Shown in pieces: positions 1 to 64,000 of a stretch of 64,000 nucleotides of DNA (position 1 is its first letter; each line of letters opens with the position of its first letter). This DNA comes from a virus, in IMG/VR virus record IMGVR_UViG_3300043598_000004, positions 1 through 64,000 of that record; one strand, written 5' to 3'. The notes beneath the pieces were generated by a model. That model saw nothing but the letters and a program-made list of their open reading frames with translations. It did not search any database and was not told the DNA's origin. The position numbers and the translations under genes are program-made.

Positions 1-258
1 TAGGATCGTGCCAGTGTATGCATCCCCTGCATTGCAATAGTAAACATGCTCACGGTTGCGTTTATGCCATCCGAGATATTCAACGCCGCAGGTTTTCAGG
101 ATGGCGTCTATTTGCGCTCGTGCTTCCTTCCTGTCGGCCACAGTGCGCCACACTTGACGGATTGCCCGAGCATCATCGGCTGTAACGTCTTTGATTGACA
201 TGAGAGCTTTGACACTGGCGCATTTGCGATCGGACAGGGAATAACCTGATTTAGACAT
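1..258 (-). CDS. Hypothetical protein, 3' end outside window
   Basis: Open frame of 86 codons read leftward from ATG 258 and cut by the window edge. A GAGGAT ribosome site sits just before the start and overlaps the stop of the upstream gene (TGAGGATCAC-ATG). The visible part is a mixed helical N-terminus rich in Lys/Arg followed by YCNAGDAYTGTIL, a motif style I associate with small plasmid and phage proteins of proteobacteria. No function can be assigned. Confidence 0.7.
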   Translation of the reverse strand, partial: MSKSGYSLSDRKCASVKALMSIKDVTADDARAIRQVWRTVADRKEARAQIDAILKTCGVEYLGWHKRNREHVYYCNAGDAYTGTIL

Positions 259-265
259 GTGATCC

Positions 266-589
266 TCAGCTGTAATAGGTTGCGCAAATGACATATTCAG
301 AATCATCATCGTCGAATTTAATCAGGACACCAGAAAAGAAACTATCCGAATGGTAGCCATTGAATTTTTCCCATTGTGGGCGCTGGCAGTGTGGCGCGAT
401 GCTGCGATCGATCCTTATGAATTCATGAAGATCATAGGTCCAGCCTTTGTATCGAACAAAGGAAGCATCGGACTGCTTTTCTTCATCGTCGAGATAATCG
501 AATTCCTTGCGTTCCTTATCCGTTAGGTCCCACCAATAGATAGTCTCGCGAGCTTGCCAATTACATTTGATCTTCAGAGTGTCGGACAT
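266..589 (-). CDS. Small acidic protein of plasmid/phage type
   Basis: 107 aa, no signal peptide or membrane segment. The combination of CNWQARETIYWWDL near the N-terminus and GYHSDSFFSGVLIKF near the C-terminus is typical of a conserved hypothetical family that I know from conjugative plasmids and some phages of proteobacteria. The function of that family is unknown to me. The start is supported by a GGGGGAA sequence that overlaps the previous stop; the gene is the second last of the leftward series. Confidence 0.8.
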   Translation of the reverse strand: MSDTLKIKCNWQARETIYWWDLTDKERKEFDYLDDEEKQSDASFVRYKGWTYDLHEFIRIDRSIAPHCQRPQWEKFNGYHSDSFFSGVLIKFDDDDSEYVICATYYS

Positions 590-592
590 GGT

Positions 593-988
593 TTATTCCC
601 CCACGTAGTAAAACACTTCGTCACCCGATGCATAGATGCGTGAGCTTATCTGTCCACGCTCGCTAAGCTTTTCGTATGCGTTCCAATCGGGATTGGTAGT
701 GTTTAGGTCTGCTTCCCTGATATCCCCTGCAACCATCTGAATAAACAGTGCGTTTAAATCCTTGTCGGACATGTTAGCTATCTCCTCTGTGTCCCAAGCT
801 CCAAACCCTTTGATATAGCGCCTGAACTCCTCACGTTGATCCTCCGTGGCAATCATCAGATAGTCGTCGCTATCGTCCAATGCTGCATTCCACGTATCGG
901 CAGCTGCGTTATCTCCTATCTCGGCGCGACTGGCTGAATAATCCATAGGGGTAGCATTGCGAAAGAAAAGCGTAATGTTAATTTCCAT
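593..988 (-). CDS. Small hypothetical protein of plasmid/phage type
   Basis: 131 aa, strongly acidic. It contains MSDKDLNALFIQMVAGDIRE around residues 73-92, a sequence pattern seen in a widespread plasmid/phage hypothetical family often found beside the preceding gene. AAAGGA lies 11 bases before ATG 988. No catalytic motif is visible. Co-occurrence with the neighbouring plasmid-like genes suggests a cassette acquired as a block. Confidence 0.8.
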   Translation of the reverse strand: MEINITLFFRNATPMDYSASRAEIGDNAAADTWNAALDDSDDYLMIATEDQREEFRRYIKGFGAWDTEEIANMSDKDLNALFIQMVAGDIREADLNTTNPDWNAYEKLSERGQISSRIYASGDEVFYYVGE

Positions 989-993
989 GATGG

Positions 994-1647
994 TTAGGTC
1001 CTTTCCTTCCTGTCCTGCAAATAGTCGTGAACCTTAAACAGGCGCCCAATATCCTTTGTAGCGTTTTCAATCCATTGATCAAATAACCCGTTTCCCCTAT
1101 AGCCTTCCATTAGGGACAATTCGTTATCTTCAGTAAATCGTCCGTAGCTTTCCTGTCGTGCATACGCTTCAATCAGGGTTCCATATTGGTTATGGTCCCA
1201 TTCATTGAATGGACCCCAGTCGTTCACGTCAGGCGAATAGGAGGAAATAAACCCGCTACGCGAAGTAAAGCGCTCCTCTGCCAATTGAGCAAGATCGCCT
1301 TTGCTTGTCGCTTTACGAATGGCGCGAAGGTCTTTCAATGTGACGAAAGCAAATATGCGATCGGTCGTAAAATTGTATTCCCGTGGAAAAACGAGCGTTT
1401 CGAATTTCATGCTCGGGATTTTGAAATACTGCGCGAAGCTATCTGCATAGGCTTTAGCGTATTCGAGATGCACCTTGCCAAAATCGCAAGCATCAAACAA
1501 TCGGGATTGCAACCCTTGATTAGAATCGTCGCCTGTCTGCCTGTCGGAAAACATGCGCTCGATTGTTTGATCAATTTCATCATCATGATATGAATTATAA
1601 AAACCCGAGAATGGAATAGTCGTGCTTCGCATTTGTGGCTTTGTCAT
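994..1647 (-). CDS. Hypothetical protein of plasmid/phage type (217 aa)
   Basis: The frame can be read from 1761, but the start at 1647 is preferred because ATG there overlaps the stop of the upstream gene (TAATG), giving translational coupling. The N-terminus IPFSGFYNSYHDDEID, the central FPREYNFTTDRIFAF and SRSGFISSYSPDVNDWGPF are hallmarks of a conserved hypothetical family on plasmids and phages. Function unknown; likely cytoplasmic. Confidence 0.8.
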   Translation of the reverse strand: MTKPQMRSTTIPFSGFYNSYHDDEIDQTIERMFSDRQTGDDSNQGLQSRLFDACDFGKVHLEYAKAYADSFAQYFKIPSMKFETLVFPREYNFTTDRIFAFVTLKDLRAIRKATSKGDLAQLAEERFTSRSGFISSYSPDVNDWGPFNEWDHNQYGTLIEAYARQESYGRFTEDNELSLMEGYRGNGLFDQWIENATKDIGRLFKVHDYLQDRKERT

Positions 1648-2279
1648 TACATATTCCCGTATGTCGCGAGCTTTTCGCGATTGTCCCGGATGCTTTCGAC
1701 AAGCTCCGTTATTTCGTCCCTGACGTATTCCATGCAAGCCTTGTGGCGCAGTGCGATGCATTCCCGTAGGCGCGTAAGCTCCCCTTCAATGGTTGATTCA
1801 AGCTCGCACATTTCATGAAATTTGACATCGTAGGATTGTTGATCCTCTGCAAACACGCGTGCATGTTCATCGGCCATGTGTGCAGCATCATTTTCATCGT
1901 CGAATATCTCGGGGAAATAGACCCTTTCGTCGTTGGCTGTCCACCTATAACCCGCAATGATCCGACCATGGGTCAATCGCGCAATGATGCCTATTGCCGT
2001 TTCGTCACAGTCAACGTCTGAATACCATCCCTTATGCCTAGAGCGCTCCAGCACATCATGGCAATCTTTTTCCCCTCTGAATTGTTCCCCATGGTAACTG
2101 GCCCAAATGGGTTTATTCCGGTTTGATCCTTCGTCCAATCCGGTATGGCTTTTCAACGTGGCAAACCTGACATTGCGCCATGTCATAGGACGGACCCATT
2201 TAGGCAGCATAGCTTCCTGCTTAAACATGGCTAGGCGAGCTTTTGCACCGATCTTCAGCTGTGGATAGGTAGTGGGCAT
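1647..2279 (-). CDS. Hypothetical protein of plasmid/phage type (210 aa)
   Basis: A GTAGGAGCTTAAGAC leader before ATG 2279 supplies a good ribosome site and overlaps the upstream stop. Residues about 75-140 (GWYSDVDCDETAIGIIARL, HGRIIAGYRWTANDERVYF, MADEHARVFAE) match a plasmid/phage hypothetical family I recognise by pattern only. The C-terminal 70 residues are predicted helical. Function unknown. Confidence 0.8.
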   Translation of the reverse strand: MPTTYPQLKIGAKARLAMFKQEAMLPKWVRPMTWRNVRFATLKSHTGLDEGSNRNKPIWASYHGEQFRGEKDCHDVLERSRHKGWYSDVDCDETAIGIIARLTHGRIIAGYRWTANDERVYFPEIFDDENDAAHMADEHARVFAEDQQSYDVKFHEMCELESTIEGELTRLRECIALRHKACMEYVRDEITELVESIRDNREKLATYGNM

Positions 2280-2282
2280 GTC

Positions 2283-2735
2283 TTAAGCTCCTACGGTCGT
2301 TTGAATGCGTGCATACGGGTCAATCTCAATCGACCCGAGATGATGAAACGTATCGCTAATGAAGTCTTTAATCTGGCGCTTGTCGCGACCCGTAACCCTG
2401 ATTGAATAATCCGAGATGAGCGACGCAGTAATAATTACTTGATGCTCCGTCCAGCCACAGTAAAACCCGTTGTCATCCATATGATGAAAATCGGCATTGA
2501 ATACGAGCTTATCGACAGTCGATTTATCCATGTCGAGCTTGGTGCCAGAATCAAACCCGGACCCGCTAGGCGCATGAGCTTTCATCAGAGCTTGAATGCT
2601 GTCCCTATGATGCTCTGCCATGTCGCGCCAATGCTTAGAGCTTGCATCGGGATGCTCGCATGTATTGGCCTTGTCCTGACAATTGACCATGGCTTGCAAC
2701 AATTGAGCAATGGCTGAATAGAATTTGACTTGCAT
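2283..2735 (-). CDS. Hypothetical protein of plasmid/phage type (150 aa)
   Basis: The start at 2735 is chosen because it lies directly against the upstream stop at 2737; the open frame continues to 2804 without support. SGSGFDSGTKLD, FHHMDDNGFYCGWTEHQVIITASL and RVTGRDKRQIKDFI form a recognisable pattern of a plasmid/phage hypothetical family. The protein looks soluble and alpha/beta; no active site is evident. Confidence 0.78.
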   Translation of the reverse strand: MQVKFYSAIAQLLQAMVNCQDKANTCEHPDASSKHWRDMAEHHRDSIQALMKAHAPSGSGFDSGTKLDMDKSTVDKLVFNADFHHMDDNGFYCGWTEHQVIITASLISDYSIRVTGRDKRQIKDFISDTFHHLGSIEIDPYARIQTTVGA

Positions 2736-2736
2736 G

Positions 2737-3132
2737 TTATTTCGCTCCGATGATGAACGTGCGATTGTCGGCAGTGAATTGCAATCCACCATAAAGACCC
2801 ACATATAGAAAATCCGACAATGGCAGATCGCCTACGATTTTCGCCAATCGTTTCTTTTGAGCTTCCTTGCGTTTTTCGTACATATCTGCACCATCGTTCC
2901 AAATGCGCGATTGATAGGCGTTAGCTTGCTCCGTCGTCATTTTGCGCATTTGCGCATCCTCATATTCCCCCTTGTATCCATTGCAGTGCCACACTTCATT
3001 GGCCATGATGCTATTGGCTAGGCTATTGAGCTTGATTGCGGTATCAGCTGCCGTAAAGGCGCTAATTTTCTTTTGCCCGTAGTGCGAAGCGAGTAAGGCT
3101 GACAACATGGAAACACTTTGATTTTTGGTCAT
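2737..3132 (-). CDS. Hypothetical protein (131 aa)
   Basis: Soluble, basic in the middle (KRKEAQKKRL) with a hydrophobic C-terminal segment, LYGGLQFTADNRTFIIG. It begins a tight four-gene run (3132 to 994) with overlapping or abutting ends. A leader motif, TCAATCC-TTCAATCC, lies at 3148-3164, so a transcript may start upstream. I do not recognise the family. Confidence 0.7.
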   Translation of the reverse strand: MTKNQSVSMLSALLASHYGQKKISAFTAADTAIKLNSLANSIMANEVWHCNGYKGEYEDAQMRKMTTEQANAYQSRIWNDGADMYEKRKEAQKKRLAKIVGDLPLSDFLYVGLYGGLQFTADNRTFIIGAK

Positions 3133-3184
3133 TTGGAGAAACCTATAGGGATTGAAGGATTGACTAACAGGGAAACGAATTTAT

Positions 3185-3481
3185 CTAGCTGCGATCGGAA
3201 ATGACATTGCGACCCGTAACGCGGGCGATATGCTTTGTCGTCTCGTGCAGGTTATAGGACGTGAACACAATTCCCCCGTATTTGGCGCTAACGTCGCCAG
3301 TGCGCTCTTCCTCTGTATTCAACCAAAAATAGGCGCAGACATAGCGCGGGTTTCCATTTACATCATTGTTGATATGGGTCCAGTCAATCACGTCAGGAGA
3401 TTTACGAGATTTACGAGCTTTACGAGCTTCCCCCTGCGCGATAATGGCATTGGCAAAGGATGCGTTCTTTAGGATGGCCAT
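3185..3481 (-). CDS. Small hypothetical protein of plasmid/phage type
   Basis: 98 aa from ATG 3481, preceded by GAAAGGA. The N-terminal Lys/Arg/Ser tract (ARKARKSRKSPD) is followed by DVNGNPRYVCAYFWL and GGIVFTSYNLHETTKHI, a pattern seen in hypothetical proteins of proteobacterial plasmids and phages. The DNA of the basic tract contains short direct repeats (acgagatttacgagctttacgagc, near 3408-3430). Function unknown. Confidence 0.72.
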   Translation of the reverse strand: MAILKNASFANAIIAQGEARKARKSRKSPDVIDWTHINNDVNGNPRYVCAYFWLNTEEERTGDVSAKYGGIVFTSYNLHETTKHIARVTGRNVISDRS

Positions 3482-3495
3482 GGCTATAGGTCCTT

Positions 3496-3711
3496 TCAAA
3501 GCCCAAGGAAACGGGCCAGAAAGCCACGGGAATGGGTCGCAGGACCCGCGAGCAAGCTCGACAAGCTCGGGCCTTGATTGCGCTTCGCTTGCGCTAGCTG
3601 GACCCGTGCGAGCGATCGGGCTTTGTCGGCGTTGCGCTCGGATTGACGTTCAATGTATTCCGTCCATTCGAGTGCCACATGTGCACGTTGATTCTGGCGA
3701 CTAAGGATCAT
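3496..3711 (-). CDS. Small basic hypothetical protein (71 aa)
   Basis: Starts at ATG 3711 with a clear GGAGC ribosome site. Rich in Arg/Ala/Gln and probably helical; no recognisable domain. It lies just downstream of two strong palindromes (3746-3788), so it may be the first gene of a regulated leftward unit. Confidence 0.55.
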   Translation of the reverse strand: MILSRQNQRAHVALEWTEYIERQSERNADKARSLARVQLAQAKRNQGPSLSSLLAGPATHSRGFLARFLGL

Positions 3712-3726
3712 TTCAAAAGCTCCGAT

Positions 3727-3745
3727 GGTGGATTAAAGGATTGAC
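3727..3745 (-). promoter_or_regulatory. Leader motif upstream of a leftward gene
   Basis: Read leftward this is GTCAATCCTTTAATCCACC. Related leaders lie at 3148-3164 and 4086-4096 (leftward), at 60731-60749 before the MazG-like gene, and at 20873-20883 (rightward). The shared core is TCAATCC followed by AATCC/CACC. The role is unknown. Confidence 0.4.
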
Positions 3746-3762
3746 GATATGCAGTGCATATC
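3746..3762. promoter_or_regulatory. Perfect 17-bp palindrome, operator candidate
   Basis: GATATGCAGTGCATATC is a perfect palindrome around one central base, located between the stop of the 3798-4073 gene and the start of the 3496-3711 gene. It abuts a second inverted repeat. The geometry fits a dimeric repressor site; no cognate regulator can be named. Confidence 0.5.
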
Positions 3763-3763
3763 C

Positions 3764-3788
3764 GATTGCCAACGATCTATTGGCAATC
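3764..3788. promoter_or_regulatory. Inverted repeat GATTGCCAA-N7-TTGGCAATC, operator candidate
   Basis: Perfect 9-bp arms separated by 7 bases, adjacent to the 3746-3762 palindrome. The core TTGCCAA/TTGGCAA recurs with 8-base spacing at 5966-5987, between two rightward genes, suggesting that one regulator acts on both gene blocks. Confidence 0.5.
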
Positions 3789-3797
3789 AGCTAAGCG

Positions 3798-4073
3798 CTA
3801 CTTACAAATATGTTGAAACAGTCGCCCTGCGCTCATTTCGGCGCCACATGACGGACATTCACAGCGAACCCGATGGACTGACGATTTACGACCCGATGCT
3901 TTAGGCACGAAAGGCGAAACCCAAACCTTGACCCCTTGGATATCGCGAGCGGGCATCCCTTCCAAGGGGAGCTTCGCTTTGTCAGGAAGACCGAGATAGG
4001 CGCGCATTTGGCTACTGTGGGCATTCCACGTGGCATGCACGGGGTCAGCGAAAAAGTATTTACCTTTGATCAT
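3798..4073 (-). CDS. Small zinc-finger-like protein (91 aa)
   Basis: The N-terminal half (ATWNAHSSQMRAYLGLPDKAKLP) is unassigned. The C-terminal 25 residues carry CECPSCGAEM...HICK, four Cys and one His spaced as in a small zinc ribbon. A leader with the CTCAATCCACC motif and AGCTCC lies before ATG 4073. It may be a nucleic-acid-binding accessory protein; this is inference from the Cys pattern alone. Confidence 0.65.
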   Translation of the reverse strand: MIKGKYFFADPVHATWNAHSSQMRAYLGLPDKAKLPLEGMPARDIQGVKVWVSPFVPKASGRKSSVHRVRCECPSCGAEMSAGRLFQHICK

Positions 4074-4099
4074 TGGAGCTTTCTAGGTGGATTGAGGAT

Positions 4100-4228
4100 T
4101 CAGACAGGGATGAAAAGAAACTTTGCGCCATTCGCAATAGCGACGCGTGCAGCTGTGCGCCATGCAATGCCATAGGCGCGCTTTTCTAGAGCTTGCGCCA
4201 GAGTGAGGATGGGTTTAAGGGCTTGCAT
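4100..4228 (-). CDS. Very small basic peptide gene (42 aa)
   Basis: ATG 4228 lies 8 bases after the stop of the upstream gene and the frame ends at TGA 4100. The product is MQALKPILTLAQALEKRAYG followed by an Ala/Arg-rich half. There is only weak ribosome-site support, but the position fills the gap in an otherwise tight leftward series. No family recognised. Confidence 0.4.
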   Translation of the reverse strand: MQALKPILTLAQALEKRAYGIAWRTAARVAIANGAKFLFIPV

Positions 4229-4235
4229 GGTTTAT

Positions 4236-4724
4236 TCAGCCTTGTGTATCGTAGGCGTCCTGCAATGCCACGTAATCAACGTTGCATTTGCTCGACACGG
4301 TATATAGGGCATCGGGGAATTCCTGCCCGCATTTGATACATCCATTGAGAATTTCGAGAGCTTGACTAATGCTCGCTTCCAAATAATTACAATTGGCATG
4401 TCCACTAGCTGCATTGATTGCAAAATCTGCCGTGAATTCCTCAAGGTTGCACCATCCTTCAGTCAACCCGCATTTGCGGCAATAGGTCAAATAGTTTTGA
4501 TATGCCGTCGCAACATCAGGAATAAGACTGCCGTCAGCACACAAGCCAATTTGCACGCATGCCGTCTGCATTGCGTCAATTTTGTCGTCCGTGAAATAGT
4601 CGGCGCCGGATTGACGCACACCATCGATTAAGAATTTAGCGATGTATTCGTCCTGCGATGCATCGCGATAGACGACGGCAGTTTTATTGCCATTGACGAA
4701 GGAAGCGAGCTTGCGATTGGCCAT
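4236..4724 (-). CDS. Hypothetical protein (162 aa), first gene of leftward series
   Basis: The open frame extends to 4937, but the start at 4724 (MANRKLASFVNGNKTAVVY) is preferred because the N-terminal extension is low quality and would run into the control region. Several Cys residues are spread through residues 60-150 without a clear zinc motif. The gene is promoter-proximal to the leftward block. Function unknown. Confidence 0.65.
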   Translation of the reverse strand: MANRKLASFVNGNKTAVVYRDASQDEYIAKFLIDGVRQSGADYFTDDKIDAMQTACVQIGLCADGSLIPDVATAYQNYLTYCRKCGLTEGWCNLEEFTADFAINAASGHANCNYLEASISQALEILNGCIKCGQEFPDALYTVSSKCNVDYVALQDAYDTQG

Positions 4725-4801
4725 GGTGTCGAGCTTTCTAGAGTGAGTCTGAAGGGTCCTGCCGGGTTGGCTAGGTTTTCCCCTCCCCGTAGGGAAATGA
4801 C

Positions 4802-4831
4802 AGTATGACAGCTGCATAGAGTGTCGTGCAA
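4802..4831 (-). promoter_or_regulatory. Leftward sigma70-like promoter candidate
   Basis: Read on the minus strand: TTGCAC, 18-base spacer, CATACT. It lies about 80 bases before ATG 4724, the first gene of the leftward block. Match to consensus is moderate. Confidence 0.35.
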
Positions 4832-4886
4832 GTAGTTTCGTGAGCTTTAACACAAGTCTCGGCACAAAGACGACAGATATCCGGCA

Positions 4887-4902
4887 TTTTGTCCGGGTAA
4901 AA
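4887..4902. promoter_or_regulatory. Degenerate copy of the 16-bp palindromic operator
   Basis: TTTTGTCCGGGTAAAA differs at two positions from the perfect palindrome at 5141-5156. It is placed upstream of the leftward promoter candidate. Confidence 0.45.
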
Positions 4903-4949
4903 CCTGAAAACCCCGTTTCCAGCCTGTCGAAAAGCACTCAAAACGACCC

Positions 4950-4978
4950 CTAAAAACGGGGTCCGTCGCGCCCCGTTT
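4950..4978 (-). terminator. Leftward Rho-independent terminator-like hairpin
   Basis: On the minus strand AAACGGGG, a 9-base loop and CCCCGTTT are followed by a short T run (TTTTTA). It lies upstream of the leftward genes rather than after them, so it may stop leftward transcription entering from 5 kb, or act as an attenuator. Confidence 0.45.
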
Positions 4979-5140
4979 CTCCTCTGTAGCGCATCCCTAG
5001 TGAACCCGTTTTTGGACGGACCCTGACGACAGGACCTATCTGGACCCGTCAGCTAGGCGCCGGACCCTTGCCCGCTCCTCTGCGCTCATGTCCCGTCGCA
5101 GGAAACGCCGCTAACCCATTGATTTTCCTCAAAATCTGGG

Positions 5141-5156
5141 TTTTACCCGGGTAAAA
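5141..5156. promoter_or_regulatory. Perfect 16-bp palindrome, operator candidate
   Basis: TTTTACCCGGGTAAAA is a perfect palindrome in the divergent control region. A two-mismatch copy lies 254 bases to the left. Paired sites of this form in a divergent phage region fit a repressor that could bridge or separately control both directions. Confidence 0.55.
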
Positions 5157-5182
5157 TGGTCCTCAAAATGATTCTGAACCTA

Positions 5183-5192
5183 TCTCTAGAGA
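5183..5192. promoter_or_regulatory. TCTCTAGAGA palindrome
   Basis: A 10-bp palindrome also present three times (one copy ending in T) at 63919-63987 and once inside the polymerase gene at 57324-57333. Chance occurrence of a single copy is possible; the clustering elsewhere makes it worth marking. Confidence 0.35.
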
Positions 5193-5248
5193 GCCCCTCC
5201 ATCGACCCCCTGCCGTTCTGTAGAGATGAATTCCCCTCTGAACCTTTT

Positions 5249-5343
5249 CCTTACTTGACAGACCTCGCCGGTTCTAAACGGCGGCATCGGCCAGGCTCAA
5301 GGCTCGACCTGGACCTTACTTGACGAACCTCGCCGGGTCTGAA
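5249..5343. repeat. Two 30-bp direct repeats
   Basis: Copies at 5249-5278 and 5314-5343 match at 26 of 30 positions and start 65 bases apart. Each contains CTTACTTGAC followed by ACCTCGCCGG. Each contains a TTGAC -35-like hexamer, but neither has a good -10, so they may be protein-binding sites rather than promoters. Confidence 0.5.
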
Positions 5344-5373
5344 TTGTGAGATTGGCCTTGACACTCTTAAAAT
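5344..5373 (+). promoter_or_regulatory. Rightward promoter candidate
   Basis: TTGTGA, 18-base spacer, TAAAAT (5 of 6 to the -10 consensus), about 40 bases before the first rightward gene. A perfect TTGACA at 5358-5363 has no good -10 at the right distance and is considered less likely. Confidence 0.45.
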
Positions 5374-5414
5374 GTGTGGCACAGTAGCGTCTTTATTCAT
5401 TGCATAGGAGCTTT

Positions 5415-5612
5415 ATGGACCAGGAACAGATCACCATCGAAGTCAAGGTAACGCTCACCGGGTACGACACGATCGTCACCATGGGCAACCGCTGCACCAT
5501 CACCCCATGGCCGCACTTCGCCGATGCCAACGAGAACGCGTTGATGGCGTGCCGCATGTTCAGCGACCCCGAGGGCGCAGCGGACATCATGCGAGTCATC
5601 CGCAATGCTTGA
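5415..5612 (+). CDS. Small hypothetical protein (65 aa), first rightward gene
   Basis: ATG 5415 is preceded by AGGAGC with ideal spacing. The N-terminus ITIEVKVTLTGYDTIVTMGN looks like a beta-rich domain and the C-terminus is helical. It heads a long coupled operon; its end overlaps the next start. Function unknown. Confidence 0.7.
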   Translation: MDQEQITIEVKVTLTGYDTIVTMGNRCTITPWPHFADANENALMACRMFSDPEGAADIMRVIRNA

Positions 5613-5952
5613 CCACCAGGCCGCTGCACTCACCACCGCGCTTCAAGCTGCGCTCCTCACACCGGATACCGACGTGACCACACCCATCGACCCCGCGAGC
5701 CTCACGTCCAGGATCGGCGAATTGCATCTCTGCGGGTCGCTCGGCACGGTGGCAAGGGTGACGGTGCCCATCGGTGTACGCGAGCTTCCTGAGTTCGTCG
5801 TCGACCAGCGGGCCAGCATGCGCAGCAACGTGTACTCGGCGATCCGTCGCGCCAGTGATCGGACGGGCCACGTGTACAGCCAGGAAGTGACGCATGTGCT
5901 GATGCCGAGTGGCAAGCTCTTCATCCTGGCCGTCATCACCCGCGAAGAATAG
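5605..5952 (+). CDS. Hypothetical protein (115 aa)
   Basis: Start overlaps the previous stop by 8 bases. Mixed alpha/beta sequence with no Cys cluster or membrane segment; contains HVYSQEVTHVLMPSGKLFIL near the C-terminus. Family not recognised. Confidence 0.65.
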   Translation: MLDHQAAALTTALQAALLTPDTDVTTPIDPASLTSRIGELHLCGSLGTVARVTVPIGVRELPEFVVDQRASMRSNVYSAIRRASDRTGHVYSQEVTHVLMPSGKLFILAVITREE

Positions 5953-5965
5953 TTCAGACGGCATA

Positions 5966-5987
5966 TTGCCAAGTTGACCATTGGCAA
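5966..5987. promoter_or_regulatory. Inverted repeat TTGCCAA-N8-TTGGCAA
   Basis: Same half-sites as the 3764-3788 element but with 8-base spacing. It sits in the gap between the 5605-5952 gene and the next start. Operator candidate. Confidence 0.45.
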
Positions 5988-6066
5988 GTACAGTCAACAA
6001 CTCGTCAATCACCCCCAAAACGAAATCGGAAATGGTTTTGCCATTTTCAGAAAGGCTTACCACCCT

Positions 6067-6963
6067 ATGACCACCGTAGAGAAGATGCATGTCGTTCTCA
6101 TGGAAACCGAGCGCATAAAACTCCTTGATGAGTTTCTTGATGCCAACGAGATGAGCCCATCGAACAAGGCACGAGATCGTTTACTGCTGTTGACCATGGT
6201 TATCGAGAGCGCTGTCATCGACAAGATGCTTCACAAGTCCACGCACGAAGGCGAACTCAAGACCCTGATGAGCTTGGCCGATGGGTATGCCCAAGCTGTG
6301 CGAAGTAACATCAACGGAGCTATGTCGGTGCATGTCGACACAAGCCGCAAGGCCCTCGAAGACACGCTGCGGATGGCCCTGGCCACGAGCAACGCCGACT
6401 TGGCCAACAAGCTCTTCGTGCAGCATCGCGACCCCGAGGATTGGATGGCGAAGATGCTCGACGACATCATGACGACACTGATGATGGACAAGAACACGGC
6501 CTATAGAGAGATCGTGCCGAAGATTCAGCGCATGGTGCGCGATGCATCATTGATGCAGGACGACTCCGACAACTGGAAAGCGATGGTCACGTTGCTGAAC
6601 AACTTCAGCACGTCATGGTTGAAGGGATGGCCCGACGATGCAACGCAATCGCAGATTGGCACAGCGGCCCGTCAGTTCGTGCGCAATCAAGTCACGGGCC
6701 TGACTGCCATCGTGACGTACCTGGACAGGATTGCCGGCACATCCTGGCGCGAGGACGCACTTAATGGCGAGCACATCGGCAACAAGGTTGTCGAGTTCAT
6801 TCATTCCAGGTACGAGACTGCAAATGACATGTCCACGGTGCTCGATAGCCAGGACAACGAAGAGCGCCATGTCACCTTCATGATCGAAGCTCGACGGATT
6901 GCCAAGCAAGCCTACGAGATGGGCTTCGAGCACGCCGACGATCTGGCCAGGGTGACGCGATAG
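6067..6963 (+). CDS. All-helical hypothetical protein (298 aa)
   Basis: The frame is open from 5974 (TTG), but ATG 6067 has AGAAAGG upstream and starts a consistent sequence. The protein is rich in Leu, Met, Asp and Lys in heptad-like patterns with no transmembrane segment, suggesting a helical, possibly coiled-coil cytoplasmic protein. No known domain recognised. It is one of the larger early genes. Confidence 0.65.
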   Translation: MTTVEKMHVVLMETERIKLLDEFLDANEMSPSNKARDRLLLLTMVIESAVIDKMLHKSTHEGELKTLMSLADGYAQAVRSNINGAMSVHVDTSRKALEDTLRMALATSNADLANKLFVQHRDPEDWMAKMLDDIMTTLMMDKNTAYREIVPKIQRMVRDASLMQDDSDNWKAMVTLLNNFSTSWLKGWPDDATQSQIGTAARQFVRNQVTGLTAIVTYLDRIAGTSWREDALNGEHIGNKVVEFIHSRYETANDMSTVLDSQDNEERHVTFMIEARRIAKQAYEMGFEHADDLARVTR

Positions 6964-6966
6964 ATC

Positions 6967-7236
6967 ATGGACCCACACATCGGATGGTCGCTTGTCTTCA
7001 TCCTCAGTTGCTTCCTGTGCGCGTACCTTGGTTATGCTGCCGGCGAAGCGGCGGGTCGCGCCAAGGGTTGCAAGGTCACGCCGCAAATGATCGAGAAAGC
7101 GACAATGGTGCTTCTCGGCAAGGAACATGATCCAACTCCGCACATCAACTGGATTTGCGCCCGCAACTGGAAGGTCAACGATGTACGCGGACTCATGCGC
7201 CATGCCCTTGTGGAAGCATTCAAGACTGTGACCTGA
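6967..7236 (+). CDS. Small membrane protein (89 aa)
   Basis: Residues 6-29 (GWSLVFILSCFLCAYLGYAAG) form one N-terminal transmembrane helix with small residues; the remainder is soluble and basic. It follows its neighbour by 3 bases. It could be an early inner-membrane effector; no family assigned. Confidence 0.65.
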   Translation: MDPHIGWSLVFILSCFLCAYLGYAAGEAAGRAKGCKVTPQMIEKATMVLLGKEHDPTPHINWICARNWKVNDVRGLMRHALVEAFKTVT

Positions 7237-7239
7237 TCC

Positions 7240-7503
7240 ATGTTCATCAACCGCAACCCCGTGGGCTTTCCACGGTGTTTTGATTCGATCACGCAATTCA
7301 AGCAGTGGCACATCAGCGCCTTGCGATCGAAGGAAGCATGTACGCCTTGCCACGATTGCACGCCGTATCACAAGAAAGACATGATGGTTCGCGGGCGCTG
7401 TCGCCCCGTCGAAGTACACGAGCAATACACGGTCAACCAGGGACTTGCGAAGACGCTCGAAGAACTGGTTGCCCCATTACTTCAGGAAGAAAAATCGATA
7501 TGA
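7240..7503 (+). CDS. Small zinc-finger-like protein (87 aa)
   Basis: Contains CTPCHDCTPYHKKDMMVRGRC at residues 34-54, with the C-x2-C-x2-C...M...GRC spacing seen in small phage zinc proteins. The stop overlaps the next start (ATATGA). DNA or RNA binding is likely but not shown. Confidence 0.65.
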   Translation: MFINRNPVGFPRCFDSITQFKQWHISALRSKEACTPCHDCTPYHKKDMMVRGRCRPVEVHEQYTVNQGLAKTLEELVAPLLQEEKSI

Positions 7504-7979
7504 ACATCCAATTGGAACCGATGCCTGTCAAGAAAGACACCCGCGATGAAGCTACGGTTATCGAGGACCATTGCATCCAGGTTGCATGTCGCAAGTACAT
7601 CGACACACCCAACGCGGGCAGCGACCATGCGTTGATACCTGAATGGTCGATCAAGGCGATGCATCAGGTCTACACCGAAGCCTTCGAGCAAGGCCAGCGC
7701 AAGGGTGAAGCCGTGGCCGAAGCCGAGTACAGGCTGCTATCCGAAGCCATGGGCGAGAGCTTCACCCAACGCGAGGACAGCCTGATCAAGTCGGCCATGT
7801 TGGCAATGCTCGAAGCCATCCACAACGGCGCATGCTCGACTGACACCCTGCACTTCCCCGAAGTGAGGCCCTACGCAGAGATCAGCATCGAAGACATGCG
7901 AACGATCCATGATCGATATCGGCTCGGCTACGCCATGGTCGACACCGGCCGTGTGAAGCTCACATTGGAGAAGCTATGA
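7500..7979 (+). CDS. Hypothetical protein (159 aa)
   Basis: ATG 7500 overlaps the upstream TGA. Acidic, helical, with EAFEQGQRKGEAVAEAEYRLL in the middle. No motif recognised. The end (EKL) overlaps the following ATG (CTATGA). Confidence 0.65.
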   Translation: MNIQLEPMPVKKDTRDEATVIEDHCIQVACRKYIDTPNAGSDHALIPEWSIKAMHQVYTEAFEQGQRKGEAVAEAEYRLLSEAMGESFTQREDSLIKSAMLAMLEAIHNGACSTDTLHFPEVRPYAEISIEDMRTIHDRYRLGYAMVDTGRVKLTLEKL

Positions 7980-8224
7980 GCACGACCCGACATGTGAAGT
8001 ACATCGGCGAGCGTTTGCAAGGCATCGGCGAGCACATCGAAGAGATGGTGAAGTACTACGGCACGCGAGCGCACTTTCTCGTGCTGGTCCAAGCCAACAG
8101 CACAATCCAGAGCATCAGCAACGCACCCCGAGCGCACGTCATCACCATGTTGCGCTCACACCTGGAAATGCTCGAAAAAGACATGGTGCGGCCTGGCCCT
8201 GCATCTGACGACAAGATTCACTAG
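7976..8224 (+). CDS. Small hypothetical protein (82 aa)
   Basis: Coupled by ATGA overlap to the previous gene. Predicted two-helix soluble protein. No family recognised. Confidence 0.6.
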   Translation: MSTTRHVKYIGERLQGIGEHIEEMVKYYGTRAHFLVLVQANSTIQSISNAPRAHVITMLRSHLEMLEKDMVRPGPASDDKIH

Positions 8225-8232
8225 GAGCAACG

Positions 8233-8517
8233 ATGACCACGCATCAACTGAAGACCGACCCTGCACCGTTTCACGAGACGGTCAACGGTCGCAAGACATT
8301 CGAGATTCGCTACAACGATCGCGACTACAAGACAGGGGACGCACTGATCCTGCGGGAAACCAAGTACTCGGGCGCGGAGATGAAGGAAGGGGCACCGCTC
8401 GAATACACGGGCCGCGAGTGCGTGGCCTATGTGACCTACACCATGGAAGACATGTACGGGCTTTCACAGCGGTGGATGATCATGGGCCACACCATTCCAA
8501 GCGAAGTCAGGAGGTAG
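8233..8517 (+). CDS. DUF3850 (ASCH/PUA-like) protein
   Basis: 94 aa. HQLKTDPAPFHETVNGRKTFEIRYNDRDYKTGDALILRE is the signature of DUF3850, a PUA/ASCH-like fold thought to bind RNA. The conserved Lys and the NDRDYKTGD loop are present. It is common in phages and may act on RNA during takeover; the exact role is unknown. AGGAGC precedes the start. Confidence 0.85.
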   Translation: MTTHQLKTDPAPFHETVNGRKTFEIRYNDRDYKTGDALILRETKYSGAEMKEGAPLEYTGRECVAYVTYTMEDMYGLSQRWMIMGHTIPSEVRR

Positions 8518-8519
8518 AC

Positions 8520-8804
8520 ATGAGACGCATCCTGAGAGTTAACGGCGCGATCGTTGACATCCCTGCCAAGGCGGGCCGCAAGGCACTCGCCAAGCTACTC
8601 GACGCAGAGGTACTGACGATGAAGCTGCCACTGGCCAACCCTGCAGGTCACGTCATGATCGTTGACGATTCGGGCCAGGGCAAGCGCACCAAGCAAGTGA
8701 ACCAGCAAGCCACGGACCTCTACTTGGCCGAACACCCTGGCGTCACTCATCAAATTCGTGGCGACGTGGTGATCGCCCCTGCATCCGAAGTGGAGGAGCT
8801 ATGA
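8520..8804 (+). CDS. DUF3846-like small protein with EVEEL C-terminus
   Basis: 94 aa. MIVDDSGQGKRTKQVNQQATDLYL followed by IRGDVVI resembles the DUF3846 pattern (a V-D-E-G...N..A...GDV arrangement); the match is by eye. The C-terminus IAPASEVEEL is identical to that of the next gene, and the coding DNA of this tail (8778-8804) is repeated exactly at 9239-9265. The GAGGAG in the tail may also serve as ribosome site for the overlapping next ATG. Confidence 0.65.
   Translation: MRRILRVNGAIVDIPAKAGRKALAKLLDAEVLTMKLPLANPAGHVMIVDDSGQGKRTKQVNQQATDLYLAEHPGVTHQIRGDVVIAPASEVEEL
8778..8804 (+). repeat. 27-bp tail repeat, copy 1
   Basis: Exact 27-bp match to 9239-9265. It encodes PASEVEEL, the stop and the overlapping next ATG. 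Confidence 0.85.
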
Positions 8805-9265
8805 AAGCACCGAGCACGCCAGCGCAGCCGTTGACCGATGTGCAGATCGCCGCCTTGCGTGCGCAGTACGGCATTACCTCCAACGGGCGAGGCATCAAGG
8901 AGTTCACGCAGGTTCGCGACTTTGCACGCGCAGCTATCGCGCAAGCCACCACAGCCACGCCAACGATGACTGATCCGGAGTGGGCAGTTTTGCAAGACAA
9001 CAAACGTTACTGGCAAGAGCGGGCGCTGAGGGCTGAGGCACGGGCTCCCGCTCCCGTGGGGGTTGAGCAGAGCAGAATAATCGCCGAACTTCGATCCCTG
9101 CACGACAGCATTGCTCCTGGCGCCTCGCATCCGAATCGCGAGTGGAACAGTATCTACCGAGATGGACAACGAGCCGGGATCAAGCAAGCAATCGAAATCG
9201 TCGAGCGCACACCAACAGAGAGCGCAGCACCCATCGCGCCTGCATCCGAAGTGGAGGAGCTATGA
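8801..9265 (+). CDS. Hypothetical protein (154 aa) with EVEEL C-terminus
   Basis: Starts on ATGA overlap with the previous stop. The N-terminus LTDVQIAALRAQYGITSNGRG and FARAAIAQA, plus the central YWQERALRAEARAP, resemble small phage proteins of unknown function. It ends in IAPASEVEEL, identical to the previous gene. Its C-terminal tail DNA is a 27-bp copy, implying duplication of the coupling module. Confidence 0.7.
   Translation: MKAPSTPAQPLTDVQIAALRAQYGITSNGRGIKEFTQVRDFARAAIAQATTATPTMTDPEWAVLQDNKRYWQERALRAEARAPAPVGVEQSRIIAELRSLHDSIAPGASHPNREWNSIYRDGQRAGIKQAIEIVERTPTESAAPIAPASEVEEL
9239..9265 (+). repeat. 27-bp tail repeat, copy 2
   Basis: Exact copy of 8778-8804; together with a few flanking bases the match extends with one mismatch. 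Confidence 0.85.
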
Positions 9266-9777
9266 GAGTCAACATCTACGCTGAAGATATGACCGATCGT
9301 CTGTCGATCACATCCAAGGAATTCGACGGCCACGTCTACACGGGTCTTCGGTTCTGGCTTGAACTGCCGGCGACAGTGAGCGGCAAGCAGTATCAAGGTC
9401 CGTTCATGCACAAGCCAGGAGACGACGACAGCAGTGCCGTTACCTTTTGGGGCAAGCGGGACTTGCGCGAGGTTTTGAAGAAGGCCCTGGACATGCTCGA
9501 TGAGCATTATGAGAAGCGTGATGGTCCTTCAACTGCGGCCAACCCCTTCGAGGATTGCTGCGGCCAGGGGTGCGCCGTGTGCAAGGTCAAGGAAGATGCA
9601 CCAAGCGACCTCGCACCTGGACCCCGTAAACATGCCCTGTGGGAGACAAAGGATGCCAACCGTCCATTGGTCATTTGCGACAGCAATGGTGAAGTGGTAC
9701 TCGATTTGTGCAAGGTCTGTGGCAAGGCTGAAATCGAATTGGTCGACACCCCCGAGTGTCCCGGTGCTCATGCCTAG
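9262..9777 (+). CDS. Hypothetical protein (171 aa) with Cys-rich segment
   Basis: The N-terminal domain (VNIYAEDMTD, YTGLRFWLELP, VTFWGKRDLREVLKKAL) is like a family of small phage proteins of unknown function. The middle has CCGQGCAVC and the C-terminal part has LCKVCGKAE...C, possible metal ligands. Coupled on both sides by overlaps. Confidence 0.65.
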   Translation: MRVNIYAEDMTDRLSITSKEFDGHVYTGLRFWLELPATVSGKQYQGPFMHKPGDDDSSAVTFWGKRDLREVLKKALDMLDEHYEKRDGPSTAANPFEDCCGQGCAVCKVKEDAPSDLAPGPRKHALWETKDANRPLVICDSNGEVVLDLCKVCGKAEIELVDTPECPGAHA

Positions 9778-10090
9778 CCGTGCTGTCTACGGACCTATGC
9801 GCGTGCAGACGAACTATCACGTGGGCATCATGGTTTTCGTTGAACTGCATCACCGTATCTTTAAAGGCACCTTTGGCAAAGTCGATCAGCCATTGCGTGA
9901 TGACGCGTACAGCATGCGTGATTACTGCCTCGATGCCCCGAGCGAAATGCCTGCGGGCTCGATGGAATGGATCAGCGTAGGACCCAACGACGATGACGGT
10001 ACATGGTGGCCGACAACTATCAACCGTGATGAGGAATACACGGACTGGTGCAAGACGCGACCCTTTTGGGGTTCGAAGGAAAAACAATGA
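9770..10090 (+). CDS. Hypothetical protein (106 aa)
   Basis: ATG 9770 overlaps the end of the previous gene; an alternative ATG lies at 9797. Aromatic-rich C-terminal half (WWPTTINRDEEYTDWCKTRPFW). No known domain; probably soluble. Confidence 0.6.
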   Translation: MPSRAVYGPMRVQTNYHVGIMVFVELHHRIFKGTFGKVDQPLRDDAYSMRDYCLDAPSEMPAGSMEWISVGPNDDDGTWWPTTINRDEEYTDWCKTRPFWGSKEKQ

Positions 10091-10473
10091 TCATCAGTAA
10101 AGAATTGGTTTTCGAATGGCTATGCCGCAAATACGTGCAGCGGCAGGACTTGCGTCAACTGGCATTGAACCTTCAATACACCGAAGCTGAAACGCACGAC
10201 TTGACCGATGGATTCATGAAGCTCATTGAGAGCTATGAGCCCTTGACGCAGGCGCCCATCGACATGATCTTGCATTGCCCGCAGTGCCACGTGCAGCACA
10301 TCGATGAGCCTGAGCGTTCGCTTGGTACAGGAAACAGCGAACGACTCGACTGGGACAACCCACCGCATCGATCGCATCTTTGCGGAAACTGCGGCTGTAT
10401 CTGGCGTCCTGCCGACGTGCCAACCAACGGGGTTGCTGCGATCAAGACCAAGGGAAAGGCGGACACGACATGA
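10087..10473 (+). CDS. Zinc-ribbon phage protein (128 aa)
   Basis: LHCPQCHVQHIDEPE (residues 61-75) and NPPHRSHLCGNCGCIWRPADVPTNG form a four-Cys zinc ribbon with strongly conserved phage/plasmid context that I recognise as a widespread hypothetical family in proteobacterial phages. It may bind nucleic acid. ATGA overlaps link it to neighbours. Confidence 0.8.
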   Translation: MIISKELVFEWLCRKYVQRQDLRQLALNLQYTEAETHDLTDGFMKLIESYEPLTQAPIDMILHCPQCHVQHIDEPERSLGTGNSERLDWDNPPHRSHLCGNCGCIWRPADVPTNGVAAIKTKGKADTT

Positions 10474-10766
10474 CAACGGTCTATCAAATCGACGGATTGC
10501 ATCACGAAGGTATCAAGCGACGTGTCAACTTCGTGAAGGCCACAGCGAAGTTCTACGTCTTCGAATACTTGGATCAAAAAGGCATGCCCTTTCCACGGCG
10601 CGAACAGATCGACCCCACTGGCAAGAACAAAGTCTTCTACACGTGGGAAGACGCACGTGGCGAGTACCTGCGGCGCACCGTGAAGCGCCTGAACTCCTGC
10701 AAGGCCACCGTTGTCAAGCTCGAAGCCAAGGTCCACCGCATCTCGAAAATGAAGGAGCCAAGATGA
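10470..10766 (+). CDS. Small basic hypothetical protein (98 aa)
   Basis: Lys/Arg-rich, with two predicted beta strands followed by a basic helix (YLRRTVKRLNSCKATVVKLE). It could bind nucleic acid. Coupled by overlap to the zinc-ribbon gene. Confidence 0.6.
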   Translation: MTTVYQIDGLHHEGIKRRVNFVKATAKFYVFEYLDQKGMPFPRREQIDPTGKNKVFYTWEDARGEYLRRTVKRLNSCKATVVKLEAKVHRISKMKEPR

Positions 10767-11164
10767 TTCCCGACAAAATTGAAGAGGCAATGTCACTTTT
10801 GATCAAGTCATTGACCGATGGTATCCAGCACATCGAAGTGCCAGAGGACGATCAGTACATGCTCGATGCGGCGCACAGCCGCGTGCTTGAACTGCGCAGC
10901 TTGCTGAGTGCCATCACCGGCAAGGGCGTTCCATTCGTGACGCAGGTTCGCCCCCTAACGCATGCGATCGACAACTTCATGAAGCGCATGGAAGCTGAGT
11001 ACATGCAGCCCATACCCGATGACATCGACGACCTGGAAAAGCAGTTGATGACTCGCGATGAGATCGATCAACTGATGAATCAGGCACGCATCGCGGCCCT
11101 CTCGTTCCTGGCACACATCAACGCGTGCTATCTCCTGATACCAACCCTCAAAAGAGTTAAATGA
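10763..11164 (+). CDS. Helical hypothetical protein (133 aa)
   Basis: Starts within the stop of the previous gene. Acidic middle (MQPIPDDIDDLEKQLMTRDEID) between long helices; the C-terminus is hydrophobic. No family recognised. Confidence 0.6.
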   Translation: MIPDKIEEAMSLLIKSLTDGIQHIEVPEDDQYMLDAAHSRVLELRSLLSAITGKGVPFVTQVRPLTHAIDNFMKRMEAEYMQPIPDDIDDLEKQLMTRDEIDQLMNQARIAALSFLAHINACYLLIPTLKRVK

Positions 11165-11661
11165 CAAAACCTCACATCCTCACCACGTTCAGAGTCGTCG
11201 TTGAAACCGAAGGCGAAGTAAAAGACTTAGGGAAGTACATCGAAATTCGCATCCACTCGCTTGAGAACAACGGAGGGCGCGTGGTCAATGCAACTGCCCT
11301 TGAAGTGGCGCGATCGGTCATGCCGCCCAAGATGACGCTTGCCGAGATCGCGAAGGCTGTCGAGCTTTACCACGGGCGCAAGGGCGCCAGCGATGTTGCT
11401 ATCAAAACGATAGCACCCGAGCCAGTTGCCGTGCCGTGCGCCGAGGATGCTATCGAAACGATAGCAAAAACCTTCACAGGCTACCTGCAGACCGTAGGTC
11501 CGATCGTCGACGGGATTCAAACAGGCAACGGGCACGCCGTCGATGGCCAACCGACGCTTGTGAACATGGATGCGATCAGCAAGATCATCGAGGAGGAAGA
11601 GGCGAACCCGCATCCCTTGCGCGGCACTGCAGCCGCCCCACTGCAGGAAGGCGAACAGTAA
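11161..11661 (+). CDS. Hypothetical protein with internal repeat (166 aa)
   Basis: The N-terminal domain is beta-rich (TFRVVVETEGEV, IEIRIHSL). A short peptide repeat, DVAIKTIAP and DAIETIAK, is encoded by two hairpin-forming DNA repeats (11397-11415 and 11448-11466). The C-terminus is low-complexity. The TAATG overlap couples it to the RdgC-like gene. Confidence 0.65.
   Translation: MTKPHILTTFRVVVETEGEVKDLGKYIEIRIHSLENNGGRVVNATALEVARSVMPPKMTLAEIAKAVELYHGRKGASDVAIKTIAPEPVAVPCAEDAIETIAKTFTGYLQTVGPIVDGIQTGNGHAVDGQPTLVNMDAISKIIEEEEANPHPLRGTAAAPLQEGEQ
11397..11466. repeat. Two in-phase hairpin repeats TGCTATC-RAAAC-GATAGCA
   Basis: Inverted repeats with 7-bp arms and 5-base loops at 11397-11415 and 11448-11466, 51 bases apart, inside a coding region just upstream of the RdgC-like gene. 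They may be DNA-binding sites or RNA hairpins. Confidence 0.55.
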
Positions 11662-12707
11662 TGGAAGCAAAGCTGTTCAAGAACTTCCATGTGATCGAGC
11701 ACGCCCTGAACAGTGCAGTTAACCTGGACGAACTGCACAACTTCGAAGCCGTTGATCCTACGGGCGGGTCGTGGCGCACGATGGGGTTCGTTCCTGTCGA
11801 CGTGGACAACGAGTTGACTATGGATGTCCAGGGTGCAGCCCTCCTCGTGTGCGTCCAGGTCAATGAACGCATCCTGCCTGGTGCAGTGCTTCGAGAGAAG
11901 ATGGTCGAGCGCATCGCGAGCATACAGGCCCGCGAGGGGCGCAAGCTCGGCAAGAAAGAGTACGCGCAGATCAGGGATGAAATTGAGTTCGAGCTTTTGC
12001 CCACGGCTTTCATTCGCAGAAAGCTGGTGCCAATCATGTTCACCAACAACAATCGCACGCTGATCTTCACAGCAAGCGCCAAGCTGTGCGATGACATCTT
12101 TGTGTTGCTGATGAGGGCCTGCCCTGGCTACGCTGAACTGAAACCGCAAGCGTTGGATTCCGTGGTCAAGAACAGCATCGCGGGGACGCTGACGACGTTG
12201 GCCAAGGACGGTCAAACCGACATGGTGGACGACGATGACAGGGCGACTGACTACATCGGCGTAGCCAACGCCGCTGTGCTCAAAGGCGACGGCAAGAAAA
12301 CGATTCGCATCAAGGACAAGAACATCGCTGAGTCCGACATGCAAGCGTTGCTCAAGCAAGACTACACCGTGACAGCCTTGCGCCTGGACTTCTTCGAGGC
12401 CAACAGCATCGAGGATGAAGCAGCAACGTTCACGCTCAACGAGCACCTTGTCATCAGTGCCCTGGTCCTCGCGAACATCGACGTGGGCAAAGAAAAAGGC
12501 AAGGCTGAAGAGTTCGACAAGTTCATGGCGACAGCGTGGGCTGTGGCGATCATCACACATCAAATCATCGAGGCAATCATCCGCGTGATGGGAGGTTATC
12601 GAGATCCAAGCGAAGTCGATGCCGGCGACGAACTCATTGAAGAATCCATTGAACTCGTGAAGTCCATGAAGCCGGTCACTGTCGACGACGACGACGACGA
12701 ACTCTGA
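11661..12707 (+). CDS. rdgC: RdgC-like DNA-binding protein with DDDDDEL tail
   Basis: 348 aa; bacterial RdgC is about 300. The N-terminal KLFKNFHVIEH, MGFVPV, the core ERILPGAVLREKMVERI, GRKLGKKEYAQIRDEI and LLPTAFIRRK match the RdgC order. Cellular RdgC forms a ring around duplex DNA and restrains RecA-type recombination. A phage copy could protect or organise replicating DNA, which is inference. About 15 residues of acidic/Val tail end in DDDDDEL. Start by TAATG overlap. Confidence 0.85.
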   Translation: MEAKLFKNFHVIEHALNSAVNLDELHNFEAVDPTGGSWRTMGFVPVDVDNELTMDVQGAALLVCVQVNERILPGAVLREKMVERIASIQAREGRKLGKKEYAQIRDEIEFELLPTAFIRRKLVPIMFTNNNRTLIFTASAKLCDDIFVLLMRACPGYAELKPQALDSVVKNSIAGTLTTLAKDGQTDMVDDDDRATDYIGVANAAVLKGDGKKTIRIKDKNIAESDMQALLKQDYTVTALRLDFFEANSIEDEAATFTLNEHLVISALVLANIDVGKEKGKAEEFDKFMATAWAVAIITHQIIEAIIRVMGGYRDPSEVDAGDELIEESIELVKSMKPVTVDDDDDEL

Positions 12708-12994
12708 TGCGCATCCAAATCATTCCAGACGATGACGTTCCATCGCCGAAAGCACGCGGCCGTGGTCGGCCCGTAGACGTGCACACGCAAGTGCAAGTCA
12801 ATCAGTTCCTTGCAATGAAGATCGGGCAGAGCTTCTTTGTGCAGGACGCGAAGAGCCGCGATCTTGAGTACCTCCGCAGACCGATCAAAAAGGCCGGCGC
12901 AGGGATACGCATCATCGAAGTCAAACAGGATGAAATTTATGGCACCGCTGGCGTTCGATGCTGGCGCGAAGCCGGAGAGTACGACGAACTATGA
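12707..12994 (+). CDS. Small basic protein (95 aa) with EYDEL C-terminus
   Basis: TGATG overlap with rdgC. Contains an AT-hook-like core KARGRGRPVD (residues 16-25) and MKIGQSFFV...LRRPIKKAG...TAGVRCWRE, a pattern seen in small phage proteins of unknown role. DNA binding is plausible from the GRGRP core. The acidic end DEL overlaps the next ATG (CTATGA). Confidence 0.65.
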   Translation: MRIQIIPDDDVPSPKARGRGRPVDVHTQVQVNQFLAMKIGQSFFVQDAKSRDLEYLRRPIKKAGAGIRIIEVKQDEIYGTAGVRCWREAGEYDEL

Positions 12995-13419
12995 ACACAC
13001 AAATCAAACCCCTGGCCTGGACCCCTTACGAGATCACTGCCGTCGAATGCAACAACCGCATGGGCTTCGTTGGCCGTGCAGCTGCAATGTTTATCGACGG
13101 CATCGAAGTGATCATGACAACTCGCAATGACGTGGAACTGAAACGCATCGGTGCGTTCCTGACCATGGGGAACTTCGACGCTGAGACGATTTACAAGGCG
13201 ACGGTGATCAACAGCGAAGGTATCCAGGTCGTCATCCCCGAAGTGACGATTCCAACGCTTACTTCAGAAGTTGAGCCTGCCCCCGACGTGCCCCGCGAGA
13301 TTCCTACTTTCCAAGGCAGGCCGATCGCGAAGTACGTCACACCGACAGCGGAGCCAGCGGCCAAGGCTGTCAATGAAAATACGCCAGTGCCTTCGACTGC
13401 CGATGACGACGAACTCTAG
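12991..13419 (+). CDS. Hypothetical protein (142 aa) with DDDEL C-terminus
   Basis: Globular N-terminal 75 residues (PYEITAVECNNRMGFVGRAAAMFIDGIEV), then a Pro/Val/Glu-rich linker and the tail TADDDEL. The tail DNA GATGACGACGAACTC also contains, in another frame, the ATG of the following gene. The family is not recognised. Confidence 0.7.
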   Translation: MNTQIKPLAWTPYEITAVECNNRMGFVGRAAAMFIDGIEVIMTTRNDVELKRIGAFLTMGNFDAETIYKATVINSEGIQVVIPEVTIPTLTSEVEPAPDVPREIPTFQGRPIAKYVTPTAEPAAKAVNENTPVPSTADDDEL

Positions 13420-13597
13420 CTCCGAGCCGCGCAGTGGTGCCCTGCGTTATCGCAATGAAGAAGGCGAATGGATCGTGGCCAACCCTGGTGATGCCCTGTA
13501 CTCAACCCTCAGCATGATTGGCACGGAGTACTACACCGCGCACGGATGGGAAGCGATCTATCTGCCTGACGACGGCGATGACGATGATGTCGAATGA
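13403..13597 (+). CDS. Small protein (64 aa) starting inside upstream acidic tail
   Basis: ATG 13403 arises from the GAT-GAC codons of the upstream DDDEL. The product has a compact beta-rich core (GALRYRNEEGEWIVANPGDAL, YYTAHGWEAIYLP) and itself ends acidic (DDGDDDDVE). No ribosome site of its own, so translation is probably by coupling. Confidence 0.6.
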   Translation: MTTNSSSEPRSGALRYRNEEGEWIVANPGDALYSTLSMIGTEYYTAHGWEAIYLPDDGDDDDVE

Positions 13598-13705
13598 TGA
13601 CAGTCTTCCACAGCCTCACGCGCAGCACACGAAAGAATCCAGGGCGCATCGGATATTTTCAGGACCAGATACGCGAGTTCGCATTTCACTTCCAAAGGAG
13701 AACAA

Positions 13706-13999
13706 ATGATCCGAGTGGACATAACGCAAGGCAGGTTGGACAGTCGCAACCACGAGATTCTCATAGGCGAGATGATCGTGAAAGCGTTGAAGGTTTCCGG
13801 CATCCCTGCAGAGGGCGCCTTCACTGTTCAGGGTGTCGAGCGCGGGCAATTGATCTACGAGCGTGGTGAAGGCGGCGTGCACATCTTTCGCTGGCGCGAG
13901 GACGCGGAGGACAGGGATACCAATTGGACCCGTGGTCCGGTGCATGAGAACGCAACGATCTTCTACAGCGGACGACACGCTGAGGACGACGAACTGTGA
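13706..13999 (+). CDS. Small hypothetical protein (97 aa) with EDDEL C-terminus
   Basis: A good AAAGGAGAA ribosome site precedes ATG 13706. The first 60 residues include KALKVSGIPAEGAFTVQGVERGQL, suggesting a small alpha/beta fold. The DDEL end uses CTG-TGA, so the next gene starts at the overlapping GTG. Confidence 0.7.
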   Translation: MIRVDITQGRLDSRNHEILIGEMIVKALKVSGIPAEGAFTVQGVERGQLIYERGEGGVHIFRWREDAEDRDTNWTRGPVHENATIFYSGRHAEDDEL

Positions 14000-14454
14000 G
14001 CCCCGCACATGAAGAGATTTTCGCTTTCACGGATTCGTACGAGTTCCTATCGAACTTCTATCCATGGTTCGTGCAGTTCGAAGGTCAGTCGTACCCCACA
14101 GCTGAGCATGCGTATCAGGCTGCGAAGTTCAGGGACCCCAAGGATCGCCAACTGATTGCGCAGTGCACGACCCCAGGTCGAGCAAAGAAAGCGGCGCATG
14201 CGATGACGTGGCGAGCGGACCCGACCTTTCCTGAACGCAAGCTCGAAGTCATGGAAGTTGTTCTTCGAGACAAGTTCATGCCACGTAGCCGCATGGCTGA
14301 CAAGCTCATCGCGACAATACCGTGTCAACTCATCGAAGGCAACAACCATGGTGATCGCTACTGGGGTGTTTGCAAGGGTGCAGGCTTCAACCATCTCGGC
14401 AAGATTCTGATGACGATTCGCGACAGTCTTGTAGAAAGTTCTTGCAACTCGTAG
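13996..14454 (+). CDS. NADAR/YbiA-like protein
   Basis: 152 aa, GTG start overlapping the upstream TGA. EFLSNFYPWFVQFEG, YPTAEHAYQAAKF, and LIEGNNHGDRYWGVCKGAGFNHLGKILM are the NADAR/YbiA signature. Family members hydrolyse N-glycosidic bonds in riboflavin intermediates, and some remove ADP-ribose from DNA as DarT antitoxins. In a phage it could reverse a DarT-type defence; that is inference. No signal peptide. Confidence 0.9.
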   Translation: MSPAHEEIFAFTDSYEFLSNFYPWFVQFEGQSYPTAEHAYQAAKFRDPKDRQLIAQCTTPGRAKKAAHAMTWRADPTFPERKLEVMEVVLRDKFMPRSRMADKLIATIPCQLIEGNNHGDRYWGVCKGAGFNHLGKILMTIRDSLVESSCNS

Positions 14455-14470
14455 AGATTGTTTCTATAGT
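14442..14470 (+). promoter_or_regulatory. Sigma70 promoter of the secreted-protein unit
   Basis: TTGCAA, 17-base spacer, TATAGT, in the last codons of the NADAR gene. It shares an upstream GAAAGTTCTTGCA element and a downstream GATARGAGCAAC leader with the promoter at 16320-16348. Confidence 0.75.
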
Positions 14471-14544
14471 TCGCCCATCGATTGACAAGTTGTTGATAAG
14501 AGCAACGAATCGGTACCTCCCCTCAACTGAAAAGGAAACCTCAA

Positions 14545-15258
14545 ATGAAAAGCACTTTCAAATCCCTCCTGGTCATTTCGCTCATCGCCGCAAGCATGGC
14601 GGCATCAGCGCAGACCAGCATGACCAACGCAGGCGCGATCGGTAACAGCACTCGTGCCGTCGCCGACGTGAACGGCGCACCAGGAACGTCCTTCAGCGTC
14701 TCTCGCGGTGAAGCTGGCGCAACGGCCGCAGGCTCAGTCTCGATGATCCCTGGCACAGCCAACGGCCTCACGGGCGCTGTGGGCTTCGTGACCGGCGACA
14801 GCACGACCCGCAACGTGGCAACGGCGTTCAACGTCTCCACTGGTGCAGGCACAGGCTCGGGCTCAAGCACCGGCTTTGCCGACTCGACATCGTTCGGTGC
14901 AGCCACGTTCGCCGCAGCGCCAGGGATGGGCCTGAGCCTGGCAGGAAGCAGCGACACCGGTTCGCGTGACGGCTCGAATGGATCGAACGCATCGGTGACT
15001 GTGGGGACCAATCAGGATGCCGGCGCCTTCGGCTCCTCGCACGGGTCCTTCAACGTGAGCGGCTTCGTGGGTGCAGCCACGGGCGCGACAACGATCTTCG
15101 TGGGCTCGGTGGCCGACGTGAAGACCAGTGAGGCACAGGCTGAAACCTTTCGCATGACCTTCACCGGCACGCAACCCGTGGGCATGACGCAAGGCTCGAT
15201 GTCGGCCCACGGCGCAGCTGAAGTCACCACGTCCGCCAGCTTCAGCGACGTTCGCTGA
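14545..15258 (+). CDS. Secreted Gly/Ser/Ala-rich protein (237 aa)
   Basis: The N-terminal signal peptide (KSTFKSLLVISLIAASMAASA) ends with a clear ASA-Q cleavage site. The mature part is Gly/Ser/Thr/Ala-rich, has no Cys and looks beta-rich with imperfect repetition. AAAGGAAAC precedes the start. It is expressed from its own promoter. It may be exported to the periplasm or surface; phage-encoded envelope proteins can alter superinfection or host surface, which is inference here. Confidence 0.75.
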   Translation: MKSTFKSLLVISLIAASMAASAQTSMTNAGAIGNSTRAVADVNGAPGTSFSVSRGEAGATAAGSVSMIPGTANGLTGAVGFVTGDSTTRNVATAFNVSTGAGTGSGSSTGFADSTSFGAATFAAAPGMGLSLAGSSDTGSRDGSNGSNASVTVGTNQDAGAFGSSHGSFNVSGFVGAATGATTIFVGSVADVKTSEAQAETFRMTFTGTQPVGMTQGSMSAHGAAEVTTSASFSDVR

Positions 15259-15329
15259 TCAGACAGGTACGGCTCCACCTGATTGCCAACGGGCCACAGA
15301 ATAATTCTTCCTTTGAAAGGATCAATCCC

Positions 15330-16028
15330 ATGTTGAAATTCTCCAAACCGTTCGGCTATATTTTTGTCGTCCTGTGCATGCTCATCATCATCGCCTTCGG
15401 GATGTCCGAAGCCAATGCACAAGTGACAGGCACAGTCGACTCATCGACGCAGAGCCAGGCCGGCGCGAACAACGCAGGCAACGTGCAGTCGGTCAATCCG
15501 ACCATGGTCTTCAACCAGGCGTCGGCTACACCGTTTTCATCCACGGAGATTCGCTACAGCGGGTCGCAGACGATCAAGACCGTGCCCAACGTGATCGCAC
15601 CTGGCCTTGTCGCCACGCCGGCATCGTGCCTTGGCTCGCGCAGCGGTGGCTTCGCATTGACAGGCGTGGGTGCAACCGGAGGCTCGACGTACGAAGATGG
15701 CCCATGCAACGGGCGCGAGGGCGCCAAGGTCCTTCATGTCATGGGCATGCAGGACGCGGCCATCGAGCGCCTCTGCCTCGTCTCTCAGGAACGAGAGGCG
15801 ATCGAAGCTGGATTCCTGAAGACTCGCGCAGCGTGGGTGCGCAGTGCCACCGAGGCTCGAAGCAGTGGCAACCCGCCACCAGCGCTGAAGGCCGTGCCTC
15901 GATGCAAGCTGGACCAGGACATCGAGACAGCCAACGATGAGCAAGCTCGACGTGAGAAGATATCCCAGTCCGAACCCACGGCGCCGGCGGCGATGCTCGC
16001 GATCGGCATCCTTGATATCAAGCGGTGA
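15330..16028 (+). CDS. Secreted protein with Cys pair and helical C-terminus (232 aa)
   Basis: Signal peptide of about 30 residues with hydrophobic FVVLCMLIIIAFGM and an ANA-Q cleavage site. The central GSRSGGFALTGVGATGGSTYEDGPCNGREGAKVLHVMGMQDAAIERLC has Cys residues that could pair in the periplasm; this motif style occurs in secreted proteins of other phages. The C-terminal 80 residues are helical and charged. Follows the Gly/Ser-rich secreted protein in one unit; likely partners. Confidence 0.75.
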   Translation: MLKFSKPFGYIFVVLCMLIIIAFGMSEANAQVTGTVDSSTQSQAGANNAGNVQSVNPTMVFNQASATPFSSTEIRYSGSQTIKTVPNVIAPGLVATPASCLGSRSGGFALTGVGATGGSTYEDGPCNGREGAKVLHVMGMQDAAIERLCLVSQEREAIEAGFLKTRAAWVRSATEARSSGNPPPALKAVPRCKLDQDIETANDEQARREKISQSEPTAPAAMLAIGILDIKR

Positions 16029-16240
16029 ACACCATGGCCAGAAAAGACATGACCTTGAATCTTCGCCGTGAGAACGGGAAGAAAATCACCCTCGAAGCCA
16101 CCGACAGAGGGCTCGTTGCCTTCATCATATGGAAGAGAAACGATACACCTGCCCTGGTGCTAGCACTTGAACGCGACGAAGCTGACGTGCTTTCAGAGAT
16201 GCTTGACATTGCCGGGCTCGAAGCCGACAAAGCGGCTTGA
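16025..16240 (+). CDS. Small hypothetical protein (71 aa)
   Basis: GTG 16025 overlaps the upstream TGA; ATG 16034 is an alternative. Basic N-terminus (MTLNLRRENGKKITLEATDRG) and acidic C-terminus. No signal peptide. Last gene before the terminator. Confidence 0.6.
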   Translation: MNTMARKDMTLNLRRENGKKITLEATDRGLVAFIIWKRNDTPALVLALERDEADVLSEMLDIAGLEADKAA

Positions 16241-16276
16241 TTCTGTTCCTCCTCCTGCGGTGCAATACCGCAGTTC

Positions 16277-16305
16277 ACCGTGCATCGAAAGGTGCACGGT
16301 TTTTT
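16277..16305 (+). terminator. Rho-independent terminator
   Basis: ACCGTGCA, 8-base loop, TGCACGGT followed by six T. It closes the 14545-16240 unit. Confidence 0.85.
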
Positions 16306-16319
16306 CTTGTCGAAAGTTC

Positions 16320-16348
16320 TTGCAGCATAGAAACATTGCGCTTATGAT
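16320..16348 (+). promoter_or_regulatory. Sigma70 promoter for the next rightward unit
   Basis: TTGCAG, 17-base spacer, TATGAT, directly after the terminator. Shares CTTGT-GAAAGTTCTTGCA and a GATAGGAGCAAC leader with 14442-14470. The leader also serves as ribosome site for ATG 16382. Confidence 0.75.
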
Positions 16349-16381
16349 TCGCTATCAACAACTCGTCGATAGGAGCAACAG

Positions 16382-16663
16382 ATGGCAGTTAGTCAGTTTC
16401 GAAAGTCATTCTTCAAGCAGACCGTGTTCGAATGCCGCGTCTGCCATCGTCGCACCCGTGACACGGGCGACAACGGCGCAATCGAGCTTTGCCCCCAGTG
16501 CTATATCGCAGCGAGTATCGAGAACGGCCTGAACGACGGTCACTTCGGCGAGAAGCATTCGCCCGCGTACAAGCAAGCGGATGCCGAGTACAACCACCTG
16601 CGGCAAGCCGCCGTCGATCTCGGCGGCATCATCCACGGTTTCACCAAACGAGGAAAATCATGA
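16382..16663 (+). CDS. Small zinc-binding protein (93 aa)
   Basis: FECRVCHRRTRDTGDNG followed by LCPQCYIAASIENGLNDG gives a C-x2-C...C-x2-C zinc site at residues 18-40, a pattern familiar from phage hypothetical proteins. First gene after a strong promoter with GGAGC at the right distance. Confidence 0.75.
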   Translation: MAVSQFRKSFFKQTVFECRVCHRRTRDTGDNGAIELCPQCYIAASIENGLNDGHFGEKHSPAYKQADAEYNHLRQAAVDLGGIIHGFTKRGKS

Positions 16664-16866
16664 CCAATCAGGAATTTCGAGTAGCCCCGACCGTCCTCAG
16701 CGATAACTCCGTTGTCTACGACGTGGTGGGCTTCGACGGCCAGTGCAAGATCACAATCAACTGCACCACCGAAGTCGGCGCGATCAACGTGGCGCACGCG
16801 CTAAACAACGGCGTGGACGTGAATAGCTTCACCATCGACGTTCTGCCGCACCTGAAATCGTCATGA
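16660..16866 (+). CDS. Small hypothetical protein (68 aa)
   Basis: ATGA overlap on both sides. Beta-rich, no special motifs. Family not recognised. Confidence 0.6.
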   Translation: MTNQEFRVAPTVLSDNSVVYDVVGFDGQCKITINCTTEVGAINVAHALNNGVDVNSFTIDVLPHLKSS

Positions 16867-17126
16867 ACGTTGACAGCGACGGCGTGATTGAAGGTCCTCC
16901 GCGTTCAGCTGCCGTCGCTGAACTGTGGGAGGCGGCGCAACTGGCCAAGGCCAACATGCAGGCCATTTCCAATGACCTTTGCGCTGCGGTGATCAAGGCC
17001 GCTGATGCAGGCGTCACCATCCGTGGCATGAAAGTGACCACGGATAACCATTCACGACAAGCCGCAAGTCATCCTAACGGTATCGAGTTCTTTTATTTCC
17101 TACCCGAGGTAATCATTCAACTATGA
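16863..17126 (+). CDS. Small hypothetical protein (87 aa)
   Basis: Coupled by overlap. Helical central part (AVAELWEAAQLAKANMQAIS) and an aromatic C-terminus (FFYFLPEVIIQL). No assignment. Confidence 0.6.
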   Translation: MNVDSDGVIEGPPRSAAVAELWEAAQLAKANMQAISNDLCAAVIKAADAGVTIRGMKVTTDNHSRQAASHPNGIEFFYFLPEVIIQL

Positions 17127-17467
17127 ATAACAGTCCCACCCGGTCAGGCTTCATGGTCCCATTCAACATGACAGGCATCCACACACGCGACACAGTGATC
17201 AAGCATCTCAACCATATCATTTTGTTGATGATGAAGGACAACGCTGAATACGTCAGTGGGGAGGGCGTCAGTACCGATCGAAGTGATCTCAACGAAAACA
17301 CGGTGCGCGTCACTCTCAGCATCGATCTCGTGTTCGATCTTCACTACCCGGAGAAACGGCCCACGGTCACGGCAACCAAACCAGGCAAGGTCGCCAAGAC
17401 CTATTCAAGCATGGGACCCGTGCCGCCTCCCATCACTGAGCCAAGCGAAAAGGGCTCAGGTAAATGA
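17123..17467 (+). CDS. Hypothetical protein (114 aa)
   Basis: FNMTGIHTRDTVIKHLNHIILLMMKDNAEYV at the N-terminus gives an amphipathic helix pattern; the C-terminal 40 residues are Pro/Lys/Ser-rich. Coupled to the downstream exonuclease by ATGA. Confidence 0.6.
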   Translation: MNNSPTRSGFMVPFNMTGIHTRDTVIKHLNHIILLMMKDNAEYVSGEGVSTDRSDLNENTVRVTLSIDLVFDLHYPEKRPTVTATKPGKVAKTYSSMGPVPPPITEPSEKGSGK

Positions 17468-18084
17468 GCAACGACATCTCTATTGATTGCGAGACGCTCG
17501 GCAAGATGTTCGATGCGCCAGTAATCGCCATCGGTGCTCGCGCATTCGATCGCATGACAGGCAAGCTCGGTGCCAAGTTCTACATCGAAATTGAACTGGC
17601 GAGTGCGATCAAGACAGGCCGCGTCGATGGCAGCACGATCGGATGGTGGATCATGCAATCGCCACGAGCCAAGGTCATCTTCGATCCTGATCGCGAGTCG
17701 AAGAAGTCGAGCATGGCTACGGCACTGGTCGAGTTTTCTCATTGGTGCATCGGCCAGGGCAAAGACACCAACCAGCAATCAGGTGTCCTCCACGCGTGGA
17801 GCAACGGCGCCGCGCAAGACATCACCTGGCTTGAGCATGCCTACACCGTGGGCGGGCACGGCTTGACGATCCCGTGGCAGTACAACATGTCCAGGGACCT
17901 TCGCACCATCGAGAAAGCTGCCACCGACATCGCCGGCTTCGATCGCGCCACCGTCAAGCCTGTCGGTGTCGAGCACAACGCAGTGGACGATGCGACCTAT
18001 CAAGCCAACATCATCATCGCTGCATACAAGGCACTGAGAGGTAGCAAAACTACACCTGTTCCAACTGACGACGACGAACTCTGA
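17464..18084 (+). CDS. DEDDh 3'-5' exonuclease with DDDEL tail
   Basis: 206 aa. Catalytic set visible: IDCETLG (D8, E10), a middle Asp in GAAQDITWLEHAY, and EHNAVDDATYQA (His and Asp). The overall order matches the phage 3'-5' exoribonuclease-like family related to RNase T. It probably trims RNA or single-stranded DNA in the cytoplasm. The C-terminus PTDDDEL is not needed for coupling because the next gene begins 20 bases later. Confidence 0.85.
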   Translation: MSNDISIDCETLGKMFDAPVIAIGARAFDRMTGKLGAKFYIEIELASAIKTGRVDGSTIGWWIMQSPRAKVIFDPDRESKKSSMATALVEFSHWCIGQGKDTNQQSGVLHAWSNGAAQDITWLEHAYTVGGHGLTIPWQYNMSRDLRTIEKAATDIAGFDRATVKPVGVEHNAVDDATYQANIIIAAYKALRGSKTTPVPTDDDEL

Positions 18085-18104
18085 TCAACAATGAAAGGAA
18101 TCAA

Positions 18105-18977
18105 ATGACCAATCAAACTCCCCTTTTCACTCCTCCCGAACTCGTGGGCGGCAACGTCAAGACAGCGATGAAATCCGTGGGCGCATCGAGCGCTGACTTG
18201 TGGAAAGTCAAGCCTTCGGAAATCAAGTTCATGGACGGCTTCAATCTGCGGCAGCACAACACCGAGTACGAAGAGCACATCGAGTGGCTCACGTCTTCGA
18301 TCATGCAGAACGGCTACTACCAGGACAAGCCGATCGCTGGCTACGTTGCCACAGACGACGTGAATGGCCAAGTCATTTTCTGCACCGATGGCCACAGCCG
18401 CGTGACGGCAGCGCTCCGCGCCATCTCTAGGGGTGCGCCGATCGAAACCGTCCCGATGGTGATCAAGCCCAAGGGCACCACCATGGAGGACCTGACCTTC
18501 GCTCTCTTCACAAGCAACGAAGGCCGTCCGTTCTCGCCATTCGAGAAGGGCCTCGCGATCAAGCGGCTCATCGACATGGGTGTGGATGAAACCGTGATCG
18601 CCAAGCGACTCGGCATCACTGTGCCGTACGTCAACGATCTCCTGACAGCTGTCGGCGCCCCACGTGCTGTGCGCGAGATGATCGCCAGCGGCGCAGTGTC
18701 GGCAGCGACGGCCGTGGCTCAGATAAAGAAGCACGGGTCCAAAGCGACTGAAAAGCTCCAGGAGGCTGCGAAGGTGGCCAAGGCATCCGGGAAGACCAAG
18801 GTAACGGCAAAGCATCTCCTGAAGCCTTCTACGCTGAAGCTGACGGGTCAGATACGGGCGGACGCCAGCGAAGGCGCGAGCCGCATCTCTATATCCCTGG
18901 ACTTGGGGCTCGAAGTCATGCTGAAGGCCGGCAGCAAGGTCCGCCTGGTGATCACCGACGTGGAGGACGAATTGTGA
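18105..18977 (+). CDS. ParB-like protein with VEDEL C-terminus
   Basis: 290 aa with AAAGGAA before the start. N-terminal ParB/Spo0J-like region: NLRQHNTEYEEHIEWLTSSI, then TDGHSRVTAALRA at residues 94-106, the nucleotide-binding box. A helix-turn-helix-like middle follows (VIAKRLGITVPYVNDLLTAVG). Phage ParB-like proteins may act as nucleases, CTPases or regulators; a matching ParA is not seen. The tail overlaps the next gene (TTGTGA). Confidence 0.85.
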   Translation: MTNQTPLFTPPELVGGNVKTAMKSVGASSADLWKVKPSEIKFMDGFNLRQHNTEYEEHIEWLTSSIMQNGYYQDKPIAGYVATDDVNGQVIFCTDGHSRVTAALRAISRGAPIETVPMVIKPKGTTMEDLTFALFTSNEGRPFSPFEKGLAIKRLIDMGVDETVIAKRLGITVPYVNDLLTAVGAPRAVREMIASGAVSAATAVAQIKKHGSKATEKLQEAAKVAKASGKTKVTAKHLLKPSTLKLTGQIRADASEGASRISISLDLGLEVMLKAGSKVRLVITDVEDEL

Positions 18978-19135
18978 GAAGGTTCGTGGCCTGGATCACC
19001 ACGGGCCGCTTCAGCATGATCGACATCATCGGGAGCGTCTTCATCGGCGCGTCGATCGCGCAGCGCAACTACCTGGTGGCGTTGATCTGCTTGCTGGCCA
19101 TGGTCTTCATCGCCGGACTGCGGGGCAAGCCGTGA
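18974..19135 (+). CDS. Small membrane protein (53 aa)
   Basis: GTG start overlapping the ParB-like stop. Two hydrophobic stretches (MIDIIGSVFIGASIA and YLVALICLLAMVFIAG) predict one or two transmembrane helices. Ends GKP. Its stop overlaps the next GTG. A small inner-membrane effector is possible. Confidence 0.6.
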   Translation: MRRFVAWITTGRFSMIDIIGSVFIGASIAQRNYLVALICLLAMVFIAGLRGKP

Positions 19136-19329
19136 GTCGTCGAACACCTGAATGGCATGCGGCCCGTGAAGCAGAGGTACAACGTCAACACGATCGTGAT
19201 GAGGAGCGCTTGCGCGAGCGACGTGAAGTGATCTCCCTGGCGATCCTCGAAGCAGCTGCAGAGACTGGCTACAGCCCAAGTGACAAGCTGGTCGAGTTTC
19301 TTTCCAACTTGCTTGAGAGGGTGACGTGA
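19132..19329 (+). CDS. Small charged protein (65 aa)
   Basis: GTG start overlapping the previous stop. The N-terminal half is densely charged (REAEVQRQHDRDEERLRERRE), probably a helix. No family recognised. Confidence 0.55.
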   Translation: MSRRTPEWHAAREAEVQRQHDRDEERLRERREVISLAILEAAAETGYSPSDKLVEFLSNLLERVT

Positions 19330-19661
19330 TGCCGCTCGACACCCGTGCCCAAGGCATAGCGCTCCTACGTGACGATGCCAGGGCCAAGGCCCGCGTCAAC
19401 GTGCACAAGGCGCACATGGAACTGCTTCGAGCTACCAAAGGCTTGCTCGATGACTTCAGGATGCAGTTCAACCCGCCAGGGGTCCGCTACTGGGAAAGCT
19501 ATTCCGATGAGACACCGCCACGGCGGGCCTACTACACCACGTTGCTTCGATCGGATGACGACACGAAGCTACCCGACAACTACACCATTGCCGAACTGAG
19601 CCATGTCGAGTACCTCTCACGGCAAGGCATGGGTGACACCTACGATGAGGATGAATTGTGA
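19329..19661 (+). CDS. Hypothetical protein (110 aa) with DEDEL C-terminus
   Basis: GTG 19326 and ATG 19329 are both usable. Helical N-terminus, then aromatic YWESYSDETPPRRAYY. The tail YDEDEL uses TTG-TGA, creating the overlapping GTG of the next gene. Confidence 0.65.
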   Translation: MPLDTRAQGIALLRDDARAKARVNVHKAHMELLRATKGLLDDFRMQFNPPGVRYWESYSDETPPRRAYYTTLLRSDDDTKLPDNYTIAELSHVEYLSRQGMGDTYDEDEL

Positions 19662-20191
19662 TTCCACCACGCTTCAGTTTTGAACTCACTAAAACCGAAC
19701 TCGCCAAGCTCAAGACACTCGGGGGCGGGCGCTGGTTGCGCAAGGCGATACGTGAAGCATCGGCGCCTGCACCCCTTGAAGAATTCCCTGACGTGTCGAT
19801 CGCGCAGCGCGATGCTCGCATCATCGCGGACTTGCGGCCGGCGAAGCTGATCGCAGCCGAGTGGAAAATCTCACCCAAGACCGTCTACTGCATCCGCCAC
19901 CATGCCAGGAAGGCCGGCAAGGCAGTGGTCGAATTCGAGCAATCAAAAGGAAGTGCTAAACATGATCGTCGCAGCGGCAATCAAATTCGGGGAACTGGTG
20001 TGCTCGATGCAGGCGCCCCACCACCACGGGGACATCATCTTGGCGTGCAGCACAGCTGGCCTGCCAATCCCGATTTGCGCGGTGCAGGGATTCCTGACAA
20101 GCAGCGGCAGGTTCCTGGATCGCAAGGAAGCAGCCATCCGAGCGGTGCAAAAGAATCAACTCGCCAGGGCCAACGTTCATTCGAACGGTGA
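19658..20191 (+). CDS. Hypothetical DNA-binding-like protein; C-terminal end doubtful
   Basis: GTG start in the upstream stop. The first 100 residues look real, with an HTH-like segment (LIAAEWKISPKTVYCIRHHARK). The last 75 codons overlap a well-supported gene in another frame and read like a shadow. A missing stop near 19958, by mutation or frameshift, could explain this: a TAA lies there in the neighbouring frame. Confidence 0.6.
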   Translation: MIPPRFSFELTKTELAKLKTLGGGRWLRKAIREASAPAPLEEFPDVSIAQRDARIIADLRPAKLIAAEWKISPKTVYCIRHHARKAGKAVVEFEQSKGSAKHDRRSGNQIRGTGVLDAGAPPPRGHHLGVQHSWPANPDLRGAGIPDKQRQVPGSQGSSHPSGAKESTRQGQRSFER

Positions 20192-20216
20192 GCTTTATTG
20201 CGGCGATCTCTGGTGA
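19962..20216 (+). CDS. Small phage protein of conserved type (84 aa)
   Basis: AAGGAAG precedes ATG 19962. MIVAAAIKFGE, HHHGDIILA, VQGFLTSSGRFLDRKEA and ELYCGDLW match a common phage hypothetical family I recognise by pattern. Last gene before the terminator. Confidence 0.78.
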   Translation: MIVAAAIKFGELVCSMQAPHHHGDIILACSTAGLPIPICAVQGFLTSSGRFLDRKEAAIRAVQKNQLARANVHSNGELYCGDLW

Positions 20217-20220
20217 CGTG

Positions 20221-20241
20221 AAAAAGCCGCCCGTGGGCGGC
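20221..20241 (-). terminator. Leftward terminator
   Basis: On the minus strand GCCGCCC-AC-GGGCGGC is followed by TTTTTC. It terminates the leftward 20264-20743 gene; the hairpin may also slow rightward transcription. Confidence 0.75.
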
Positions 20242-20263
20242 CTTGTCATTGGATCGCTTCGGT

Positions 20264-20743
20264 TCAGACTTCGGTAGCGCCACCGTCAGCGCCGGCCTTG
20301 CCTGTGGTTTGCTCGGTGGATTCGCTTGGGTCGGTCGTGACGTTTGGGGTAGCCGTGCGATCACTGATCGTCGCGGCCGTGTCCGGCGCGTTCGGTGCAG
20401 CGTCCTTCACCAGGTCGTCAACCACGCTGGCCTTTTGGACAACGGCGTTGACTGCGGCTTGCAGGCGCGGGCTCAGCTTGCCTGCGTCCTTGGCTGCAGC
20501 TTCGAGTTCGTCGACCTTGCTAACCAGCGCGGAGGTTTCCCCGCCGATTTTGTCGAGCTTGCCCGACAGGTCTTCAAGGGCTTGTGCTGCATCGTCTTGT
20601 TCACTCATGATTTTCTCCAGTTTGGCGTTGATAACGTTGAAATTTGCGTTGAGTACAGTGAGGGCTATTGCCAGTTTTTCAACCTGACCACGCGAGGCGA
20701 TCTTGTGCAATGGCCAGGGAAGGATCAAGTGTGTTTTTGACAT
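20264..20743 (-). CDS. Coiled-coil protein (159 aa, or 114 aa from internal start)
   Basis: A long helical heptad region from about residue 20 to 95, then a Thr/Asp/Pro-rich tail. The internal ATG at 20608 has a good GGAGA ribosome site and would give 114 aa; the longer form has no clear site but extends the coiled coil. It is a lone leftward gene ended by its own terminator. Function unknown. Confidence 0.6.
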   Translation of the reverse strand: MSKTHLILPWPLHKIASRGQVEKLAIALTVLNANFNVINAKLEKIMSEQDDAAQALEDLSGKLDKIGGETSALVSKVDELEAAAKDAGKLSPRLQAAVNAVVQKASVVDDLVKDAAPNAPDTAATISDRTATPNVTTDPSESTEQTTGKAGADGGATEV

Positions 20744-20835
20744 GGCGATCGATATTGTCGATGAATCGTCATGACCGATTTGTGACTAGAAGTTACAGTT
20801 CACTTTTGTTTGCAGAACTATTCTTGTGCAAGTCG

Positions 20836-20863
20836 TTGACTTAATAAACGGTTCGTTGATAAT
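20836..20863 (+). promoter_or_regulatory. Rightward promoter candidate
   Basis: TTGACT, 16-base spacer, GATAAT, followed by the CTCAATCCACC leader motif (20873-20883) and GGAG before ATG 20899. Confidence 0.6.
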
Positions 20864-20898
20864 CGAGGCTCCCTCAATCCACCACAGGAGTTCTCCAC

Positions 20899-21126
20899 AT
20901 GCCCAACATGACCGTCGGCGACATCAGCAAAAAGATTGGTTTCATCGTTACCCGCAAGGACATCGAAGCGCTCGGCATCACGGCCGCAGAGCACGTCAAG
21001 GGTTATCCTAAGTTCTCGCCGGCAGCTTTTCCCGCGATCTGCCGGGGCTTCATCACGAAGCTGGAAGCATTGGAGGCGGGTTACGTACCTGCCGAGGAGC
21101 CCGATGATGATGACGACGAACTTTGA
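20899..21126 (+). CDS. Small phage protein (75 aa) with DDDDDEL tail
   Basis: TVGDISKKIGFIVTRKDIEALGITAAEHVKG and FPAICRGFITKLEAL match a small phage family I recognise by pattern, perhaps a DNA-binding helical protein. The tail EEPDDDDDEL is encoded by a GAT-rich run whose shifted frame contains three ATG codons used by the next gene. Confidence 0.75.
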   Translation: MPNMTVGDISKKIGFIVTRKDIEALGITAAEHVKGYPKFSPAAFPAICRGFITKLEALEAGYVPAEEPDDDDDEL

Positions 21127-21280
21127 TCCTGCAAACGACATCGACAGAGCATCATGCGATTGCGAAGTTATCGAGATCGTGCCCGAGTACATCGAGATTT
21201 TTGGCGTGCACGATATACCCGAGGGCACGCTAAACTTTCTCGTGCAATGGGTTCCATCCTTTCCCTCTGGCCCCGTCTGA
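21104..21280 (+). CDS. Small protein (58 aa) starting inside upstream acidic tail
   Basis: ATG codons at 21104, 21107 and 21110 lie within the upstream Asp-rich tail; GAGGAG at 21094-21099 is a good ribosome site. The acidic product includes CDCEVIEIVPEYIEIFGVHDIPEG. No family recognised. Confidence 0.6.
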   Translation: MMMTTNFDPANDIDRASCDCEVIEIVPEYIEIFGVHDIPEGTLNFLVQWVPSFPSGPV

Positions 21281-21282
21281 CC

Positions 21283-21618
21283 ATGCCCTCATGGGTTCCA
21301 CCGATGGGTCCGCCGCCACCGATCCTCTCTGAATGGCTCGACTCGCGCCCGCTGCGCGTCCCACCATCCACCATGAACATCCCAACACCTGAAGAGTTCG
21401 CCAGCTATGTTGTCGTAGAGAAGATCATCGAGTTCCGCGACGTGGCTGACTGGCTATTGAAAGTCAAACGCACCTACACCATCCGCGCAGCAAGACTGGT
21501 CATGCAGCATTGCGCCGGCACGCAATGGGCCATAGAGATTCAGCCCAAGGACTATGCGAAGGTCGTCGGCCTGTGCAAGCTTCTTATCGAACTGAGTGAC
21601 GGGACGGCCGGCGAATGA
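21283..21618 (+). CDS. Hypothetical protein (111 aa)
   Basis: Starts 2 bases after the previous stop; ATG 21373 is an alternative. Pro-rich N-terminus, then a helical domain (FASYVVVEKIIEFRDVADWLLKVKRTYT). No assignment. Confidence 0.6.
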   Translation: MPSWVPPMGPPPPILSEWLDSRPLRVPPSTMNIPTPEEFASYVVVEKIIEFRDVADWLLKVKRTYTIRAARLVMQHCAGTQWAIEIQPKDYAKVVGLCKLLIELSDGTAGE

Positions 21619-21824
21619 CCTATCCGCTTGAACACAAGATCATTCGACCGTCCAAGTGGGACCCGTCACCAAACGTGGCTGAGACGTTCAGACGGGCCAG
21701 AGAAAAAGGCCCGCTCGTTGGCGGACCTGTCTCAGTGGTGCAAGTAGCACCGTTCGATCTCAACCATCCACTGCACTCGCGTCATGCGTGCTACATCATG
21801 AGTATTCGGCAGAGGGCGCAGTAA
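21615..21824 (+). CDS. Small hypothetical protein (69 aa)
   Basis: ATGA overlap with the previous gene. NVAETFRRAREKG is a motif seen in small phage proteins. The 3' end overlaps the convergent fibre gene by 29 bases, so no terminator lies between the rightward and leftward units. Confidence 0.6.
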   Translation: MTYPLEHKIIRPSKWDPSPNVAETFRRAREKGPLVGGPVSVVQVAPFDLNHPLHSRHACYIMSIRQRAQ

Positions 21825-23148
21825 ACGCGCTCGTATGGTTCGCATCGCCGCCGATGGTTTGCTGTTCGTCATAAATGTAGTTCGGCGAGCCTGCCACGGG
21901 TGCGCCGGCCTGGAACATCTCACCCACGGTGAGCCTCCCGCTGAAGGCCGTTGTGTCCGTGACAGAAGCAACCACTGCGCCATTCACAAAGATGCGAACC
22001 ATACCCGCGCCGTCTCGTGTAATTTCCAGGTGACGGAAACCTGAAGACGGTTCACCCATCGGCGTATTGGTCAATTGAATGATCGGCGTCCCGCCTCCAG
22101 TGGTGCCAGTGAAGACAGCCATCTCGAATTGGTTCACATACTGATAGATGCGGAATCCTCCCGCCACTCCGTCTTCGCCCACCGACAGCAACGTTCCCGT
22201 GTAGCCTGTTCGATAGCCCTGAATGGCCAATGAGAATTGGCCCGACCAGTCGACCGACTCCGCGCTGCGGTAGTAGCTTGAACCCGACAAATCCATTGCG
22301 GCAGTGCCGAACTTCTTCGTCGTCGTCGTGAGCGCAGCTGCACCGTAGGCAGTGAACGTCAGAACACCGTCGCTGTTGACGATCGTCGTTGAGCCTGCCG
22401 TACCGTTGAAGTGCAGCAAGGACGAACGCACACCATTGTTCGGAGCCACGATCGCAGGCTGCAGCGCCAAGGCGATCTTGGCAGACTGGCTCGACGTGGC
22501 CAGGGTGACTGCCGTTGTCCCGGAGTTGCCTGCCAGAGCCAAAAGTCCTGTGACTACCGAAAACCCGCCGCCATTGCCTGACGTTGTTGAGGCATCCATG
22601 CGCTCGGCGCCGCCGCTCAAATTCGCATTGGTCTGCCCACTGGCTTGCGCTGTGGCTGTGTCCGTTACCCATGAGCAACACGCCAGAATCCAGGCGTTAT
22701 CGCACGTGGTCGTAACCGCAGGGACTGTAACGGCTGTCGACGCTGACGCGTTCACGTCGCCTGCGCTCGCGTTGAATGGTGTCGTCTGGTCGACCCCAGT
22801 GAAGGCCATGATCTGCGCAATCAAGTGGTCGCCTGGATCGGCGATCACCGGAGCACTGTCTGAGCCCGTGGCTATTCTGTAGAAGATCGACAGGCGGGTC
22901 GCCGTGGTTGCAGCTGCAGTGCCGGTGCTCTGCGGGCTGCTAGGCGCGATCGTCCAGCCTGTAGGGGTCGTGACAGCCTCGTTGGCCGTCTCGCATAGCA
23001 GGATGAGCAAATCACCCGAAGCGATGCCTGTGGGCAGTGCAGGGGTCACGGCGCCCGTGCCACTCGATGCCGCTGCCACGTTGCCTATGGCGATCGTGGC
23101 GTACGTGACGGCAGCAAATGCCACCGACATGAGCATTTGACCGATCAT
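21796..23148 (-). CDS. Tail fibre / receptor-binding protein with LamG-like domain
   Basis: 450 aa from ATG 23148 (ATGA overlap). The N-terminal half is Ala/Thr/Gly-rich beta structure. From about residue 240 onward the sequence has the laminin-G/concanavalin-like pattern (LLHFNGTAGSTT, FGTAAMDLSGSSYYR, FSLAIQGYRTG, GFRHLEITRDGAGMVRIFVNG). Last gene of the late operon. Likely exposed at the tail tip and involved in host binding; the receptor is unknown. Confidence 0.75.
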   Translation of the reverse strand: MIGQMLMSVAFAAVTYATIAIGNVAAASSGTGAVTPALPTGIASGDLLILLCETANEAVTTPTGWTIAPSSPQSTGTAAATTATRLSIFYRIATGSDSAPVIADPGDHLIAQIMAFTGVDQTTPFNASAGDVNASASTAVTVPAVTTTCDNAWILACCSWVTDTATAQASGQTNANLSGGAERMDASTTSGNGGGFSVVTGLLALAGNSGTTAVTLATSSQSAKIALALQPAIVAPNNGVRSSLLHFNGTAGSTTIVNSDGVLTFTAYGAAALTTTTKKFGTAAMDLSGSSYYRSAESVDWSGQFSLAIQGYRTGYTGTLLSVGEDGVAGGFRIYQYVNQFEMAVFTGTTGGGTPIIQLTNTPMGEPSSGFRHLEITRDGAGMVRIFVNGAVVASVTDTTAFSGRLTVGEMFQAGAPVAGSPNYIYDEQQTIGGDANHTSAFTAPSAEYS

Positions 23149-24197
23149 GTGAGGCCGACTCCGCTGATGCGCCACCGGGTCGTAGTCACCTTTTGCATGA
23201 CTGCGCGCCCACCAGCTGCCAGGGTCCGTGAACCCGTCGTGCCCGCAGCGCCCACGAGCACCAGGGTATCGGTCGTGATCGCGATCGTGACGATGCCTGC
23301 GCTGATGTCGTTGTCAACGGTGATCACAGAACCAACAGGCATCGGGATGGTCGCATTGGCAGGCAGCGTCACCGTTCGCGCCGTTGTATCCGATGACGGA
23401 TGGTAGAGCGTGGTGCCGGCATCCGCTGCAACAACTGGTCGTGCTGCACTGAACGAACTAATGTTCGGTGCGATCACCTGAGCCTGCAGCAACCCGATCG
23501 CAGCAAGCACCGTATCTGTCGCAGCAACGGGCGAGTTGGTCGCCGTCGACAGGCCCGTGAGCACAGCTGCCCGAACTCGCGTATCGGTGTAGTACTTGTT
23601 TGTCGAGCCCTCAGTCACGCTGTCACTGTTGCCCACCATCCACGAGTCGGCTTCGATCAAGTGACCTGACAGGAACGACAGGAAACCAGGCGTCGCCGAG
23701 AAGTTGACGCTGATCGTTCCGCTCGCGGCAGTCACGAAGGCGAACAGTTCGATGTAGTCAGTCGACCCGTTCATGTAGACGATGCCGGACCCTGACGCGA
23801 TGTAATAGGAGAAGTACCCGGTACTTGCGCCAGGCACCATCGCCGAACCACGATTAACTTCAGCACCGTTCTTGAAGATCGCCGCGTACCCTACTGCGCC
23901 CACTGCCGCCGATGACTGCAACGACAATTGAAAGTCGAAGTGGTAGTACCCTGCAATGGCAGGCGTGAATCGATAGTTGGTCGCCGAATCGAACGCGTTG
24001 GTCGTGTCGAAGTTCTCGGCATTCAACTGGACCTTGGTCGCAGTAGCGCTCGAAAACGTTTGATCACTCGTGGCGCGATACGCTCGAAAGCAAGGCCCCG
24101 CAAGCAACGTGACTGCAGCTGCCGCAGCATCCGCGTAAGCCTTCGTAGCCAGGTCCGCTGCGACGGCCGTGGCCGTTCCATATTGCTTGCGTGCCAT
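23145..24197 (-). CDS. Tail fibre protein with C1q/TNF-like domain
   Basis: 350 aa. Residues about 35-180 fit a C1q/TNF-like jelly roll (FRAYRATSDQTFSSATATKVQL, YRFTPAIAGYYHFDFQLSL, FKNGAEVNRGS). The C-terminal region is beta-rich and ends ISGVGLT. Such domains trimerise at fibre tips. Coupled to the LamG fibre by ATGA overlap. Confidence 0.75.
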   Translation of the reverse strand: MARKQYGTATAVAADLATKAYADAAAAAVTLLAGPCFRAYRATSDQTFSSATATKVQLNAENFDTTNAFDSATNYRFTPAIAGYYHFDFQLSLQSSAAVGAVGYAAIFKNGAEVNRGSAMVPGASTGYFSYYIASGSGIVYMNGSTDYIELFAFVTAASGTISVNFSATPGFLSFLSGHLIEADSWMVGNSDSVTEGSTNKYYTDTRVRAAVLTGLSTATNSPVAATDTVLAAIGLLQAQVIAPNISSFSAARPVVAADAGTTLYHPSSDTTARTVTLPANATIPMPVGSVITVDNDISAGIVTIAITTDTLVLVGAAGTTGSRTLAAGGRAVMQKVTTTRWRISGVGLT

Positions 24198-24203
24198 CTC
24201 TTA

Positions 24204-25190
24204 TCAGCCTTGAACCAGGACGCGGAATTGTGCCGTCGTCGGTGCCACATTGAACCCGAGCGTGACTTGGCTCGTGCTGTTGCGCACCACGTCGCATTCG
24301 ACCGTGGCACCCGTGGAGATTTCAACCACCTGGACCATGACATCGAGCGTACCGAGGCTGTGCGTCACGGCAATCGATGTCGCCGAGTTGTCTCCAATAT
24401 TCGCAGCGTACTTGCGAGGCACCAGCGCTGTATCGATCGAGATGTTGCCACCGCTGATGATGATGCCGGTGCTCTGCGAATAGGTCGTGCCTGCACCTGT
24501 CTGCGCGAACACGAGCGCCGTCGTAGCCAGGGTGATCGGGTTGTTGGTCGTCAACGTCCATTGCGTATCAGCGTTGACCGTACCTTCTTCGACCATGACC
24601 GACATGCCGGACGTGACTTCAGCGCTCGCGTCTGCATCCGTGGCCCGCGACCATGCGCCCGAGGCTGCGGTATAGATGCCGTTCTGCGAGCCCGTGGTCT
24701 GGTTCTTCAACAGCACACGATCGTTGGCGACCAGGGTGATACCGTCGATGGTGAGCAAGCCCGAGAGCGATGCAACGTTGGCAGTGGAAGCAACGCGAAC
24801 AGCGTCCTTGAAGTCCCGGCCGTTGGCGATCGCCTGCAACTGGCTATATGTGACAGCATCCTGCGCTGAACTGCCATCGGTCACGTTCGTGATCTTGTGG
24901 GTGTTCATCGAGAAGTCAGCCGTGGGCGCCGTCAACTGATTGATCGTCGATGTCCGCACCTGCGTATCGAAGTCACTGATCGTTGCCGCCAGCTGCGTAC
25001 CTGAATGGTTTGCGCGAGCGGTCGGGTCAACCCACGCCGATGCGTTGCGGTAGTTGAACTTGCCAGTGCCGCTGTCGTAATAGATTTGTCCAGCGACAGG
25101 CGAACTCGGCGCCGAGCCGAGTACTTGAAGGACAGCGTTCTGGATTTCGTTCTTGGTGAAATCTACTGCGGTAAGAAACTTTTTGGCCAT
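24204..25190 (-). CDS. Tail fibre protein (328 aa)
   Basis: The N-terminus MAKKFLTAVDFTKNEIQNAVLQVLGSAPSSPVAGQIYYDSGTGKF is typical of phage tail fibre proteins with an attachment helix and a short beta repeat. Long middle Thr/Asn/Ala-rich region. C-terminal VTHSLGTLDVMVQV also occurs in many fibre proteins. Confidence 0.8.
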   Translation of the reverse strand: MAKKFLTAVDFTKNEIQNAVLQVLGSAPSSPVAGQIYYDSGTGKFNYRNASAWVDPTARANHSGTQLAATISDFDTQVRTSTINQLTAPTADFSMNTHKITNVTDGSSAQDAVTYSQLQAIANGRDFKDAVRVASTANVASLSGLLTIDGITLVANDRVLLKNQTTGSQNGIYTAASGAWSRATDADASAEVTSGMSVMVEEGTVNADTQWTLTTNNPITLATTALVFAQTGAGTTYSQSTGIIISGGNISIDTALVPRKYAANIGDNSATSIAVTHSLGTLDVMVQVVEISTGATVECDVVRNSTSQVTLGFNVAPTTAQFRVLVQG

Positions 25191-25198
25191 GATGATTC

Positions 25199-25534
25199 CT
25201 AGTTGAGATAAGCAACGCCGGCAAACGCGGCTGAGAAAGTCAGCGTGAGGGTGTTGACACTGAGGTAATCAATGTCACCCTCACACACGTCACCCGCGCT
25301 GTCCACGACAGTCACCGAGGGATATTTGCCCAAGTTGTGCGTAACCGACCAGGATGTCGATGCGGACATTTGGGTGTGTAGGTAGTTGAGATCGCCTGAG
25401 CCCTCTACATCACCACCAGACGGGCCAGGAGGACCCGAGGGACCTTGGCCAACGGTGAGGGTGCTGCGCAGCACATCAGGCGCTTCCACGGTCGTCTTCA
25501 TGACGGCCGGTCCAATGAGTGTTGTAGTGGCCAT
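25199..25534 (-). CDS. Small tail protein with collagen-like repeat (111 aa)
   Basis: GPSGPPGPSGG at residues 31-41 is a short collagen-type tract, common in fibre trimers. The C-terminus (WSVTHNLGKYPSVTVVDSAGD) repeats the motif found at the end of the neighbouring fibre. Probably a fibre tip or attachment subunit. Confidence 0.7.
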   Translation of the reverse strand: MATTTLIGPAVMKTTVEAPDVLRSTLTVGQGPSGPPGPSGGDVEGSGDLNYLHTQMSASTSWSVTHNLGKYPSVTVVDSAGDVCEGDIDYLSVNTLTLTFSAAFAGVAYLN

Positions 25535-25537
25535 GGC

Positions 25538-25972
25538 TTAGACAACGCAAGGATCAGGTTCTGCAGCTACTTCAGTGTCTTCCCGCGTGGCTTCGGCGTA
25601 GACCTTGAACTGCCCGTAGAACAACGGGATGACGCGACCCAATGCATCGATCAGTTCGCTGTCCCAATAGAACGTCACCATGTCTTCAGTGACATCCATG
25701 GTCGCGGTGATCTCATCGGGAATGGTCATGTCGTAGTAGCCGAGCGTTCGGTCACTGGCCATGGTGATCGTGAACGATGCCTGTGGCGGGCCTGCCTCAC
25801 GCGGAGCCTTGCGCACCGTGCCGAGCACGGTACAACCCGTCAGGTCCATTGGGGTCACATCGTCGGGTTGGTAGATGGTATGACGCATCGGTCCAAGCGT
25901 GGACCCCTGCCTCACTTCGAGATCAAGCCGTTCTCCGCGTTGGCTGATCGTTGGTACAACGGTAGGTCGCAT
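25538..25972 (-). CDS. Tail-associated protein (144 aa)
   Basis: Beta-rich sequence with TIYQPDDVTPMDLTGCTVLGTVRKAP and FYWDSELIDALGRVIPLFYGQFKV, similar in style to phage baseplate/fibre-attachment proteins. Located between fibre and lysis genes. Confidence 0.6.
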   Translation of the reverse strand: MRPTVVPTISQRGERLDLEVRQGSTLGPMRHTIYQPDDVTPMDLTGCTVLGTVRKAPREAGPPQASFTITMASDRTLGYYDMTIPDEITATMDVTEDMVTFYWDSELIDALGRVIPLFYGQFKVYAEATREDTEVAAEPDPCVV

Positions 25973-25982
25973 GGTTGGTCTT

Positions 25983-26237
25983 TCAAAGACAGGATTTAAG
26001 TTCGGTCACCAACTGGATTTCGTACGCTTCTCGATAAGCCAATTCGGCCAGGGCCGCACGCACGATCTGGTACATGCCGGCCTTCGCCGACAGGACTTCG
26101 GTAGGCATCACAGGGCGCTCCGGCAGCTTGGCTTTGCACTTGATTGGTATGGCCACGTTCACCGGCACGGCACGTTGGGTCATTGCGCTGCAGCCCGACA
26201 GAGCCGCGCACATGACAGCCGCAAGCACGCGGCTCAT
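25983..26237 (-). CDS. Lipoprotein, putative o-spanin (pair 2)
   Basis: 84 aa. Signal sequence MSRVLAAVMCAALSGC with the lipobox LSGC, giving an acylated Cys at about residue 16. The rest (KCKAKLPERPVMPTEVLSAK...YREAYEIQLVTELKSC) resembles small phage lysis lipoproteins. The start overlaps the stop of the coiled-coil membrane protein upstream, as in Rz/Rz1 pairs. Role: fusion of inner and outer membranes in lysis (inferred). Confidence 0.75.
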   Translation of the reverse strand: MSRVLAAVMCAALSGCSAMTQRAVPVNVAIPIKCKAKLPERPVMPTEVLSAKAGMYQIVRAALAELAYREAYEIQLVTELKSCL

Positions 26238-26578
26238 TTCAGCTTCCTCGATGACTGCCAGGTTCGCAGCAAGTCGTTGGTGCTTTTGCAATCGTCTGCC
26301 GGCGCCGATGGGGCAGTGCTCAATATCTCTTGAGCTTCAACCTGCTTGCTTCGAACGATCGGCGCAGCCTTTACGCGAGCCGCCGTTGCTGCAACCTCAT
26401 CGGCTTCGGCTTCGGCTTCCAAAGTATCCACGGATGCACTGCAAACCCTTAGTTGAGTAGCGTTCCAAGTTGATGCTTCCTTGGCTTTCTCAACTTCATG
26501 CACCATGTCTTCACGGGTATTGAACATCCACACGTTCGCCATTGCCGAGATGGCCAATGTCGTACCGAGGACAACCAT
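26234..26578 (-). CDS. Membrane coiled-coil protein, putative i-spanin (pair 2)
   Basis: 114 aa from ATG 26578; ATG 26608 is an alternative. Residues 1-18 form an N-terminal membrane anchor (MVVLGTTLAISAMANVWMF), followed by a periplasmic helical region rich in Ala/Glu and CSASVDTLEAEAEADEVAAT. End ILSTAPSAPADDCKSTNDLL is typical of Rz-like proteins. Overlaps the lipoprotein gene 25983-26237 by ATGA. Confidence 0.72.
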   Translation of the reverse strand: MVVLGTTLAISAMANVWMFNTREDMVHEVEKAKEASTWNATQLRVCSASVDTLEAEAEADEVAATAARVKAAPIVRSKQVEAQEILSTAPSAPADDCKSTNDLLRTWQSSRKLK

Positions 26579-26586
26579 TGAGTAGC

Positions 26587-26841
26587 TCAACGGATGCTCC
26601 TCGCGCATTGTTCGTACAGCGCAATAAGTGTGTATGTAAACAGCTTCCGCTCGGTGAGGCTCGCGTCCGCTGGTATCTCGGGAAGAGGCGGGCATGCGTG
26701 ATCCTTCACTGTCGTTGGCGGGAGCATGCGCTCGACGCGTTCGTTCTGTTGATCGATGAGCTTCAACAATTCAGTATCAGGATGAGGAAGCGTGCCGCAT
26801 CCGGCCAGGCACGCAAGAACGATGACAGGCGTCATGTTCAT
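26587..26841 (-). CDS. Lipoprotein, putative o-spanin (pair 1)
   Basis: 84 aa. MNMTPVIVLACLAGCG carries the lipobox LAGC. After it come CPPLPEIPADASLTERKLF and LYEQCARS, a pattern seen in Rz1-like lipoproteins. Its start overlaps the stop of the membrane coiled-coil gene 26838-27347. Confidence 0.75.
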   Translation of the reverse strand: MNMTPVIVLACLAGCGTLPHPDTELLKLIDQQNERVERMLPPTTVKDHACPPLPEIPADASLTERKLFTYTLIALYEQCARSIR

Positions 26842-27347
26842 TTCGACTCAAGTGCGCGATTAGCTTCGCGTACCTTGGAATTGATTTGTGCACGCGTGGG
26901 CTCTGGCACGTGGCCCGCTTTGTCGACGGCACGCGTGGCTTGCTGCACTGCCGTCTTGGCCGTCCGGGATGCGCTCTCGGCTGTATTAGCTGCCGACTCA
27001 GCCGTCTCAGCGGCGTTGCCCACGGTCACAGCTGTCTGAGCCATGCTGCGCGTGATGTAGCCAAGGGTATTCGTGTACGCATCAGTGGTGCGTTTAAGTT
27101 CGGCCTGATGCTCTTCCAACATCTCTTGTCGACGGGCCACAGCCTGAACGTCGCGTATCCAGTAGCCGCCCACAGCACCCGAGGTAAGCAGAATGGCACT
27201 CACAGCAAGCGCCTCCACAATGCGAACACCGCGCTTCGCCTTGACCCTGGTTTCATCGCTGAAGAGTTCAGCGAAGCTGCTGTTTGTAGCCACTGATCTC
27301 TTTTCGTAGGTCATCGACGGTTGTGGTGAGTTGTCGGACTTGTTCAC
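26838..27347 (-). CDS. Membrane coiled-coil protein, putative i-spanin (pair 1)
   Basis: 169 aa from GTG 27347, which has TAGGAGCGCTAC before it; ATG 27314 lacks a ribosome site. About 40 N-terminal residues are cytoplasmic, then ALAVSAILLTSGAVGGYWI spans the membrane, followed by a long Ala/Thr/Glu coiled coil. The start overlaps the end of the holin-like gene by 80 bases. Fits an inner-membrane spanin subunit. Confidence 0.68.
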   Translation of the reverse strand: MNKSDNSPQPSMTYEKRSVATNSSFAELFSDETRVKAKRGVRIVEALAVSAILLTSGAVGGYWIRDVQAVARRQEMLEEHQAELKRTTDAYTNTLGYITRSMAQTAVTVGNAAETAESAANTAESASRTAKTAVQQATRAVDKAGHVPEPTRAQINSKVREANRALESK

Positions 27348-27612
27348 GTAGCGCTCCTATCTCGTGGACGGCTTCGTTGCGCTCTTTTTGCGCATCGTCC
27401 GCTCGCTTCTCTGCCGCCTCTGCGCGACGTTCGGCACGATCGGCGATCTCGGTCAAGCGTTGAATCACATCGACGTTGCCCTGCGCGGTGGCACTCGCCA
27501 CCTTGTCACTCAACAGGAACCTTCGAAGCAGGTACGCAACGGTCGTGACAGCCGCTATTGCGGAGCCGAACAAACCCCCTGATGTCTTGACGATCTCATT
27601 GATGTCGCCCAT
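27268..27612 (-). CDS. Holin-like membrane protein (114 aa)
   Basis: One N-terminal transmembrane helix (SAIAAVTTVAYLLRRFLL, residues 17-34) and a long charged coiled coil (ADRAERRAEAAEKRADDAQKE). Directly downstream of the endolysin with TGATG overlap. Fits a holin or holin-associated lysis protein with a single span; no second span is seen. Confidence 0.65.
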   Translation of the reverse strand: MGDINEIVKTSGGLFGSAIAAVTTVAYLLRRFLLSDKVASATAQGNVDVIQRLTEIADRAERRAEAAEKRADDAQKERNEAVHEIGALREQVRQLTTTVDDLRKEISGYKQQLR

Positions 27613-28190
27613 CACACACTCACATCCATGCACTGACGAAACGCTGCTTTGCGCTCTGCCAAGTGCATCTTCTTCGGCCCGTTGACGCGCTCGGTAACCA
27701 GGTCCATATCGCCAATGGAGGCAGGCTCGACGCAGTGCTTGGCGTAGAAGTACCAGCAAGCCGTCATGGCCGCATGCCATGGCTCAGTGACTAGCTTGGG
27801 ATTATTGACGTAATTAAACCCGAGGGCTTTTCCAGCCATCGAGTAGTTATCCAGCCAGGTCAATTGAATGAGCCCACGGCCCCAAAACCCATCCGGGTAG
27901 AGCAAGTGCCCGAGCTTCTCATGGTTGCGTACATAAGGCGCTGCACGTGCTGGATCACTATGGAAGACGCGGGGGAAGATGCCGGCGAGCCTCACAGCAT
28001 CCTTGTAGTAGAACGACTCTTCAACCGACGACAAGTTGCCTGACTCGACATCCACTGTGGCAATCAACGCGGCCCGCTGCATGGGGGTGCGGATACCGAA
28101 CAAGGCCATGCCCTCTTCGAGATGCAAGTAGTACTTGCTGGCATCTTCCAGAGATGCGCCCGTGGCTTTGGAAAGTTTCTCAGGCGTCAT
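27612..28190 (-). CDS. Endolysin, GH19 chitinase-like lysozyme
   Basis: 192 aa. Matches the GH19 phage endolysin order: an N-terminal helical region, TVDVESGNLSS (likely catalytic Glu), then GFWGRGLIQLTWLDNYSMAGKALGF. Degrades peptidoglycan in lysis. No signal peptide, so release depends on the membrane protein beside it. No N-terminal wall-binding domain is recognisable. Confidence 0.85.
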   Translation of the reverse strand: MTPEKLSKATGASLEDASKYYLHLEEGMALFGIRTPMQRAALIATVDVESGNLSSVEESFYYKDAVRLAGIFPRVFHSDPARAAPYVRNHEKLGHLLYPDGFWGRGLIQLTWLDNYSMAGKALGFNYVNNPKLVTEPWHAAMTACWYFYAKHCVEPASIGDMDLVTERVNGPKKMHLAERKAAFRQCMDVSV

Positions 28191-28229
28191 CAGGTCGTCT
28201 CCTATGGTATAGGCCGGATGCTGTTGATT

Positions 28230-29591
28230 TTAACCGGCAGGGAAAATGCCTGCGGGTGTGCCAGGGGGTCGCGCCACGGTGCTAATACGAAGGTTCTGCA
28301 TATTGCCGTTGAGATAACCGCCGCTGTTTTGCGTTCCCAAGCGCAAATGATCAGTGTTGCTTAGCAGATTTCCTGTGATGGCTTCATTATCTTGAAGGAC
28401 GGCTGTGCCTCCAATCTCTTGAACCCAAAACTCGATGACATCACCGCCACCGTCGTTCACTCGACGCAGGGTAATCCAATACCACACGCCAGGGACCACA
28501 TCGGTTATGCCGGTGAGCGTAATCAAAGTAACGGTTGCATCAAAGCAGAACGCTCCAAACCGAGCGGTTGCATCATGGTAGTAAATCAGGAACGGATAGG
28601 TCCCGCTGCCGTTTGCCTTGGCCATGAAAACCTGATTGGCACTTGTCGAGCCCTGGATGCGTGCAGCAAATTCAATCGTCCATTCGTCTGAGCCGAAGTC
28701 ATTCAATGCTGCGTAGTTGTCCACGGCTGTGTCAGCGGGTTTCCATGAAAGCCATGAAGCGCTCTTCGTGCCCCAAACGTGATTGTCCGTGTCAGCGATG
28801 GCAGCTAGAGCCAGGTACGGATTGCTTACCGTGGCAGCATGGGTGCTCAGGTCCACGAGCGGGAAGTCATCCATCGGCATAAATAGAACAACTTGTTCGA
28901 AGTCAGGATCGATGGCGTCACGCACCAGGCTGAAGGTATCGAAGTACATGCCGTTCACTGGCGCACGATCAGCAAATGTGGGTGTACCGATGCGCCAATC
29001 CTGGTCAGCGGCAACCGGGAAGCTGCCTGTGAATGTTCCTGTGCCGATGCTCACATCGTTGATCAGGAAATCAATCGTGTCGCCGATACGCTTCACTTCG
29101 AACGTGACCGTCGCTGCTGTGGTCAATGCGTCGGTGCCGGTGATCAGCACCGATCGTGTGGTCCCGTCGCTGACGACCAGGACAGGACGCGAAAAGCTGT
29201 CCGTGGCGATCGCAATCACCGTGCCTGCAGCTGTCGGTGTTGCGTCCTGCACTGACAGGATGTACGCGCCCGTCGAGCCCGCTGACAACCAGGATGTTGC
29301 ACGAGCCTTGAACTTGAGCCGCCAGTCACCATCGGCAGGAATCCGATTGCCTGCGACGTACGCTGTCTTGAGATAGCCAGCGGCCGGCACGAAGAGCGAC
29401 GATGCACCTTCGATCACGATGTCTTCGCTGATCTCTACAGCCCCCGCGCCGATGGTCCAGACACTTCCGCCGAGATCGGTAAACGTCGTCGAGCCGTCAC
29501 CGGCATCGAAGTTCATGCTGATGGCCAGGGTAGGGTCCGCTTCCTCTTCGACATCGCCGAAGACGTACGAAGCTGTGATACCTGGAATCAT
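28230..29591 (-). CDS. Tail fibre protein with two LamG-like domains (453 aa)
   Basis: The two halves each show the laminin-G/concanavalin-like beta pattern (WRLKFKARATSW, FEVKRIGDTIDFLINDVSIGTG; WTIEFAARIQGSTSANQVFM, WYWITLRRVNDGGGDVIEFWV). This gives two binding modules in one fibre. Its ATG overlaps the stop of the DUF2793-like gene. Confidence 0.78.
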   Translation of the reverse strand: MIPGITASYVFGDVEEEADPTLAISMNFDAGDGSTTFTDLGGSVWTIGAGAVEISEDIVIEGASSLFVPAAGYLKTAYVAGNRIPADGDWRLKFKARATSWLSAGSTGAYILSVQDATPTAAGTVIAIATDSFSRPVLVVSDGTTRSVLITGTDALTTAATVTFEVKRIGDTIDFLINDVSIGTGTFTGSFPVAADQDWRIGTPTFADRAPVNGMYFDTFSLVRDAIDPDFEQVVLFMPMDDFPLVDLSTHAATVSNPYLALAAIADTDNHVWGTKSASWLSWKPADTAVDNYAALNDFGSDEWTIEFAARIQGSTSANQVFMAKANGSGTYPFLIYYHDATARFGAFCFDATVTLITLTGITDVVPGVWYWITLRRVNDGGGDVIEFWVQEIGGTAVLQDNEAITGNLLSNTDHLRLGTQNSGGYLNGNMQNLRISTVARPPGTPAGIFPAG

Positions 29592-30283
29592 GGTGCTTCC
29601 GTTTGACCAAACACGTCAGCCTCAGCCGTGTCGACGATCTTGACTGTGAAGGTAGCGCCCTGCTTGACAACGAGCGATCCACCACGCGGCGCATTGAGCA
29701 CAAAGGACCCTACAGGCAGCAATGTGAGGTCCCCTGCGCCGACGTTGCGCCCGTGGTATTCGGCATTCAGTTCGAACGTGTCTGAACTATTGAACGTGTA
29801 CGACTTGGTGCTCGAATTAGTAAAGCGTGAATAGTTGCCCGAGTTCGCGGACGTGGCACCAAAGGATGAATCCGTGATCTCGACTACTGGCGGCACTGAT
29901 GCACCGCCACCGCCACCGCCTGCCGCGATCTCTGCCCATGCCGTACCGTCGAATCGATAAGCCTTGTCCTCATCGACAATCCAGACTTCCCATCCTTCCT
30001 TCGGCGTGACGAACTTCCATGCAGCTGTCAGGTCGTCGCCTGCCTGCCATACCGCTAGGTGCGTCTCATGCGAGGCCCAGTCACCTGATGATGAAGCTCC
30101 AACGATGTACAGCTGGCCACCTGTCGGGGACCCTGGTGGAGCGGTCAAGTCCTTGTCGACGACAACGGGTTGCACGAGCGCATCGAGCAAGCGCAGATTG
30201 GCGGACATCTCGTTGTCCCATCCGTCCTCACCAGGGGCGAAGCCCGCGACGATGCCGACGTTAGGAAGGGTTACTGCAGCCAT
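29588..30283 (-). CDS. DUF2793-like tail fibre attachment protein (231 aa)
   Basis: LDALVQPVVVDKDLTAPPGSPTGGQLYIVGASSSGDWASHETHLAVW and WKFVTPKEGWEVWIVDEDKAYRFDGTAW match the DUF2793 pattern. A Gly linker then leads to a beta-rich C-terminus. This family is found in tail fibre gene clusters and may attach fibres. Confidence 0.8.
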   Translation of the reverse strand: MAAVTLPNVGIVAGFAPGEDGWDNEMSANLRLLDALVQPVVVDKDLTAPPGSPTGGQLYIVGASSSGDWASHETHLAVWQAGDDLTAAWKFVTPKEGWEVWIVDEDKAYRFDGTAWAEIAAGGGGGGASVPPVVEITDSSFGATSANSGNYSRFTNSSTKSYTFNSSDTFELNAEYHGRNVGAGDLTLLPVGSFVLNAPRGGSLVVKQGATFTVKIVDTAEADVFGQTEAP

Positions 30284-30301
30284 GGTTTCTCCAAATCAAT
30301 T

Positions 30302-31153
30302 TCAACCGCCCCAATCGCTACCCCAGTTCGCGCCCCATCCGATAAGCGCACCTGGAATAACTCTCAACGGCATGCGATAGCTCTGCCAGGACTCGAAGCC
30401 CCCGCGCATTGAAAACAGTTCAAGCGTTGCGTCCACTGGCGCATCGGCATCGGTAATGCCAAGGCCCGTCATCGCGGTCCATAGCGTGAACGTTGCTGCA
30501 GCGTCAGTAATGCCCGTGATCGTGGCTACCACTGTGTCAGCCGCATTGCGCAGACGCAGGCCATAGGTCGTGCCAGCCTCAGGCCCGATGCTTGCGATCT
30601 GGTGATCCACGAGCACGTCCGCTTGGGTGATTCGATCTCTATGAGTCCATGAGAGGCTCAGCGCCGTGTTGTCAGGATCAAGCTGATGAGGCAGGTAGAA
30701 CGCATCGGTCCCGACAAGGACCTTTCCGGGCGGATAGGGGCGCGCAAAGCGTGAATTGAAGGTCAGGGTATTCGGTGGCGCGTTTTCAGGCCCCATCGAC
30801 CCGCCAGTGGTCTTCATGAGCACCTTGACGCCTACCGTCTCACTAGCCATGTACTCGCGATTGGCGTAGCCCGTTCGATCGTTCAGGAACCAGACCAGGG
30901 ACCCTGCGGCGTGGCTCGCCGGCACCGTGTCGGCACAGCCTCGAAGGATGGTCACGCTGTCGAGCGTGATCGCCGTGACCTTCACGATCTCGTCATTGAT
31001 CATCGCGGCCCCGCCGATCGCCGGCAGCAAGCCGTTCTGCGATCGGTAGCTTCCAATAAAGAGGGTATCCGCTGCAGGGTTCACCGAGCCGAGCAAGTTG
31101 GCCACGGGGCAAATGAGCCCCGAACCTCGAACGATGTAGTCAACGTTGGCCAT
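30302..31153 (-). CDS. Tail protein (283 aa)
   Basis: ATG 31153 overlaps the stop of the tail-tip hub. Contains VDHQIASIGPEAGTTYGLRLRNAADTVVATITG, a fibronectin-like motif, and ELFSMRGGFESWQSYRMPLRV near the C-terminus, as in distal tail proteins of siphoviruses. Probably links hub and fibres. Confidence 0.7.
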   Translation of the reverse strand: MANVDYIVRGSGLICPVANLLGSVNPAADTLFIGSYRSQNGLLPAIGGAAMINDEIVKVTAITLDSVTILRGCADTVPASHAAGSLVWFLNDRTGYANREYMASETVGVKVLMKTTGGSMGPENAPPNTLTFNSRFARPYPPGKVLVGTDAFYLPHQLDPDNTALSLSWTHRDRITQADVLVDHQIASIGPEAGTTYGLRLRNAADTVVATITGITDAAATFTLWTAMTGLGITDADAPVDATLELFSMRGGFESWQSYRMPLRVIPGALIGWGANWGSDWGG

Positions 31154-33471
31154 CAGGGAATGTATCCGCAATACAGCTGGTCAGCTTCATCGGGAATGTC
31201 TTCAACCGTGGGAGCACCGTCGCGTATGGCAATGTCGTAAAGCGAATTGATCGGTTGGCCACGTTCAGCCACGGTGCCCGCATAGGCTGACGCATCCGTG
31301 AGCATTGCGAAGTCGGCGGGCCGCATCGCTCGATTGATCAGGAAGTACGGCAACTCGAAAACCTCGTGCTGCCCGATGCATGGTGTGAAGTTCGGAGGAA
31401 CCCATGTGTTCGGTTGGTCCAAGGTAAAACCTTGGGCCGGGAAGCTGAAGACATCCTGCACGACATCGAAGGTGCACTTGCCATCGGTGAGCGTACCGTC
31501 ATGTGCTGTACCGATGCGGACCACCATGTCGGGGATGCCGCGAGCCACGTTCTGAATCCTCATCACATCACCCGGCAGCATGTCCGAAGCTCGACGGTCG
31601 GTCGTGATCTTGAAGCGGCGCAGACCTTGCGCCATGGCCTTCAGGTCACGCAACGCAACACGCCTGGCCAGGCCCGGTATCGGGAGCCCTAAGTACTCGA
31701 TGGTCCGGGTATTGAACGCACCCGATTGCAAGCTGGCAAGGTTCTGTTCATTGACCGATCGAATCTCGTTGTAGATCGGGTCTTTGTACTTGACGATCAC
31801 TTCGTTGATGATCACCGTGGCCGTGTTGACATTCGAGTCACTGATTTCAAGGATGCCGTTCGTGGTGTCCCACAGCTTCAAGCCGCTGCGAATGTAGTCA
31901 GCGCGAATCAGCTTGATCTCAAGTAGTGCCGTGCTCCGACTATGACGCAGTGACGCACCAATGTGATTGAGGATGTTCTGAATGAATACTTTGATGTCGT
32001 CCTTGCGACTCCATTTCATGCAGAGCCCGAAGCCCTCTTCGTACAACTGTTGAGCAGCATCCTCAAATGAAGCAGTATCGATTCCCGAACGATCCTTGCC
32101 GCGACCCCACTCGCGATTCGTCAGGCATTCATAAATCATGTGCGACGGATTCATCGCCCAAATGTTTGCATCAGGCGTCAGCGTCGACTGCCCGAGGTTC
32201 GGCTCATAGAAGAACTGGATCGCTACTTCCTGGCCCTCGTAGGCGGGCCGCATGATGTTGATATAGCCGATGCTCGCATTCTCGGGGTCGATGCCTGCCT
32301 CTTCGAAGAAGACACCCTGCGGCGAGTAGTCGACATCCATCAGTTCAGTACTGTTCGTCGTGTTGACATCAATGGTCGAGTGATAGCGCCCGCCGTTCGG
32401 CGCCGTCACTGCCACCTGTGCAGGCGTACCGATGTCCTGGTCCGCTGCGAAGATGGTCCGCGAACCCGTGATCATCGTCATCGAGCCTGCAGGGGTGTAG
32501 AGGTAATTGCAGATTAGTTCTACGCCGTAGTAGTACTCATCGATGATGATCCACGCCGAGCCATCTGGCATGACTTCATCCCACCAATTGCGTACCGTCG
32601 CCGGAAAGTCGGGGTTGGCGTTGTAGTAGACGTTGGTGATTCCGTTGACCACGCCGCTCGGTGGAACCACATGGATGCGGACCTTGTTGGTCCAGGTCGT
32701 CGGCACTGCCGTATAGGCTTGCGATGCGAGCCCACCGCCACTGATCGAATAGAAGAAGCTGACAGTAAGCTCGAAGCCTTCCCACTTGCCAGGCGCCATG
32801 ACATCAGCTGTACCGTCAGGCTTGTAGACGACGTTGAAAAACGGTATGGGCACCGCGTCGCCGCCGCCTGCGTAATAAACACTATTTACTGATGCAATTG
32901 GACCACCGGGCGGATGGTCAACGTTCATGCTTACACCGTGCACCCGTGGCACTGTCGTCATGATGGTTGCACGGGCCAGTGCTTGCGGCGATGTCGAGCC
33001 TTCGGATGCGACCTGGCCATAGAGCGGAATCATCGCGAGTTCGGGCGCCAAGACATCGCCGTCCCATCCTGCCGTTGAGCGGCGCACACGCCAGGACCAG
33101 GGCTTCGGGTACGGGTTGACTGCGCTGATCTGGCCGTCGTAGTGGATCGTCAGCTGCCGGCGAAAGCCTGGCACAGGGGTTGGAGCGCACAGCGCCTTCA
33201 GCGCATCGCTGGCCACCTGTAGTGGCTCACCGAACATGGCATGAAAGAAGCCGACGATGCCGCCTTCCTTCTTCAGACCACCGAAGAGATTCGGCTGATT
33301 GATCGACACCACACCCGATGCCGTCAAAGTGCCTTGCCATGCCAGCTTGCCGCCAACCCGGCATTCGCGCAGCTGGTTGACCGGGCCACGGCCGATGCCC
33401 ATGTGGATGCCGAACGAATAGATGAAGCCCGCAGACCCCTCCGGTGCGCCGCCGCCTGCCAAATCACTCAT
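31153..33471 (-). CDS. Tail tip / hub protein (772 aa)
   Basis: The N-terminal region (GFIYSFGIHMGIGRGPVNQLRECRVGGKLAW) and the central and C-terminal body (ANIWAMNPSHMIYECLTNREWG, YLGLPIPGLARRVALRDLKAMAQGLRRFKI, MLPGDVMRI) match phage tail tip proteins of the Phage-tail_3 type. An inserted beta-rich region occupies residues about 215-400. It likely forms the central hub and contacts the host. Confidence 0.82.
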   Translation of the reverse strand: MSDLAGGGAPEGSAGFIYSFGIHMGIGRGPVNQLRECRVGGKLAWQGTLTASGVVSINQPNLFGGLKKEGGIVGFFHAMFGEPLQVASDALKALCAPTPVPGFRRQLTIHYDGQISAVNPYPKPWSWRVRRSTAGWDGDVLAPELAMIPLYGQVASEGSTSPQALARATIMTTVPRVHGVSMNVDHPPGGPIASVNSVYYAGGGDAVPIPFFNVVYKPDGTADVMAPGKWEGFELTVSFFYSISGGGLASQAYTAVPTTWTNKVRIHVVPPSGVVNGITNVYYNANPDFPATVRNWWDEVMPDGSAWIIIDEYYYGVELICNYLYTPAGSMTMITGSRTIFAADQDIGTPAQVAVTAPNGGRYHSTIDVNTTNSTELMDVDYSPQGVFFEEAGIDPENASIGYINIMRPAYEGQEVAIQFFYEPNLGQSTLTPDANIWAMNPSHMIYECLTNREWGRGKDRSGIDTASFEDAAQQLYEEGFGLCMKWSRKDDIKVFIQNILNHIGASLRHSRSTALLEIKLIRADYIRSGLKLWDTTNGILEISDSNVNTATVIINEVIVKYKDPIYNEIRSVNEQNLASLQSGAFNTRTIEYLGLPIPGLARRVALRDLKAMAQGLRRFKITTDRRASDMLPGDVMRIQNVARGIPDMVVRIGTAHDGTLTDGKCTFDVVQDVFSFPAQGFTLDQPNTWVPPNFTPCIGQHEVFELPYFLINRAMRPADFAMLTDASAYAGTVAERGQPINSLYDIAIRDGAPTVEDIPDEADQLYCGYIP

Positions 33472-33676
33472 CTAGTTCTCCTGCCGCGTCCTGGCGGGCA
33501 ATCGAGGCAACCATGCGACCAAGCTCATCGCCGGTATTCTCGATGACTTCCACGGGATAGCCTTTGGTGATGAAGGTATTGAAGTCGAGCCCGTGCCGAG
33601 CAAACCAGATTCGAGCACCACGGCTGCAAAAATTCGCATTGCGAATGTGCTTCACCGTGACCATGATGTCGCTCAT
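33464..33676 (-). CDS. Small tail assembly protein (70 aa)
   Basis: MSDIMVTVKHIRNANFCSRGARIWFARHGLDFNTF is a highly conserved phage signature for a small protein that sits just upstream of the tail-tip hub. Start at 33676 by ATGA overlap with the upstream gene. Ends GELDE, acidic but without final Leu. Confidence 0.8.
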   Translation of the reverse strand: MSDIMVTVKHIRNANFCSRGARIWFARHGLDFNTFITKGYPVEVIENTGDELGRMVASIARQDAAGELDE

Positions 33677-33912
33677 TTTTTGCCCGAGCCAATTGGAATC
33701 GGCTCTGTTCGATAGTTCCCATACGTGATCACCAACCAATCTTCGGACCAGCAATCACCGAAGAAGACAGCTTGCGGTGTGCCTTCATCGGCTTGAGGAA
33801 AGTCGATCTCTTCAAGCGCTGCAGGCGTTGGTGGCACAGCCTTGGGTGTGAGCACCGCAGTGATCACGATCGATGCGATCATCAAATAGATCGCGGTGTC
33901 CCAACCCATCAT
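33673..33912 (-). CDS. Small membrane-anchored tail assembly protein (79 aa)
   Basis: Tandem ATG codons at 33912/33909 with GAGGTAC before them. Residues 5-22 are hydrophobic (AIYLMIASIVITAVLTP); then PPTPAALEEIDFPQADEGTPQAVFFGDCW and ITYGNYRTEPIPI, the pattern of phage tail assembly proteins with an N-terminal helix. Confidence 0.75.
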   Translation of the reverse strand: MMGWDTAIYLMIASIVITAVLTPKAVPPTPAALEEIDFPQADEGTPQAVFFGDCWSEDWLVITYGNYRTEPIPIGSGKK

Positions 33913-33922
33913 GGCGCGTACC

Positions 33923-34747
33923 TCAATTAAAGACGGACTGGCCGTCAAAAGGCGACTTGCCCTTCAACGACGGAGCCCCGCCATAGTTGTCGTAATTGTT
34001 GAAGATCACACTGCAGGCATTGACCGTTCGATCGCAGCCAGGATACGCAGTCAGAACAGTTCCGATCGCGATACCTTCGGCCCCACCGAACATCACCAAC
34101 GTTGAATCAACAGCGTGATCCTCGATGCTACGTCGCTCGATGCCGCGCACCGGGTCGGTCCACTCGACGAATCCGCCACGGTAGTGCCCGAGTCCTTGGC
34201 CACCGATCGCCGGCAGCGTCACCACGTTGTCGACAACATTCGTGACAGCCCCGGTGAGAGCAATAGCCGTCTTGTCCACCTTGCACGTCACCGGGTCGTA
34301 CAGAGCATAGGGGCAGTTCCGCTGCCATCCAAGGCGCAAGCCTTCGCGTTCCATGGTCGCGGAGAACGTCTCGCATGTCAGCTTCGCTGTGCCAGGCTGC
34401 AGGACATTGCACTGCGTCACGTCGCCCACGTAGATCGCCCTGATCTCGTCATCGCCTTCGTGGCTCGTGAAGATCGCCACCGACACATCCCGCGAGGGCG
34501 GATAGTGCATGTACAGCTGCACAGGCACGATGCTCGTGGTCGTCGTGATGTTCAACGAGTCGGTGACAGCATCCCCGGTTTGCCTGATACCGTCGTCGGC
34601 GATCGGCACTGCTATCCACAACTGGCCCGCCTTCTCGATGTCCTCGTCAGCTGACGTGTAGCGCCAGGTCTTGTCATTGAGGCTGAATCGATAGAGATAG
34701 ATTGGCCTGCCGTCTTCGAGGGAGAACTCTAGGGATGCGTATGACAT
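33923..34747 (-). CDS. DUF2163-like tail protein
   Basis: 274 aa. Starts SYASLEFSLEDGRPIYLYRF and carries the DUF2163-type Cys pattern: CPYALYDPVTCKV in the middle and CDRTVNACSVIFNNYDNYGG near the C-terminus. In related phages it belongs to the tail tip between tape measure and hub. Confidence 0.85.
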   Translation of the reverse strand: MSYASLEFSLEDGRPIYLYRFSLNDKTWRYTSADEDIEKAGQLWIAVPIADDGIRQTGDAVTDSLNITTTTSIVPVQLYMHYPPSRDVSVAIFTSHEGDDEIRAIYVGDVTQCNVLQPGTAKLTCETFSATMEREGLRLGWQRNCPYALYDPVTCKVDKTAIALTGAVTNVVDNVVTLPAIGGQGLGHYRGGFVEWTDPVRGIERRSIEDHAVDSTLVMFGGAEGIAIGTVLTAYPGCDRTVNACSVIFNNYDNYGGAPSLKGKSPFDGQSVFN

Positions 34748-34750
34748 GGC

Positions 34751-35326
34751 TTAGACCAGTTCGAATTGCATGCGCAAGTTCTTGTTCATGCCGATGTTCT
34801 TCAGCTTGGTCCCTGGAAACAGGTCCGTGCGCAAAGCCCGCTCGATAAGGAAGCGATCGCGTTGCTGCCGGTAGTAGAGCGTACTGCCACGGAGGTATGC
34901 GAGGATCATGTCTGACGTGTCGACAGACAAGGCCCGCTTGTCGTCCAGTGCCATCTTCGGATTCACTGCAGCTTCGAACGTGGTCGTCACGCGAGCGCTC
35001 ACGGTCGAGTCGTACCAACGCAGCTTCAGAACACCGTTGGCGATGTACCCCACGGACCAGCGCATGTTCTGATCGAAGGCCAGGGATATCTCGGTGATCT
35101 GCGATTCGCTGAACAGCAGCGTCGGCGACGGGTCACCTTCACCGAGCACGTACACGTTCACATCTTCGAGGTACACGCGCCAGTTCTTGACCTGCAGACC
35201 TTGCGACGTATCGAGCAACGCAATGCCGCCACGTTCGTAGTCGACGATCGGCGTGGTAACGCGATCATCCGGCGAGACGAAGAGCCCGCCGAAGCCGATC
35301 GATGACGTGACGTTATCGGGCAGCAT
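34751..35326 (-). CDS. Tail tip protein (191 aa)
   Basis: ATG 35326 lies just after the stop of the fibre-like gene; a GTG at 35347 is an alternative. C-terminal ALRTDLFPGTKLKNIGMNKNLRMQFEL is a recurring siphovirus tail-protein signature. Beta-rich; function in tail tip assembly inferred from position. Confidence 0.7.
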   Translation of the reverse strand: MLPDNVTSSIGFGGLFVSPDDRVTTPIVDYERGGIALLDTSQGLQVKNWRVYLEDVNVYVLGEGDPSPTLLFSESQITEISLAFDQNMRWSVGYIANGVLKLRWYDSTVSARVTTTFEAAVNPKMALDDKRALSVDTSDMILAYLRGSTLYYRQQRDRFLIERALRTDLFPGTKLKNIGMNKNLRMQFELV

Positions 35327-35328
35327 GA

Positions 35329-36243
35329 TCAAGCGTGGCGAGCCCACGAGTACTCATACCCGATGGTCAACACCTTGGTAGCGTCCTTCGGAATCTTGGC
35401 GCTGAATTCGAATTGGAACTTCGAGCCCATGTTTGTCTGCATCGCAATCGTTTTGATGCCGCCGCCATCGAGATTGCCTTGAAGCAAGCCCCACGCTGCA
35501 GTACCAGTGCGCTTCAGGCTGTTATTCGAATAAGTGGCATTGGTTCCACTGGCGCCATCCGATTGCGTACCTGACGGGTCCTGGATCACCGTACCAGCTG
35601 CACCGGAGTATGGCGTGAGCACTGGCGCATTGGTCGATCCATATACAAGCGTAGTGTACGGACTCCATTCGCTATTGGCCTGGCAGGCACGACCCGTGAC
35701 ACCGTAGGTCACGCCAGCAATGACAAGATCGAAAGTCACATCGGCTGTCGGCGCATAGTTGCGCAACTCGTACGTGACATCGAGCACTTCATCGGCGAGC
35801 ACGGTGATCGTTGTTGGATCGCCTTCGGCATCGCGCACGAGCGCACGACTGAAGAGCGTTGCGCCAGTGGTTGCCCAACCGATACCGACTTCGGACACGT
35901 TGCCTGTGGCTGCGCCTGCCCCGAAGCGATAGGTGAACCTGATCCATCCGTACCACGGTGCCGATGCTGAGTGACCGTTGTTCTGTGCTTGAAGGGTTCC
36001 TGTCACGCCGATCTGCGACACCAACGATGTGTCGCCGTTCGCTGGCGGCGTTGAGCCCGAGCCCACACGACAATTGTTGTAGACAGAGCCAGTGCCGAGT
36101 CTGTTGAGGCCAATCGTGGTGATAAGGTTGTCAAACCAATCGGCCAATACGCGTTCTGAAATCACTTCACCGTTGGCATCGAGCTTCTTTGCCACCATGG
36201 TGTAGCGGCCGGCCAGTTCCATCGGCAGTATCAAATTCTTCAT
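35329..36243 (-). CDS. Tail fibre-like protein (304 aa)
   Basis: Gly/Ala/Thr/Asn-rich beta protein; the first 45 residues are a short domain (MELAGRYTMVAKKLDANGEVI). No catalytic motif. Coupled by ATGA to the upstream tail protein. Placed between tape measure and hub, unusual for a fibre, so it may decorate the baseplate. Confidence 0.65.
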   Translation of the reverse strand: MKNLILPMELAGRYTMVAKKLDANGEVISERVLADWFDNLITTIGLNRLGTGSVYNNCRVGSGSTPPANGDTSLVSQIGVTGTLQAQNNGHSASAPWYGWIRFTYRFGAGAATGNVSEVGIGWATTGATLFSRALVRDAEGDPTTITVLADEVLDVTYELRNYAPTADVTFDLVIAGVTYGVTGRACQANSEWSPYTTLVYGSTNAPVLTPYSGAAGTVIQDPSGTQSDGASGTNATYSNNSLKRTGTAAWGLLQGNLDGGGIKTIAMQTNMGSKFQFEFSAKIPKDATKVLTIGYEYSWARHA

Positions 36244-37871
36244 GTCAAAGTTCCTTCAGTGAGCGTGGCCACCACTGCGATTTCGTCAGCGGGGTCAATG
36301 ATATGCGTGATCAACAAAACTATAAGTGACCCACTGGTGAGAGTTCCAAAGTCATCTATTGAATCGAAACCTGCATCCCCGGTAAGCAGCAATGTAACCA
36401 GTGCGCCGCTTGTCAGCAGACCTTCGAAATCCATCTCATCAAAGCCTGCATCACCTGAAAGCAACACGGTATTCAACGTGCCCTCTGTGAAGACACCCAT
36501 GCAATCCATGCTGTCATTCCATGCAGGCGGGAAGCGCAAATCAGACACGGTAAGCACTGCGCCCATCGTCATCTCATCGATGTTCTGCAACGGATATGGA
36601 CGACTCGTAACCCAACACTCGATTGGCGGCATGCCTTCGACGACATTGGACTTGACCACCACTGCGGCCTTGGCACCCTTGCCACTGTCGGTGACATGCA
36701 GGATTTCAAACGAGTCCTGATCGAAGCGTGACGGCACGATGAAGGAGATGCGATCGATCTCGCGCTTCAGGATCGGCGGCATGTCGGATGCCAGAGTGAA
36801 GCGTTCCGCGACCTGGTTGTATGGCGCAACGTCGTTCAGGACAGGCTCGATGCCGATGATGTCTCGATAGATCGTCGGCCTGCCGTCTTTGAAGACCACA
36901 GAGATGATTCGGCGAGCTTCCTGAGGGTCAGGCATGTACGCATTGAATCCGTTCACCACAGCGTCGAATATGTCGCCGCTCAGGTCATCGAGAGGGATGA
37001 TGTCTCGCGTGAAGCTCGGTACATAGAAGCGACGGACCTTGCCCCTGGCCTGATACAGGAAAGATCGAAACCTGCCGATCTCCGCATGCCCGTACATCGT
37101 CAAGGCGAGCGACGTGCTGATCTGCGCTCGGTTGCCGGGGTCGGTCACTTCAACCACGCCGGCATCCATGTCCAGGATATAGGCGCTGCGTTCGTAGCTG
37201 AATTCGATCTCGGTGGCGCGATCGGGAACGAATCTCCACAGCGGCGAACAGTAGCCCCACGATGCCGTGAAACGCGAGTCCGCATCGCTCAAGCTGAATC
37301 GAATCTGCGCCTTGCCCACGCGATCGCTTGCGTTGCCCAAGGACATCGGGTCCAGGATGCGGGCCACACGCAACGGCGTGATGCGTGAGCCCACGGGCCA
37401 CGTGCCAACGTCATCGAGTGACCCGAGCGTGATCCTGTCGTTGCCCGTGTTGACCGTGAGCACCGTGAGCACTGCGAAGCGCTCGCCAGCGGTGATGAGC
37501 ACCAGGTCATCGACATGGAACTCTCGATGTACCAACGTGCTCGTGGGGAACTGCACATAGGCGCCGGGCTCGCCGAGCTTGAATTGATCGTGCCACAGGG
37601 GCACAAGAAACTTGTTGCGCCCCATGCCTGCGGCGAAGAGATCGATACGTGAACGTTCGCTGTCGGCACGCAAAAAGGATACTTCGAACGAACGTCGTGG
37701 AAACCTGCGTGAGGCCCGACGTTGCTCGACGGCTTGCTCACTGGACATCAGGTCCGTCTTGAACTCAAGCCGTTCAAGGATGCCGTCTTTCCAGTTAGGG
37801 CTCAGCGTGAAGACGCGCAGCGACCTGTTTGGATCAGCGGGAGCCGTCGCCGGCCAGGACCAGGTTGCCAT
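36240..37871 (-). CDS. Tail assembly protein with C-terminal repeats (543 aa)
   Basis: The N-terminal half has the distal tail pattern (LSPNWKDGILERLEFKTDLM, EQRRASRRFPRRSFEVSF). The C-terminus has an imperfect 28-residue tandem repeat of the type EGLLTSGALVTLLLTGDAGFD and GTLNTVLLSGDAGFDEMD. The repeats may be a surface-exposed decoration or binding module. Directly follows the tape measure. Confidence 0.75.
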   Translation of the reverse strand: MATWSWPATAPADPNRSLRVFTLSPNWKDGILERLEFKTDLMSSEQAVEQRRASRRFPRRSFEVSFLRADSERSRIDLFAAGMGRNKFLVPLWHDQFKLGEPGAYVQFPTSTLVHREFHVDDLVLITAGERFAVLTVLTVNTGNDRITLGSLDDVGTWPVGSRITPLRVARILDPMSLGNASDRVGKAQIRFSLSDADSRFTASWGYCSPLWRFVPDRATEIEFSYERSAYILDMDAGVVEVTDPGNRAQISTSLALTMYGHAEIGRFRSFLYQARGKVRRFYVPSFTRDIIPLDDLSGDIFDAVVNGFNAYMPDPQEARRIISVVFKDGRPTIYRDIIGIEPVLNDVAPYNQVAERFTLASDMPPILKREIDRISFIVPSRFDQDSFEILHVTDSGKGAKAAVVVKSNVVEGMPPIECWVTSRPYPLQNIDEMTMGAVLTVSDLRFPPAWNDSMDCMGVFTEGTLNTVLLSGDAGFDEMDFEGLLTSGALVTLLLTGDAGFDSIDDFGTLTSGSLIVLLITHIIDPADEIAVVATLTEGTLT

Positions 37872-37875
37872 GTCG

Positions 37876-40800
37876 TTACTTCATCATTTGCTTGACCGAG
37901 GCACGATTGCGTTTCAGCATGACCAATTGTGCCCGCTCACCTTCAGCTGACATCATGGCTTCAGGAACGCCAGCGCGATCATCCACGAGAACAAAACGGT
38001 TGTCGGGGATGTCGACATTCATCTTGCGACCACCGTTCAGCACGTTGTCTGGATTGTTGCGATCAAGAACCTCTTCACCCTTTTGCAGGATCGTCGGCAC
38101 TTCATTGCTTTTGAGTCCAGGCAAACCTCCCTCGTGGAAGCGCGGAGCATTGGCGAAGAGAGACATATCGACTTTGCGATACGTGCCAGTGCTGCGACCC
38201 ACCACGCCGCCGCTGTGCTGCGTAGAAACTCTGCCGCCCGCTGCAACCGCGGCCTGGCCCAATACACCACCGCTGCTTGCGATGGCATTGAGAATAAGTT
38301 GCTTGGCGATAGCCTTGCTGATCTCAAACAGGAAGCTCGCAACGAAGCTCACCACCGTGCCACCGAGTTGCCTGAATGCATCGCCGGCAGACTTCGCATT
38401 GGTTGCGATGTCCGTAAGTGATTGAGCCAACGCGTTGAAGCTCTGATCGATGCCAGATGTCATGAAGTTGCTGAGAGTCTTGCCCATCAGATCGAGTTCA
38501 GGCAATGCGTTCGCGGTCTGAGTGCGCAGCAATTGCACGCGAGCAATCTGCGCATCGAGCGCTGCGATCTGTTCAACATTCAATGTGTTGTTGAGAATCC
38601 CTTCAGCCCTTTGAACTTCGAGCCTGGCTTGCATCACTTGAGTCAATTCGAGAATCTTCGCCTTGTACTCATCGGCGTTGTCATTGACCCGCTTCGCGTA
38701 GTCGTCTTCGCTGATCACACGCAATTCGAGTTGAGCCTTGAAGATAGCTTCAGCTGCAGTGCGCTTGGCCACCAGGGAGTTGATTTCGTCTTCCTGTGCC
38801 TTGTTTAGAGCCTCATCAGCCTTGCGTGGGCTCGCCACAGCTGCGGCCGTCGCGGTCGTGGTCTTCGTTTTGATCTCGGCTTGATCGGTGAGCGACAGCA
38901 AGCCTTTCTTCGCATCGACAACACCATCGGCAAATCGTTGAAGGTTGTCCGCAGCCTTGGTGATCGCGCCATCGGCAACGCGATTGATCTCTGCGGTGTT
39001 CTTCAGAAAGTCCTCTTGCGAAGTCAAGCCAGCGTCGTACTTGATCTTCTCTTGTTCAAGACCGGCCTGGCGCAATTTGGTTTGATCTTCGAGTTCCTTT
39101 TCGAGCCGCTTGACTTCTTCGAGCGTGACCTTTTGCTCTTCGACTGATTGCAATTGCTTGATATAGATATCAAGCTTTGCAGAGGCCGCAACAGCTGCAT
39201 CCTTGTCCAGGGTGCTCAACGTGGCGATCGACTTCTTCAGCTTGTCATAGGAGTGCGCGATAGCATCCAAGCGGGTCTTCTTCCGCTCATCGAAGGTCGC
39301 GTTCTGGTCAAGCTTCACTTCGGCCTTTGCAAGGTCGTCCTGAATCTTCAGCAAGGCATTCTTGACTTCTTCCTTGACCGTGACTTCTTTCTTGGCTGCA
39401 GAGGCGCCGCTCTTCTCGTGCTCCGTGTTGTAGCGAATCTGATCGGCCAATAGTGCTTGCTTTTCCTGAGCATCAACTTGCTTCAGCAGTTCGGACTTCT
39501 TCGTCGCGTCCTTGATATCTTTGTTGATGCCTTCACGCGTGAGATTGAAGCCTTCTTTGATGATGTCGGCCCTGTCGCCGAGTTCGTCCTTGGCTGCACG
39601 CTTGCGAGCGGACTTGAGTTCCTTGTCGGCCTTCTCTTGATCCTTTTTCAGCTTCTCCTGCGTACGCTTAAAAACTGCCTCTTCGTTGCTGAAGCCACCG
39701 CCAGGATCAGGCGTGAGCCCTTCGGTCGGCATGCCAACGTTGTCGAGCTTCTTTCGATTGACCGTGCCGCTTGCTGCGCCTGCCACTGCACCGAATGTCC
39801 GGGCCGATTCCGCCCTGGACTTTTCCAAGTGGTCGAAGGCTTTGGTGACAAGCTCGATACCCTTCAACAGGCTGTACATGAAGGGAATCATCATCGCCGC
39901 CCGCTTCAAGCGACCAATGAACGTGTCAATGCCATCGGCACCCCTGGTGGCACTATCACCAACGGCAACCAGGCTGAAGCCCATAGCAGTCAGCAGTCCC
40001 GTCAATTGAGTGGTCAGTGCGATCAACGGCCCGAGAGTTTCGATCAGCAACACGATGCCTCGATAAGCCACAAACAACCAGCGACCAACCGTCAAGCCAA
40101 TGAGCAACGCGAAACCTATCTTGATTTCCTCAAGATGATCAATCAGGAAACCGATGACATCGACAACAGCTTGGAACGCCGTGGCCAGGTCCTTCGCGAG
40201 CTTGGTCCCTTGTTCGCTGGCCAGGAATGCCGTGATCTTGTTGAGTAGCTCCGTCCAGGCGTCGGCGAATCCACTGCGGGCAATCAAATCCTGAAAGCGC
40301 AATGTCTCGTTGGCGAAGCGAGCTTGCGCAATGGCCAGGGCTTGCACTTGCATGCTCGCGCCCTGATAGTCCGTTGCCAGCGTGCGAGCGAAGTCAATGA
40401 AGGCTACTGACGCGACTTCGTTCTTCTCCATGAGCTTGCCAAGCTCTTCGGTCGTCTTGCCGATCGACTTGGCGAACAGAACAAACGCGCCTGGCAGCCT
40501 GTCGCCCAATTGGCCACGAAGCTCTTCGGCCTGGATTGAGCCCTTGGAAAAACCTTGTTCAACCGCCTTCAACACGCCTTCGAAGTCACTGGCACTGAGC
40601 CCCGCGCTGCGGCCGGCGATCGCCAATTGCTCGAAGATGAATCGCGTTTGATCGACAGTCAGGCCCGTCGCCTTCGCAGCAATCGCGAACTTCGCATAGG
40701 CAGGCGCAGCCTCGCGCAACGAGATGCCAATCCTGTCAGCTGCAGCTGAGAGGTAGGTGAACTCCGCAGCTGCTTTCTGTGCATCGCCGCCTGAAGCGAT

Positions 40801-42378
40801 CGTCAGCTGCGATTGAATCTTGTTGATGGTGTTGAACGAATCCAGGGCACTCTTGCCGAGATCGATCGCACCTTGCAAGCCGACGTACGCCGCTGCCAGG
40901 GCAAGCAGTTCGCCCTTCAGGCGTTGCGTCATCGAGAGCGTGGTCCGGCCACCTTCGAAGAATTTGAACGTACTCTTGCCTGCGCCTTCAGCTGCAGCAC
41001 CATACTTTTTATAAGCACTTTCCAACGTGCCGATTGCGCCCACCGCTCGATTCGTCTGATCAATCAGCCGCGTCTCTGCAGCTGCCAGGTTGTTCGTGTC
41101 AACGCCTGCAGCTTTCAAGGACGCCTGCAGGTCCCTGGTGATCGTCGATTGTTGTGCCAGTCCGGCAGCTGCGGATTTCAGCGTTGCTTGTGCCGTCGCG
41201 AGTTGCCTGCCGAGTTCGGCCGCATCGCCACCACCGGCACGCATCGCCGTGGTCAATGTCCGCAATGCGACTTGAGCCTGAGCGTACGCGGCCGACGATT
41301 CTTTCAGGACGGCTTGCTGGCGCTTGAAGGCGTCGATTTGAGCCGCGATGCCCTCTGCCCCCTTCATCGAGGCGTTCAGAGCCGCCATCGTTGTTCTAAG
41401 GTCTTTGACAGGCCCATTGATGGCGTTGACCTGAGATACCAGTCTGTCGAGCCCCGATGTCAGGCCATCGAGTGAACCATTCGCGGCCTTGGCAGGGTCG
41501 ATGATCGCCGCCAGCTGCGCCGCGAGATCACCACCTTTGACGGATGCCACCGATCGCGCCAGCGTGACATAACCCTTTGCTGCCGCGTCGGCCTGGTCGG
41601 CGGACTTGCGCATCGAGGCGTTCAATGCGTCCTGTGCATTGCGAGCATCGAGGTTGGCCTTGGCAACGTTCAGGACGTTGCGAGCGTTCTTCTCTTGGGC
41701 ATCGGTCGCGGCCTTGGCTGCATCAGTGATGACCTTTTGCGCAGCTGCGTCCTCCTGAGCCCACTTGAGTTTTTGAGCAGCAACGCGTTCTTCAGTCGCA
41801 GCGAATGCACGAATATCCGCTTCGATCGTGCTTAAGGCTTGCTCCTGACGTTCAAGTGCAGCATTTCCCACAGCAACGCCATTAGCCATGCGCTGTTGCG
41901 CACTCGCCAATTGGTCTGCAGCAATTCCATTTTCTTTAAGAGACGCGCCTGTTCGGTCGAGCCTATTTTGCGCTTGGGTCTGTGCCTTGTCGGCTTGCGT
42001 GACAGCCGATGCAAGGGAGCGTACTGCTTTGGCTTGAGCCTCAGTCTTCTTCTCGATGCCTTCGAGTGACTTGGCATATTCAAGCTGCTTGGTGCGAGCC
42101 TCATCAGCTGCACGCTTGGCTTCATCGAGAGCTTTGGCTTGTTCCTCGTAGAGCTTGACCAGAGCGCTTTGCTTGATCAGCTTTTCAACAGCGCTCTCGA
42201 TTTTCTTGTAGCTGGCTTCGAGTTCGCGAGCGGATGATTCACCGCGCTTGGCTGCACCGAGTTGCGCGTCCTGAGCCTTGGTAAGGTTGTCGAGTGCCTT
42301 GGTTACCTCGTCCAGGGTCTTCGTGCTGTAGTCCCTGGCCCTTACTCGTAGCTCAACGTCTTTCGAATCAGTTGCCAT
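37876..42378 (-). CDS. Tail tape measure protein (1500 aa)
   Basis: The largest gene. Residues 1-460 are long Ala/Lys/Glu coiled coils; then the tape-measure N-terminal type domain (INKIQSQLTIASGGDAQKAA, RSAGLSASDFEGVLKAVEQG, QLGDRLPGAF), followed by hydrophobic segments (VGRWLFVAYRGIVLLIETLGPLIALT). Ends SVKQMMK. Length sets tail length in siphoviruses. Its ATG overlaps the end of the GT chaperone frame. Confidence 0.95.
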   Translation of the reverse strand: MATDSKDVELRVRARDYSTKTLDEVTKALDNLTKAQDAQLGAAKRGESSARELEASYKKIESAVEKLIKQSALVKLYEEQAKALDEAKRAADEARTKQLEYAKSLEGIEKKTEAQAKAVRSLASAVTQADKAQTQAQNRLDRTGASLKENGIAADQLASAQQRMANGVAVGNAALERQEQALSTIEADIRAFAATEERVAAQKLKWAQEDAAAQKVITDAAKAATDAQEKNARNVLNVAKANLDARNAQDALNASMRKSADQADAAAKGYVTLARSVASVKGGDLAAQLAAIIDPAKAANGSLDGLTSGLDRLVSQVNAINGPVKDLRTTMAALNASMKGAEGIAAQIDAFKRQQAVLKESSAAYAQAQVALRTLTTAMRAGGGDAAELGRQLATAQATLKSAAAGLAQQSTITRDLQASLKAAGVDTNNLAAAETRLIDQTNRAVGAIGTLESAYKKYGAAAEGAGKSTFKFFEGGRTTLSMTQRLKGELLALAAAYVGLQGAIDLGKSALDSFNTINKIQSQLTIASGGDAQKAAAEFTYLSAAADRIGISLREAAPAYAKFAIAAKATGLTVDQTRFIFEQLAIAGRSAGLSASDFEGVLKAVEQGFSKGSIQAEELRGQLGDRLPGAFVLFAKSIGKTTEELGKLMEKNEVASVAFIDFARTLATDYQGASMQVQALAIAQARFANETLRFQDLIARSGFADAWTELLNKITAFLASEQGTKLAKDLATAFQAVVDVIGFLIDHLEEIKIGFALLIGLTVGRWLFVAYRGIVLLIETLGPLIALTTQLTGLLTAMGFSLVAVGDSATRGADGIDTFIGRLKRAAMMIPFMYSLLKGIELVTKAFDHLEKSRAESARTFGAVAGAASGTVNRKKLDNVGMPTEGLTPDPGGGFSNEEAVFKRTQEKLKKDQEKADKELKSARKRAAKDELGDRADIIKEGFNLTREGINKDIKDATKKSELLKQVDAQEKQALLADQIRYNTEHEKSGASAAKKEVTVKEEVKNALLKIQDDLAKAEVKLDQNATFDERKKTRLDAIAHSYDKLKKSIATLSTLDKDAAVAASAKLDIYIKQLQSVEEQKVTLEEVKRLEKELEDQTKLRQAGLEQEKIKYDAGLTSQEDFLKNTAEINRVADGAITKAADNLQRFADGVVDAKKGLLSLTDQAEIKTKTTTATAAAVASPRKADEALNKAQEDEINSLVAKRTAAEAIFKAQLELRVISEDDYAKRVNDNADEYKAKILELTQVMQARLEVQRAEGILNNTLNVEQIAALDAQIARVQLLRTQTANALPELDLMGKTLSNFMTSGIDQSFNALAQSLTDIATNAKSAGDAFRQLGGTVVSFVASFLFEISKAIAKQLILNAIASSGGVLGQAAVAAGGRVSTQHSGGVVGRSTGTYRKVDMSLFANAPRFHEGGLPGLKSNEVPTILQKGEEVLDRNNPDNVLNGGRKMNVDIPDNRFVLVDDRAGVPEAMMSAEGERAQLVMLKRNRASVKQMMK

Positions 42379-43056
42379 CTCGCATTGCCTTCAACTGTTT
42401 GTTTAAATTCGTCACCCCTTTGCCCTTGGGTGACATGATGGCAACCATCGCCGAATGCATCAATGTTACTTCGGTGGCGATGCGCTGATTAATCCTTTCA
42501 CGAATGATCTGCGCTTCATACCAAACCTTCGCCAGCGCATAACGATTTGCATATCGATGCCCTTCGCTCAGCAAGAGACTGACAGCCACTCGCAAGTTGC
42601 GATAGAACAGTTCCGCCCGCGTTAGGTGCGAGAGCCTGTCATCGTCTGGTTGGGGGCGACCATCCTGACTAGTTCGCTCAAGCTCTCGAACAATTTTTTT
42701 GGCCCGCCTGCCTCCGCAAACGTGAGCCGCCCGATGACCTTCAACGCAGCCACTTGCGTAGGCATGCTTAGGGCTCGCGCCTTGTCGACGACATCAGGCT
42801 CATCCGAGGCAATTGCAATCAGGTTCCCGACCAGTCCGGGTGCTTCCTTGGCCAATGCGATCGTGTACTGAGCAAACGCAGCCACGGCCGCATCACCTTT
42901 GATTCCGGCCGAATAAATGGCGATCAGCTTGTCCAGGTCCTGTGCATGGTTCTGCATCAGTAGCGAGATGTCATCCAAAGAAAGGCCCCTTACGATGAAG
43001 GAGCCTCCTGTGAAAGCGACTTCTTCGCGTTGCGGCGAATAGTCAGCTAATGGCAT
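42368..43056 (-). CDS. GT-type tail assembly chaperone by -1 frameshift (229 aa)
   Basis: Product of a programmed -1 frameshift. Zero-frame reading from 43056 reaches the slippery heptamer A-AAA-AAA (minus strand of the T run at 42694-42700, zero frame CCA-AAA-AAA-TTG). After a -1 shift the reading continues IVRELERTSQDGRPQPDDDRL and on to the stop at 42368. Computed length is 121 plus 108 residues. The downstream frame has no good ATG, so it is reached only by frameshifting. As in lambda G/GT, the long form recruits the tape measure. Confidence 0.85.
42622..43056 (-). CDS. G-type tail assembly chaperone (144 aa)
   Basis: Zero-frame product from ATG 43056, overlapping the major tail protein stop (TAATG). 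Helical with AFAQYTIALAKEAPGLVGNLIAIAS. Ends VAPNQTMTGSRT after ignoring the slippery site. Homologous in role and position to lambda gpG. Confidence 0.85.
   Translation of the reverse strand: MPLADYSPQREEVAFTGGSFIVRGLSLDDISLLMQNHAQDLDKLIAIYSAGIKGDAAVAAFAQYTIALAKEAPGLVGNLIAIASDEPDVVDKARALSMPTQVAALKVIGRLTFAEAGGPKKLFESLSELVRMVAPNQTMTGSRT
42694..42700 (-). other. Slippery heptamer for -1 frameshift
   Basis: AAAAAAA on the coding strand with phase A-AAA-AAA in the G frame. It lies upstream of the G stop and joins the downstream frame in the -1 direction. Confidence 0.85.
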
Positions 43057-43829
43057 TACACAGTCCGGCGTTCAGCATAGACGCGCTCGGTCGTGGCATC
43101 GAGTTTCAGCACTTCGAACGAGAACGGAATCTGCATCCATTCGTCGCTCTTCAGTGCGAAGTCGCCATTGGCCGACAGCTTGACGTAGGGCCAGAAGTAG
43201 TCGGTCTGCGATCCCACGGGATTCGCCGAGATGAAGCGCAGCGCACCGCGCACTTCGGTCCCGCTGCCAATAATTTGGGTACGAGTGCTGCCGGCGATGT
43301 TGTACGTGAAGATCACTGGATCGGTATCATCGATGTCGGGGGAATCCAGTTCGATATAGACGCGGCCCAAGTCGAGATCAGCTTCGTAGTTGTTCGGCTG
43401 CGCGATCGTGACGACACCCACCTTTACAACCAGGGTCGTGATGTCGCGGGCGCCTGTCGGGTTGGCTTCGTTGACACCGAGTTGCACGTAGCGGCCCCTG
43501 ACGTTAGCGACCGTTTCTGTCAGGGCCGTCGCCGGGGCGATCACGACTTCGCCAACAGCGCCGCCGAAGAACATGGCGACGTTCTCAGGCGAGATGTGAT
43601 CGGTGACCAGGGTGCCGGTGATGTTCTTTTCGATCGTGACCGATTCATCCTTGACGTTCAATCCCGAGTCCGCATCGAAGTGATCGAGCGTGCTTTCGTC
43701 GGATGACGTAGAGAGTTCTGGCGTATTGCCAAGGTAGCGCTCGGGTCCTGCGATTTTGGTGCCTTCAGCGAAGGCCGCAAAATAGACGCGACCCTTACCA
43801 ACAACGTAGTCTTTGCCTTCGGTTGCCAT
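43056..43829 (-). CDS. Major tail protein (257 aa)
   Basis: N-terminal GKGRVYFAAFAEGTKIAGPERYLGNTPELSTSSDESTLDHFDADSG is typical of major tail tube proteins. Alternating beta-rich body. Position between tail terminator-like gene and chaperones supports it. Confidence 0.88.
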   Translation of the reverse strand: MATEGKDYVVGKGRVYFAAFAEGTKIAGPERYLGNTPELSTSSDESTLDHFDADSGLNVKDESVTIEKNITGTLVTDHISPENVAMFFGGAVGEVVIAPATALTETVANVRGRYVQLGVNEANPTGARDITTLVVKVGVVTIAQPNNYEADLDLGRVYIELDSPDIDDTDPVIFTYNIAGSTRTQIIGSGTEVRGALRFISANPVGSQTDYFWPYVKLSANGDFALKSDEWMQIPFSFEVLKLDATTERVYAERRTV

Positions 43830-43870
43830 GTTGATTTCCTCAGAGGTTGAAACGATTTACAAGTGAAGCG

Positions 43871-44410
43871 TCACGGTGAGACTTGAGTGTACGGCTCACC
43901 AATCAGCGTCGCGATTCCAACCCGCAGGGGTAGGAAGAAGAAGGCGGCAGCTGACGACTTGTCGTCTGCCTGCCTTATCACTGGCGCGAAGATTTCCACG
44001 CTCGTGATGAGTTTGCCAAGCAAGTAGTTATCGGGATACTTCGGCAGTCCTGAGTTCGACTTGACGGCATTGATTCGACTTAAGAGCACTTCGGTCGCGG
44101 CATAAAAATAGTACGCCTGATCAGTCGCATGAACCTCTTCCACGCCAGCTTCGCATATGCCTTGGATCAGCAGTGTCCAACCATACTTCGTATAGCGATT
44201 CTCTTCAGCTCCAAACGTCGAGATGTCCGATGCAGGCGATTCCATGATCGAGATGATCGGCCAAGGCTTGCTCTCATCACCGAGCAAATTGCGGCCACGA
44301 AACACAGCACCAGCTGTCTTGAAGGTCTGATCATCGTACTCGTACTCAACGCCTTCAAGCAACGCTGTCAGACGCTCCAGAATCAACAGGCGAGTTGGTA
44401 TTTGGCTCAT
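43871..44410 (-). CDS. Tail terminator-like protein (179 aa)
   Basis: PTRLLILERLTALLEG at the N-terminus, then WPIISIMESPASD and YGWTLLIQGICEAG, the order of tail terminator (lambda U-like) proteins. Overlaps the minor tail protein gene by ATGA. Confidence 0.65.
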   Translation of the reverse strand: MSQIPTRLLILERLTALLEGVEYEYDDQTFKTAGAVFRGRNLLGDESKPWPIISIMESPASDISTFGAEENRYTKYGWTLLIQGICEAGVEEVHATDQAYYFYAATEVLLSRINAVKSNSGLPKYPDNYLLGKLITSVEIFAPVIRQADDKSSAAAFFFLPLRVGIATLIGEPYTQVSP

Positions 44411-45033
44411 GAGAGTCGTTCGAACTGTCGAAGGAATTCCACCGACACGAGTTTGAGAACTGTGGGGCCAGTGTCTTCAGCTACGTCCCTGAATACCTGG
44501 TCAACCGATGGACCATAGAGCAACGCGACGGTATGTGCTTGGTTCAACCAGGCTTGGTGCGCCGTTTTCTTGCCCTTCAAACTATCACCTGGACGTACCC
44601 TCACAGCCAAGCCGATGTTGAAGTTGTCTTCGGTGATGCTCTTCGCACCGGCCTTCAGGCGAACCAACCATGCGTTACGCAGGTAGGTCGCCCCGCCATT
44701 GCGTACCGTGACCTTCACAGTGCGCCCGCGTGCCGAACCGAGGGGTGTACCAGGGGCAACGAATCTTGCGAGGCTGGTGGCCCGTTTGCGGCCCACGATG
44801 ATGCCTTCCAAATCCTCTTCCTTGGCCAGCTTCGAAACCCGCAGGCGATCGCCGTTCAAGTAGCCCTTCGGGAAGTTGATTTCCCGGTACATCTGATCCT
44901 TGATCGCCTTCATGCCGCCGCGATTGATCACGGTGTTGATGGCCAGTCGGGCAGCACGCTTGGTCAGGTCAGGAAGATGCTTGAAATACTCGGCGGCATC
45001 CTTGACGCCTTCAATGTCAACGTACGTTGTCAT
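44407..45033 (-). CDS. Minor tail protein Z-like (208 aa)
   Basis: ATG 45033 overlaps the upstream stop. Basic, with TKRAARLAINTVINRGGMKAIKDQMYREI and SLARFVAPGTPLG, the features of lambda gpZ-like tail completion proteins. Position in the Z slot agrees. Confidence 0.75.
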   Translation of the reverse strand: MTTYVDIEGVKDAAEYFKHLPDLTKRAARLAINTVINRGGMKAIKDQMYREINFPKGYLNGDRLRVSKLAKEEDLEGIIVGRKRATSLARFVAPGTPLGSARGRTVKVTVRNGGATYLRNAWLVRLKAGAKSITEDNFNIGLAVRVRPGDSLKGKKTAHQAWLNQAHTVALLYGPSVDQVFRDVAEDTGPTVLKLVSVEFLRQFERLS

Positions 45034-45395
45034 GACGACACCGTTGGAACGCTGATGTTCCAAATCTCGTTGATCGGACCTACGTCTGGTTCTTGAGAGT
45101 CCAGGACTAGAACAACACCGTTATTCAATGCATCGGTGAGCGTGACCCGCCCACCGCGTTGCAGAACGATGCTCTTCAAGGCCAGTTCTTCTTTGTTGAA
45201 AAACACGCGATTGACACCCTCGATGATGTCGGAATATCCGTCATCACTAATGTTGCCACGCAAGGCAATGCGGTTATGCCAACGCACGGAAATCTTGGTT
45301 TCGCCACTCGCCGAGCGATGGCTATAGACAGCGTTCTCGCCGAAGGTGGAATGCACCACGCGGCGAGCTTGAGCCATGATTTCCGTGATTGACAT
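45030..45395 (-). CDS. Head-tail joining protein candidate (121 aa)
   Basis: Short basic protein in the lambda FII-like slot. Contains VRWHNRIALRGNISDDGYSDIIEG. Function by position only. Confidence 0.65.
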   Translation of the reverse strand: MSITEIMAQARRVVHSTFGENAVYSHRSASGETKISVRWHNRIALRGNISDDGYSDIIEGVNRVFFNKEELALKSIVLQRGGRVTLTDALNNGVVLVLDSQEPDVGPINEIWNISVPTVSS

Positions 45396-45401
45396 TTCGC
45401 T

Positions 45402-45722
45402 TTACAGGTCGGCAGCGCTGGTCTTGGCGGCAGGCTTCGGCGTGACGTTGCCCTTCTCGGCAGCTGCGTCGGCCTTGGCCTTCTCGTCCTTGGCCTTCTC
45501 TGCAGCGGCAACGGCCTTGGCCTTTTCTTCCTCTTCGGTTGCTGCAGCTTGCTGCGCGAGCAACTTGTCTTCGATGACGATCTTGCGCAACGAGTTCGGT
45601 GACGAAGCCTCGATGTCCTTCAGTTCGTCGGCAGTGAAATCGAATTCCGTTCCGATCTGCAGACGCTTTTGCTTGCCGTCGCGTTGAATGATGACGGACT
45701 TGACTGGGATGCGCTTGGGCAT
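45402..45722 (-). CDS. Head completion/connector candidate (106 aa)
   Basis: N-terminal IIQRDGKQKRLQIGTEFDFTADELKDIEASSPNSLR, then a Lys/Ala/Glu-rich helical tail of about 55 residues. Located between capsid protein and head-tail joining gene. No domain certain. Confidence 0.6.
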   Translation of the reverse strand: MPKRIPVKSVIIQRDGKQKRLQIGTEFDFTADELKDIEASSPNSLRKIVIEDKLLAQQAAATEEEEKAKAVAAAEKAKDEKAKADAAAEKGNVTPKPAAKTSAADL

Positions 45723-45775
45723 GATTGAATCTCCGGTGAAGTGAACGATAAGCCGCCGCAGCGGCCCGCAAAGAA

Positions 45776-46828
45776 TCAGGCTACCTTGACTGAGAACGTG
45801 GCATTCGGGTTCTTGGGAACCATCAGCGGCGCCGACTGCGAAAGCAGCATTTCAGCTGAAGGGTTCGGCTGACGCCAGTTCTTCAGGAAGTACTCCAACG
45901 GACGATAGCCCGCTTCGGCATCCATGATCGCGCCATAGCAGCGCACACCCTGGACATCCTGCGACACACCAACCACGGTGTTCTGATCAAGGAAGTACTG
46001 AGTCGTGCCATCCTCAGCACTGATGTACTTCGAAGTGTCCACGAAGACATCGATTGCACCTTGACCGTTCGCGCCAGCGATGCGACCCATGTACTCCTGA
46101 CCACCTTGGTAGTCATCGGCGATAAGGGTCACAGCCACTTGTCGACCACCGAATTGATTGTTCATCAATTCCTTCAGGTCAACGCGTTGCGTGAACAGTT
46201 CCCAAGCGTTTGCGCCGAAGACGTGTTTGCTGATGCGAGCCCCGCTCAGATCGTTCGCTGCCAGGCGCAAGTCCTTCAGCGTGGCCAGCGGGTCACCCGT
46301 GCTCACGTCCCACTTCGCAGCGCCCGCGAGGACGGCTGTCAGCGTTGCGTCGCGACGGAAATCCACCAGGGTCGCCGGGTAGTCTTCGCCGGAGATCGTC
46401 ACTTCACCATCGATGATCGCACGCGAAGCAAGCCACTCGTTCGTGTTCTGGAACTTCACGCGAGCCTTGCGCAGGAGTTCCGCGATCACGGCATCGCGAC
46501 GTTGAGAGATCGACAGCGATCCACCGAACGATTCGCCAGGCATGCGCGAGATGTGCATTTGCGGATTCACCACGTCGAGAATCTTGACGTAGGCCGGTGC
46601 CAGCGCAACAGCGGTGTAGCCATCGAGCTTTTGCGGACGACCTTGCATCGTCGGGATAACGAACGGCGCAAGCCCGCGATCATCGCCCTGGACCTTCTCG
46701 AAATAAATCTCGGGAGTGTCGAAGTTGATTTGACGGTTGAAGAGCGTCAGCCAGAACGGGGGCGACGGGGTTTTCTGCGTACGCATCACTGCGTCGAGTG
46801 TCAGAAGATCGTAGAGATCGAATGCCAT
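45776..46828 (-). CDS. Major capsid protein, lambda gpE family
   Basis: 350 aa. FWLTLFNRQINFDTPEIYFEKVQGDDRGLAPFVIPTMQGR, then EAGYRPLEYFLKNWRQPNPSAEMLLSQSAPLMVP are typical of the E family. Directly downstream of the decoration protein. Confidence 0.92.
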   Translation of the reverse strand: MAFDLYDLLTLDAVMRTQKTPSPPFWLTLFNRQINFDTPEIYFEKVQGDDRGLAPFVIPTMQGRPQKLDGYTAVALAPAYVKILDVVNPQMHISRMPGESFGGSLSISQRRDAVIAELLRKARVKFQNTNEWLASRAIIDGEVTISGEDYPATLVDFRRDATLTAVLAGAAKWDVSTGDPLATLKDLRLAANDLSGARISKHVFGANAWELFTQRVDLKELMNNQFGGRQVAVTLIADDYQGGQEYMGRIAGANGQGAIDVFVDTSKYISAEDGTTQYFLDQNTVVGVSQDVQGVRCYGAIMDAEAGYRPLEYFLKNWRQPNPSAEMLLSQSAPLMVPKNPNATFSVKVA

Positions 46829-46866
46829 GGTTTATATCTCCGAGAGTTGAGGGTGCTTATCCGAAC

Positions 46867-47250
46867 TCAAGCGCTCGGGGGTTTGGCGTGACCGATTTGC
46901 AGCGGCCCGTTGCCCATGAGTGACTTGCGCAGCGCGAACGTATTCACACCTGCCGGCCACACGATCATGTTGTGGTTGAACTTGCCTGCGGTGTAGTACA
47001 TCGCACGCTGGCCCGAGAGCACCGCCACTTGAGCAATGGCCAGCTTGCGCAGCGCATCACCCGTGTGCGTGGCCACCACGTAGGGTGTGACCCCGGTGTC
47101 GGTGATCACGATCAGTTGGTACTTGGCGATGTTCGCCAGTGCCGGTGCCGAGTCGGTGCCGATATCGTCCTGGCCGACGATGAAGCCTTCGATGCCAGCA
47201 ACGGTTGTTTCGTCGCTGTAAGCTGCCAGTTGCGGGTATGAGCCTGCCAT
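46867..47250 (-). CDS. Head decoration protein, lambda gpD-like
   Basis: 127 aa with GTDSAPALANIAKYQLIVIT, THTGDALRKLAIAQVAVLSGQRAMYYTAGKFNHNMIVWP, the gpD signature. Stabilises the expanded capsid. Confidence 0.9.
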   Translation of the reverse strand: MAGSYPQLAAYSDETTVAGIEGFIVGQDDIGTDSAPALANIAKYQLIVITDTGVTPYVVATHTGDALRKLAIAQVAVLSGQRAMYYTAGKFNHNMIVWPAGVNTFALRKSLMGNGPLQIGHAKPPSA

Positions 47251-47274
47251 ATTCGATTCTCCTGAGAGGTTGAC

Positions 47275-47712
47275 TTACTTGACAGCCGCGAGCTTGCGAC
47301 CCGTTGCCAGTTCTTGATTCGCGAGGATGCGTTGCGCAGGGGTTTGCCCGTCGCCGCCCGCGCCGCCACCGTTGGCGCCGACATTCGGATTCGCCGTGTT
47401 ATCCATGGCCTGATTGAACGCTGCACCTGCGGCAGCGGCCGGCGCTTCGGCGGCAGCGACCTTCAGCATCGCCTTGGCATCATCGACAGACATGTCGGTG
47501 TTGAGAGCCAAGTGGTTCGCCAGAGCGCTTTTGCCCTTGGCTTCCTCGCAATTGAGGATGCCTTGCACGCGAGCGCGTTCAGCAGTCTTCGCCGTGGCGG
47601 ATGCCGTGGCGGATGCATCGGCGATGGCCTTTGCGTTTGCAGCAGCTTGCGCGTCAGCTGCGTCCTTGGATGCCTGGTCGGTTGCACCCGGCTGCGCTTT
47701 TGTATCGGACAT
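47275..47712 (-). CDS. Nested scaffold protein candidate (145 aa)
   Basis: In-frame ATG 47712 with AAGGAAAG upstream begins MSDTKAQPGATDQASKDAAD, an Ala-rich helical C-terminal domain of the protease gene. The arrangement matches lambda Nu3 nested in C. Separate expression is inferred. Confidence 0.55.
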   Translation of the reverse strand: MSDTKAQPGATDQASKDAADAQAAANAKAIADASATASATAKTAERARVQGILNCEEAKGKSALANHLALNTDMSVDDAKAMLKVAAAEAPAAAAGAAFNQAMDNTANPNVGANGGGAGGDGQTPAQRILANQELATGRKLAAVK

Positions 47713-48612
47713 TTCGTCGTCTTTCCTTGCAGTGGTTGAAGTCGAGCCGGATAGCTCGTCGAATAACACCTGCATCGCCTGTGAAGGCGTTGCAATGGCG
47801 TCGATGAGGCCAAGCGACAAAGCGTCGTCGGCGTCATAACAACGGGCTTCGGTGTCTCGCACCTTGGCCGCGTCAATGTTCCTGTGCGATGCGATAAGCG
47901 CAACGAACTTTCCGCCCGTCTTATCGACATTCTTTTGAATGGATTTTTTGGCATCGGCAGACAGCGCTTCGTAGGGATTGCCGTCGACCTTGTGATCACC
48001 AAAATGAATAAACGTGATCTTGATTCCAATATCCGTCAGCAGCTTCGAGAAGTCCATGTGCATCGCCACTACACCAACGGAGCCTGCCCCGCCACTGGGG
48101 GTCATGACCACCTTCGATGCCGCTGAAGCCAGGGCGTAGCCCGCGCTGTATGCGTTGGAATCAATCAAGGACATGCTTGGCTTCACCGCCGCAGCCTGAC
48201 TCATCTCAGCGGCGAGTTCAAAGCAGCCTGCAGCTTCCCCACCGTTGCTGTTCACGTCGTAGACAATCGCCTTCACGTCATCATCAGCCATGGCTTGAGC
48301 CAGCTGACGACGAATGAAGTTGTACCCCGTGATGAATCCATAAGATTGCCCGAAGCGATTGATCAACGTTCCTTGAATCGGAATAATGGCCACACCGTCA
48401 GCGAAGGCGAAAGGTTTGCTTTGCTCTCTTTGACTGAAGCCAAAGGACTCGCACATCTCGCCAAGGCGGGCCTGAAACTTCACCTGAGCTTCAACAGGAT
48501 CGGTCATCGCCATATCGCGAAGGTCTTGTGCAAATCCTGAATACGCCGGTGACAGCGCCACAGCTTGAAGATGCATCCGCGAGAGTGCGGCGCGGGCAGC
48601 GATATCGCTCAT
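47275..48612 (-). CDS. S49-family head maturation protease with scaffold tail
   Basis: 445 aa. ClpP/crotonase-like fold with the probable nucleophile S156 in NAYSAGYALA and general base K208 in HKVDGNPYE. The N-terminal PIQGTLINRF and VNSNGGEAAG are conserved. The C-terminal third is a scaffold. Processes scaffold and portal in head assembly. Start overlaps the portal stop by ATGA. Confidence 0.92.
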   Translation of the reverse strand: MSDIAARAALSRMHLQAVALSPAYSGFAQDLRDMAMTDPVEAQVKFQARLGEMCESFGFSQREQSKPFAFADGVAIIPIQGTLINRFGQSYGFITGYNFIRRQLAQAMADDDVKAIVYDVNSNGGEAAGCFELAAEMSQAAAVKPSMSLIDSNAYSAGYALASAASKVVMTPSGGAGSVGVVAMHMDFSKLLTDIGIKITFIHFGDHKVDGNPYEALSADAKKSIQKNVDKTGGKFVALIASHRNIDAAKVRDTEARCYDADDALSLGLIDAIATPSQAMQVLFDELSGSTSTTARKDDEMSDTKAQPGATDQASKDAADAQAAANAKAIADASATASATAKTAERARVQGILNCEEAKGKSALANHLALNTDMSVDDAKAMLKVAAAEAPAAAAGAAFNQAMDNTANPNVGANGGGAGGDGQTPAQRILANQELATGRKLAAVK

Positions 48613-50225
48613 AGTTCGTCGTCCTGGTTGTCGGCAGCGTTATTCGGAGCCGCAACCGCAGGTTTCGCGGCAGACGGGCCGATCTTGTCTTCGAGCCCGA
48701 GCGTCTTCAGCATTGCGACTTCACGAGCCCGTTGCTCCAAGATCGTTCGCCAGTCTTCGCCCAATCGGGCGCATTCTGCCTCAAGCGTAGAAAAGCCGTT
48801 TGTGATGCGAAGGGCCGCAGCCTCGGTTTCCTTCTTCTCATCGATCTGGCCACGAGATGCGCCGATCCATGAGCCCTTCAAGAGAGCCTCACGCATCAAA
48901 GGATCGTAGAAGATGTCCTTGGTCTTACCTGGGGGCAACGGCACACGGTCGTTGTTGATCTCTTCTTCGAACCAAAGCGAATAAACCGAATTGGCCAGGC
49001 GATCGGCAACCTGCTTCTTCCGCGACTGCATGTACTTCCACGTCTCAGCCATCGAGGCGCGAGCGCTTGAGTAGTTCGTCTTCGTGTAATCACGACTGAA
49101 TTGTTCATAAGAGAGCCCAAGCCCTGCAGCTGTGTGACGCAAAAGTGATTCTTCGAAACCATCACCCACGCCGCCAGGAGAACCAAGCGGCTTCATCGAC
49201 AGCTTGGTCCCTGGAAACAAGTGCGGCATCTTCACGCCATCGACGTTGATGTTCTTGGCGCCGTCGCTGTACTGGCTCAACGCAGTCATGTACTCGCCGA
49301 GCAATGACGCAAACCCGGTCTGTCCAGCACCCATCGATGCGAAGACGACATCGCTCGGGAGATCGGATTCGATCGCCGCCGCATAGCTGGCCTGGACCAC
49401 GGCGTTCTGTAGTGTCACGTCCTGGAACTTCTTCGTCATGTGCATTTGCTTCAGCACAGACACCATGTCGGCCACGCCGCGAGTTTGATCAGCCTGCAAT
49501 GGATCGGTGATATGGATCACCATGCGCCGGCCCCACGGCTTGCGAGCCTCGACGCGACGAAACTCGGTGCGTCGTGGATCGAAGATTTCGCCAGGGTGCA
49601 CCACGCGAATCCAATAGGCGATCGGCGCACCGTAGATGTCATGCTCGACACCACGGCGCAGCTTGGTATCGTCAGGCAAGCCATCAGGATTCGAGAGCCG
49701 TGACGGCGACACCATTTGAAGAGCCGTAGAGAATGGGCGCCCGCCGCCGCGTAGCCACTCTGCGGTAGCCAGGACTTCACCGGTCATCACAAAGCCGCCA
49801 ATCGCGAGGCGAATCAGTCCCGTGAGGGTCATCGAGCCACCAGCGTCAAACCAGCAATCGAGCGAATCAGCGTACAGGTTGAAGCGCGATTCCATTTGCA
49901 GCTGAAACGCTTCGGCCCATTCCTTCGTTGCGCCAAGCGTTTTCCAGTCGGGTTGCGCATTGAATCGGTACTGTGCACCGACAATCGAATCCCTGTGGAT
50001 ATTGACAGCACCCGTCGCATAGCCGTCGTTCTGCACCGACTCGCGCCCGCGAGCATCAATGGTGTCCTTGACGGAATTAATTTGCCTATCGGGGGAGACG
50101 ATGCCGGGGTTCCACGAGAACATCTCTCGATTCAGAACCTCAGCCCCTTCGAGTGCGCCGCCCATCGCACGTTGCTGGACGGGCGCCAGCACTGTCGATG
50201 TGGGCACTAAATTGAGGGTGCTCAT
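48609..50225 (-). CDS. Portal protein, lambda gpB family, with DQDDEL-type tail
   Basis: 538 aa from ATG 50225; the open frame to 50408 lacks support. AIGGFVMTGEVLATAEWL, DTKLRRGVEHDIYGAPIAYWIR, QMHMTKKFQDVTLQNAVVQASYAA and GLGLSYEQFSRDYTKTNYSSARAS are typical. The C-terminal ANNAADNQDDEL type end is acidic with a final Leu, overlapping the protease ATG. Confidence 0.92.
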   Translation of the reverse strand: MSTLNLVPTSTVLAPVQQRAMGGALEGAEVLNREMFSWNPGIVSPDRQINSVKDTIDARGRESVQNDGYATGAVNIHRDSIVGAQYRFNAQPDWKTLGATKEWAEAFQLQMESRFNLYADSLDCWFDAGGSMTLTGLIRLAIGGFVMTGEVLATAEWLRGGGRPFSTALQMVSPSRLSNPDGLPDDTKLRRGVEHDIYGAPIAYWIRVVHPGEIFDPRRTEFRRVEARKPWGRRMVIHITDPLQADQTRGVADMVSVLKQMHMTKKFQDVTLQNAVVQASYAAAIESDLPSDVVFASMGAGQTGFASLLGEYMTALSQYSDGAKNINVDGVKMPHLFPGTKLSMKPLGSPGGVGDGFEESLLRHTAAGLGLSYEQFSRDYTKTNYSSARASMAETWKYMQSRKKQVADRLANSVYSLWFEEEINNDRVPLPPGKTKDIFYDPLMREALLKGSWIGASRGQIDEKKETEAAALRITNGFSTLEAECARLGEDWRTILEQRAREVAMLKTLGLEDKIGPSAAKPAVAAPNNAADNQDDEL

Positions 50226-50226
50226 C

Positions 50227-50439
50227 TCAGAAAATGAATCGAGCTGGACCTGAAGGAATACCCGTTGCGCAGCCCAGTTCGGCTTCAAGCGCCTGGATAT
50301 ATCCGTAGAGGTTTTGCTTGTTGGCTGCGGCGTATTCAACGCGGGAACCATTCTGATCGACCACCACGCGGGGCATGCCGCCCGTGTGCAATTGATGGTA
50401 TGCGACACGCGCTTGCGCGAGCATCTCTGCCTTGGTCAT
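50227..50439 (-). CDS. Head-tail joining protein gpW-like (70 aa)
   Basis: MTKAEMLAQARVAYHQLHTGGMPRVVVDQNG and NLYGYIQALEAELG match the lambda gpW fold by order and length. Between terminase and portal, as in lambda. Confidence 0.88.
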   Translation of the reverse strand: MTKAEMLAQARVAYHQLHTGGMPRVVVDQNGSRVEYAAANKQNLYGYIQALEAELGCATGIPSGPARFIF

Positions 50440-50448
50440 TGTTGTCCT

Positions 50449-52527
50449 TTAGGCAAGGGCTTTGCCGAAGCTCGAAAAATCGTACGCGGATTTTAGGGTA
50501 TTTGAGAATTTAGGAGATTCTGCGGGCGCCCGCACCAGATCATTCGGGGCTCCATCGGCCCAATCTGCCGCCCAAGTTGGCGGATTCGACCAGTCCAAAT
50601 GCTCGACTTTGATCAATTCTGAAATGCAGAGCCCAAGTGCGTAATAGCTCAAATCCCAGTTCTCGTTACGATGGCCAGCGGGGTTCGTCCAGCCCTTGAT
50701 AGTGCGAACTTCCGTACACAGTTCGGCGTAGAACTTGTCATCCATCCAAGAAGGGGTTCTGTACATTCCCTTGCCTGGCTGCACCACATCGAGCCTCCCA
50801 TTCAGGTCATCTTTCAACAGGTTGGAATTGAGCAAGAGGACGGGCACGTCACCCTTCGCAATGGCTTTCTTGTCCCGCTGGTTTGAATCGGGATAGCTGA
50901 TACGGCAACGTGGTTGTCCCGGCGAAGGATCGCCCTTGATCAGAATGAAGCGGCGATGCTGGTTCTTGGCTCGAAGCCCCCGATAGTAGTCATAGGCTTT
51001 GCTGGTCACGCCTTCCTTGCCACCTGAGTCGCAGCCAACGAACTTCAACCCCATCATCCGCCCGCTGTCGTCGTCGAGCGGGTACTCCTTCGACAGCACT
51101 TGCTCTGTCAATTCATCCCAATCCTCTAGATAACTGGCAGGCTTCACCCACAAGCGCTCACCGTCATCGTCTGTTCGCTTCGACTTTCGAACATCGAAAC
51201 GATCGACCACCACCGTGTCGAATGGCCTACCTGCCAGAACGCCAGTCACCAGGACAACCCACATGTTTTGCTGCACGTCGACCGTGGCCACCAGGAAGCG
51301 CACGCCTGTGGGAACATGGCGCTCGCGCAAGTGCTCAGCCCGCGACTTCAGCGTCTCAGGCAGACGCAAGTCATCGAGGTTTTTGTCGTAGAAAGGTTCA
51401 CCCAAGTCGTTGTTGTAGAACTTCCTGAGAGCCTCTTGAGAACCTGTGCGCTCGTACTCATCATTGGCGTCCAGATAGAGCGCTACGAGCTTCTTCCAGT
51501 TCGTAAACACAGCTGCCAGGCCGCGCATCCAGAACGATGCAATCGAGGTTCTCGGATTTGGCCCGAACACCTGACCGTTGTTGTCGACACCCTGGCCATC
51601 CTTCACCCACGTGCCGCGAGCATTCATCTCCTCGCGATCGTCGGTCAGCATCTCGTGAGCACAGAACGGGCATTTGAGCCGAACCGTCTCCGACACTTCC
51701 AAATTCGTTTGCCCCTCGCGCCGCTCGTACGTGAGCATCTCGAAGCGGCCCTCAAAGTAATTGCTGCACTTCACGCAAGGCCAGTACCAGCGGCGCCGAT
51801 CGCCACGGTTGTAGAGAGCAAGGATGCCCTCGCACGGAGGAGCTTCGTGAGCGGTCTTCGCAATCCATTTCAGGTTTTCAACCATCTTCGACGGTGACGA
51901 TTCCGCCAACGTCATCGCATACGAGCCGAAGGTCGTCGTTCGCTTCGAGGCCAAGTCATACGGATTGCCGTCGCCGTCCACGTCCATCGGCATGCGGTCG
52001 AAGTCAGTCATCACGATGCGACCGATCGGCTTGCCCGCCAGTTCAGTAGGCGTCGGCCACGAGATCGTGAGAAGCATCCCGTTGCGATACTGCTTGTCGA
52101 ATTTATTATCGTAGTCAGCGCCCTTCAGCATCATCTTGCCGATCTCTTCACTGTGCCGGTGCAGACGATCGATACGACGAATCGAGAAGTCGCGGCCCGC
52201 CGTGTTGGTCGGGCACACGATCATCATGTCCATGGGCTCGACTTTCACGGCATATGCCACCGTGTTGATGATGAGCGAATCCGTCTTGCCGGACTGAGCT
52301 GGACCAACAAAAATCAGTCCGTTGTATGAGCGCGATGTGAAAGTATCCATTGGCTCAACCATCATCGGTGTGGTCGAGTTCAACCATTTACCGACGTACG
52401 CGCCAGGCTGATTGACGTAGCGATACTTTTCTGCAGCTTGCGAAACGCTCAACTCATCGGACGGCTGAAGCATCTCAGCCACCGACATGATCATTTCGCC
52501 AATGGATTTAAAGCTCATCGTCGTCAT
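50449..52527 (-). CDS. terL: Terminase large subunit, lambda gpA family
   Basis: 692 aa if started at the first ATG (52527), which lies inside the tail of the small subunit gene; ATG 52518 is also possible. Walker A GPAQSGKT at residues 75-82, a Walker-B-like MTDFDRM, a zinc-like C...C...C...C region (CVKCSNYF, CPFCAHEM), and the nuclease region with GCDSGGKEGVTSKAYDYYR. Cuts and translocates DNA into heads. Confidence 0.93.
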   Translation of the reverse strand: MTTMSFKSIGEMIMSVAEMLQPSDELSVSQAAEKYRYVNQPGAYVGKWLNSTTPMMVEPMDTFTSRSYNGLIFVGPAQSGKTDSLIINTVAYAVKVEPMDMMIVCPTNTAGRDFSIRRIDRLHRHSEEIGKMMLKGADYDNKFDKQYRNGMLLTISWPTPTELAGKPIGRIVMTDFDRMPMDVDGDGNPYDLASKRTTTFGSYAMTLAESSPSKMVENLKWIAKTAHEAPPCEGILALYNRGDRRRWYWPCVKCSNYFEGRFEMLTYERREGQTNLEVSETVRLKCPFCAHEMLTDDREEMNARGTWVKDGQGVDNNGQVFGPNPRTSIASFWMRGLAAVFTNWKKLVALYLDANDEYERTGSQEALRKFYNNDLGEPFYDKNLDDLRLPETLKSRAEHLRERHVPTGVRFLVATVDVQQNMWVVLVTGVLAGRPFDTVVVDRFDVRKSKRTDDDGERLWVKPASYLEDWDELTEQVLSKEYPLDDDSGRMMGLKFVGCDSGGKEGVTSKAYDYYRGLRAKNQHRRFILIKGDPSPGQPRCRISYPDSNQRDKKAIAKGDVPVLLLNSNLLKDDLNGRLDVVQPGKGMYRTPSWMDDKFYAELCTEVRTIKGWTNPAGHRNENWDLSYYALGLCISELIKVEHLDWSNPPTWAADWADGAPNDLVRAPAESPKFSNTLKSAYDFSSFGKALA

Positions 52528-53098
52528 CGATCACAACAATCGGCTCCGATATTTTCTCGGTTGGAGGCTTCACTTGGAACTTCTCTTCGAGCCGTTTCAG
52601 CATGTTGACCTTTGCCCCTTTAACCAATTGCTTGATCACGTCACGTTGACGATCGGTAAGCTCCGTTGCCCGCTCGACACCATCGGTCAACAGGTCCAAT
52701 TCCATCTTTAGAGACTTCACCATCTCACCCACTTGCTCGATGACCTTGGTCGTCGGCCACAAGTCGCCGGCCCGTAGTTCGAACTCCTGACGACTTCGCT
52801 GGCCTGCCCAGTATTCTTTGCTCAGTTGCTTCGGCAGTTGGTCATGATTCATCGTCATCATGGCCTTGCGCACTTGCTCTTCGCTGAGCTTGCCCATCTT
52901 CTCGGCGACGGCAGCGATCTCATAGATCGATGCGCCGTGACGCGTCCCCACGGGCTCGATGCCATACATGCGTTGCTTCAGCGTGCGATGGTCCGCCCTG
53001 AACAAAACACCTAGCTCTGAAAGGTTTGCGCCCTGGAAAAGAATTGCGCGACTTTCCGCATCCAGGTTGCGGCCCTCAGTTTTTAGCTTAGTTGCCAT
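52508..53098 (-). CDS. terS: Terminase small subunit (DUF1441/Nu1-like) with DDDDEL tail
   Basis: 196 aa. N-terminal HTH-like part (FQGANLSELGVLFRADHRTLKQRMYG), then the DUF1441-type middle (YWAGQRSRQEFELRAGDLWPT) and C-terminal coiled coil. The tail VVIDDDDEL overlaps in another frame the start of terL (MTTMSFKS). GGAAG precedes ATG 53098. Binds the packaging site. Confidence 0.85.
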   Translation of the reverse strand: MATKLKTEGRNLDAESRAILFQGANLSELGVLFRADHRTLKQRMYGIEPVGTRHGASIYEIAAVAEKMGKLSEEQVRKAMMTMNHDQLPKQLSKEYWAGQRSRQEFELRAGDLWPTTKVIEQVGEMVKSLKMELDLLTDGVERATELTDRQRDVIKQLVKGAKVNMLKRLEEKFQVKPPTEKISEPIVVIDDDDEL

Positions 53099-53303
53099 TG
53101 AGCTTCCAATCCAGGAATTGTTTTTGGCATCCGCATCCGCAGTTGCAAAGGAGAATCACTTTGTCAACGTGATAAACGGGTAGTTCCCGCGTCTGGTTGC
53201 GGTAGCCTGCATACGTGGCATAGGCGATGCCGAGAACCGTTGCTGCCCTGGCCGAATTCAAGCCAAGCTGGTTTTCGAAATCGATCAGGAACTGCGAAGC
53301 CAT
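53088..53303 (-). CDS. Small HTH-like protein at head of late operon (71 aa)
   Basis: From ATG 53303; ATG 53321 is possible. LGLNSARAATVLGIAYATYAGYRNQTRELP has a helix-turn-helix pattern; CNCGCGC follows. Overlaps terS by 11 bases. May regulate late genes or assist packaging; inference from fold pattern only. Confidence 0.6.
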   Translation of the reverse strand: MASQFLIDFENQLGLNSARAATVLGIAYATYAGYRNQTRELPVYHVDKVILLCNCGCGCQKQFLDWKLNGN

Positions 53304-53345
53304 CGGACCTATGCATTGCATAAAAACCGAATGGTAGCAGGAACC

Positions 53346-53377
53346 AAAAAAAAGAGGCGCCGTGTGACGGGCGCCTC
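53346..53377 (-). terminator. Rho-independent terminator of the replication operon
   Basis: On the minus strand GAGGCGCC, 8-base loop, GGCGCCTC followed by eight T. It separates the replication operon from the late operon. Confidence 0.88.
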
Positions 53378-53432
53378 AAATCAAACATCAATCCCCCTTA
53401 GACCTCTCCACAAGGCCACAGGAACCTGCATT

Positions 53433-55031
53433 TTACAACTCATCCGAGGTATCGACTAACAATTTTTGCTTCCTATATGCAGCAATCAGCCTGCGTAATT
53501 TGGCGAACATCTTCGCTTGGGCGTCTTCCTTCCCCTTGATGGTCTTCGCAACAAGCTCATCCAGGGTGCCAACGGCCGTTAGCATATAAACAACAACCGG
53601 ATGTTTTTGTCCCTGCCGAGCAATACGTCCGACCAATTGCATGAACCGTTCAAGCGAATGGAACAAATCAAACAACACCATGATGTGCCCGCCTAACTGC
53701 AGGTTCAGTCCGTGCCCGCCTGACTGGGGATGCATCAGCAACAGCGGAATCTTCCGCTTGTTCCACGCTGCCACGCACTTGCCTTCCTTGTCCATTACAA
53801 CAGCCTGCGGGAACGCTTTCTTCAGCCGATCCAGCGACGATCGCCAGTGGTAGGCAACGATGATCGGCTCCCCTTGCGCCTCTTCGATCAACTCTCGAAG
53901 CTCTTCGATTTTCTGATCATGTAAATGGTGAACCTTCTTCACCTTGCGCATGTCATCCGTCTCGATGTCCTCTTCGAGATACGTCTCATAGAGCACACCC
54001 GAGGCCATTTGCAACAGCTTGGCTGAGAGAGCCGCAGCGGTCTTTGCTTCCACTTCGCTGCCATCGGGCAGGGTGACTATGAACTCACGCTGCATCTCCT
54101 CGTAGAGAGCCATCTCACGCTCGCCAAGTACTACCGGCCTGTGGATGATCGTCGGCTTTTCGCGAGGTAGGTACTGATCGGCTTTCATGACCAACGTAAC
54201 GTCGGCAATCTTGGCCAGGATTTCATCATCAGCATCGGGACGTAGATCGTATTTGCGGGTGTACTTGTTTTTATTGAAGTACTTCAGGAAAAAGCGAGTG
54301 CTCGTTTCACCGAACCGCTTGCCACGATCCAGCAGAAACGTGATTGACCAAAACGCCGTGTAGCCCTCAGCTGCAGGCGTGGCCGTCAAGGCATGCAGAC
54401 GCGTGATGTAGCCCTCATACTTGCGCACCTTGGCCAGGGCCTTGAATCGCTCGCTTTGCCAGTCCTTGAAGCCGCTGGCTTCGTCAATGAAGACTGTCCG
54501 GTATGGCCACCTGTGCTGATGAAGCTCCACGAGCCACACAAGCCAATCGTTGCTCACAATGTGCACGGTCGCAGGATCACGGGCCTGGATAGCTCGAATG
54601 CGATTCTTCTCCTGCGTCTCAGCCCTGCCGCGAACGCCCTGCGCCTCCGCGCCGCTCATGCCATTCAATCGAGCTTCCGCAGCTGCAGCCTTGCCCGCCG
54701 CAATCACGCTCGGATGATCATCGGAAACGTTGATCAGCTGATGGTTCAAATGTGCGATGTGGGACCACTCGCGTTTCTCATTCGGCCACGTCTGCGTTGC
54801 GACCCGCTTCGGCCCGACGATGAGAATCTTGCCCTCGTGGTACTCGTCAATCAGGTCCGCGATGAGGGTCCAGCTGCAGATTGATTTGCCGAGCCCCATG
54901 TCCATCAGCAAGAGGCTGAAGGGGTTCTCTTTCAGGAACGGAATCGCGATATCGGTTTGATAGTCATGCAAGTCGGCTCGTGTGTGAATCACATCCGTGA
55001 ACTTGGCACGGACCCATTGCATCAGACTCAT
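53433..55031 (-). CDS. SNF2/DEAD-type DNA helicase with SDEL C-terminus
   Basis: 532 aa. Walker A LLMDMGLGKS at residues 41-50, DEAS box in VFIDEASGFKDW near 181, and the C-terminal helicase motif VGRIARQGQKHPVVVYML. Typical phage SNF2-like helicase next to VRR-NUC. The end DTSDEL is followed by TAA and a terminator, not by another gene, so the tag is not a by-product of overlap. Confidence 0.88.
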   Translation of the reverse strand: MSLMQWVRAKFTDVIHTRADLHDYQTDIAIPFLKENPFSLLLMDMGLGKSICSWTLIADLIDEYHEGKILIVGPKRVATQTWPNEKREWSHIAHLNHQLINVSDDHPSVIAAGKAAAAEARLNGMSGAEAQGVRGRAETQEKNRIRAIQARDPATVHIVSNDWLVWLVELHQHRWPYRTVFIDEASGFKDWQSERFKALAKVRKYEGYITRLHALTATPAAEGYTAFWSITFLLDRGKRFGETSTRFFLKYFNKNKYTRKYDLRPDADDEILAKIADVTLVMKADQYLPREKPTIIHRPVVLGEREMALYEEMQREFIVTLPDGSEVEAKTAAALSAKLLQMASGVLYETYLEEDIETDDMRKVKKVHHLHDQKIEELRELIEEAQGEPIIVAYHWRSSLDRLKKAFPQAVVMDKEGKCVAAWNKRKIPLLLMHPQSGGHGLNLQLGGHIMVLFDLFHSLERFMQLVGRIARQGQKHPVVVYMLTAVGTLDELVAKTIKGKEDAQAKMFAKLRRLIAAYRKQKLLVDTSDEL

Positions 55032-55327
55032 CGCATGTACGCCATGAACTCTTCCACGTTGTCAGTCCACTTCACGATAATGCCGTGCTCGCGCATTTCT
55101 CTATGCCTGGCCAATTGCTGCAGCGTTGGCTCCGAGCCTTTGCGCTTGAACTCCCAAAACACGATCACACCGCTTCGAGCAAAGAAGCGATCGGGCCATC
55201 CACGGGATGTTTGACTCACGAGCTTTTGGCATAACCATCCGCGCTTCTCGGCGAACTCGACGCAAGGCAACTCGACATCGGGAATCTCAAGCTCAACACG
55301 TTCGTACAGCAAGGCAGCTTTCCTCAT
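55028..55327 (-). CDS. VRR-NUC domain nuclease (99 aa)
   Basis: Start at ATG 55327 in the stop of the polymerase gene. VEFAEKRGWLCQKLVSQTSRGWPDRFFARSGVIVFWEFKR shows the VRR-NUC core (PDR and EFK). Likely a structure-specific nuclease acting on replication or recombination intermediates. Coupled to the helicase by ATGA. Confidence 0.88.
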   Translation of the reverse strand: MRKAALLYERVELEIPDVELPCVEFAEKRGWLCQKLVSQTSRGWPDRFFARSGVIVFWEFKRKGSEPTLQQLARHREMREHGIIVKWTDNVEEFMAYMR

Positions 55328-57417
55328 AGTTCTTCGTCCTTTCGACACTTGGCGCAATATCTCGCGTCTTCAGGTTTCGAAGCGAACTCTACCCACATGT
55401 CGCGGCGTTGCTTCCGCTTCATCCCACATCGAGCGATGCCAGTGCTGGCGTCGACACGGTGAACTGTTTTCTGATCCTCTAGGCGTCCGTAGAACATCCC
55501 TGTGCGTCCGATGAGCGAAGGGTCCGGTGACTCCATGCCAACGTCGTCCAGGATCGCGTACGCCTCACGCTCGTACCACTCGTAGTCGATGTTGCGGGGC
55601 AACTCATCAGGCAGGCGCATGCACGGCTGCGCCCCCTTGCTGCGGGGCACTTTGTTGCCGGTTTCTTTGTACGTCAGTGTCCCGTGCACGTCATCGGCGT
55701 AGTAATAGCGCGGCACCTTGGCCACCAACTCGCCTTCGAACATCGCGCCGCCCTTGACCTTGCGAACGCTCACGAATTTGCGAATGTCCTGGCACTCGCG
55801 AATCGTCGACTCCACCGGCGTGCCGTCCTTCAGGAAAGCAATCACAGCGTCATAACAAATCTCAACCATCGGCGTTTTCTTGAGCCCGAATGCTGCAGGG
55901 ATGCCGCGACCTGACGGAGCAAACAACCCCTTGCGCTTGGCTTCGAGTCCGCCGTTGCCATCGTGCTTGAACGCCACGTAGTTATTCACGTTCTGTGCAT
56001 GCAGCGATCGATACCGAACTTCCTCAGTGATCAGTCCTGTCTCATTTTCCCAGTCGAAGACCACGCAACAGAACATCCCGTATTCGGCGCGAGGAACGCG
56101 GGTAACGAAGCCATCGGTGTTCGCACTGATGACTTCCCAACCGTGCAGCACCACGTCTTCGATCAGCATCAGGATATCCAGTTGGCCGCTGACGGTTGTC
56201 TGAATCATCATCGGCGGCGAGTAGACAATCGAAAAAGGCGAGCCAGTCTTACCAAATATTCCATTGGTCGCGATCTTTCCTGACTCGGCTTCATCCTTGC
56301 GACCGGCGATCTTCGCTGCATCACGTTCGTCCTTGATACGCGTGTACTCAACCGTGAAGTGCCCGCGCATGTTGGCAGGCTCGCGCCCACTCGTGATGAT
56401 CAGACTCGGGTAGTAGCCACGCACATCACGATCGACAATGATGTACTCATCGTCCTCGTAGACACTGACGCTCTTCTCTTGAGAATGCAGTCCACCGATG
56501 CCCATCTTGTAGACGTTGTTCCCAAGATGAATCTCGGCGCCGCCTTCGAGATGCTCCTCATCCGTCTCTTCGTCCTTCTTCTTCGCACCGAAGATTTCCG
56601 GCAGTTGCACGTAGCCATCACGCTTGACAATGAACGGTGCTCGAAGCAAGCGGCTCAACATCTCCTGCATCGCAGGCGTCTGGAATTTGATGTATGCCGG
56701 CGCCTCGAAGTGGAACGCACCCGGTTGGATGTCCGGCTTGTAGATGCGCTTGCCGCCCATGCGCTTCTCGACGCGAGCCCGCATGATCGCTTCACCGATC
56801 TGTGCATCCGACTTGCTGCGGCAGTCCACGCCGATCCTGGCACTGATCTTTGCTCGAATGGCCACCTGAGGCTGCAACTCGGTCGCGAGGTCGTCGGTCA
56901 CTTCGAGGTCGTTGTCCAGATAGGCAAGAACCTCTTCGATTTCATCGTCTTCGAGCCACGTGTCAGGGGTGTACGGCAACTCCTGCATGTGTCGCGAGTG
57001 CATCATGCCGGCGTACTTCTTCAGGCTCGCACGCTGCGCAGCTGAAGGTGCTACTTCCATCAGGTCGATGTGATCGATCCAGTCGGGCACGCGGATGTTG
57101 TACGAGTCATAGAACTCCCAATACTTCATCCCGCCGATGATGATTCGGTCGTTGGCTGTCTTCAACTCCTCGCACGTCGCGCCCTGCATCGCGAGCATGA
57201 TCATCGGCAAGTCGTAGTTGATGCCGTTGAAGGTATAGAAGCGGTGATAGCGCAGGATCGTCGAGATGCGCGGCCGATCAAGCTCTTCACCCACGCGCAT
57301 AGCGACCTTGACGACCTTGCGAGTCTCTAGAGATCGAAACCCGATAGCCCACAGGTTCCGGTAGCACTCCGAATCACAAACCGCCTGAGGCCGCGTGGCT
57401 AGATAGTCGATTGGCAT
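55324..57417 (-). CDS. Family B DNA polymerase with 3'-5' exonuclease and KDEEL tail
   Basis: 697 aa. Exonuclease: D15-S-E17, FNGINYDLP (N64, D69), and YLDND near 166-170. Polymerase: motif A DVRGYYPSLI (D331), motif B KIATNGIFG (K381), motif C SANTDG (N433-T434-D435). The first Asp of the usual DTD is replaced by Asn, as in related phage enzymes I know by pattern. The C-terminus has CGMKRKQRRD...CAKCRKDEEL, a small metal-like Cys group. Replicates the phage genome. Confidence 0.88.
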   Translation of the reverse strand: MPIDYLATRPQAVCDSECYRNLWAIGFRSLETRKVVKVAMRVGEELDRPRISTILRYHRFYTFNGINYDLPMIMLAMQGATCEELKTANDRIIIGGMKYWEFYDSYNIRVPDWIDHIDLMEVAPSAAQRASLKKYAGMMHSRHMQELPYTPDTWLEDDEIEEVLAYLDNDLEVTDDLATELQPQVAIRAKISARIGVDCRSKSDAQIGEAIMRARVEKRMGGKRIYKPDIQPGAFHFEAPAYIKFQTPAMQEMLSRLLRAPFIVKRDGYVQLPEIFGAKKKDEETDEEHLEGGAEIHLGNNVYKMGIGGLHSQEKSVSVYEDDEYIIVDRDVRGYYPSLIITSGREPANMRGHFTVEYTRIKDERDAAKIAGRKDEAESGKIATNGIFGKTGSPFSIVYSPPMMIQTTVSGQLDILMLIEDVVLHGWEVISANTDGFVTRVPRAEYGMFCCVVFDWENETGLITEEVRYRSLHAQNVNNYVAFKHDGNGGLEAKRKGLFAPSGRGIPAAFGLKKTPMVEICYDAVIAFLKDGTPVESTIRECQDIRKFVSVRKVKGGAMFEGELVAKVPRYYYADDVHGTLTYKETGNKVPRSKGAQPCMRLPDELPRNIDYEWYEREAYAILDDVGMESPDPSLIGRTGMFYGRLEDQKTVHRVDASTGIARCGMKRKQRRDMWVEFASKPEDARYCAKCRKDEEL

Positions 57418-57450
57418 TTTCAGTTGAACCCATCAGACGCAAATGAAAAT

Positions 57451-57474
57451 GCCCTGGCCCCGCGAGGCCAAGGC
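57451..57474 (-). promoter_or_regulatory. Hairpin between SSB and polymerase genes
   Basis: GCCCTGGCC-CGCGA-GGCCAAGGC imperfect stem followed on the minus strand by ATTTTC. Possible attenuator or weak terminator that lowers polymerase expression relative to SSB. Confidence 0.4.
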
Positions 57475-57493
57475 AAGCTCTCATGCCGGCGAT

Positions 57494-58165
57494 TTACATT
57501 TCGTCGTCGTCGTCGATGCCGTTCGATGCACCTTCGGTTTCAGGCAGGTTGTCCCATGCGTCGCTGTCGTCCACGGTGCCGCCGCCAAACGCCTTGTCGT
57601 CCTTCCAATGGATCACCGACACCATGCCGGCGCTCACGCGCTTGGGATAGGTCTTGGTCTTGCCCTTCACGTTGCCGTCGAAGAACCACGGACGCACCAG
57701 GACGTGCCCCCAACATCCCGAGAAAAACACGCGGTCGATCTCGGCAGATTCCACCAGGATTTCACCGCGGCCGTTGCGGGCCTTCGGTCGATTCTTTTGC
57801 TCGCGCATGGAGATAAGCCAGTGGCCCGCCGCGATCTCGTCTTTCTTCCCGGTCTTTTGGATGATCTTTTGGTCACCGTCCGACATGCACCACTTGTCCA
57901 TGGGCACCTGGAATTTGTTCTTGGCGCAAATCGCCTGAATGCATTCCTTCATCGCGTTCTTGGCCGCAAGGTGCGTTGCCTTGGGCAGCATGGCCGTCAA
58001 TTGCCACGAGTAGGTTTTCTCGCCGGCTTCATTCGTTTCCTCTCGTTTCTCGCCAAGGTTGGCAAAGCTGAATCGCACCTTGTCGATGCGAAGCACGGGA
58101 TTGCCCTCGCGATCGTTGAAGATGACGAAGTGTTCACCGCGTTTGATTTCAGTCAGGTCGGACAT
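57494..58165 (-). CDS. Single-stranded DNA-binding protein, DUF2815-like, with DDDDEM tail
   Basis: 223 aa. LTEIKRGEHFVIFNDREGNPVLRIDKVRFSFANLG, YSWQLTAMLPKATHLAAKNAM, and VRPWFFDGNVKGKTKTYPKRVSAGMVSVIHWKDDKAFGGG match DUF2815, a phage SSB family. Ends GIDDDDEM. Acidic tails are standard in SSBs, where they contact replication partners; here the same form is shared by other proteins. Confidence 0.85.
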   Translation of the reverse strand: MSDLTEIKRGEHFVIFNDREGNPVLRIDKVRFSFANLGEKREETNEAGEKTYSWQLTAMLPKATHLAAKNAMKECIQAICAKNKFQVPMDKWCMSDGDQKIIQKTGKKDEIAAGHWLISMREQKNRPKARNGRGEILVESAEIDRVFFSGCWGHVLVRPWFFDGNVKGKTKTYPKRVSAGMVSVIHWKDDKAFGGGTVDDSDAWDNLPETEGASNGIDDDDEM

Positions 58166-58192
58166 GGTTAAAAGGTTCCTTCAGGTACAGGG

Positions 58193-59509
58193 TTAAAGGT
58201 CATCGGTTTCACAGTTTTCATCGAGCAAGTCCGCAAAGGCGATCTCACTCACATCCACGATGGCGGGGCGCCGATCAGACGCATCCACCAACGTCGCCTT
58301 CCCCGGTGGCTTGTAGACCAACGGTTTCAGGATCTTCTCGATATCCGCAGCTGCGTGAACACCGTGCTTGCGCAACAGGCGTTCAACTTCAGCGGGACTC
58401 TCGATTGTTTCTTTCACAAGCTCCTCACGCTCGATGCCGTACGCGTCAAGCGCTTTAACGGCACGCTCAATATGGGTGAACTGTCTATGTGTTCGGCCCT
58501 CCACGAGCTTCTTTCCAGGCACAACTATTCCGTTGATGGCTCGCCGTGTCAATTCGTTGTGCAGCGCCTTCCACCAGCGCTCCACCATGGGCCTGAACTT
58601 CAGCATGAAAGCCATGTTCTCGACGCTGATGCGGTGCGGCTCCATGTACTTCGTGAAGATGCCGTCGTCCAGGCGTTGCTTCAGCGCTTCTTCCCGCTCC
58701 GGTGCGATCGGTTGGAACAGGTCTGCGAACGCCGCAGTAACGATGTCCTCTTGCATTTGGATGTTCGCAGCGCAATCGGTCTTCACGCGGCAGAACAGGC
58801 ATTGCTTCGACCCTGCGGTGCGTGGCGCATCGAGGCGCCAGGCCAAGTGCGCTCGCACCCTCGCGTACTCAGCCCATTCCAGTAGGAACTCACGCGTGAT
58901 CGTCCACGTCTCGAAGATATCCATTCGAGGCTGAACGATGCGGATGTTGATCTCCTGGAAGTCGTAGAGCCAATCGAACTCATAGAAAAACCCAAGCGCA
59001 TAGAGAAGCGCCTGAGTGTTGTTCTCGGCATGCACGGCATGACCCTTGCCGTACTTGAAATCGGTGATCGTCAGCTTTTGCCACGAGCATGCAGCATGGT
59101 CCGCCGTGCCGCCCTGGTTGGGTATCGGCGTGATCGCGTCGTAGTAGACCTTCGTCTCGATGTAATGCTCACCGGGTATCCAGTCGCACGCATCGACGTA
59201 CATCTGACAGTAGTCGAGCATCGTGTCAGTGATCTCGATGACGTGCCATTCGTCGCCGTTCTTGACGCGTTGCCTCGTGCCCACCAGTTGCTTCGGTTTC
59301 TTGTCGGTGCGCAGCCAGAGTTCGCAGACGCCATGGGCCACGGTGCCCTCAGCGGCATCAACCCCTGAATCATCTTTCGCGAGTATGTTCGCGATGAGTC
59401 CGCCTGAACAATTCAGCCACAGCGGCGAGCCCGATGCCGAGAAGATGCTGTGAGCACCATTCTTCAGCGACTCCGCAAGGGCAGAAAGGTTCAGACGGTG
59501 CTCGGTCAT
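58193..59509 (-). CDS. Cas4-like PD-(D/E)XK nuclease, DUF2800-like, with TDDL end
   Basis: 438 aa from ATG 59509 (TAATG overlap). GGTADHAACSWQKLTITDFKYGKG carries the D...DxK catalytic pattern, and CLFCRVKTDC supplies Cys residues for a possible iron-sulfur cluster. The order matches DUF2800 phage nucleases. Probably processes DNA ends in replication or recombination. The tail ENCETDDL is followed by a 27-base gap. Confidence 0.85.
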   Translation of the reverse strand: MTEHRLNLSALAESLKNGAHSIFSASGSPLWLNCSGGLIANILAKDDSGVDAAEGTVAHGVCELWLRTDKKPKQLVGTRQRVKNGDEWHVIEITDTMLDYCQMYVDACDWIPGEHYIETKVYYDAITPIPNQGGTADHAACSWQKLTITDFKYGKGHAVHAENNTQALLYALGFFYEFDWLYDFQEINIRIVQPRMDIFETWTITREFLLEWAEYARVRAHLAWRLDAPRTAGSKQCLFCRVKTDCAANIQMQEDIVTAAFADLFQPIAPEREEALKQRLDDGIFTKYMEPHRISVENMAFMLKFRPMVERWWKALHNELTRRAINGIVVPGKKLVEGRTHRQFTHIERAVKALDAYGIEREELVKETIESPAEVERLLRKHGVHAAADIEKILKPLVYKPPGKATLVDASDRRPAIVDVSEIAFADLLDENCETDDL

Positions 59510-60165
59510 TACATGTCGCTGTCGCCGCCGCCGTTGCCCGCTTCGGCTTCGGTGATCGCCGCTTCGAGGGCAGCGCACAACGCGTCGATGTTCGCGTCCG
59601 CGACTTCCTTCAGTTTCGCCGCCTTACCTGTTGCCGCGATGATGGCCTGCGTCTTTTCCTTGCCGCCGTTCGCGTCGCCGATCGTCTCGCGGTACTTGAC
59701 GGCCAAGGCTGACATCTCCTCGCGGGTCCTGGTCGGCTTGACCACGGTCGCCGCAGGTTTGACTGCCGCCGTGGTTGTCTTCGTTGCTGCAGCACCAGCG
59801 GGCTTGCCGCCACCTAACAGGAGTGCTGCGGTGTTGGCTTCGACGGCCTTTGTCAGCGCCAGGACGCTATCTTCTAGAGACATTTGATTTTCCTTATCGG
59901 CCGGGTTTTGATCAGGTCGCCCGATGGCCAGTCGGTCGACCTGTTTGATTCGTTCCTTGAGGTTCTCAAGGAACCACTCCTGTTCGCTCTCATCGAGTTC
60001 AGCAAACATGCGTTTGATGCGATCGGCAACGTTGTGATGACCTTCGTAGTGAGCCTTAGCCAGGTTGAACGTGCTGATGAGCCCTTCACGCTGCCAACGA
60101 CTATCACAGGCCGCGATGCGCTTTTGCAGCGCCTTCGCCTGCGGCGTTTCCTCGAAGGACTTCAT
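59509..60165 (-). CDS. Hypothetical replication-module protein (218 aa)
   Basis: Start at ATG 60165 by TGATG overlap with the MazG-like stop. Helical N-terminal domain (KRIAACDSRWQREGLISTFNLAK), then an Ala/Thr-rich linker and a second helical domain ending EAGNGGGDSDM. An internal in-frame ATG at 59883 has a good AAGGAA ribosome site and would give a 124-aa form. Function unknown. Confidence 0.7.
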   Translation of the reverse strand: MKSFEETPQAKALQKRIAACDSRWQREGLISTFNLAKAHYEGHHNVADRIKRMFAELDESEQEWFLENLKERIKQVDRLAIGRPDQNPADKENQMSLEDSVLALTKAVEANTAALLLGGGKPAGAAATKTTTAAVKPAATVVKPTRTREEMSALAVKYRETIGDANGGKEKTQAIIAATGKAAKLKEVADANIDALCAALEAAITEAEAGNGGGDSDM

Positions 60166-60716
60166 CAATCGATCGGCTTGTCCACGTAGGGACCGAGATA
60201 TGGAGGGGTCCAGCCTGCAGGCTTCATGATCTTGCCGTTGGCGTCATGCGTGGCAACACCACCGGGGCACTTCCTCGCATTGGCTTTGAGCACTGTGCTG
60301 ATTGCGCCGAGCCACATCGGGGTTTGGTACATGATCGCCCCGAGGCTGACAACGGCAACATCGATGCTGCCATCGAGAAGTTTTTCACGGTTTCCACGCA
60401 GAACTGAACCGTGATGCTGATCAGCCTTGAATTCCTTGCCCCACGAATCCATCGTGGCTGCAAAGATTTCGATCCGAGCACGATCGGCGTGGGTAACGCA
60501 ACCCTCCGAGATGGCTTCGAGAGTTTCCGCAAGCTCTTCGAGCATCATGCCGACGTAGAAGCCGACACGGTTGGCATCGAAGTGGCCCGGTTTGACCAAT
60601 GCCGCTCGCATGTTGAACTCGAAAACGCTCAAGACAAGCTCATTGCCTTCGGTGGGGATGTCGTTCAGCGTCACCCTGCCATGACTGTCCTGGTCTTGGA
60701 CATGCTTTGTAGTCAT
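60165..60716 (-). CDS. MazG-like nucleotide pyrophosphohydrolase
   Basis: 183 aa. MLEELAETLEAI, DGSIDVAVVSLGAIMYQ, then KANARKCPGGVATHDANGKIMKPAGW are the phage MazG-like all-alpha NTP pyrophosphatase pattern. It may clear ppGpp or modified nucleotides. AAGGA precedes the start. First gene of the replication operon. Confidence 0.85.
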   Translation of the reverse strand: MTTKHVQDQDSHGRVTLNDIPTEGNELVLSVFEFNMRAALVKPGHFDANRVGFYVGMMLEELAETLEAISEGCVTHADRARIEIFAATMDSWGKEFKADQHHGSVLRGNREKLLDGSIDVAVVSLGAIMYQTPMWLGAISTVLKANARKCPGGVATHDANGKIMKPAGWTPPYLGPYVDKPID

Positions 60717-60760
60717 TTCGTATTCCTTCGTGGAGATTGAGGGATTGAAAGCGAGCCGCC

Positions 60761-60788
60761 AGTATAGACGACTTGTTTACGTCGTCAA
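60761..60788 (-). promoter_or_regulatory. Leftward promoter of the replication operon with internal operator
   Basis: Minus strand TTGACG (60788-60783), 16-base spacer, TATACT (60766-60761). The inverted repeat GACGAC-N8-GTCGTC (60767-60786) fills the spacer and overlaps -35, the position of a repressor site. Confidence 0.7.
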
Positions 60789-60818
60789 CTATCTTTTTCG
60801 CGGTGTTTCCTACTGTTT

Positions 60819-60848
60819 TTGACTTGCCGATGGTCCGAAGCATAGAAT
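60819..60848 (+). promoter_or_regulatory. Rightward promoter for HTH-primase unit
   Basis: TTGACT, 18-base spacer, TAGAAT, 40 bases before ATG 60888, diverging from the replication operon promoter. Confidence 0.65.
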
Positions 60849-60887
60849 CCCGAGCTATCAACCCCTCCCACACCACAAGGACAAGCC

Positions 60888-61172
60888 ATGATATTCCCGC
60901 GATGGGTCAACAAACCCGGTACAACAAAGCAAGAGAAAGCTTCTAACCGGTTGCGATATCTGATCCTGCGCCTCGCGATCGACCTGGACAAGGATGCCAC
61001 GTTGATGAAGGTCGCGGAGAAGGTGGGATTCTCCCACTCATACATCAGTTTTCATATCACCAAGGGGTACTTTTCTGCATCCCTGGCCACGGCTTTCGAA
61101 GATACCTTCGGTCGCGAGCTTTGTCCTAACGAGTGGTTGCGTAATCCGCTCCTCATACCAGTCACGAAGTGA
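60888..61172 (+). CDS. HTH transcription regulator (94 aa)
   Basis: LMKVAEKVGFSHSYISFHITKGYFSASLATAFEDTFGRELCPNEWLRNPL is a helix-turn-helix with the recognition helix SYISFHITKGY, Cro/YdaS-like in style. Its position beside a divergent promoter with an inverted repeat suggests that it controls that region. The stop overlaps the primase GTG. Confidence 0.75.
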   Translation: MIFPRWVNKPGTTKQEKASNRLRYLILRLAIDLDKDATLMKVAEKVGFSHSYISFHITKGYFSASLATAFEDTFGRELCPNEWLRNPLLIPVTK

Positions 61173-63703
61173 CGACACGTCCGAATTCATCGGACGAATC
61201 CAAGCGTATCGACTTCCTGGCACTCCACGGTGCCAAGTTGCTCGACAACGGCTATAGCATCGTACCGATCAGGCAGGGCGGCAAATCCCCCGACTTCGAG
61301 GGATGGGCGAAGGCGAAAGCCTCCAAGGAACAGTTGCGTGAGTGGCTCGACGGCGGGCACCGCAATGCAGGCGTGGGTATCCTGACCAAATACACCCCGG
61401 CCGTAGACCTTGATATCCGCGACCCCGACGTTGCGGCCCTCATGGTGACCTACGTGAAGGAGAAAATGGGCGGCACGCTCATGCGCATCGGGCAAGCTCC
61501 CAAAGCGCTCTTCTTCTTCAGAACGGATGTCCCCTTCAGGAAACGCCGAACCACCGAACGCGAGGACGACTGGGGCTTGAAAAACCAGATCGAGGTCCTT
61601 GGTGAAGGTCAGCAAGCGGTGGCCTACCACCGGCATCCAGAGACGGGCAGGCCCTACACCTGGCCCGACTACGAAGAGAACCCCCTCGAAGTACGCCAGG
61701 CCGATCTCCCGACGATCACGCAAGAGATGATCGATGGGCTCTTTGCCTACTTCGAGGAGGTTTGCGACGGGCTCGGATGGGATATCAAGAAAGCTGCCAG
61801 GGGTAGTGCCAAGGCGATCAACCAGGACAACCCGTTTCTGGAAGACACCACGCCGGTCGACATGCCCGATGGTGAAATCTTCAACCAGCTGATGCTCGTT
61901 CCCGGCGCCGACGACTATGACGTGTGGTCGCAAATCGGCATGTGCCTCTATCACCAGTGGGACGGTGCCGAGATCGGCAAGCAGTATTGGCACGAGTGGT
62001 CGGAGACGGCCGACAACTACGACCGGGAGGCTCTAGAAGACAAATGGAACAGCTTTTCCATCGATGGCAAGCTCCGGGCGCCAATCACCGTCCGATCGAT
62101 CCTGAAATGGGCCGCTGAGGCTGTAGAGCGCACACGGCTCGAAGAGGGCAATCGTCTGCGCACCATGTTCGCAGCGGCACACGACATGGCGTCGTGGGAC
62201 AAGGCACGAAAGGAAACTCAACATGCTGAAATCGACACCATCACGCGAGACGGCCTTGCTGCGATCGCGAAGGAAAGGCGGGACGCGATTACTGGTATCC
62301 GATCTTCGATCCAGACCATCCGTAAAGCGCTTGCTTTTGTCTATATCGCTCCGAAGGGTGACAAGATTCCGGGATGGGTTCGGCCCTACGTCTACGACAT
62401 AAGCGACGATCGGTTCTTCGACACGGAAAGGAAGTACTCGGCGACCAAGCAAGGCTTCGATGCGATGCACGATCGCGAGGCGATGACGAAGAAGGACATC
62501 GTTGACGGTCGGAGTTCGCCATCGGATAACGCTTCCACGCTGGCGCTCAACTTCTTCAGGATCAGGGCAGTCCAGGGGCGACGCTACGAGCCAGGGCAGG
62601 ACGAAATCTTCACGAACCTCGAAGGTACGTTCGCCAACAGCTACACCGAAAAGGAAATCCCGGCACTGCCCGAGCATCGGATACCAAGGGATGTCAAGAA
62701 CGTCCAGAGGGTGAAGGATCACATCGCCCACTTGCTACCGCACGAGCACGAGCAACGCATGTTCATTGACTGGCTCTCGTGGGTTGTTCAGAACCCCGGC
62801 AAGCACATGAACTATGCGATCCTGCTTCAAGGGGTCGAAGGTGACGGGAAGAGCTTCTTCGGGTCATTGATGCAGGCTGTAATGGGCATCTCCAACGTGA
62901 CCATGTTGAACGCCCACATCTTCGAGTCAGACTTCACGGATTGGACAGTCGGTCAATGCCTGTCATGCGTCGAAGAGGTTCGCTTGATCAAGGTACACAA
63001 CAAGTACGAAGTCTTGAACCGCATCAAACCCTTCGTCACCAACGACACCATCGAGGTACACCCCAAGGGAAAGCCAATTCACAATGCCAAGAACACCACG
63101 AGCTATCTACTGTTCTCGAATCACAAGGACGCCTTGCCATTGGATGATGATGGCCGGCGCTACCTGGTGCTTTTCAGCCAATGGCAAAGGCGGGTCGAGA
63201 TTCGTGCCTTCAAGGATGCACACCCCCGCTATTACACCTTGCTGTATCAAACCTTCATCGAGTCACCGGGTGCCTTGCGTCAATGGTTGCTTGATCACCA
63301 GCAAGCGGCCAACTTCGATCCGACCGGCGATGCTCCTCAAACCAAGGCTCGCAAATTCATGATTCGCCAAGCGAAGCCTGAGTTCATTCAGGAGTTGGAT
63401 CAGGTGATCAGGGAAGACGAAACGCTATGCGCCTCAGAAGAGTTGGTCGACGTGACTGCGCTTGCTGAAGTGTTCATGGCCAGGGGCTTTGATTGGCCGG
63501 CGCCGAAGACGCTTGGAACAATGATGACCAGGGATGGATATGAGGAGTTAGGAAAGGTAATGATCAATGGAACTCGTGACAGTTACTACTCCAAAAGCCC
63601 CCATTTGTTCCGCAAAACCTCTGGTGATGACGACGTGACAAATGCCTCGTTAATACGCGAATATTTAAGCGAACGTTCTGCCAAGATTGACGATGACCTT
63701 TAG
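61169..63703 (+). CDS. Primase-polymerase / DnaB-like helicase fusion with IDDDL end
   Basis: 844 aa from GTG. N-terminal prim-pol domain (GYSIVPIRQGGKSPDFEGW, AVDLDIRDPD near residue 78). A primase C-terminal type-2 region follows (ADDYDVWSQIGMCLYHQWDG). The helicase has Walker A GVEGDGKS near residue 555 and a D5/VirE-like context (YLLFSNHKDALPLDDDGRRYLV). Starts replication forks. The tail KIDDDL is followed by a terminator. Confidence 0.9.
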   Translation: MTTRPNSSDESKRIDFLALHGAKLLDNGYSIVPIRQGGKSPDFEGWAKAKASKEQLREWLDGGHRNAGVGILTKYTPAVDLDIRDPDVAALMVTYVKEKMGGTLMRIGQAPKALFFFRTDVPFRKRRTTEREDDWGLKNQIEVLGEGQQAVAYHRHPETGRPYTWPDYEENPLEVRQADLPTITQEMIDGLFAYFEEVCDGLGWDIKKAARGSAKAINQDNPFLEDTTPVDMPDGEIFNQLMLVPGADDYDVWSQIGMCLYHQWDGAEIGKQYWHEWSETADNYDREALEDKWNSFSIDGKLRAPITVRSILKWAAEAVERTRLEEGNRLRTMFAAAHDMASWDKARKETQHAEIDTITRDGLAAIAKERRDAITGIRSSIQTIRKALAFVYIAPKGDKIPGWVRPYVYDISDDRFFDTERKYSATKQGFDAMHDREAMTKKDIVDGRSSPSDNASTLALNFFRIRAVQGRRYEPGQDEIFTNLEGTFANSYTEKEIPALPEHRIPRDVKNVQRVKDHIAHLLPHEHEQRMFIDWLSWVVQNPGKHMNYAILLQGVEGDGKSFFGSLMQAVMGISNVTMLNAHIFESDFTDWTVGQCLSCVEEVRLIKVHNKYEVLNRIKPFVTNDTIEVHPKGKPIHNAKNTTSYLLFSNHKDALPLDDDGRRYLVLFSQWQRRVEIRAFKDAHPRYYTLLYQTFIESPGALRQWLLDHQQAANFDPTGDAPQTKARKFMIRQAKPEFIQELDQVIREDETLCASEELVDVTALAEVFMARGFDWPAPKTLGTMMTRDGYEELGKVMINGTRDSYYSKSPHLFRKTSGDDDVTNASLIREYLSERSAKIDDDL

Positions 63704-63728
63704 CTCGGGTCCGACCACTTGACCACTT

Positions 63729-63750
63729 GCCACCTTCGGGTGGCTTTTTT
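63729..63750 (+). terminator. Rho-independent terminator after primase
   Basis: GCCACC-TTCG-GGTGGC followed by six T, 25 bases after the primase stop. Confidence 0.92.
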
Positions 63751-63757
63751 CTGCCCC

Positions 63758-63913
63758 GTCCGTTCTTATTGTCCTGATAAGTCAGCTTTGTCTTGATATT
63801 TACTAGATTGACTACGCACGTGCGGAAAAAAACAACTTACAAAAAAATCCTGACGAACCCGATATGTCCGTTTTTCAGGACAAAGCTGACTTATCAGGAC
63901 AATAAGAACGGAC
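63758..63913. repeat. 35-bp perfect inverted repeat with 86-base loop
   Basis: Arms 63758-63792 and 63879-63913 are exact reverse complements. The loop is A/T-rich with a perfect palindrome CGCACGTGCG at 63815-63824 and two A runs. Lies directly after the primase gene. A replication origin or transcription-blocking structure are the main options. Confidence 0.75.
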
Positions 63914-63918
63914 TGCCA

Positions 63919-63987
63919 TCTCTAGAGAAGTCGGCCATCTCTAGAGTTAATTCGACCCCGACCTGGTGCCCTGGTCATCTCTAGAGA
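63919..63987. repeat. Three TCTCTAGAG sites
   Basis: TCTCTAGAGA at 63919-63928 and 63978-63987, and TCTCTAGAGT at 63938-63947, each preceded by CA. Spacings are 19 and 40 bases. Operator or iteron candidates beside the inverted repeat. Confidence 0.55.
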
Positions 63988-64000
63988 ATAAAGCGCTATG

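Follow-up and report, generated by a model that had tools for sequence, protein, structure and literature searches.

We propose that the inverted repeat at 63758-63913 of the window (the whole 64-kb stretch of DNA analysed, bases 1-64000 of a 64,154-base virus record) is probably the replication origin of a pRN1-type replicon, built on a primase-polymerase (prim-pol) and SF3-like helicase protein, in which iterons would be bound by the C-terminus of the primase and two diverging forks would be started. This reading is favoured because the layout is that of plasmid pRN1, because the structure recurs in relatives of the phage, because the iterons co-vary with the primase C-terminus, and because the protein has initiator and helicase relatives in NrS-1 and ORF904. 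The features on which the argument draws are the following:

60888-61172, plus strand: gene of 94 amino acids overlapping the primase gene from upstream (phrog_7401, function unknown; putative regulator)
61169-63703, plus strand: prim-pol/helicase gene, 844 amino acids, proposed initiator (Pfam, PHROG, Foldseek, HMM)
63329-63700, plus strand: C-terminal domain of the primase (residues 721-844), predicted winged helix and proposed iteron reader (AlphaFold topology, co-variation)
63729-63744, plus strand: terminator-like hairpin, then a T run (sequence; comparable hairpin in 39 of the 72 gaps of the family set)
63758-63796, plus strand: left arm (35 bp perfect, 39 bp with one mismatch)
63769-63777, plus strand: iteron 1, TTGTCCTGA (sequence)
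63788-63796, plus strand: iteron 2, TTGTCTTGA (sequence)
63797-63874, no strand: A/T-rich loop, proposed melting region (37% GC)
63808-63839, plus strand: core motif kept in close relatives, 10-bp palindrome (63815-63824) and A tract (weak profile match)
63875-63913, minus strand: right arm of the inverted repeat
63875-63883, minus strand: iteron 3, TTGTCCTGA (sequence)
63894-63902, minus strand: iteron 4, TTGTCCTGA (sequence)

The arms are perfect over 35 bp (63758-63792 and 63879-63913) and match at 38 of 39 positions over 63758-63796 and 63875-63913, and no longer inverted repeat occurs within the window. The folding energy of the repeat was -77 kcal/mol, compared with -29.8 +/- 3.7 in 200 shuffles (z = -12.8). 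Between the arms lies a 78-nt A/T-rich loop containing the 10-bp palindrome CGCACGTGCG, and a stretch of 54 bp, containing the terminator-like hairpin and its T run, separates the repeat from the primase stop codon, so that the arms, loop, palindrome and placement described by the first-pass annotation are all borne out. The word TTGTCCTGA occurs twice per arm with a spacing of 19 bp and in mirrored orientation, and the arms are symmetric at non-iteron positions too. In a leave-one-out profile of the core motif the top match of the 64 kb fell at 63808-63839, although it was weak (7.2 bits, E 0.48), the runner-up scoring 2.5 bits. An Rfam search of the region returned only sub-threshold matches to eukaryotic miRNAs, produced by the hairpin, and the GC skew suggested earlier as a check drifted across the whole genome and did not locate an origin. 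The intergenic position between convergent genes and the strength of the RNA hairpin would also suit a transcription element, that is, a bidirectional terminator or an operator; we consider this highly improbable, since an ordinary terminator is separately present at 63729-63744, no T run follows the arms, the loop is as long as 78 nt, and the arm sequence varies among close relatives while the architecture persists.

Analysis of the protein encoded next to the repeat identified the Pfam domains Prim-Pol (PF09250), PriCT_2 and DUF5906 and a PHROG assignment as DNA primase. The protein matched NrS-1 by both Foldseek and HMM searches and ORF904 by HMM; the NrS-1 primase-polymerase (PDB 6k9c) is the closest solved structure to its helicase half, at only about 14% identity, and the closest annotated phage primase is that of Pseudomonas phage vB_Pae-SS2019XI (47% identity). 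The AlphaFold model of the C-terminus has the topology helix-helix-helix-wing, predicting a winged helix, and Foldseek with this model gave no significant match, the winged-helix matches being weak only. The repeat is thus directly 3' of a gene that would encode prim-pol, helicase and winged-helix domains, the last according to the predicted topology. The 94-residue protein gave no Pfam domain match; its gene occupies the place of a Cro-like or HTH gene in the relatives, annotated there as Cro or transcriptional regulator, and of orf56 in pRN1. An origin of the P4 alpha type was also considered and rejected because the primase is of the archaeo-eukaryotic kind (Prim-Pol PF09250) and not of the Toprim (DnaG-like) kind that P4 alpha has. 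P4 alpha works like the proposed initiator, in that a single protein primes, unwinds and binds the origin repeats by a winged-helix domain (PMC4234260).

The closest parallel to the whole arrangement is pRN1, whose minimal replicon consists of the orf56/orf904 operon, a terminator and an inverted repeat 54 bp past the stop codon, shown to be necessary and sufficient for replication (PMC4234260). Like the window, pRN1 has a small upstream gene (a regulator in pRN1, a putative one in the window), a gene for prim-pol, helicase and winged-helix domains (the last predicted in the window), a terminator, and a repeat with an A/T-rich loop 54 bp downstream; unlike it, pRN1 is an archaeal (Sulfolobus) plasmid with a stem of 21 bp and a loop of 58, and its protein carries the pRN1 helical domain in place of PriCT_2. 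The authors of that work stated that pRN1 has no iterons, proposed stem-loop recognition for such proteins, and pointed out that Bordetella phage BIP-1 has a comparable stem-loop following its replication gene (PMC4234260). In the pRN1 sequence that we fetched the stem is TTATGTCCATAGTGTCCAACT, in which the word TGTCCA stands twice at a spacing of about 9 bp, and both this stem (TATGTCCATAGTGTCCAAC) and that of BIP-1 (GTTTGCCTCGTTTGCCTC, two 9-bp words per arm around a loop of 73) hold two iterons of about 9 bp on each side. Although none were reported by the authors, the two stems fit an inverted-iteron architecture, a reinterpretation that we make from sequence alone. BIP-1/BPP-1 shares with the window the domains Prim-Pol, PriCT_2, SF3 helicase and winged helix (PMC4234260) and a 3' inverted repeat with two GTTTGCCTC iterons on each side of a 73-nt loop, and differs from it in that this putative origin is about 465 bp from the stop codon, in mid-genome and away from cos, with another iteron. 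The locus described here would thus add a further example to the kind of origin represented by pRN1 and BIP-1.

From the repeat the record runs on for another 241 bp. Its final 12 bases (GCTCTGCGCCCT) are identical to the 12-nt cos overhang annotated in Burkholderia phage BcepNazgul, and the genomes of phiAxp-2 and Chi end like this cos-like end. The gene order is that of Serratia phage JS26, with terminase, helicase, polymerase and exonuclease running leftwards, followed by a small gene and then the primase, both pointing right towards cos. With a 12-nt cos of the family's sequence and the replication genes at the right end, the phage is by its sequence Casjensviridae-like. A minus-strand ORF at window 1-309 is cut by the left end of the record, which is therefore incomplete there, the right end being at cos. 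Because the cos overhang is only some 230-385 bp away from it, and repeats near cos are typical of terminase sites, the inverted repeat might instead be a packaging element of cosB-like, terminase-binding sites. This we judge improbable: the same iteron architecture follows the replication gene in pRN1, which as a plasmid has no cos, and also in BIP-1, where it stands in mid-genome, it is displaced in one relative (L063), several relatives carry a separate GGNGCTATG motif at position -36 relative to cos, and in this phage the GCGCTATG repeats provide a better fit to such a function. In L063 about 2.5 kb separate the primase from the iteron inverted repeat, which lies downstream and has three AGGTARCGATA-type copies per side, suggesting that the origin can move. 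Near cos we also observed three direct repeats, GCGCTATGTTTKRCMGGATAT, at record positions 63993, 64019 and 64079 (mostly beyond the window end), which are candidate terminase-binding sites. Their CAGGATAT part resembles the cores of T-DNA borders, and the GCGCTATGTTTGRCAGGATAT repeats resemble a T-DNA border or a relaxase nick core; a nick-site reading was set aside because these repeats adjoin cos and because GCTATG is common to them and to the relatives' -36 element.

Relatives were collected from IMG/VR with the primase alignment as query (80 at first and later about 180 loci), and 72 non-redundant gaps between primase and cos, the window included, were scored for their strongest inverted repeat, with loops limited to 40-130 nt, as were 881 control tiles of equal length from elsewhere in the same loci. 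A repeat scoring at least 12 was present in 31 of the 72 gaps (43%) and in 13 of the 881 tiles, the remaining 41 gaps falling under the threshold, several of them rich in iterons. The arms of the relatives consist of mirrored tandem copies of a word of about 9 bp around an A/T-rich loop, the word varying by phage (for example TGTTCCAGATGTTCCA in L017, GTGCCGGAAGTGCCGGATA in L033 and AAGGTGACAAGGTGACA in L082), and the self-match of the arms had its maximum at offset 9 (5.29 against 2.62 when shuffled; pRN1, BIP-1 and 48 non-redundant gaps). Some relatives carry 9-13 iteron copies in both orientations, as in the AH2-like phages (13 copies of AGGTCCGAA) and L085 (11 of GTACCAGAA). In the closest relatives the loop has a conserved core with an A tract at its end, and a long inverted repeat with an A/T-rich loop after the terminator is kept in structure, with arm sequences differing even among close relatives. 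The corresponding gaps of BcepNazgul, AH2, Chi, JS26, phiAxp-2 and SS2019XI share gene order and position with the window and have phage-specific repeats in both orientations around an A/T-rich segment, differing from it in iteron sequence and number; the records consulted for these gaps hold no annotation of an origin or repeat, and our literature search found no published origin for Chi-like phages.

These comparisons leave practically no credence for a small insertion resembling a transposon (MITE) or for a foldback made during assembly, which the size of about 156 bp, the terminal inverted repeats and the closeness to the record end would have suited. Equivalent structures stand at the same position in relatives, exact arm DNA had zero matches in IMG/VR and GTDB contigs, blastn of the arm against phage records gave no close match, and neither a second copy in the genome nor a target duplication was seen. 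Among the matches listed for a blastn search of the whole 3' region against phages and plasmids, only a short terminator hairpin appeared. A foldback, that is, the contig-end artefact named by the first-pass annotation as a refutation, is rejected because the repeat sits in continuous sequence that runs on to the cos-like end.

The same origin could instead be recognised by the initiator through its shape, as an extruded hairpin or cruciform of the sort proposed for pRN1 and BIP-1, with the iterons being incidental. Points that agree with recognition by shape are the 35 perfect base pairs of the window, which include non-iteron positions, and the pRN1 experiments, in which one mutation of the stem needed restored symmetry to be tolerated, the loop was essential, and gel shifts and footprints with ORF904 revealed no specific binding (PMC4234260). 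In several relatives (L017, L043, L082), however, the symmetry ends at or near the iterons; many relatives have extra copies in the same orientation that are unable to pair in one stem (13 in L040, 11 in L085); the arms are tandem with a 9-bp period; and shape recognition does not predict that iteron sequence should track the C-terminal domain of the primase. We therefore regard recognition by shape as unlikely, and the functional unit seems to be the inverted tandem iterons around an A/T-rich core, the long hairpin being an extreme version of this unit. The symmetry of the window's arms between the iterons favours some role for pairing or a process that homogenises the arms, with which the pRN1 mutants agree.

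Evidence that bears on iteron reading by the C-terminus comes from pairs of closely related phages. In L033 and L036 the primase is identical up to about residue 580, as is the upstream HTH protein, whereas identity falls to 79% over the C-terminal 124 residues, and the iterons are GTGCCGGA and GAACCGGA, respectively. At the DNA level this divergence takes in the 3' portion of the gene as well as the entire repeat, and near-identity resumes just beyond the right arm, before cos. Further pairs show the same pattern, and in L045 and L046, which share their iterons, the C-terminus is 97% identical and the remainder 88%. When close pairs were scored automatically, the loss of identity in the C-terminus was 3 points with the same iterons and 16 with different ones (p = 2e-5, the pairs not being independent). 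In 17 hand-picked pairs the same-iteron and different-iteron sets did not overlap (p = 1e-4), the former including L167/L170, with a weak repeat, and L083/L090, with a C-terminus 8 points lower. A counterexample is L154 compared with L157-L159, where the iterons are different and yet the C-terminus is 95% identical. A correlation of the likeness between iterons with the individual primase domains, taken across every pair among 45 loci, did not discriminate; saturation of distant iterons is the probable cause, so that only close pairs are informative. Part of the co-variation is explained by linkage because the C-terminus adjoins the origin, and linkage without contact is a possible source of it; pure linkage is argued against in a single case, L033/L036, where identity returns on the cos side. 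Taken as they stand, these sequence comparisons suggest that the primase C-terminus reads the iterons.

The first-pass annotation, whose origin call has become the best-supported reading through the pRN1 layout, the recurrence and the C-terminus co-variation, was not supported in two respects, namely the three TCTCTAGAG sites that it listed after the repeat and, as set out above, the functional unit. The sites are indeed present at 63919-63928, 63938-63946 and 63978-63987, but they are outside the repeat and occur also at 5183-5192 and 57324-57333, so that they are likely a separate phage operator; the window holds nine matches over both strands against 0.14 expected, and four of the five places are the full palindrome TCTCTAGAGA. 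The early control region also contains a 20-nt inverted repeat (CATTTTGTCCGGGTAAAACC, 90%, window 4885-4904 and 5139-5158) and, at about 5250-5345, two copies of the word CCTTACTTGACRRACCTCGCCGG, perhaps paired early promoters. Separately, we observed that 17 predicted proteins (window 8418-21126, 48609-59578 and 61169-63703) have an acidic C-terminal tail of the D/E-D/E-D/E-L type (for example DDDEL), among them the DNA polymerase, a neighbour ending in DDDDEM, the exonuclease, the helicase, the primase and many early proteins; in JS26 the tail is found in 6 of 61 checked proteins, mostly replication ones, and it might serve for docking, as a tail common to these proteins, or as a degradation tag.

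Placing the origin reading into a mechanism, which we model on P4 alpha and pRN1, the C-terminal winged-helix domain of the prim-pol/helicase would bind the mirrored TTGTCCTGA iterons, two per arm, and one helicase ring would be loaded on each side of the A/T-rich core, with the rings face to face. The core would then melt and the prim-pol domain would prime both strands there, giving rise to two diverging forks. A wider proposal, to which we assign even chances, is that the origins of archaeo-eukaryotic prim-pol/helicase replicons from Sulfolobus plasmids to Chi-like phages form one class, in which mirrored tandem iterons of about 9 bp and an A/T-rich core behind the initiator gene are read by its C-terminus, in which a cassette of C-terminus and origin exchanged between phages sets replicon specificity, and of which the published stem-loops would be members with too few copies to be recognised.

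What the present comparison would add to the understanding of pRN1 and BIP-1 origins is the mirrored-iteron architecture and its apparent link to the C-terminal domain. As to how a prim-pol/helicase initiator locates its origin, the pRN1 authors concluded in favour of stem-loop recognition, and the alternative put forward here is that 9-bp iterons may be read by the C-terminal winged helix. The comparison provides candidate iterons for many phages and, in L033 and L036, a natural domain-swap pair.
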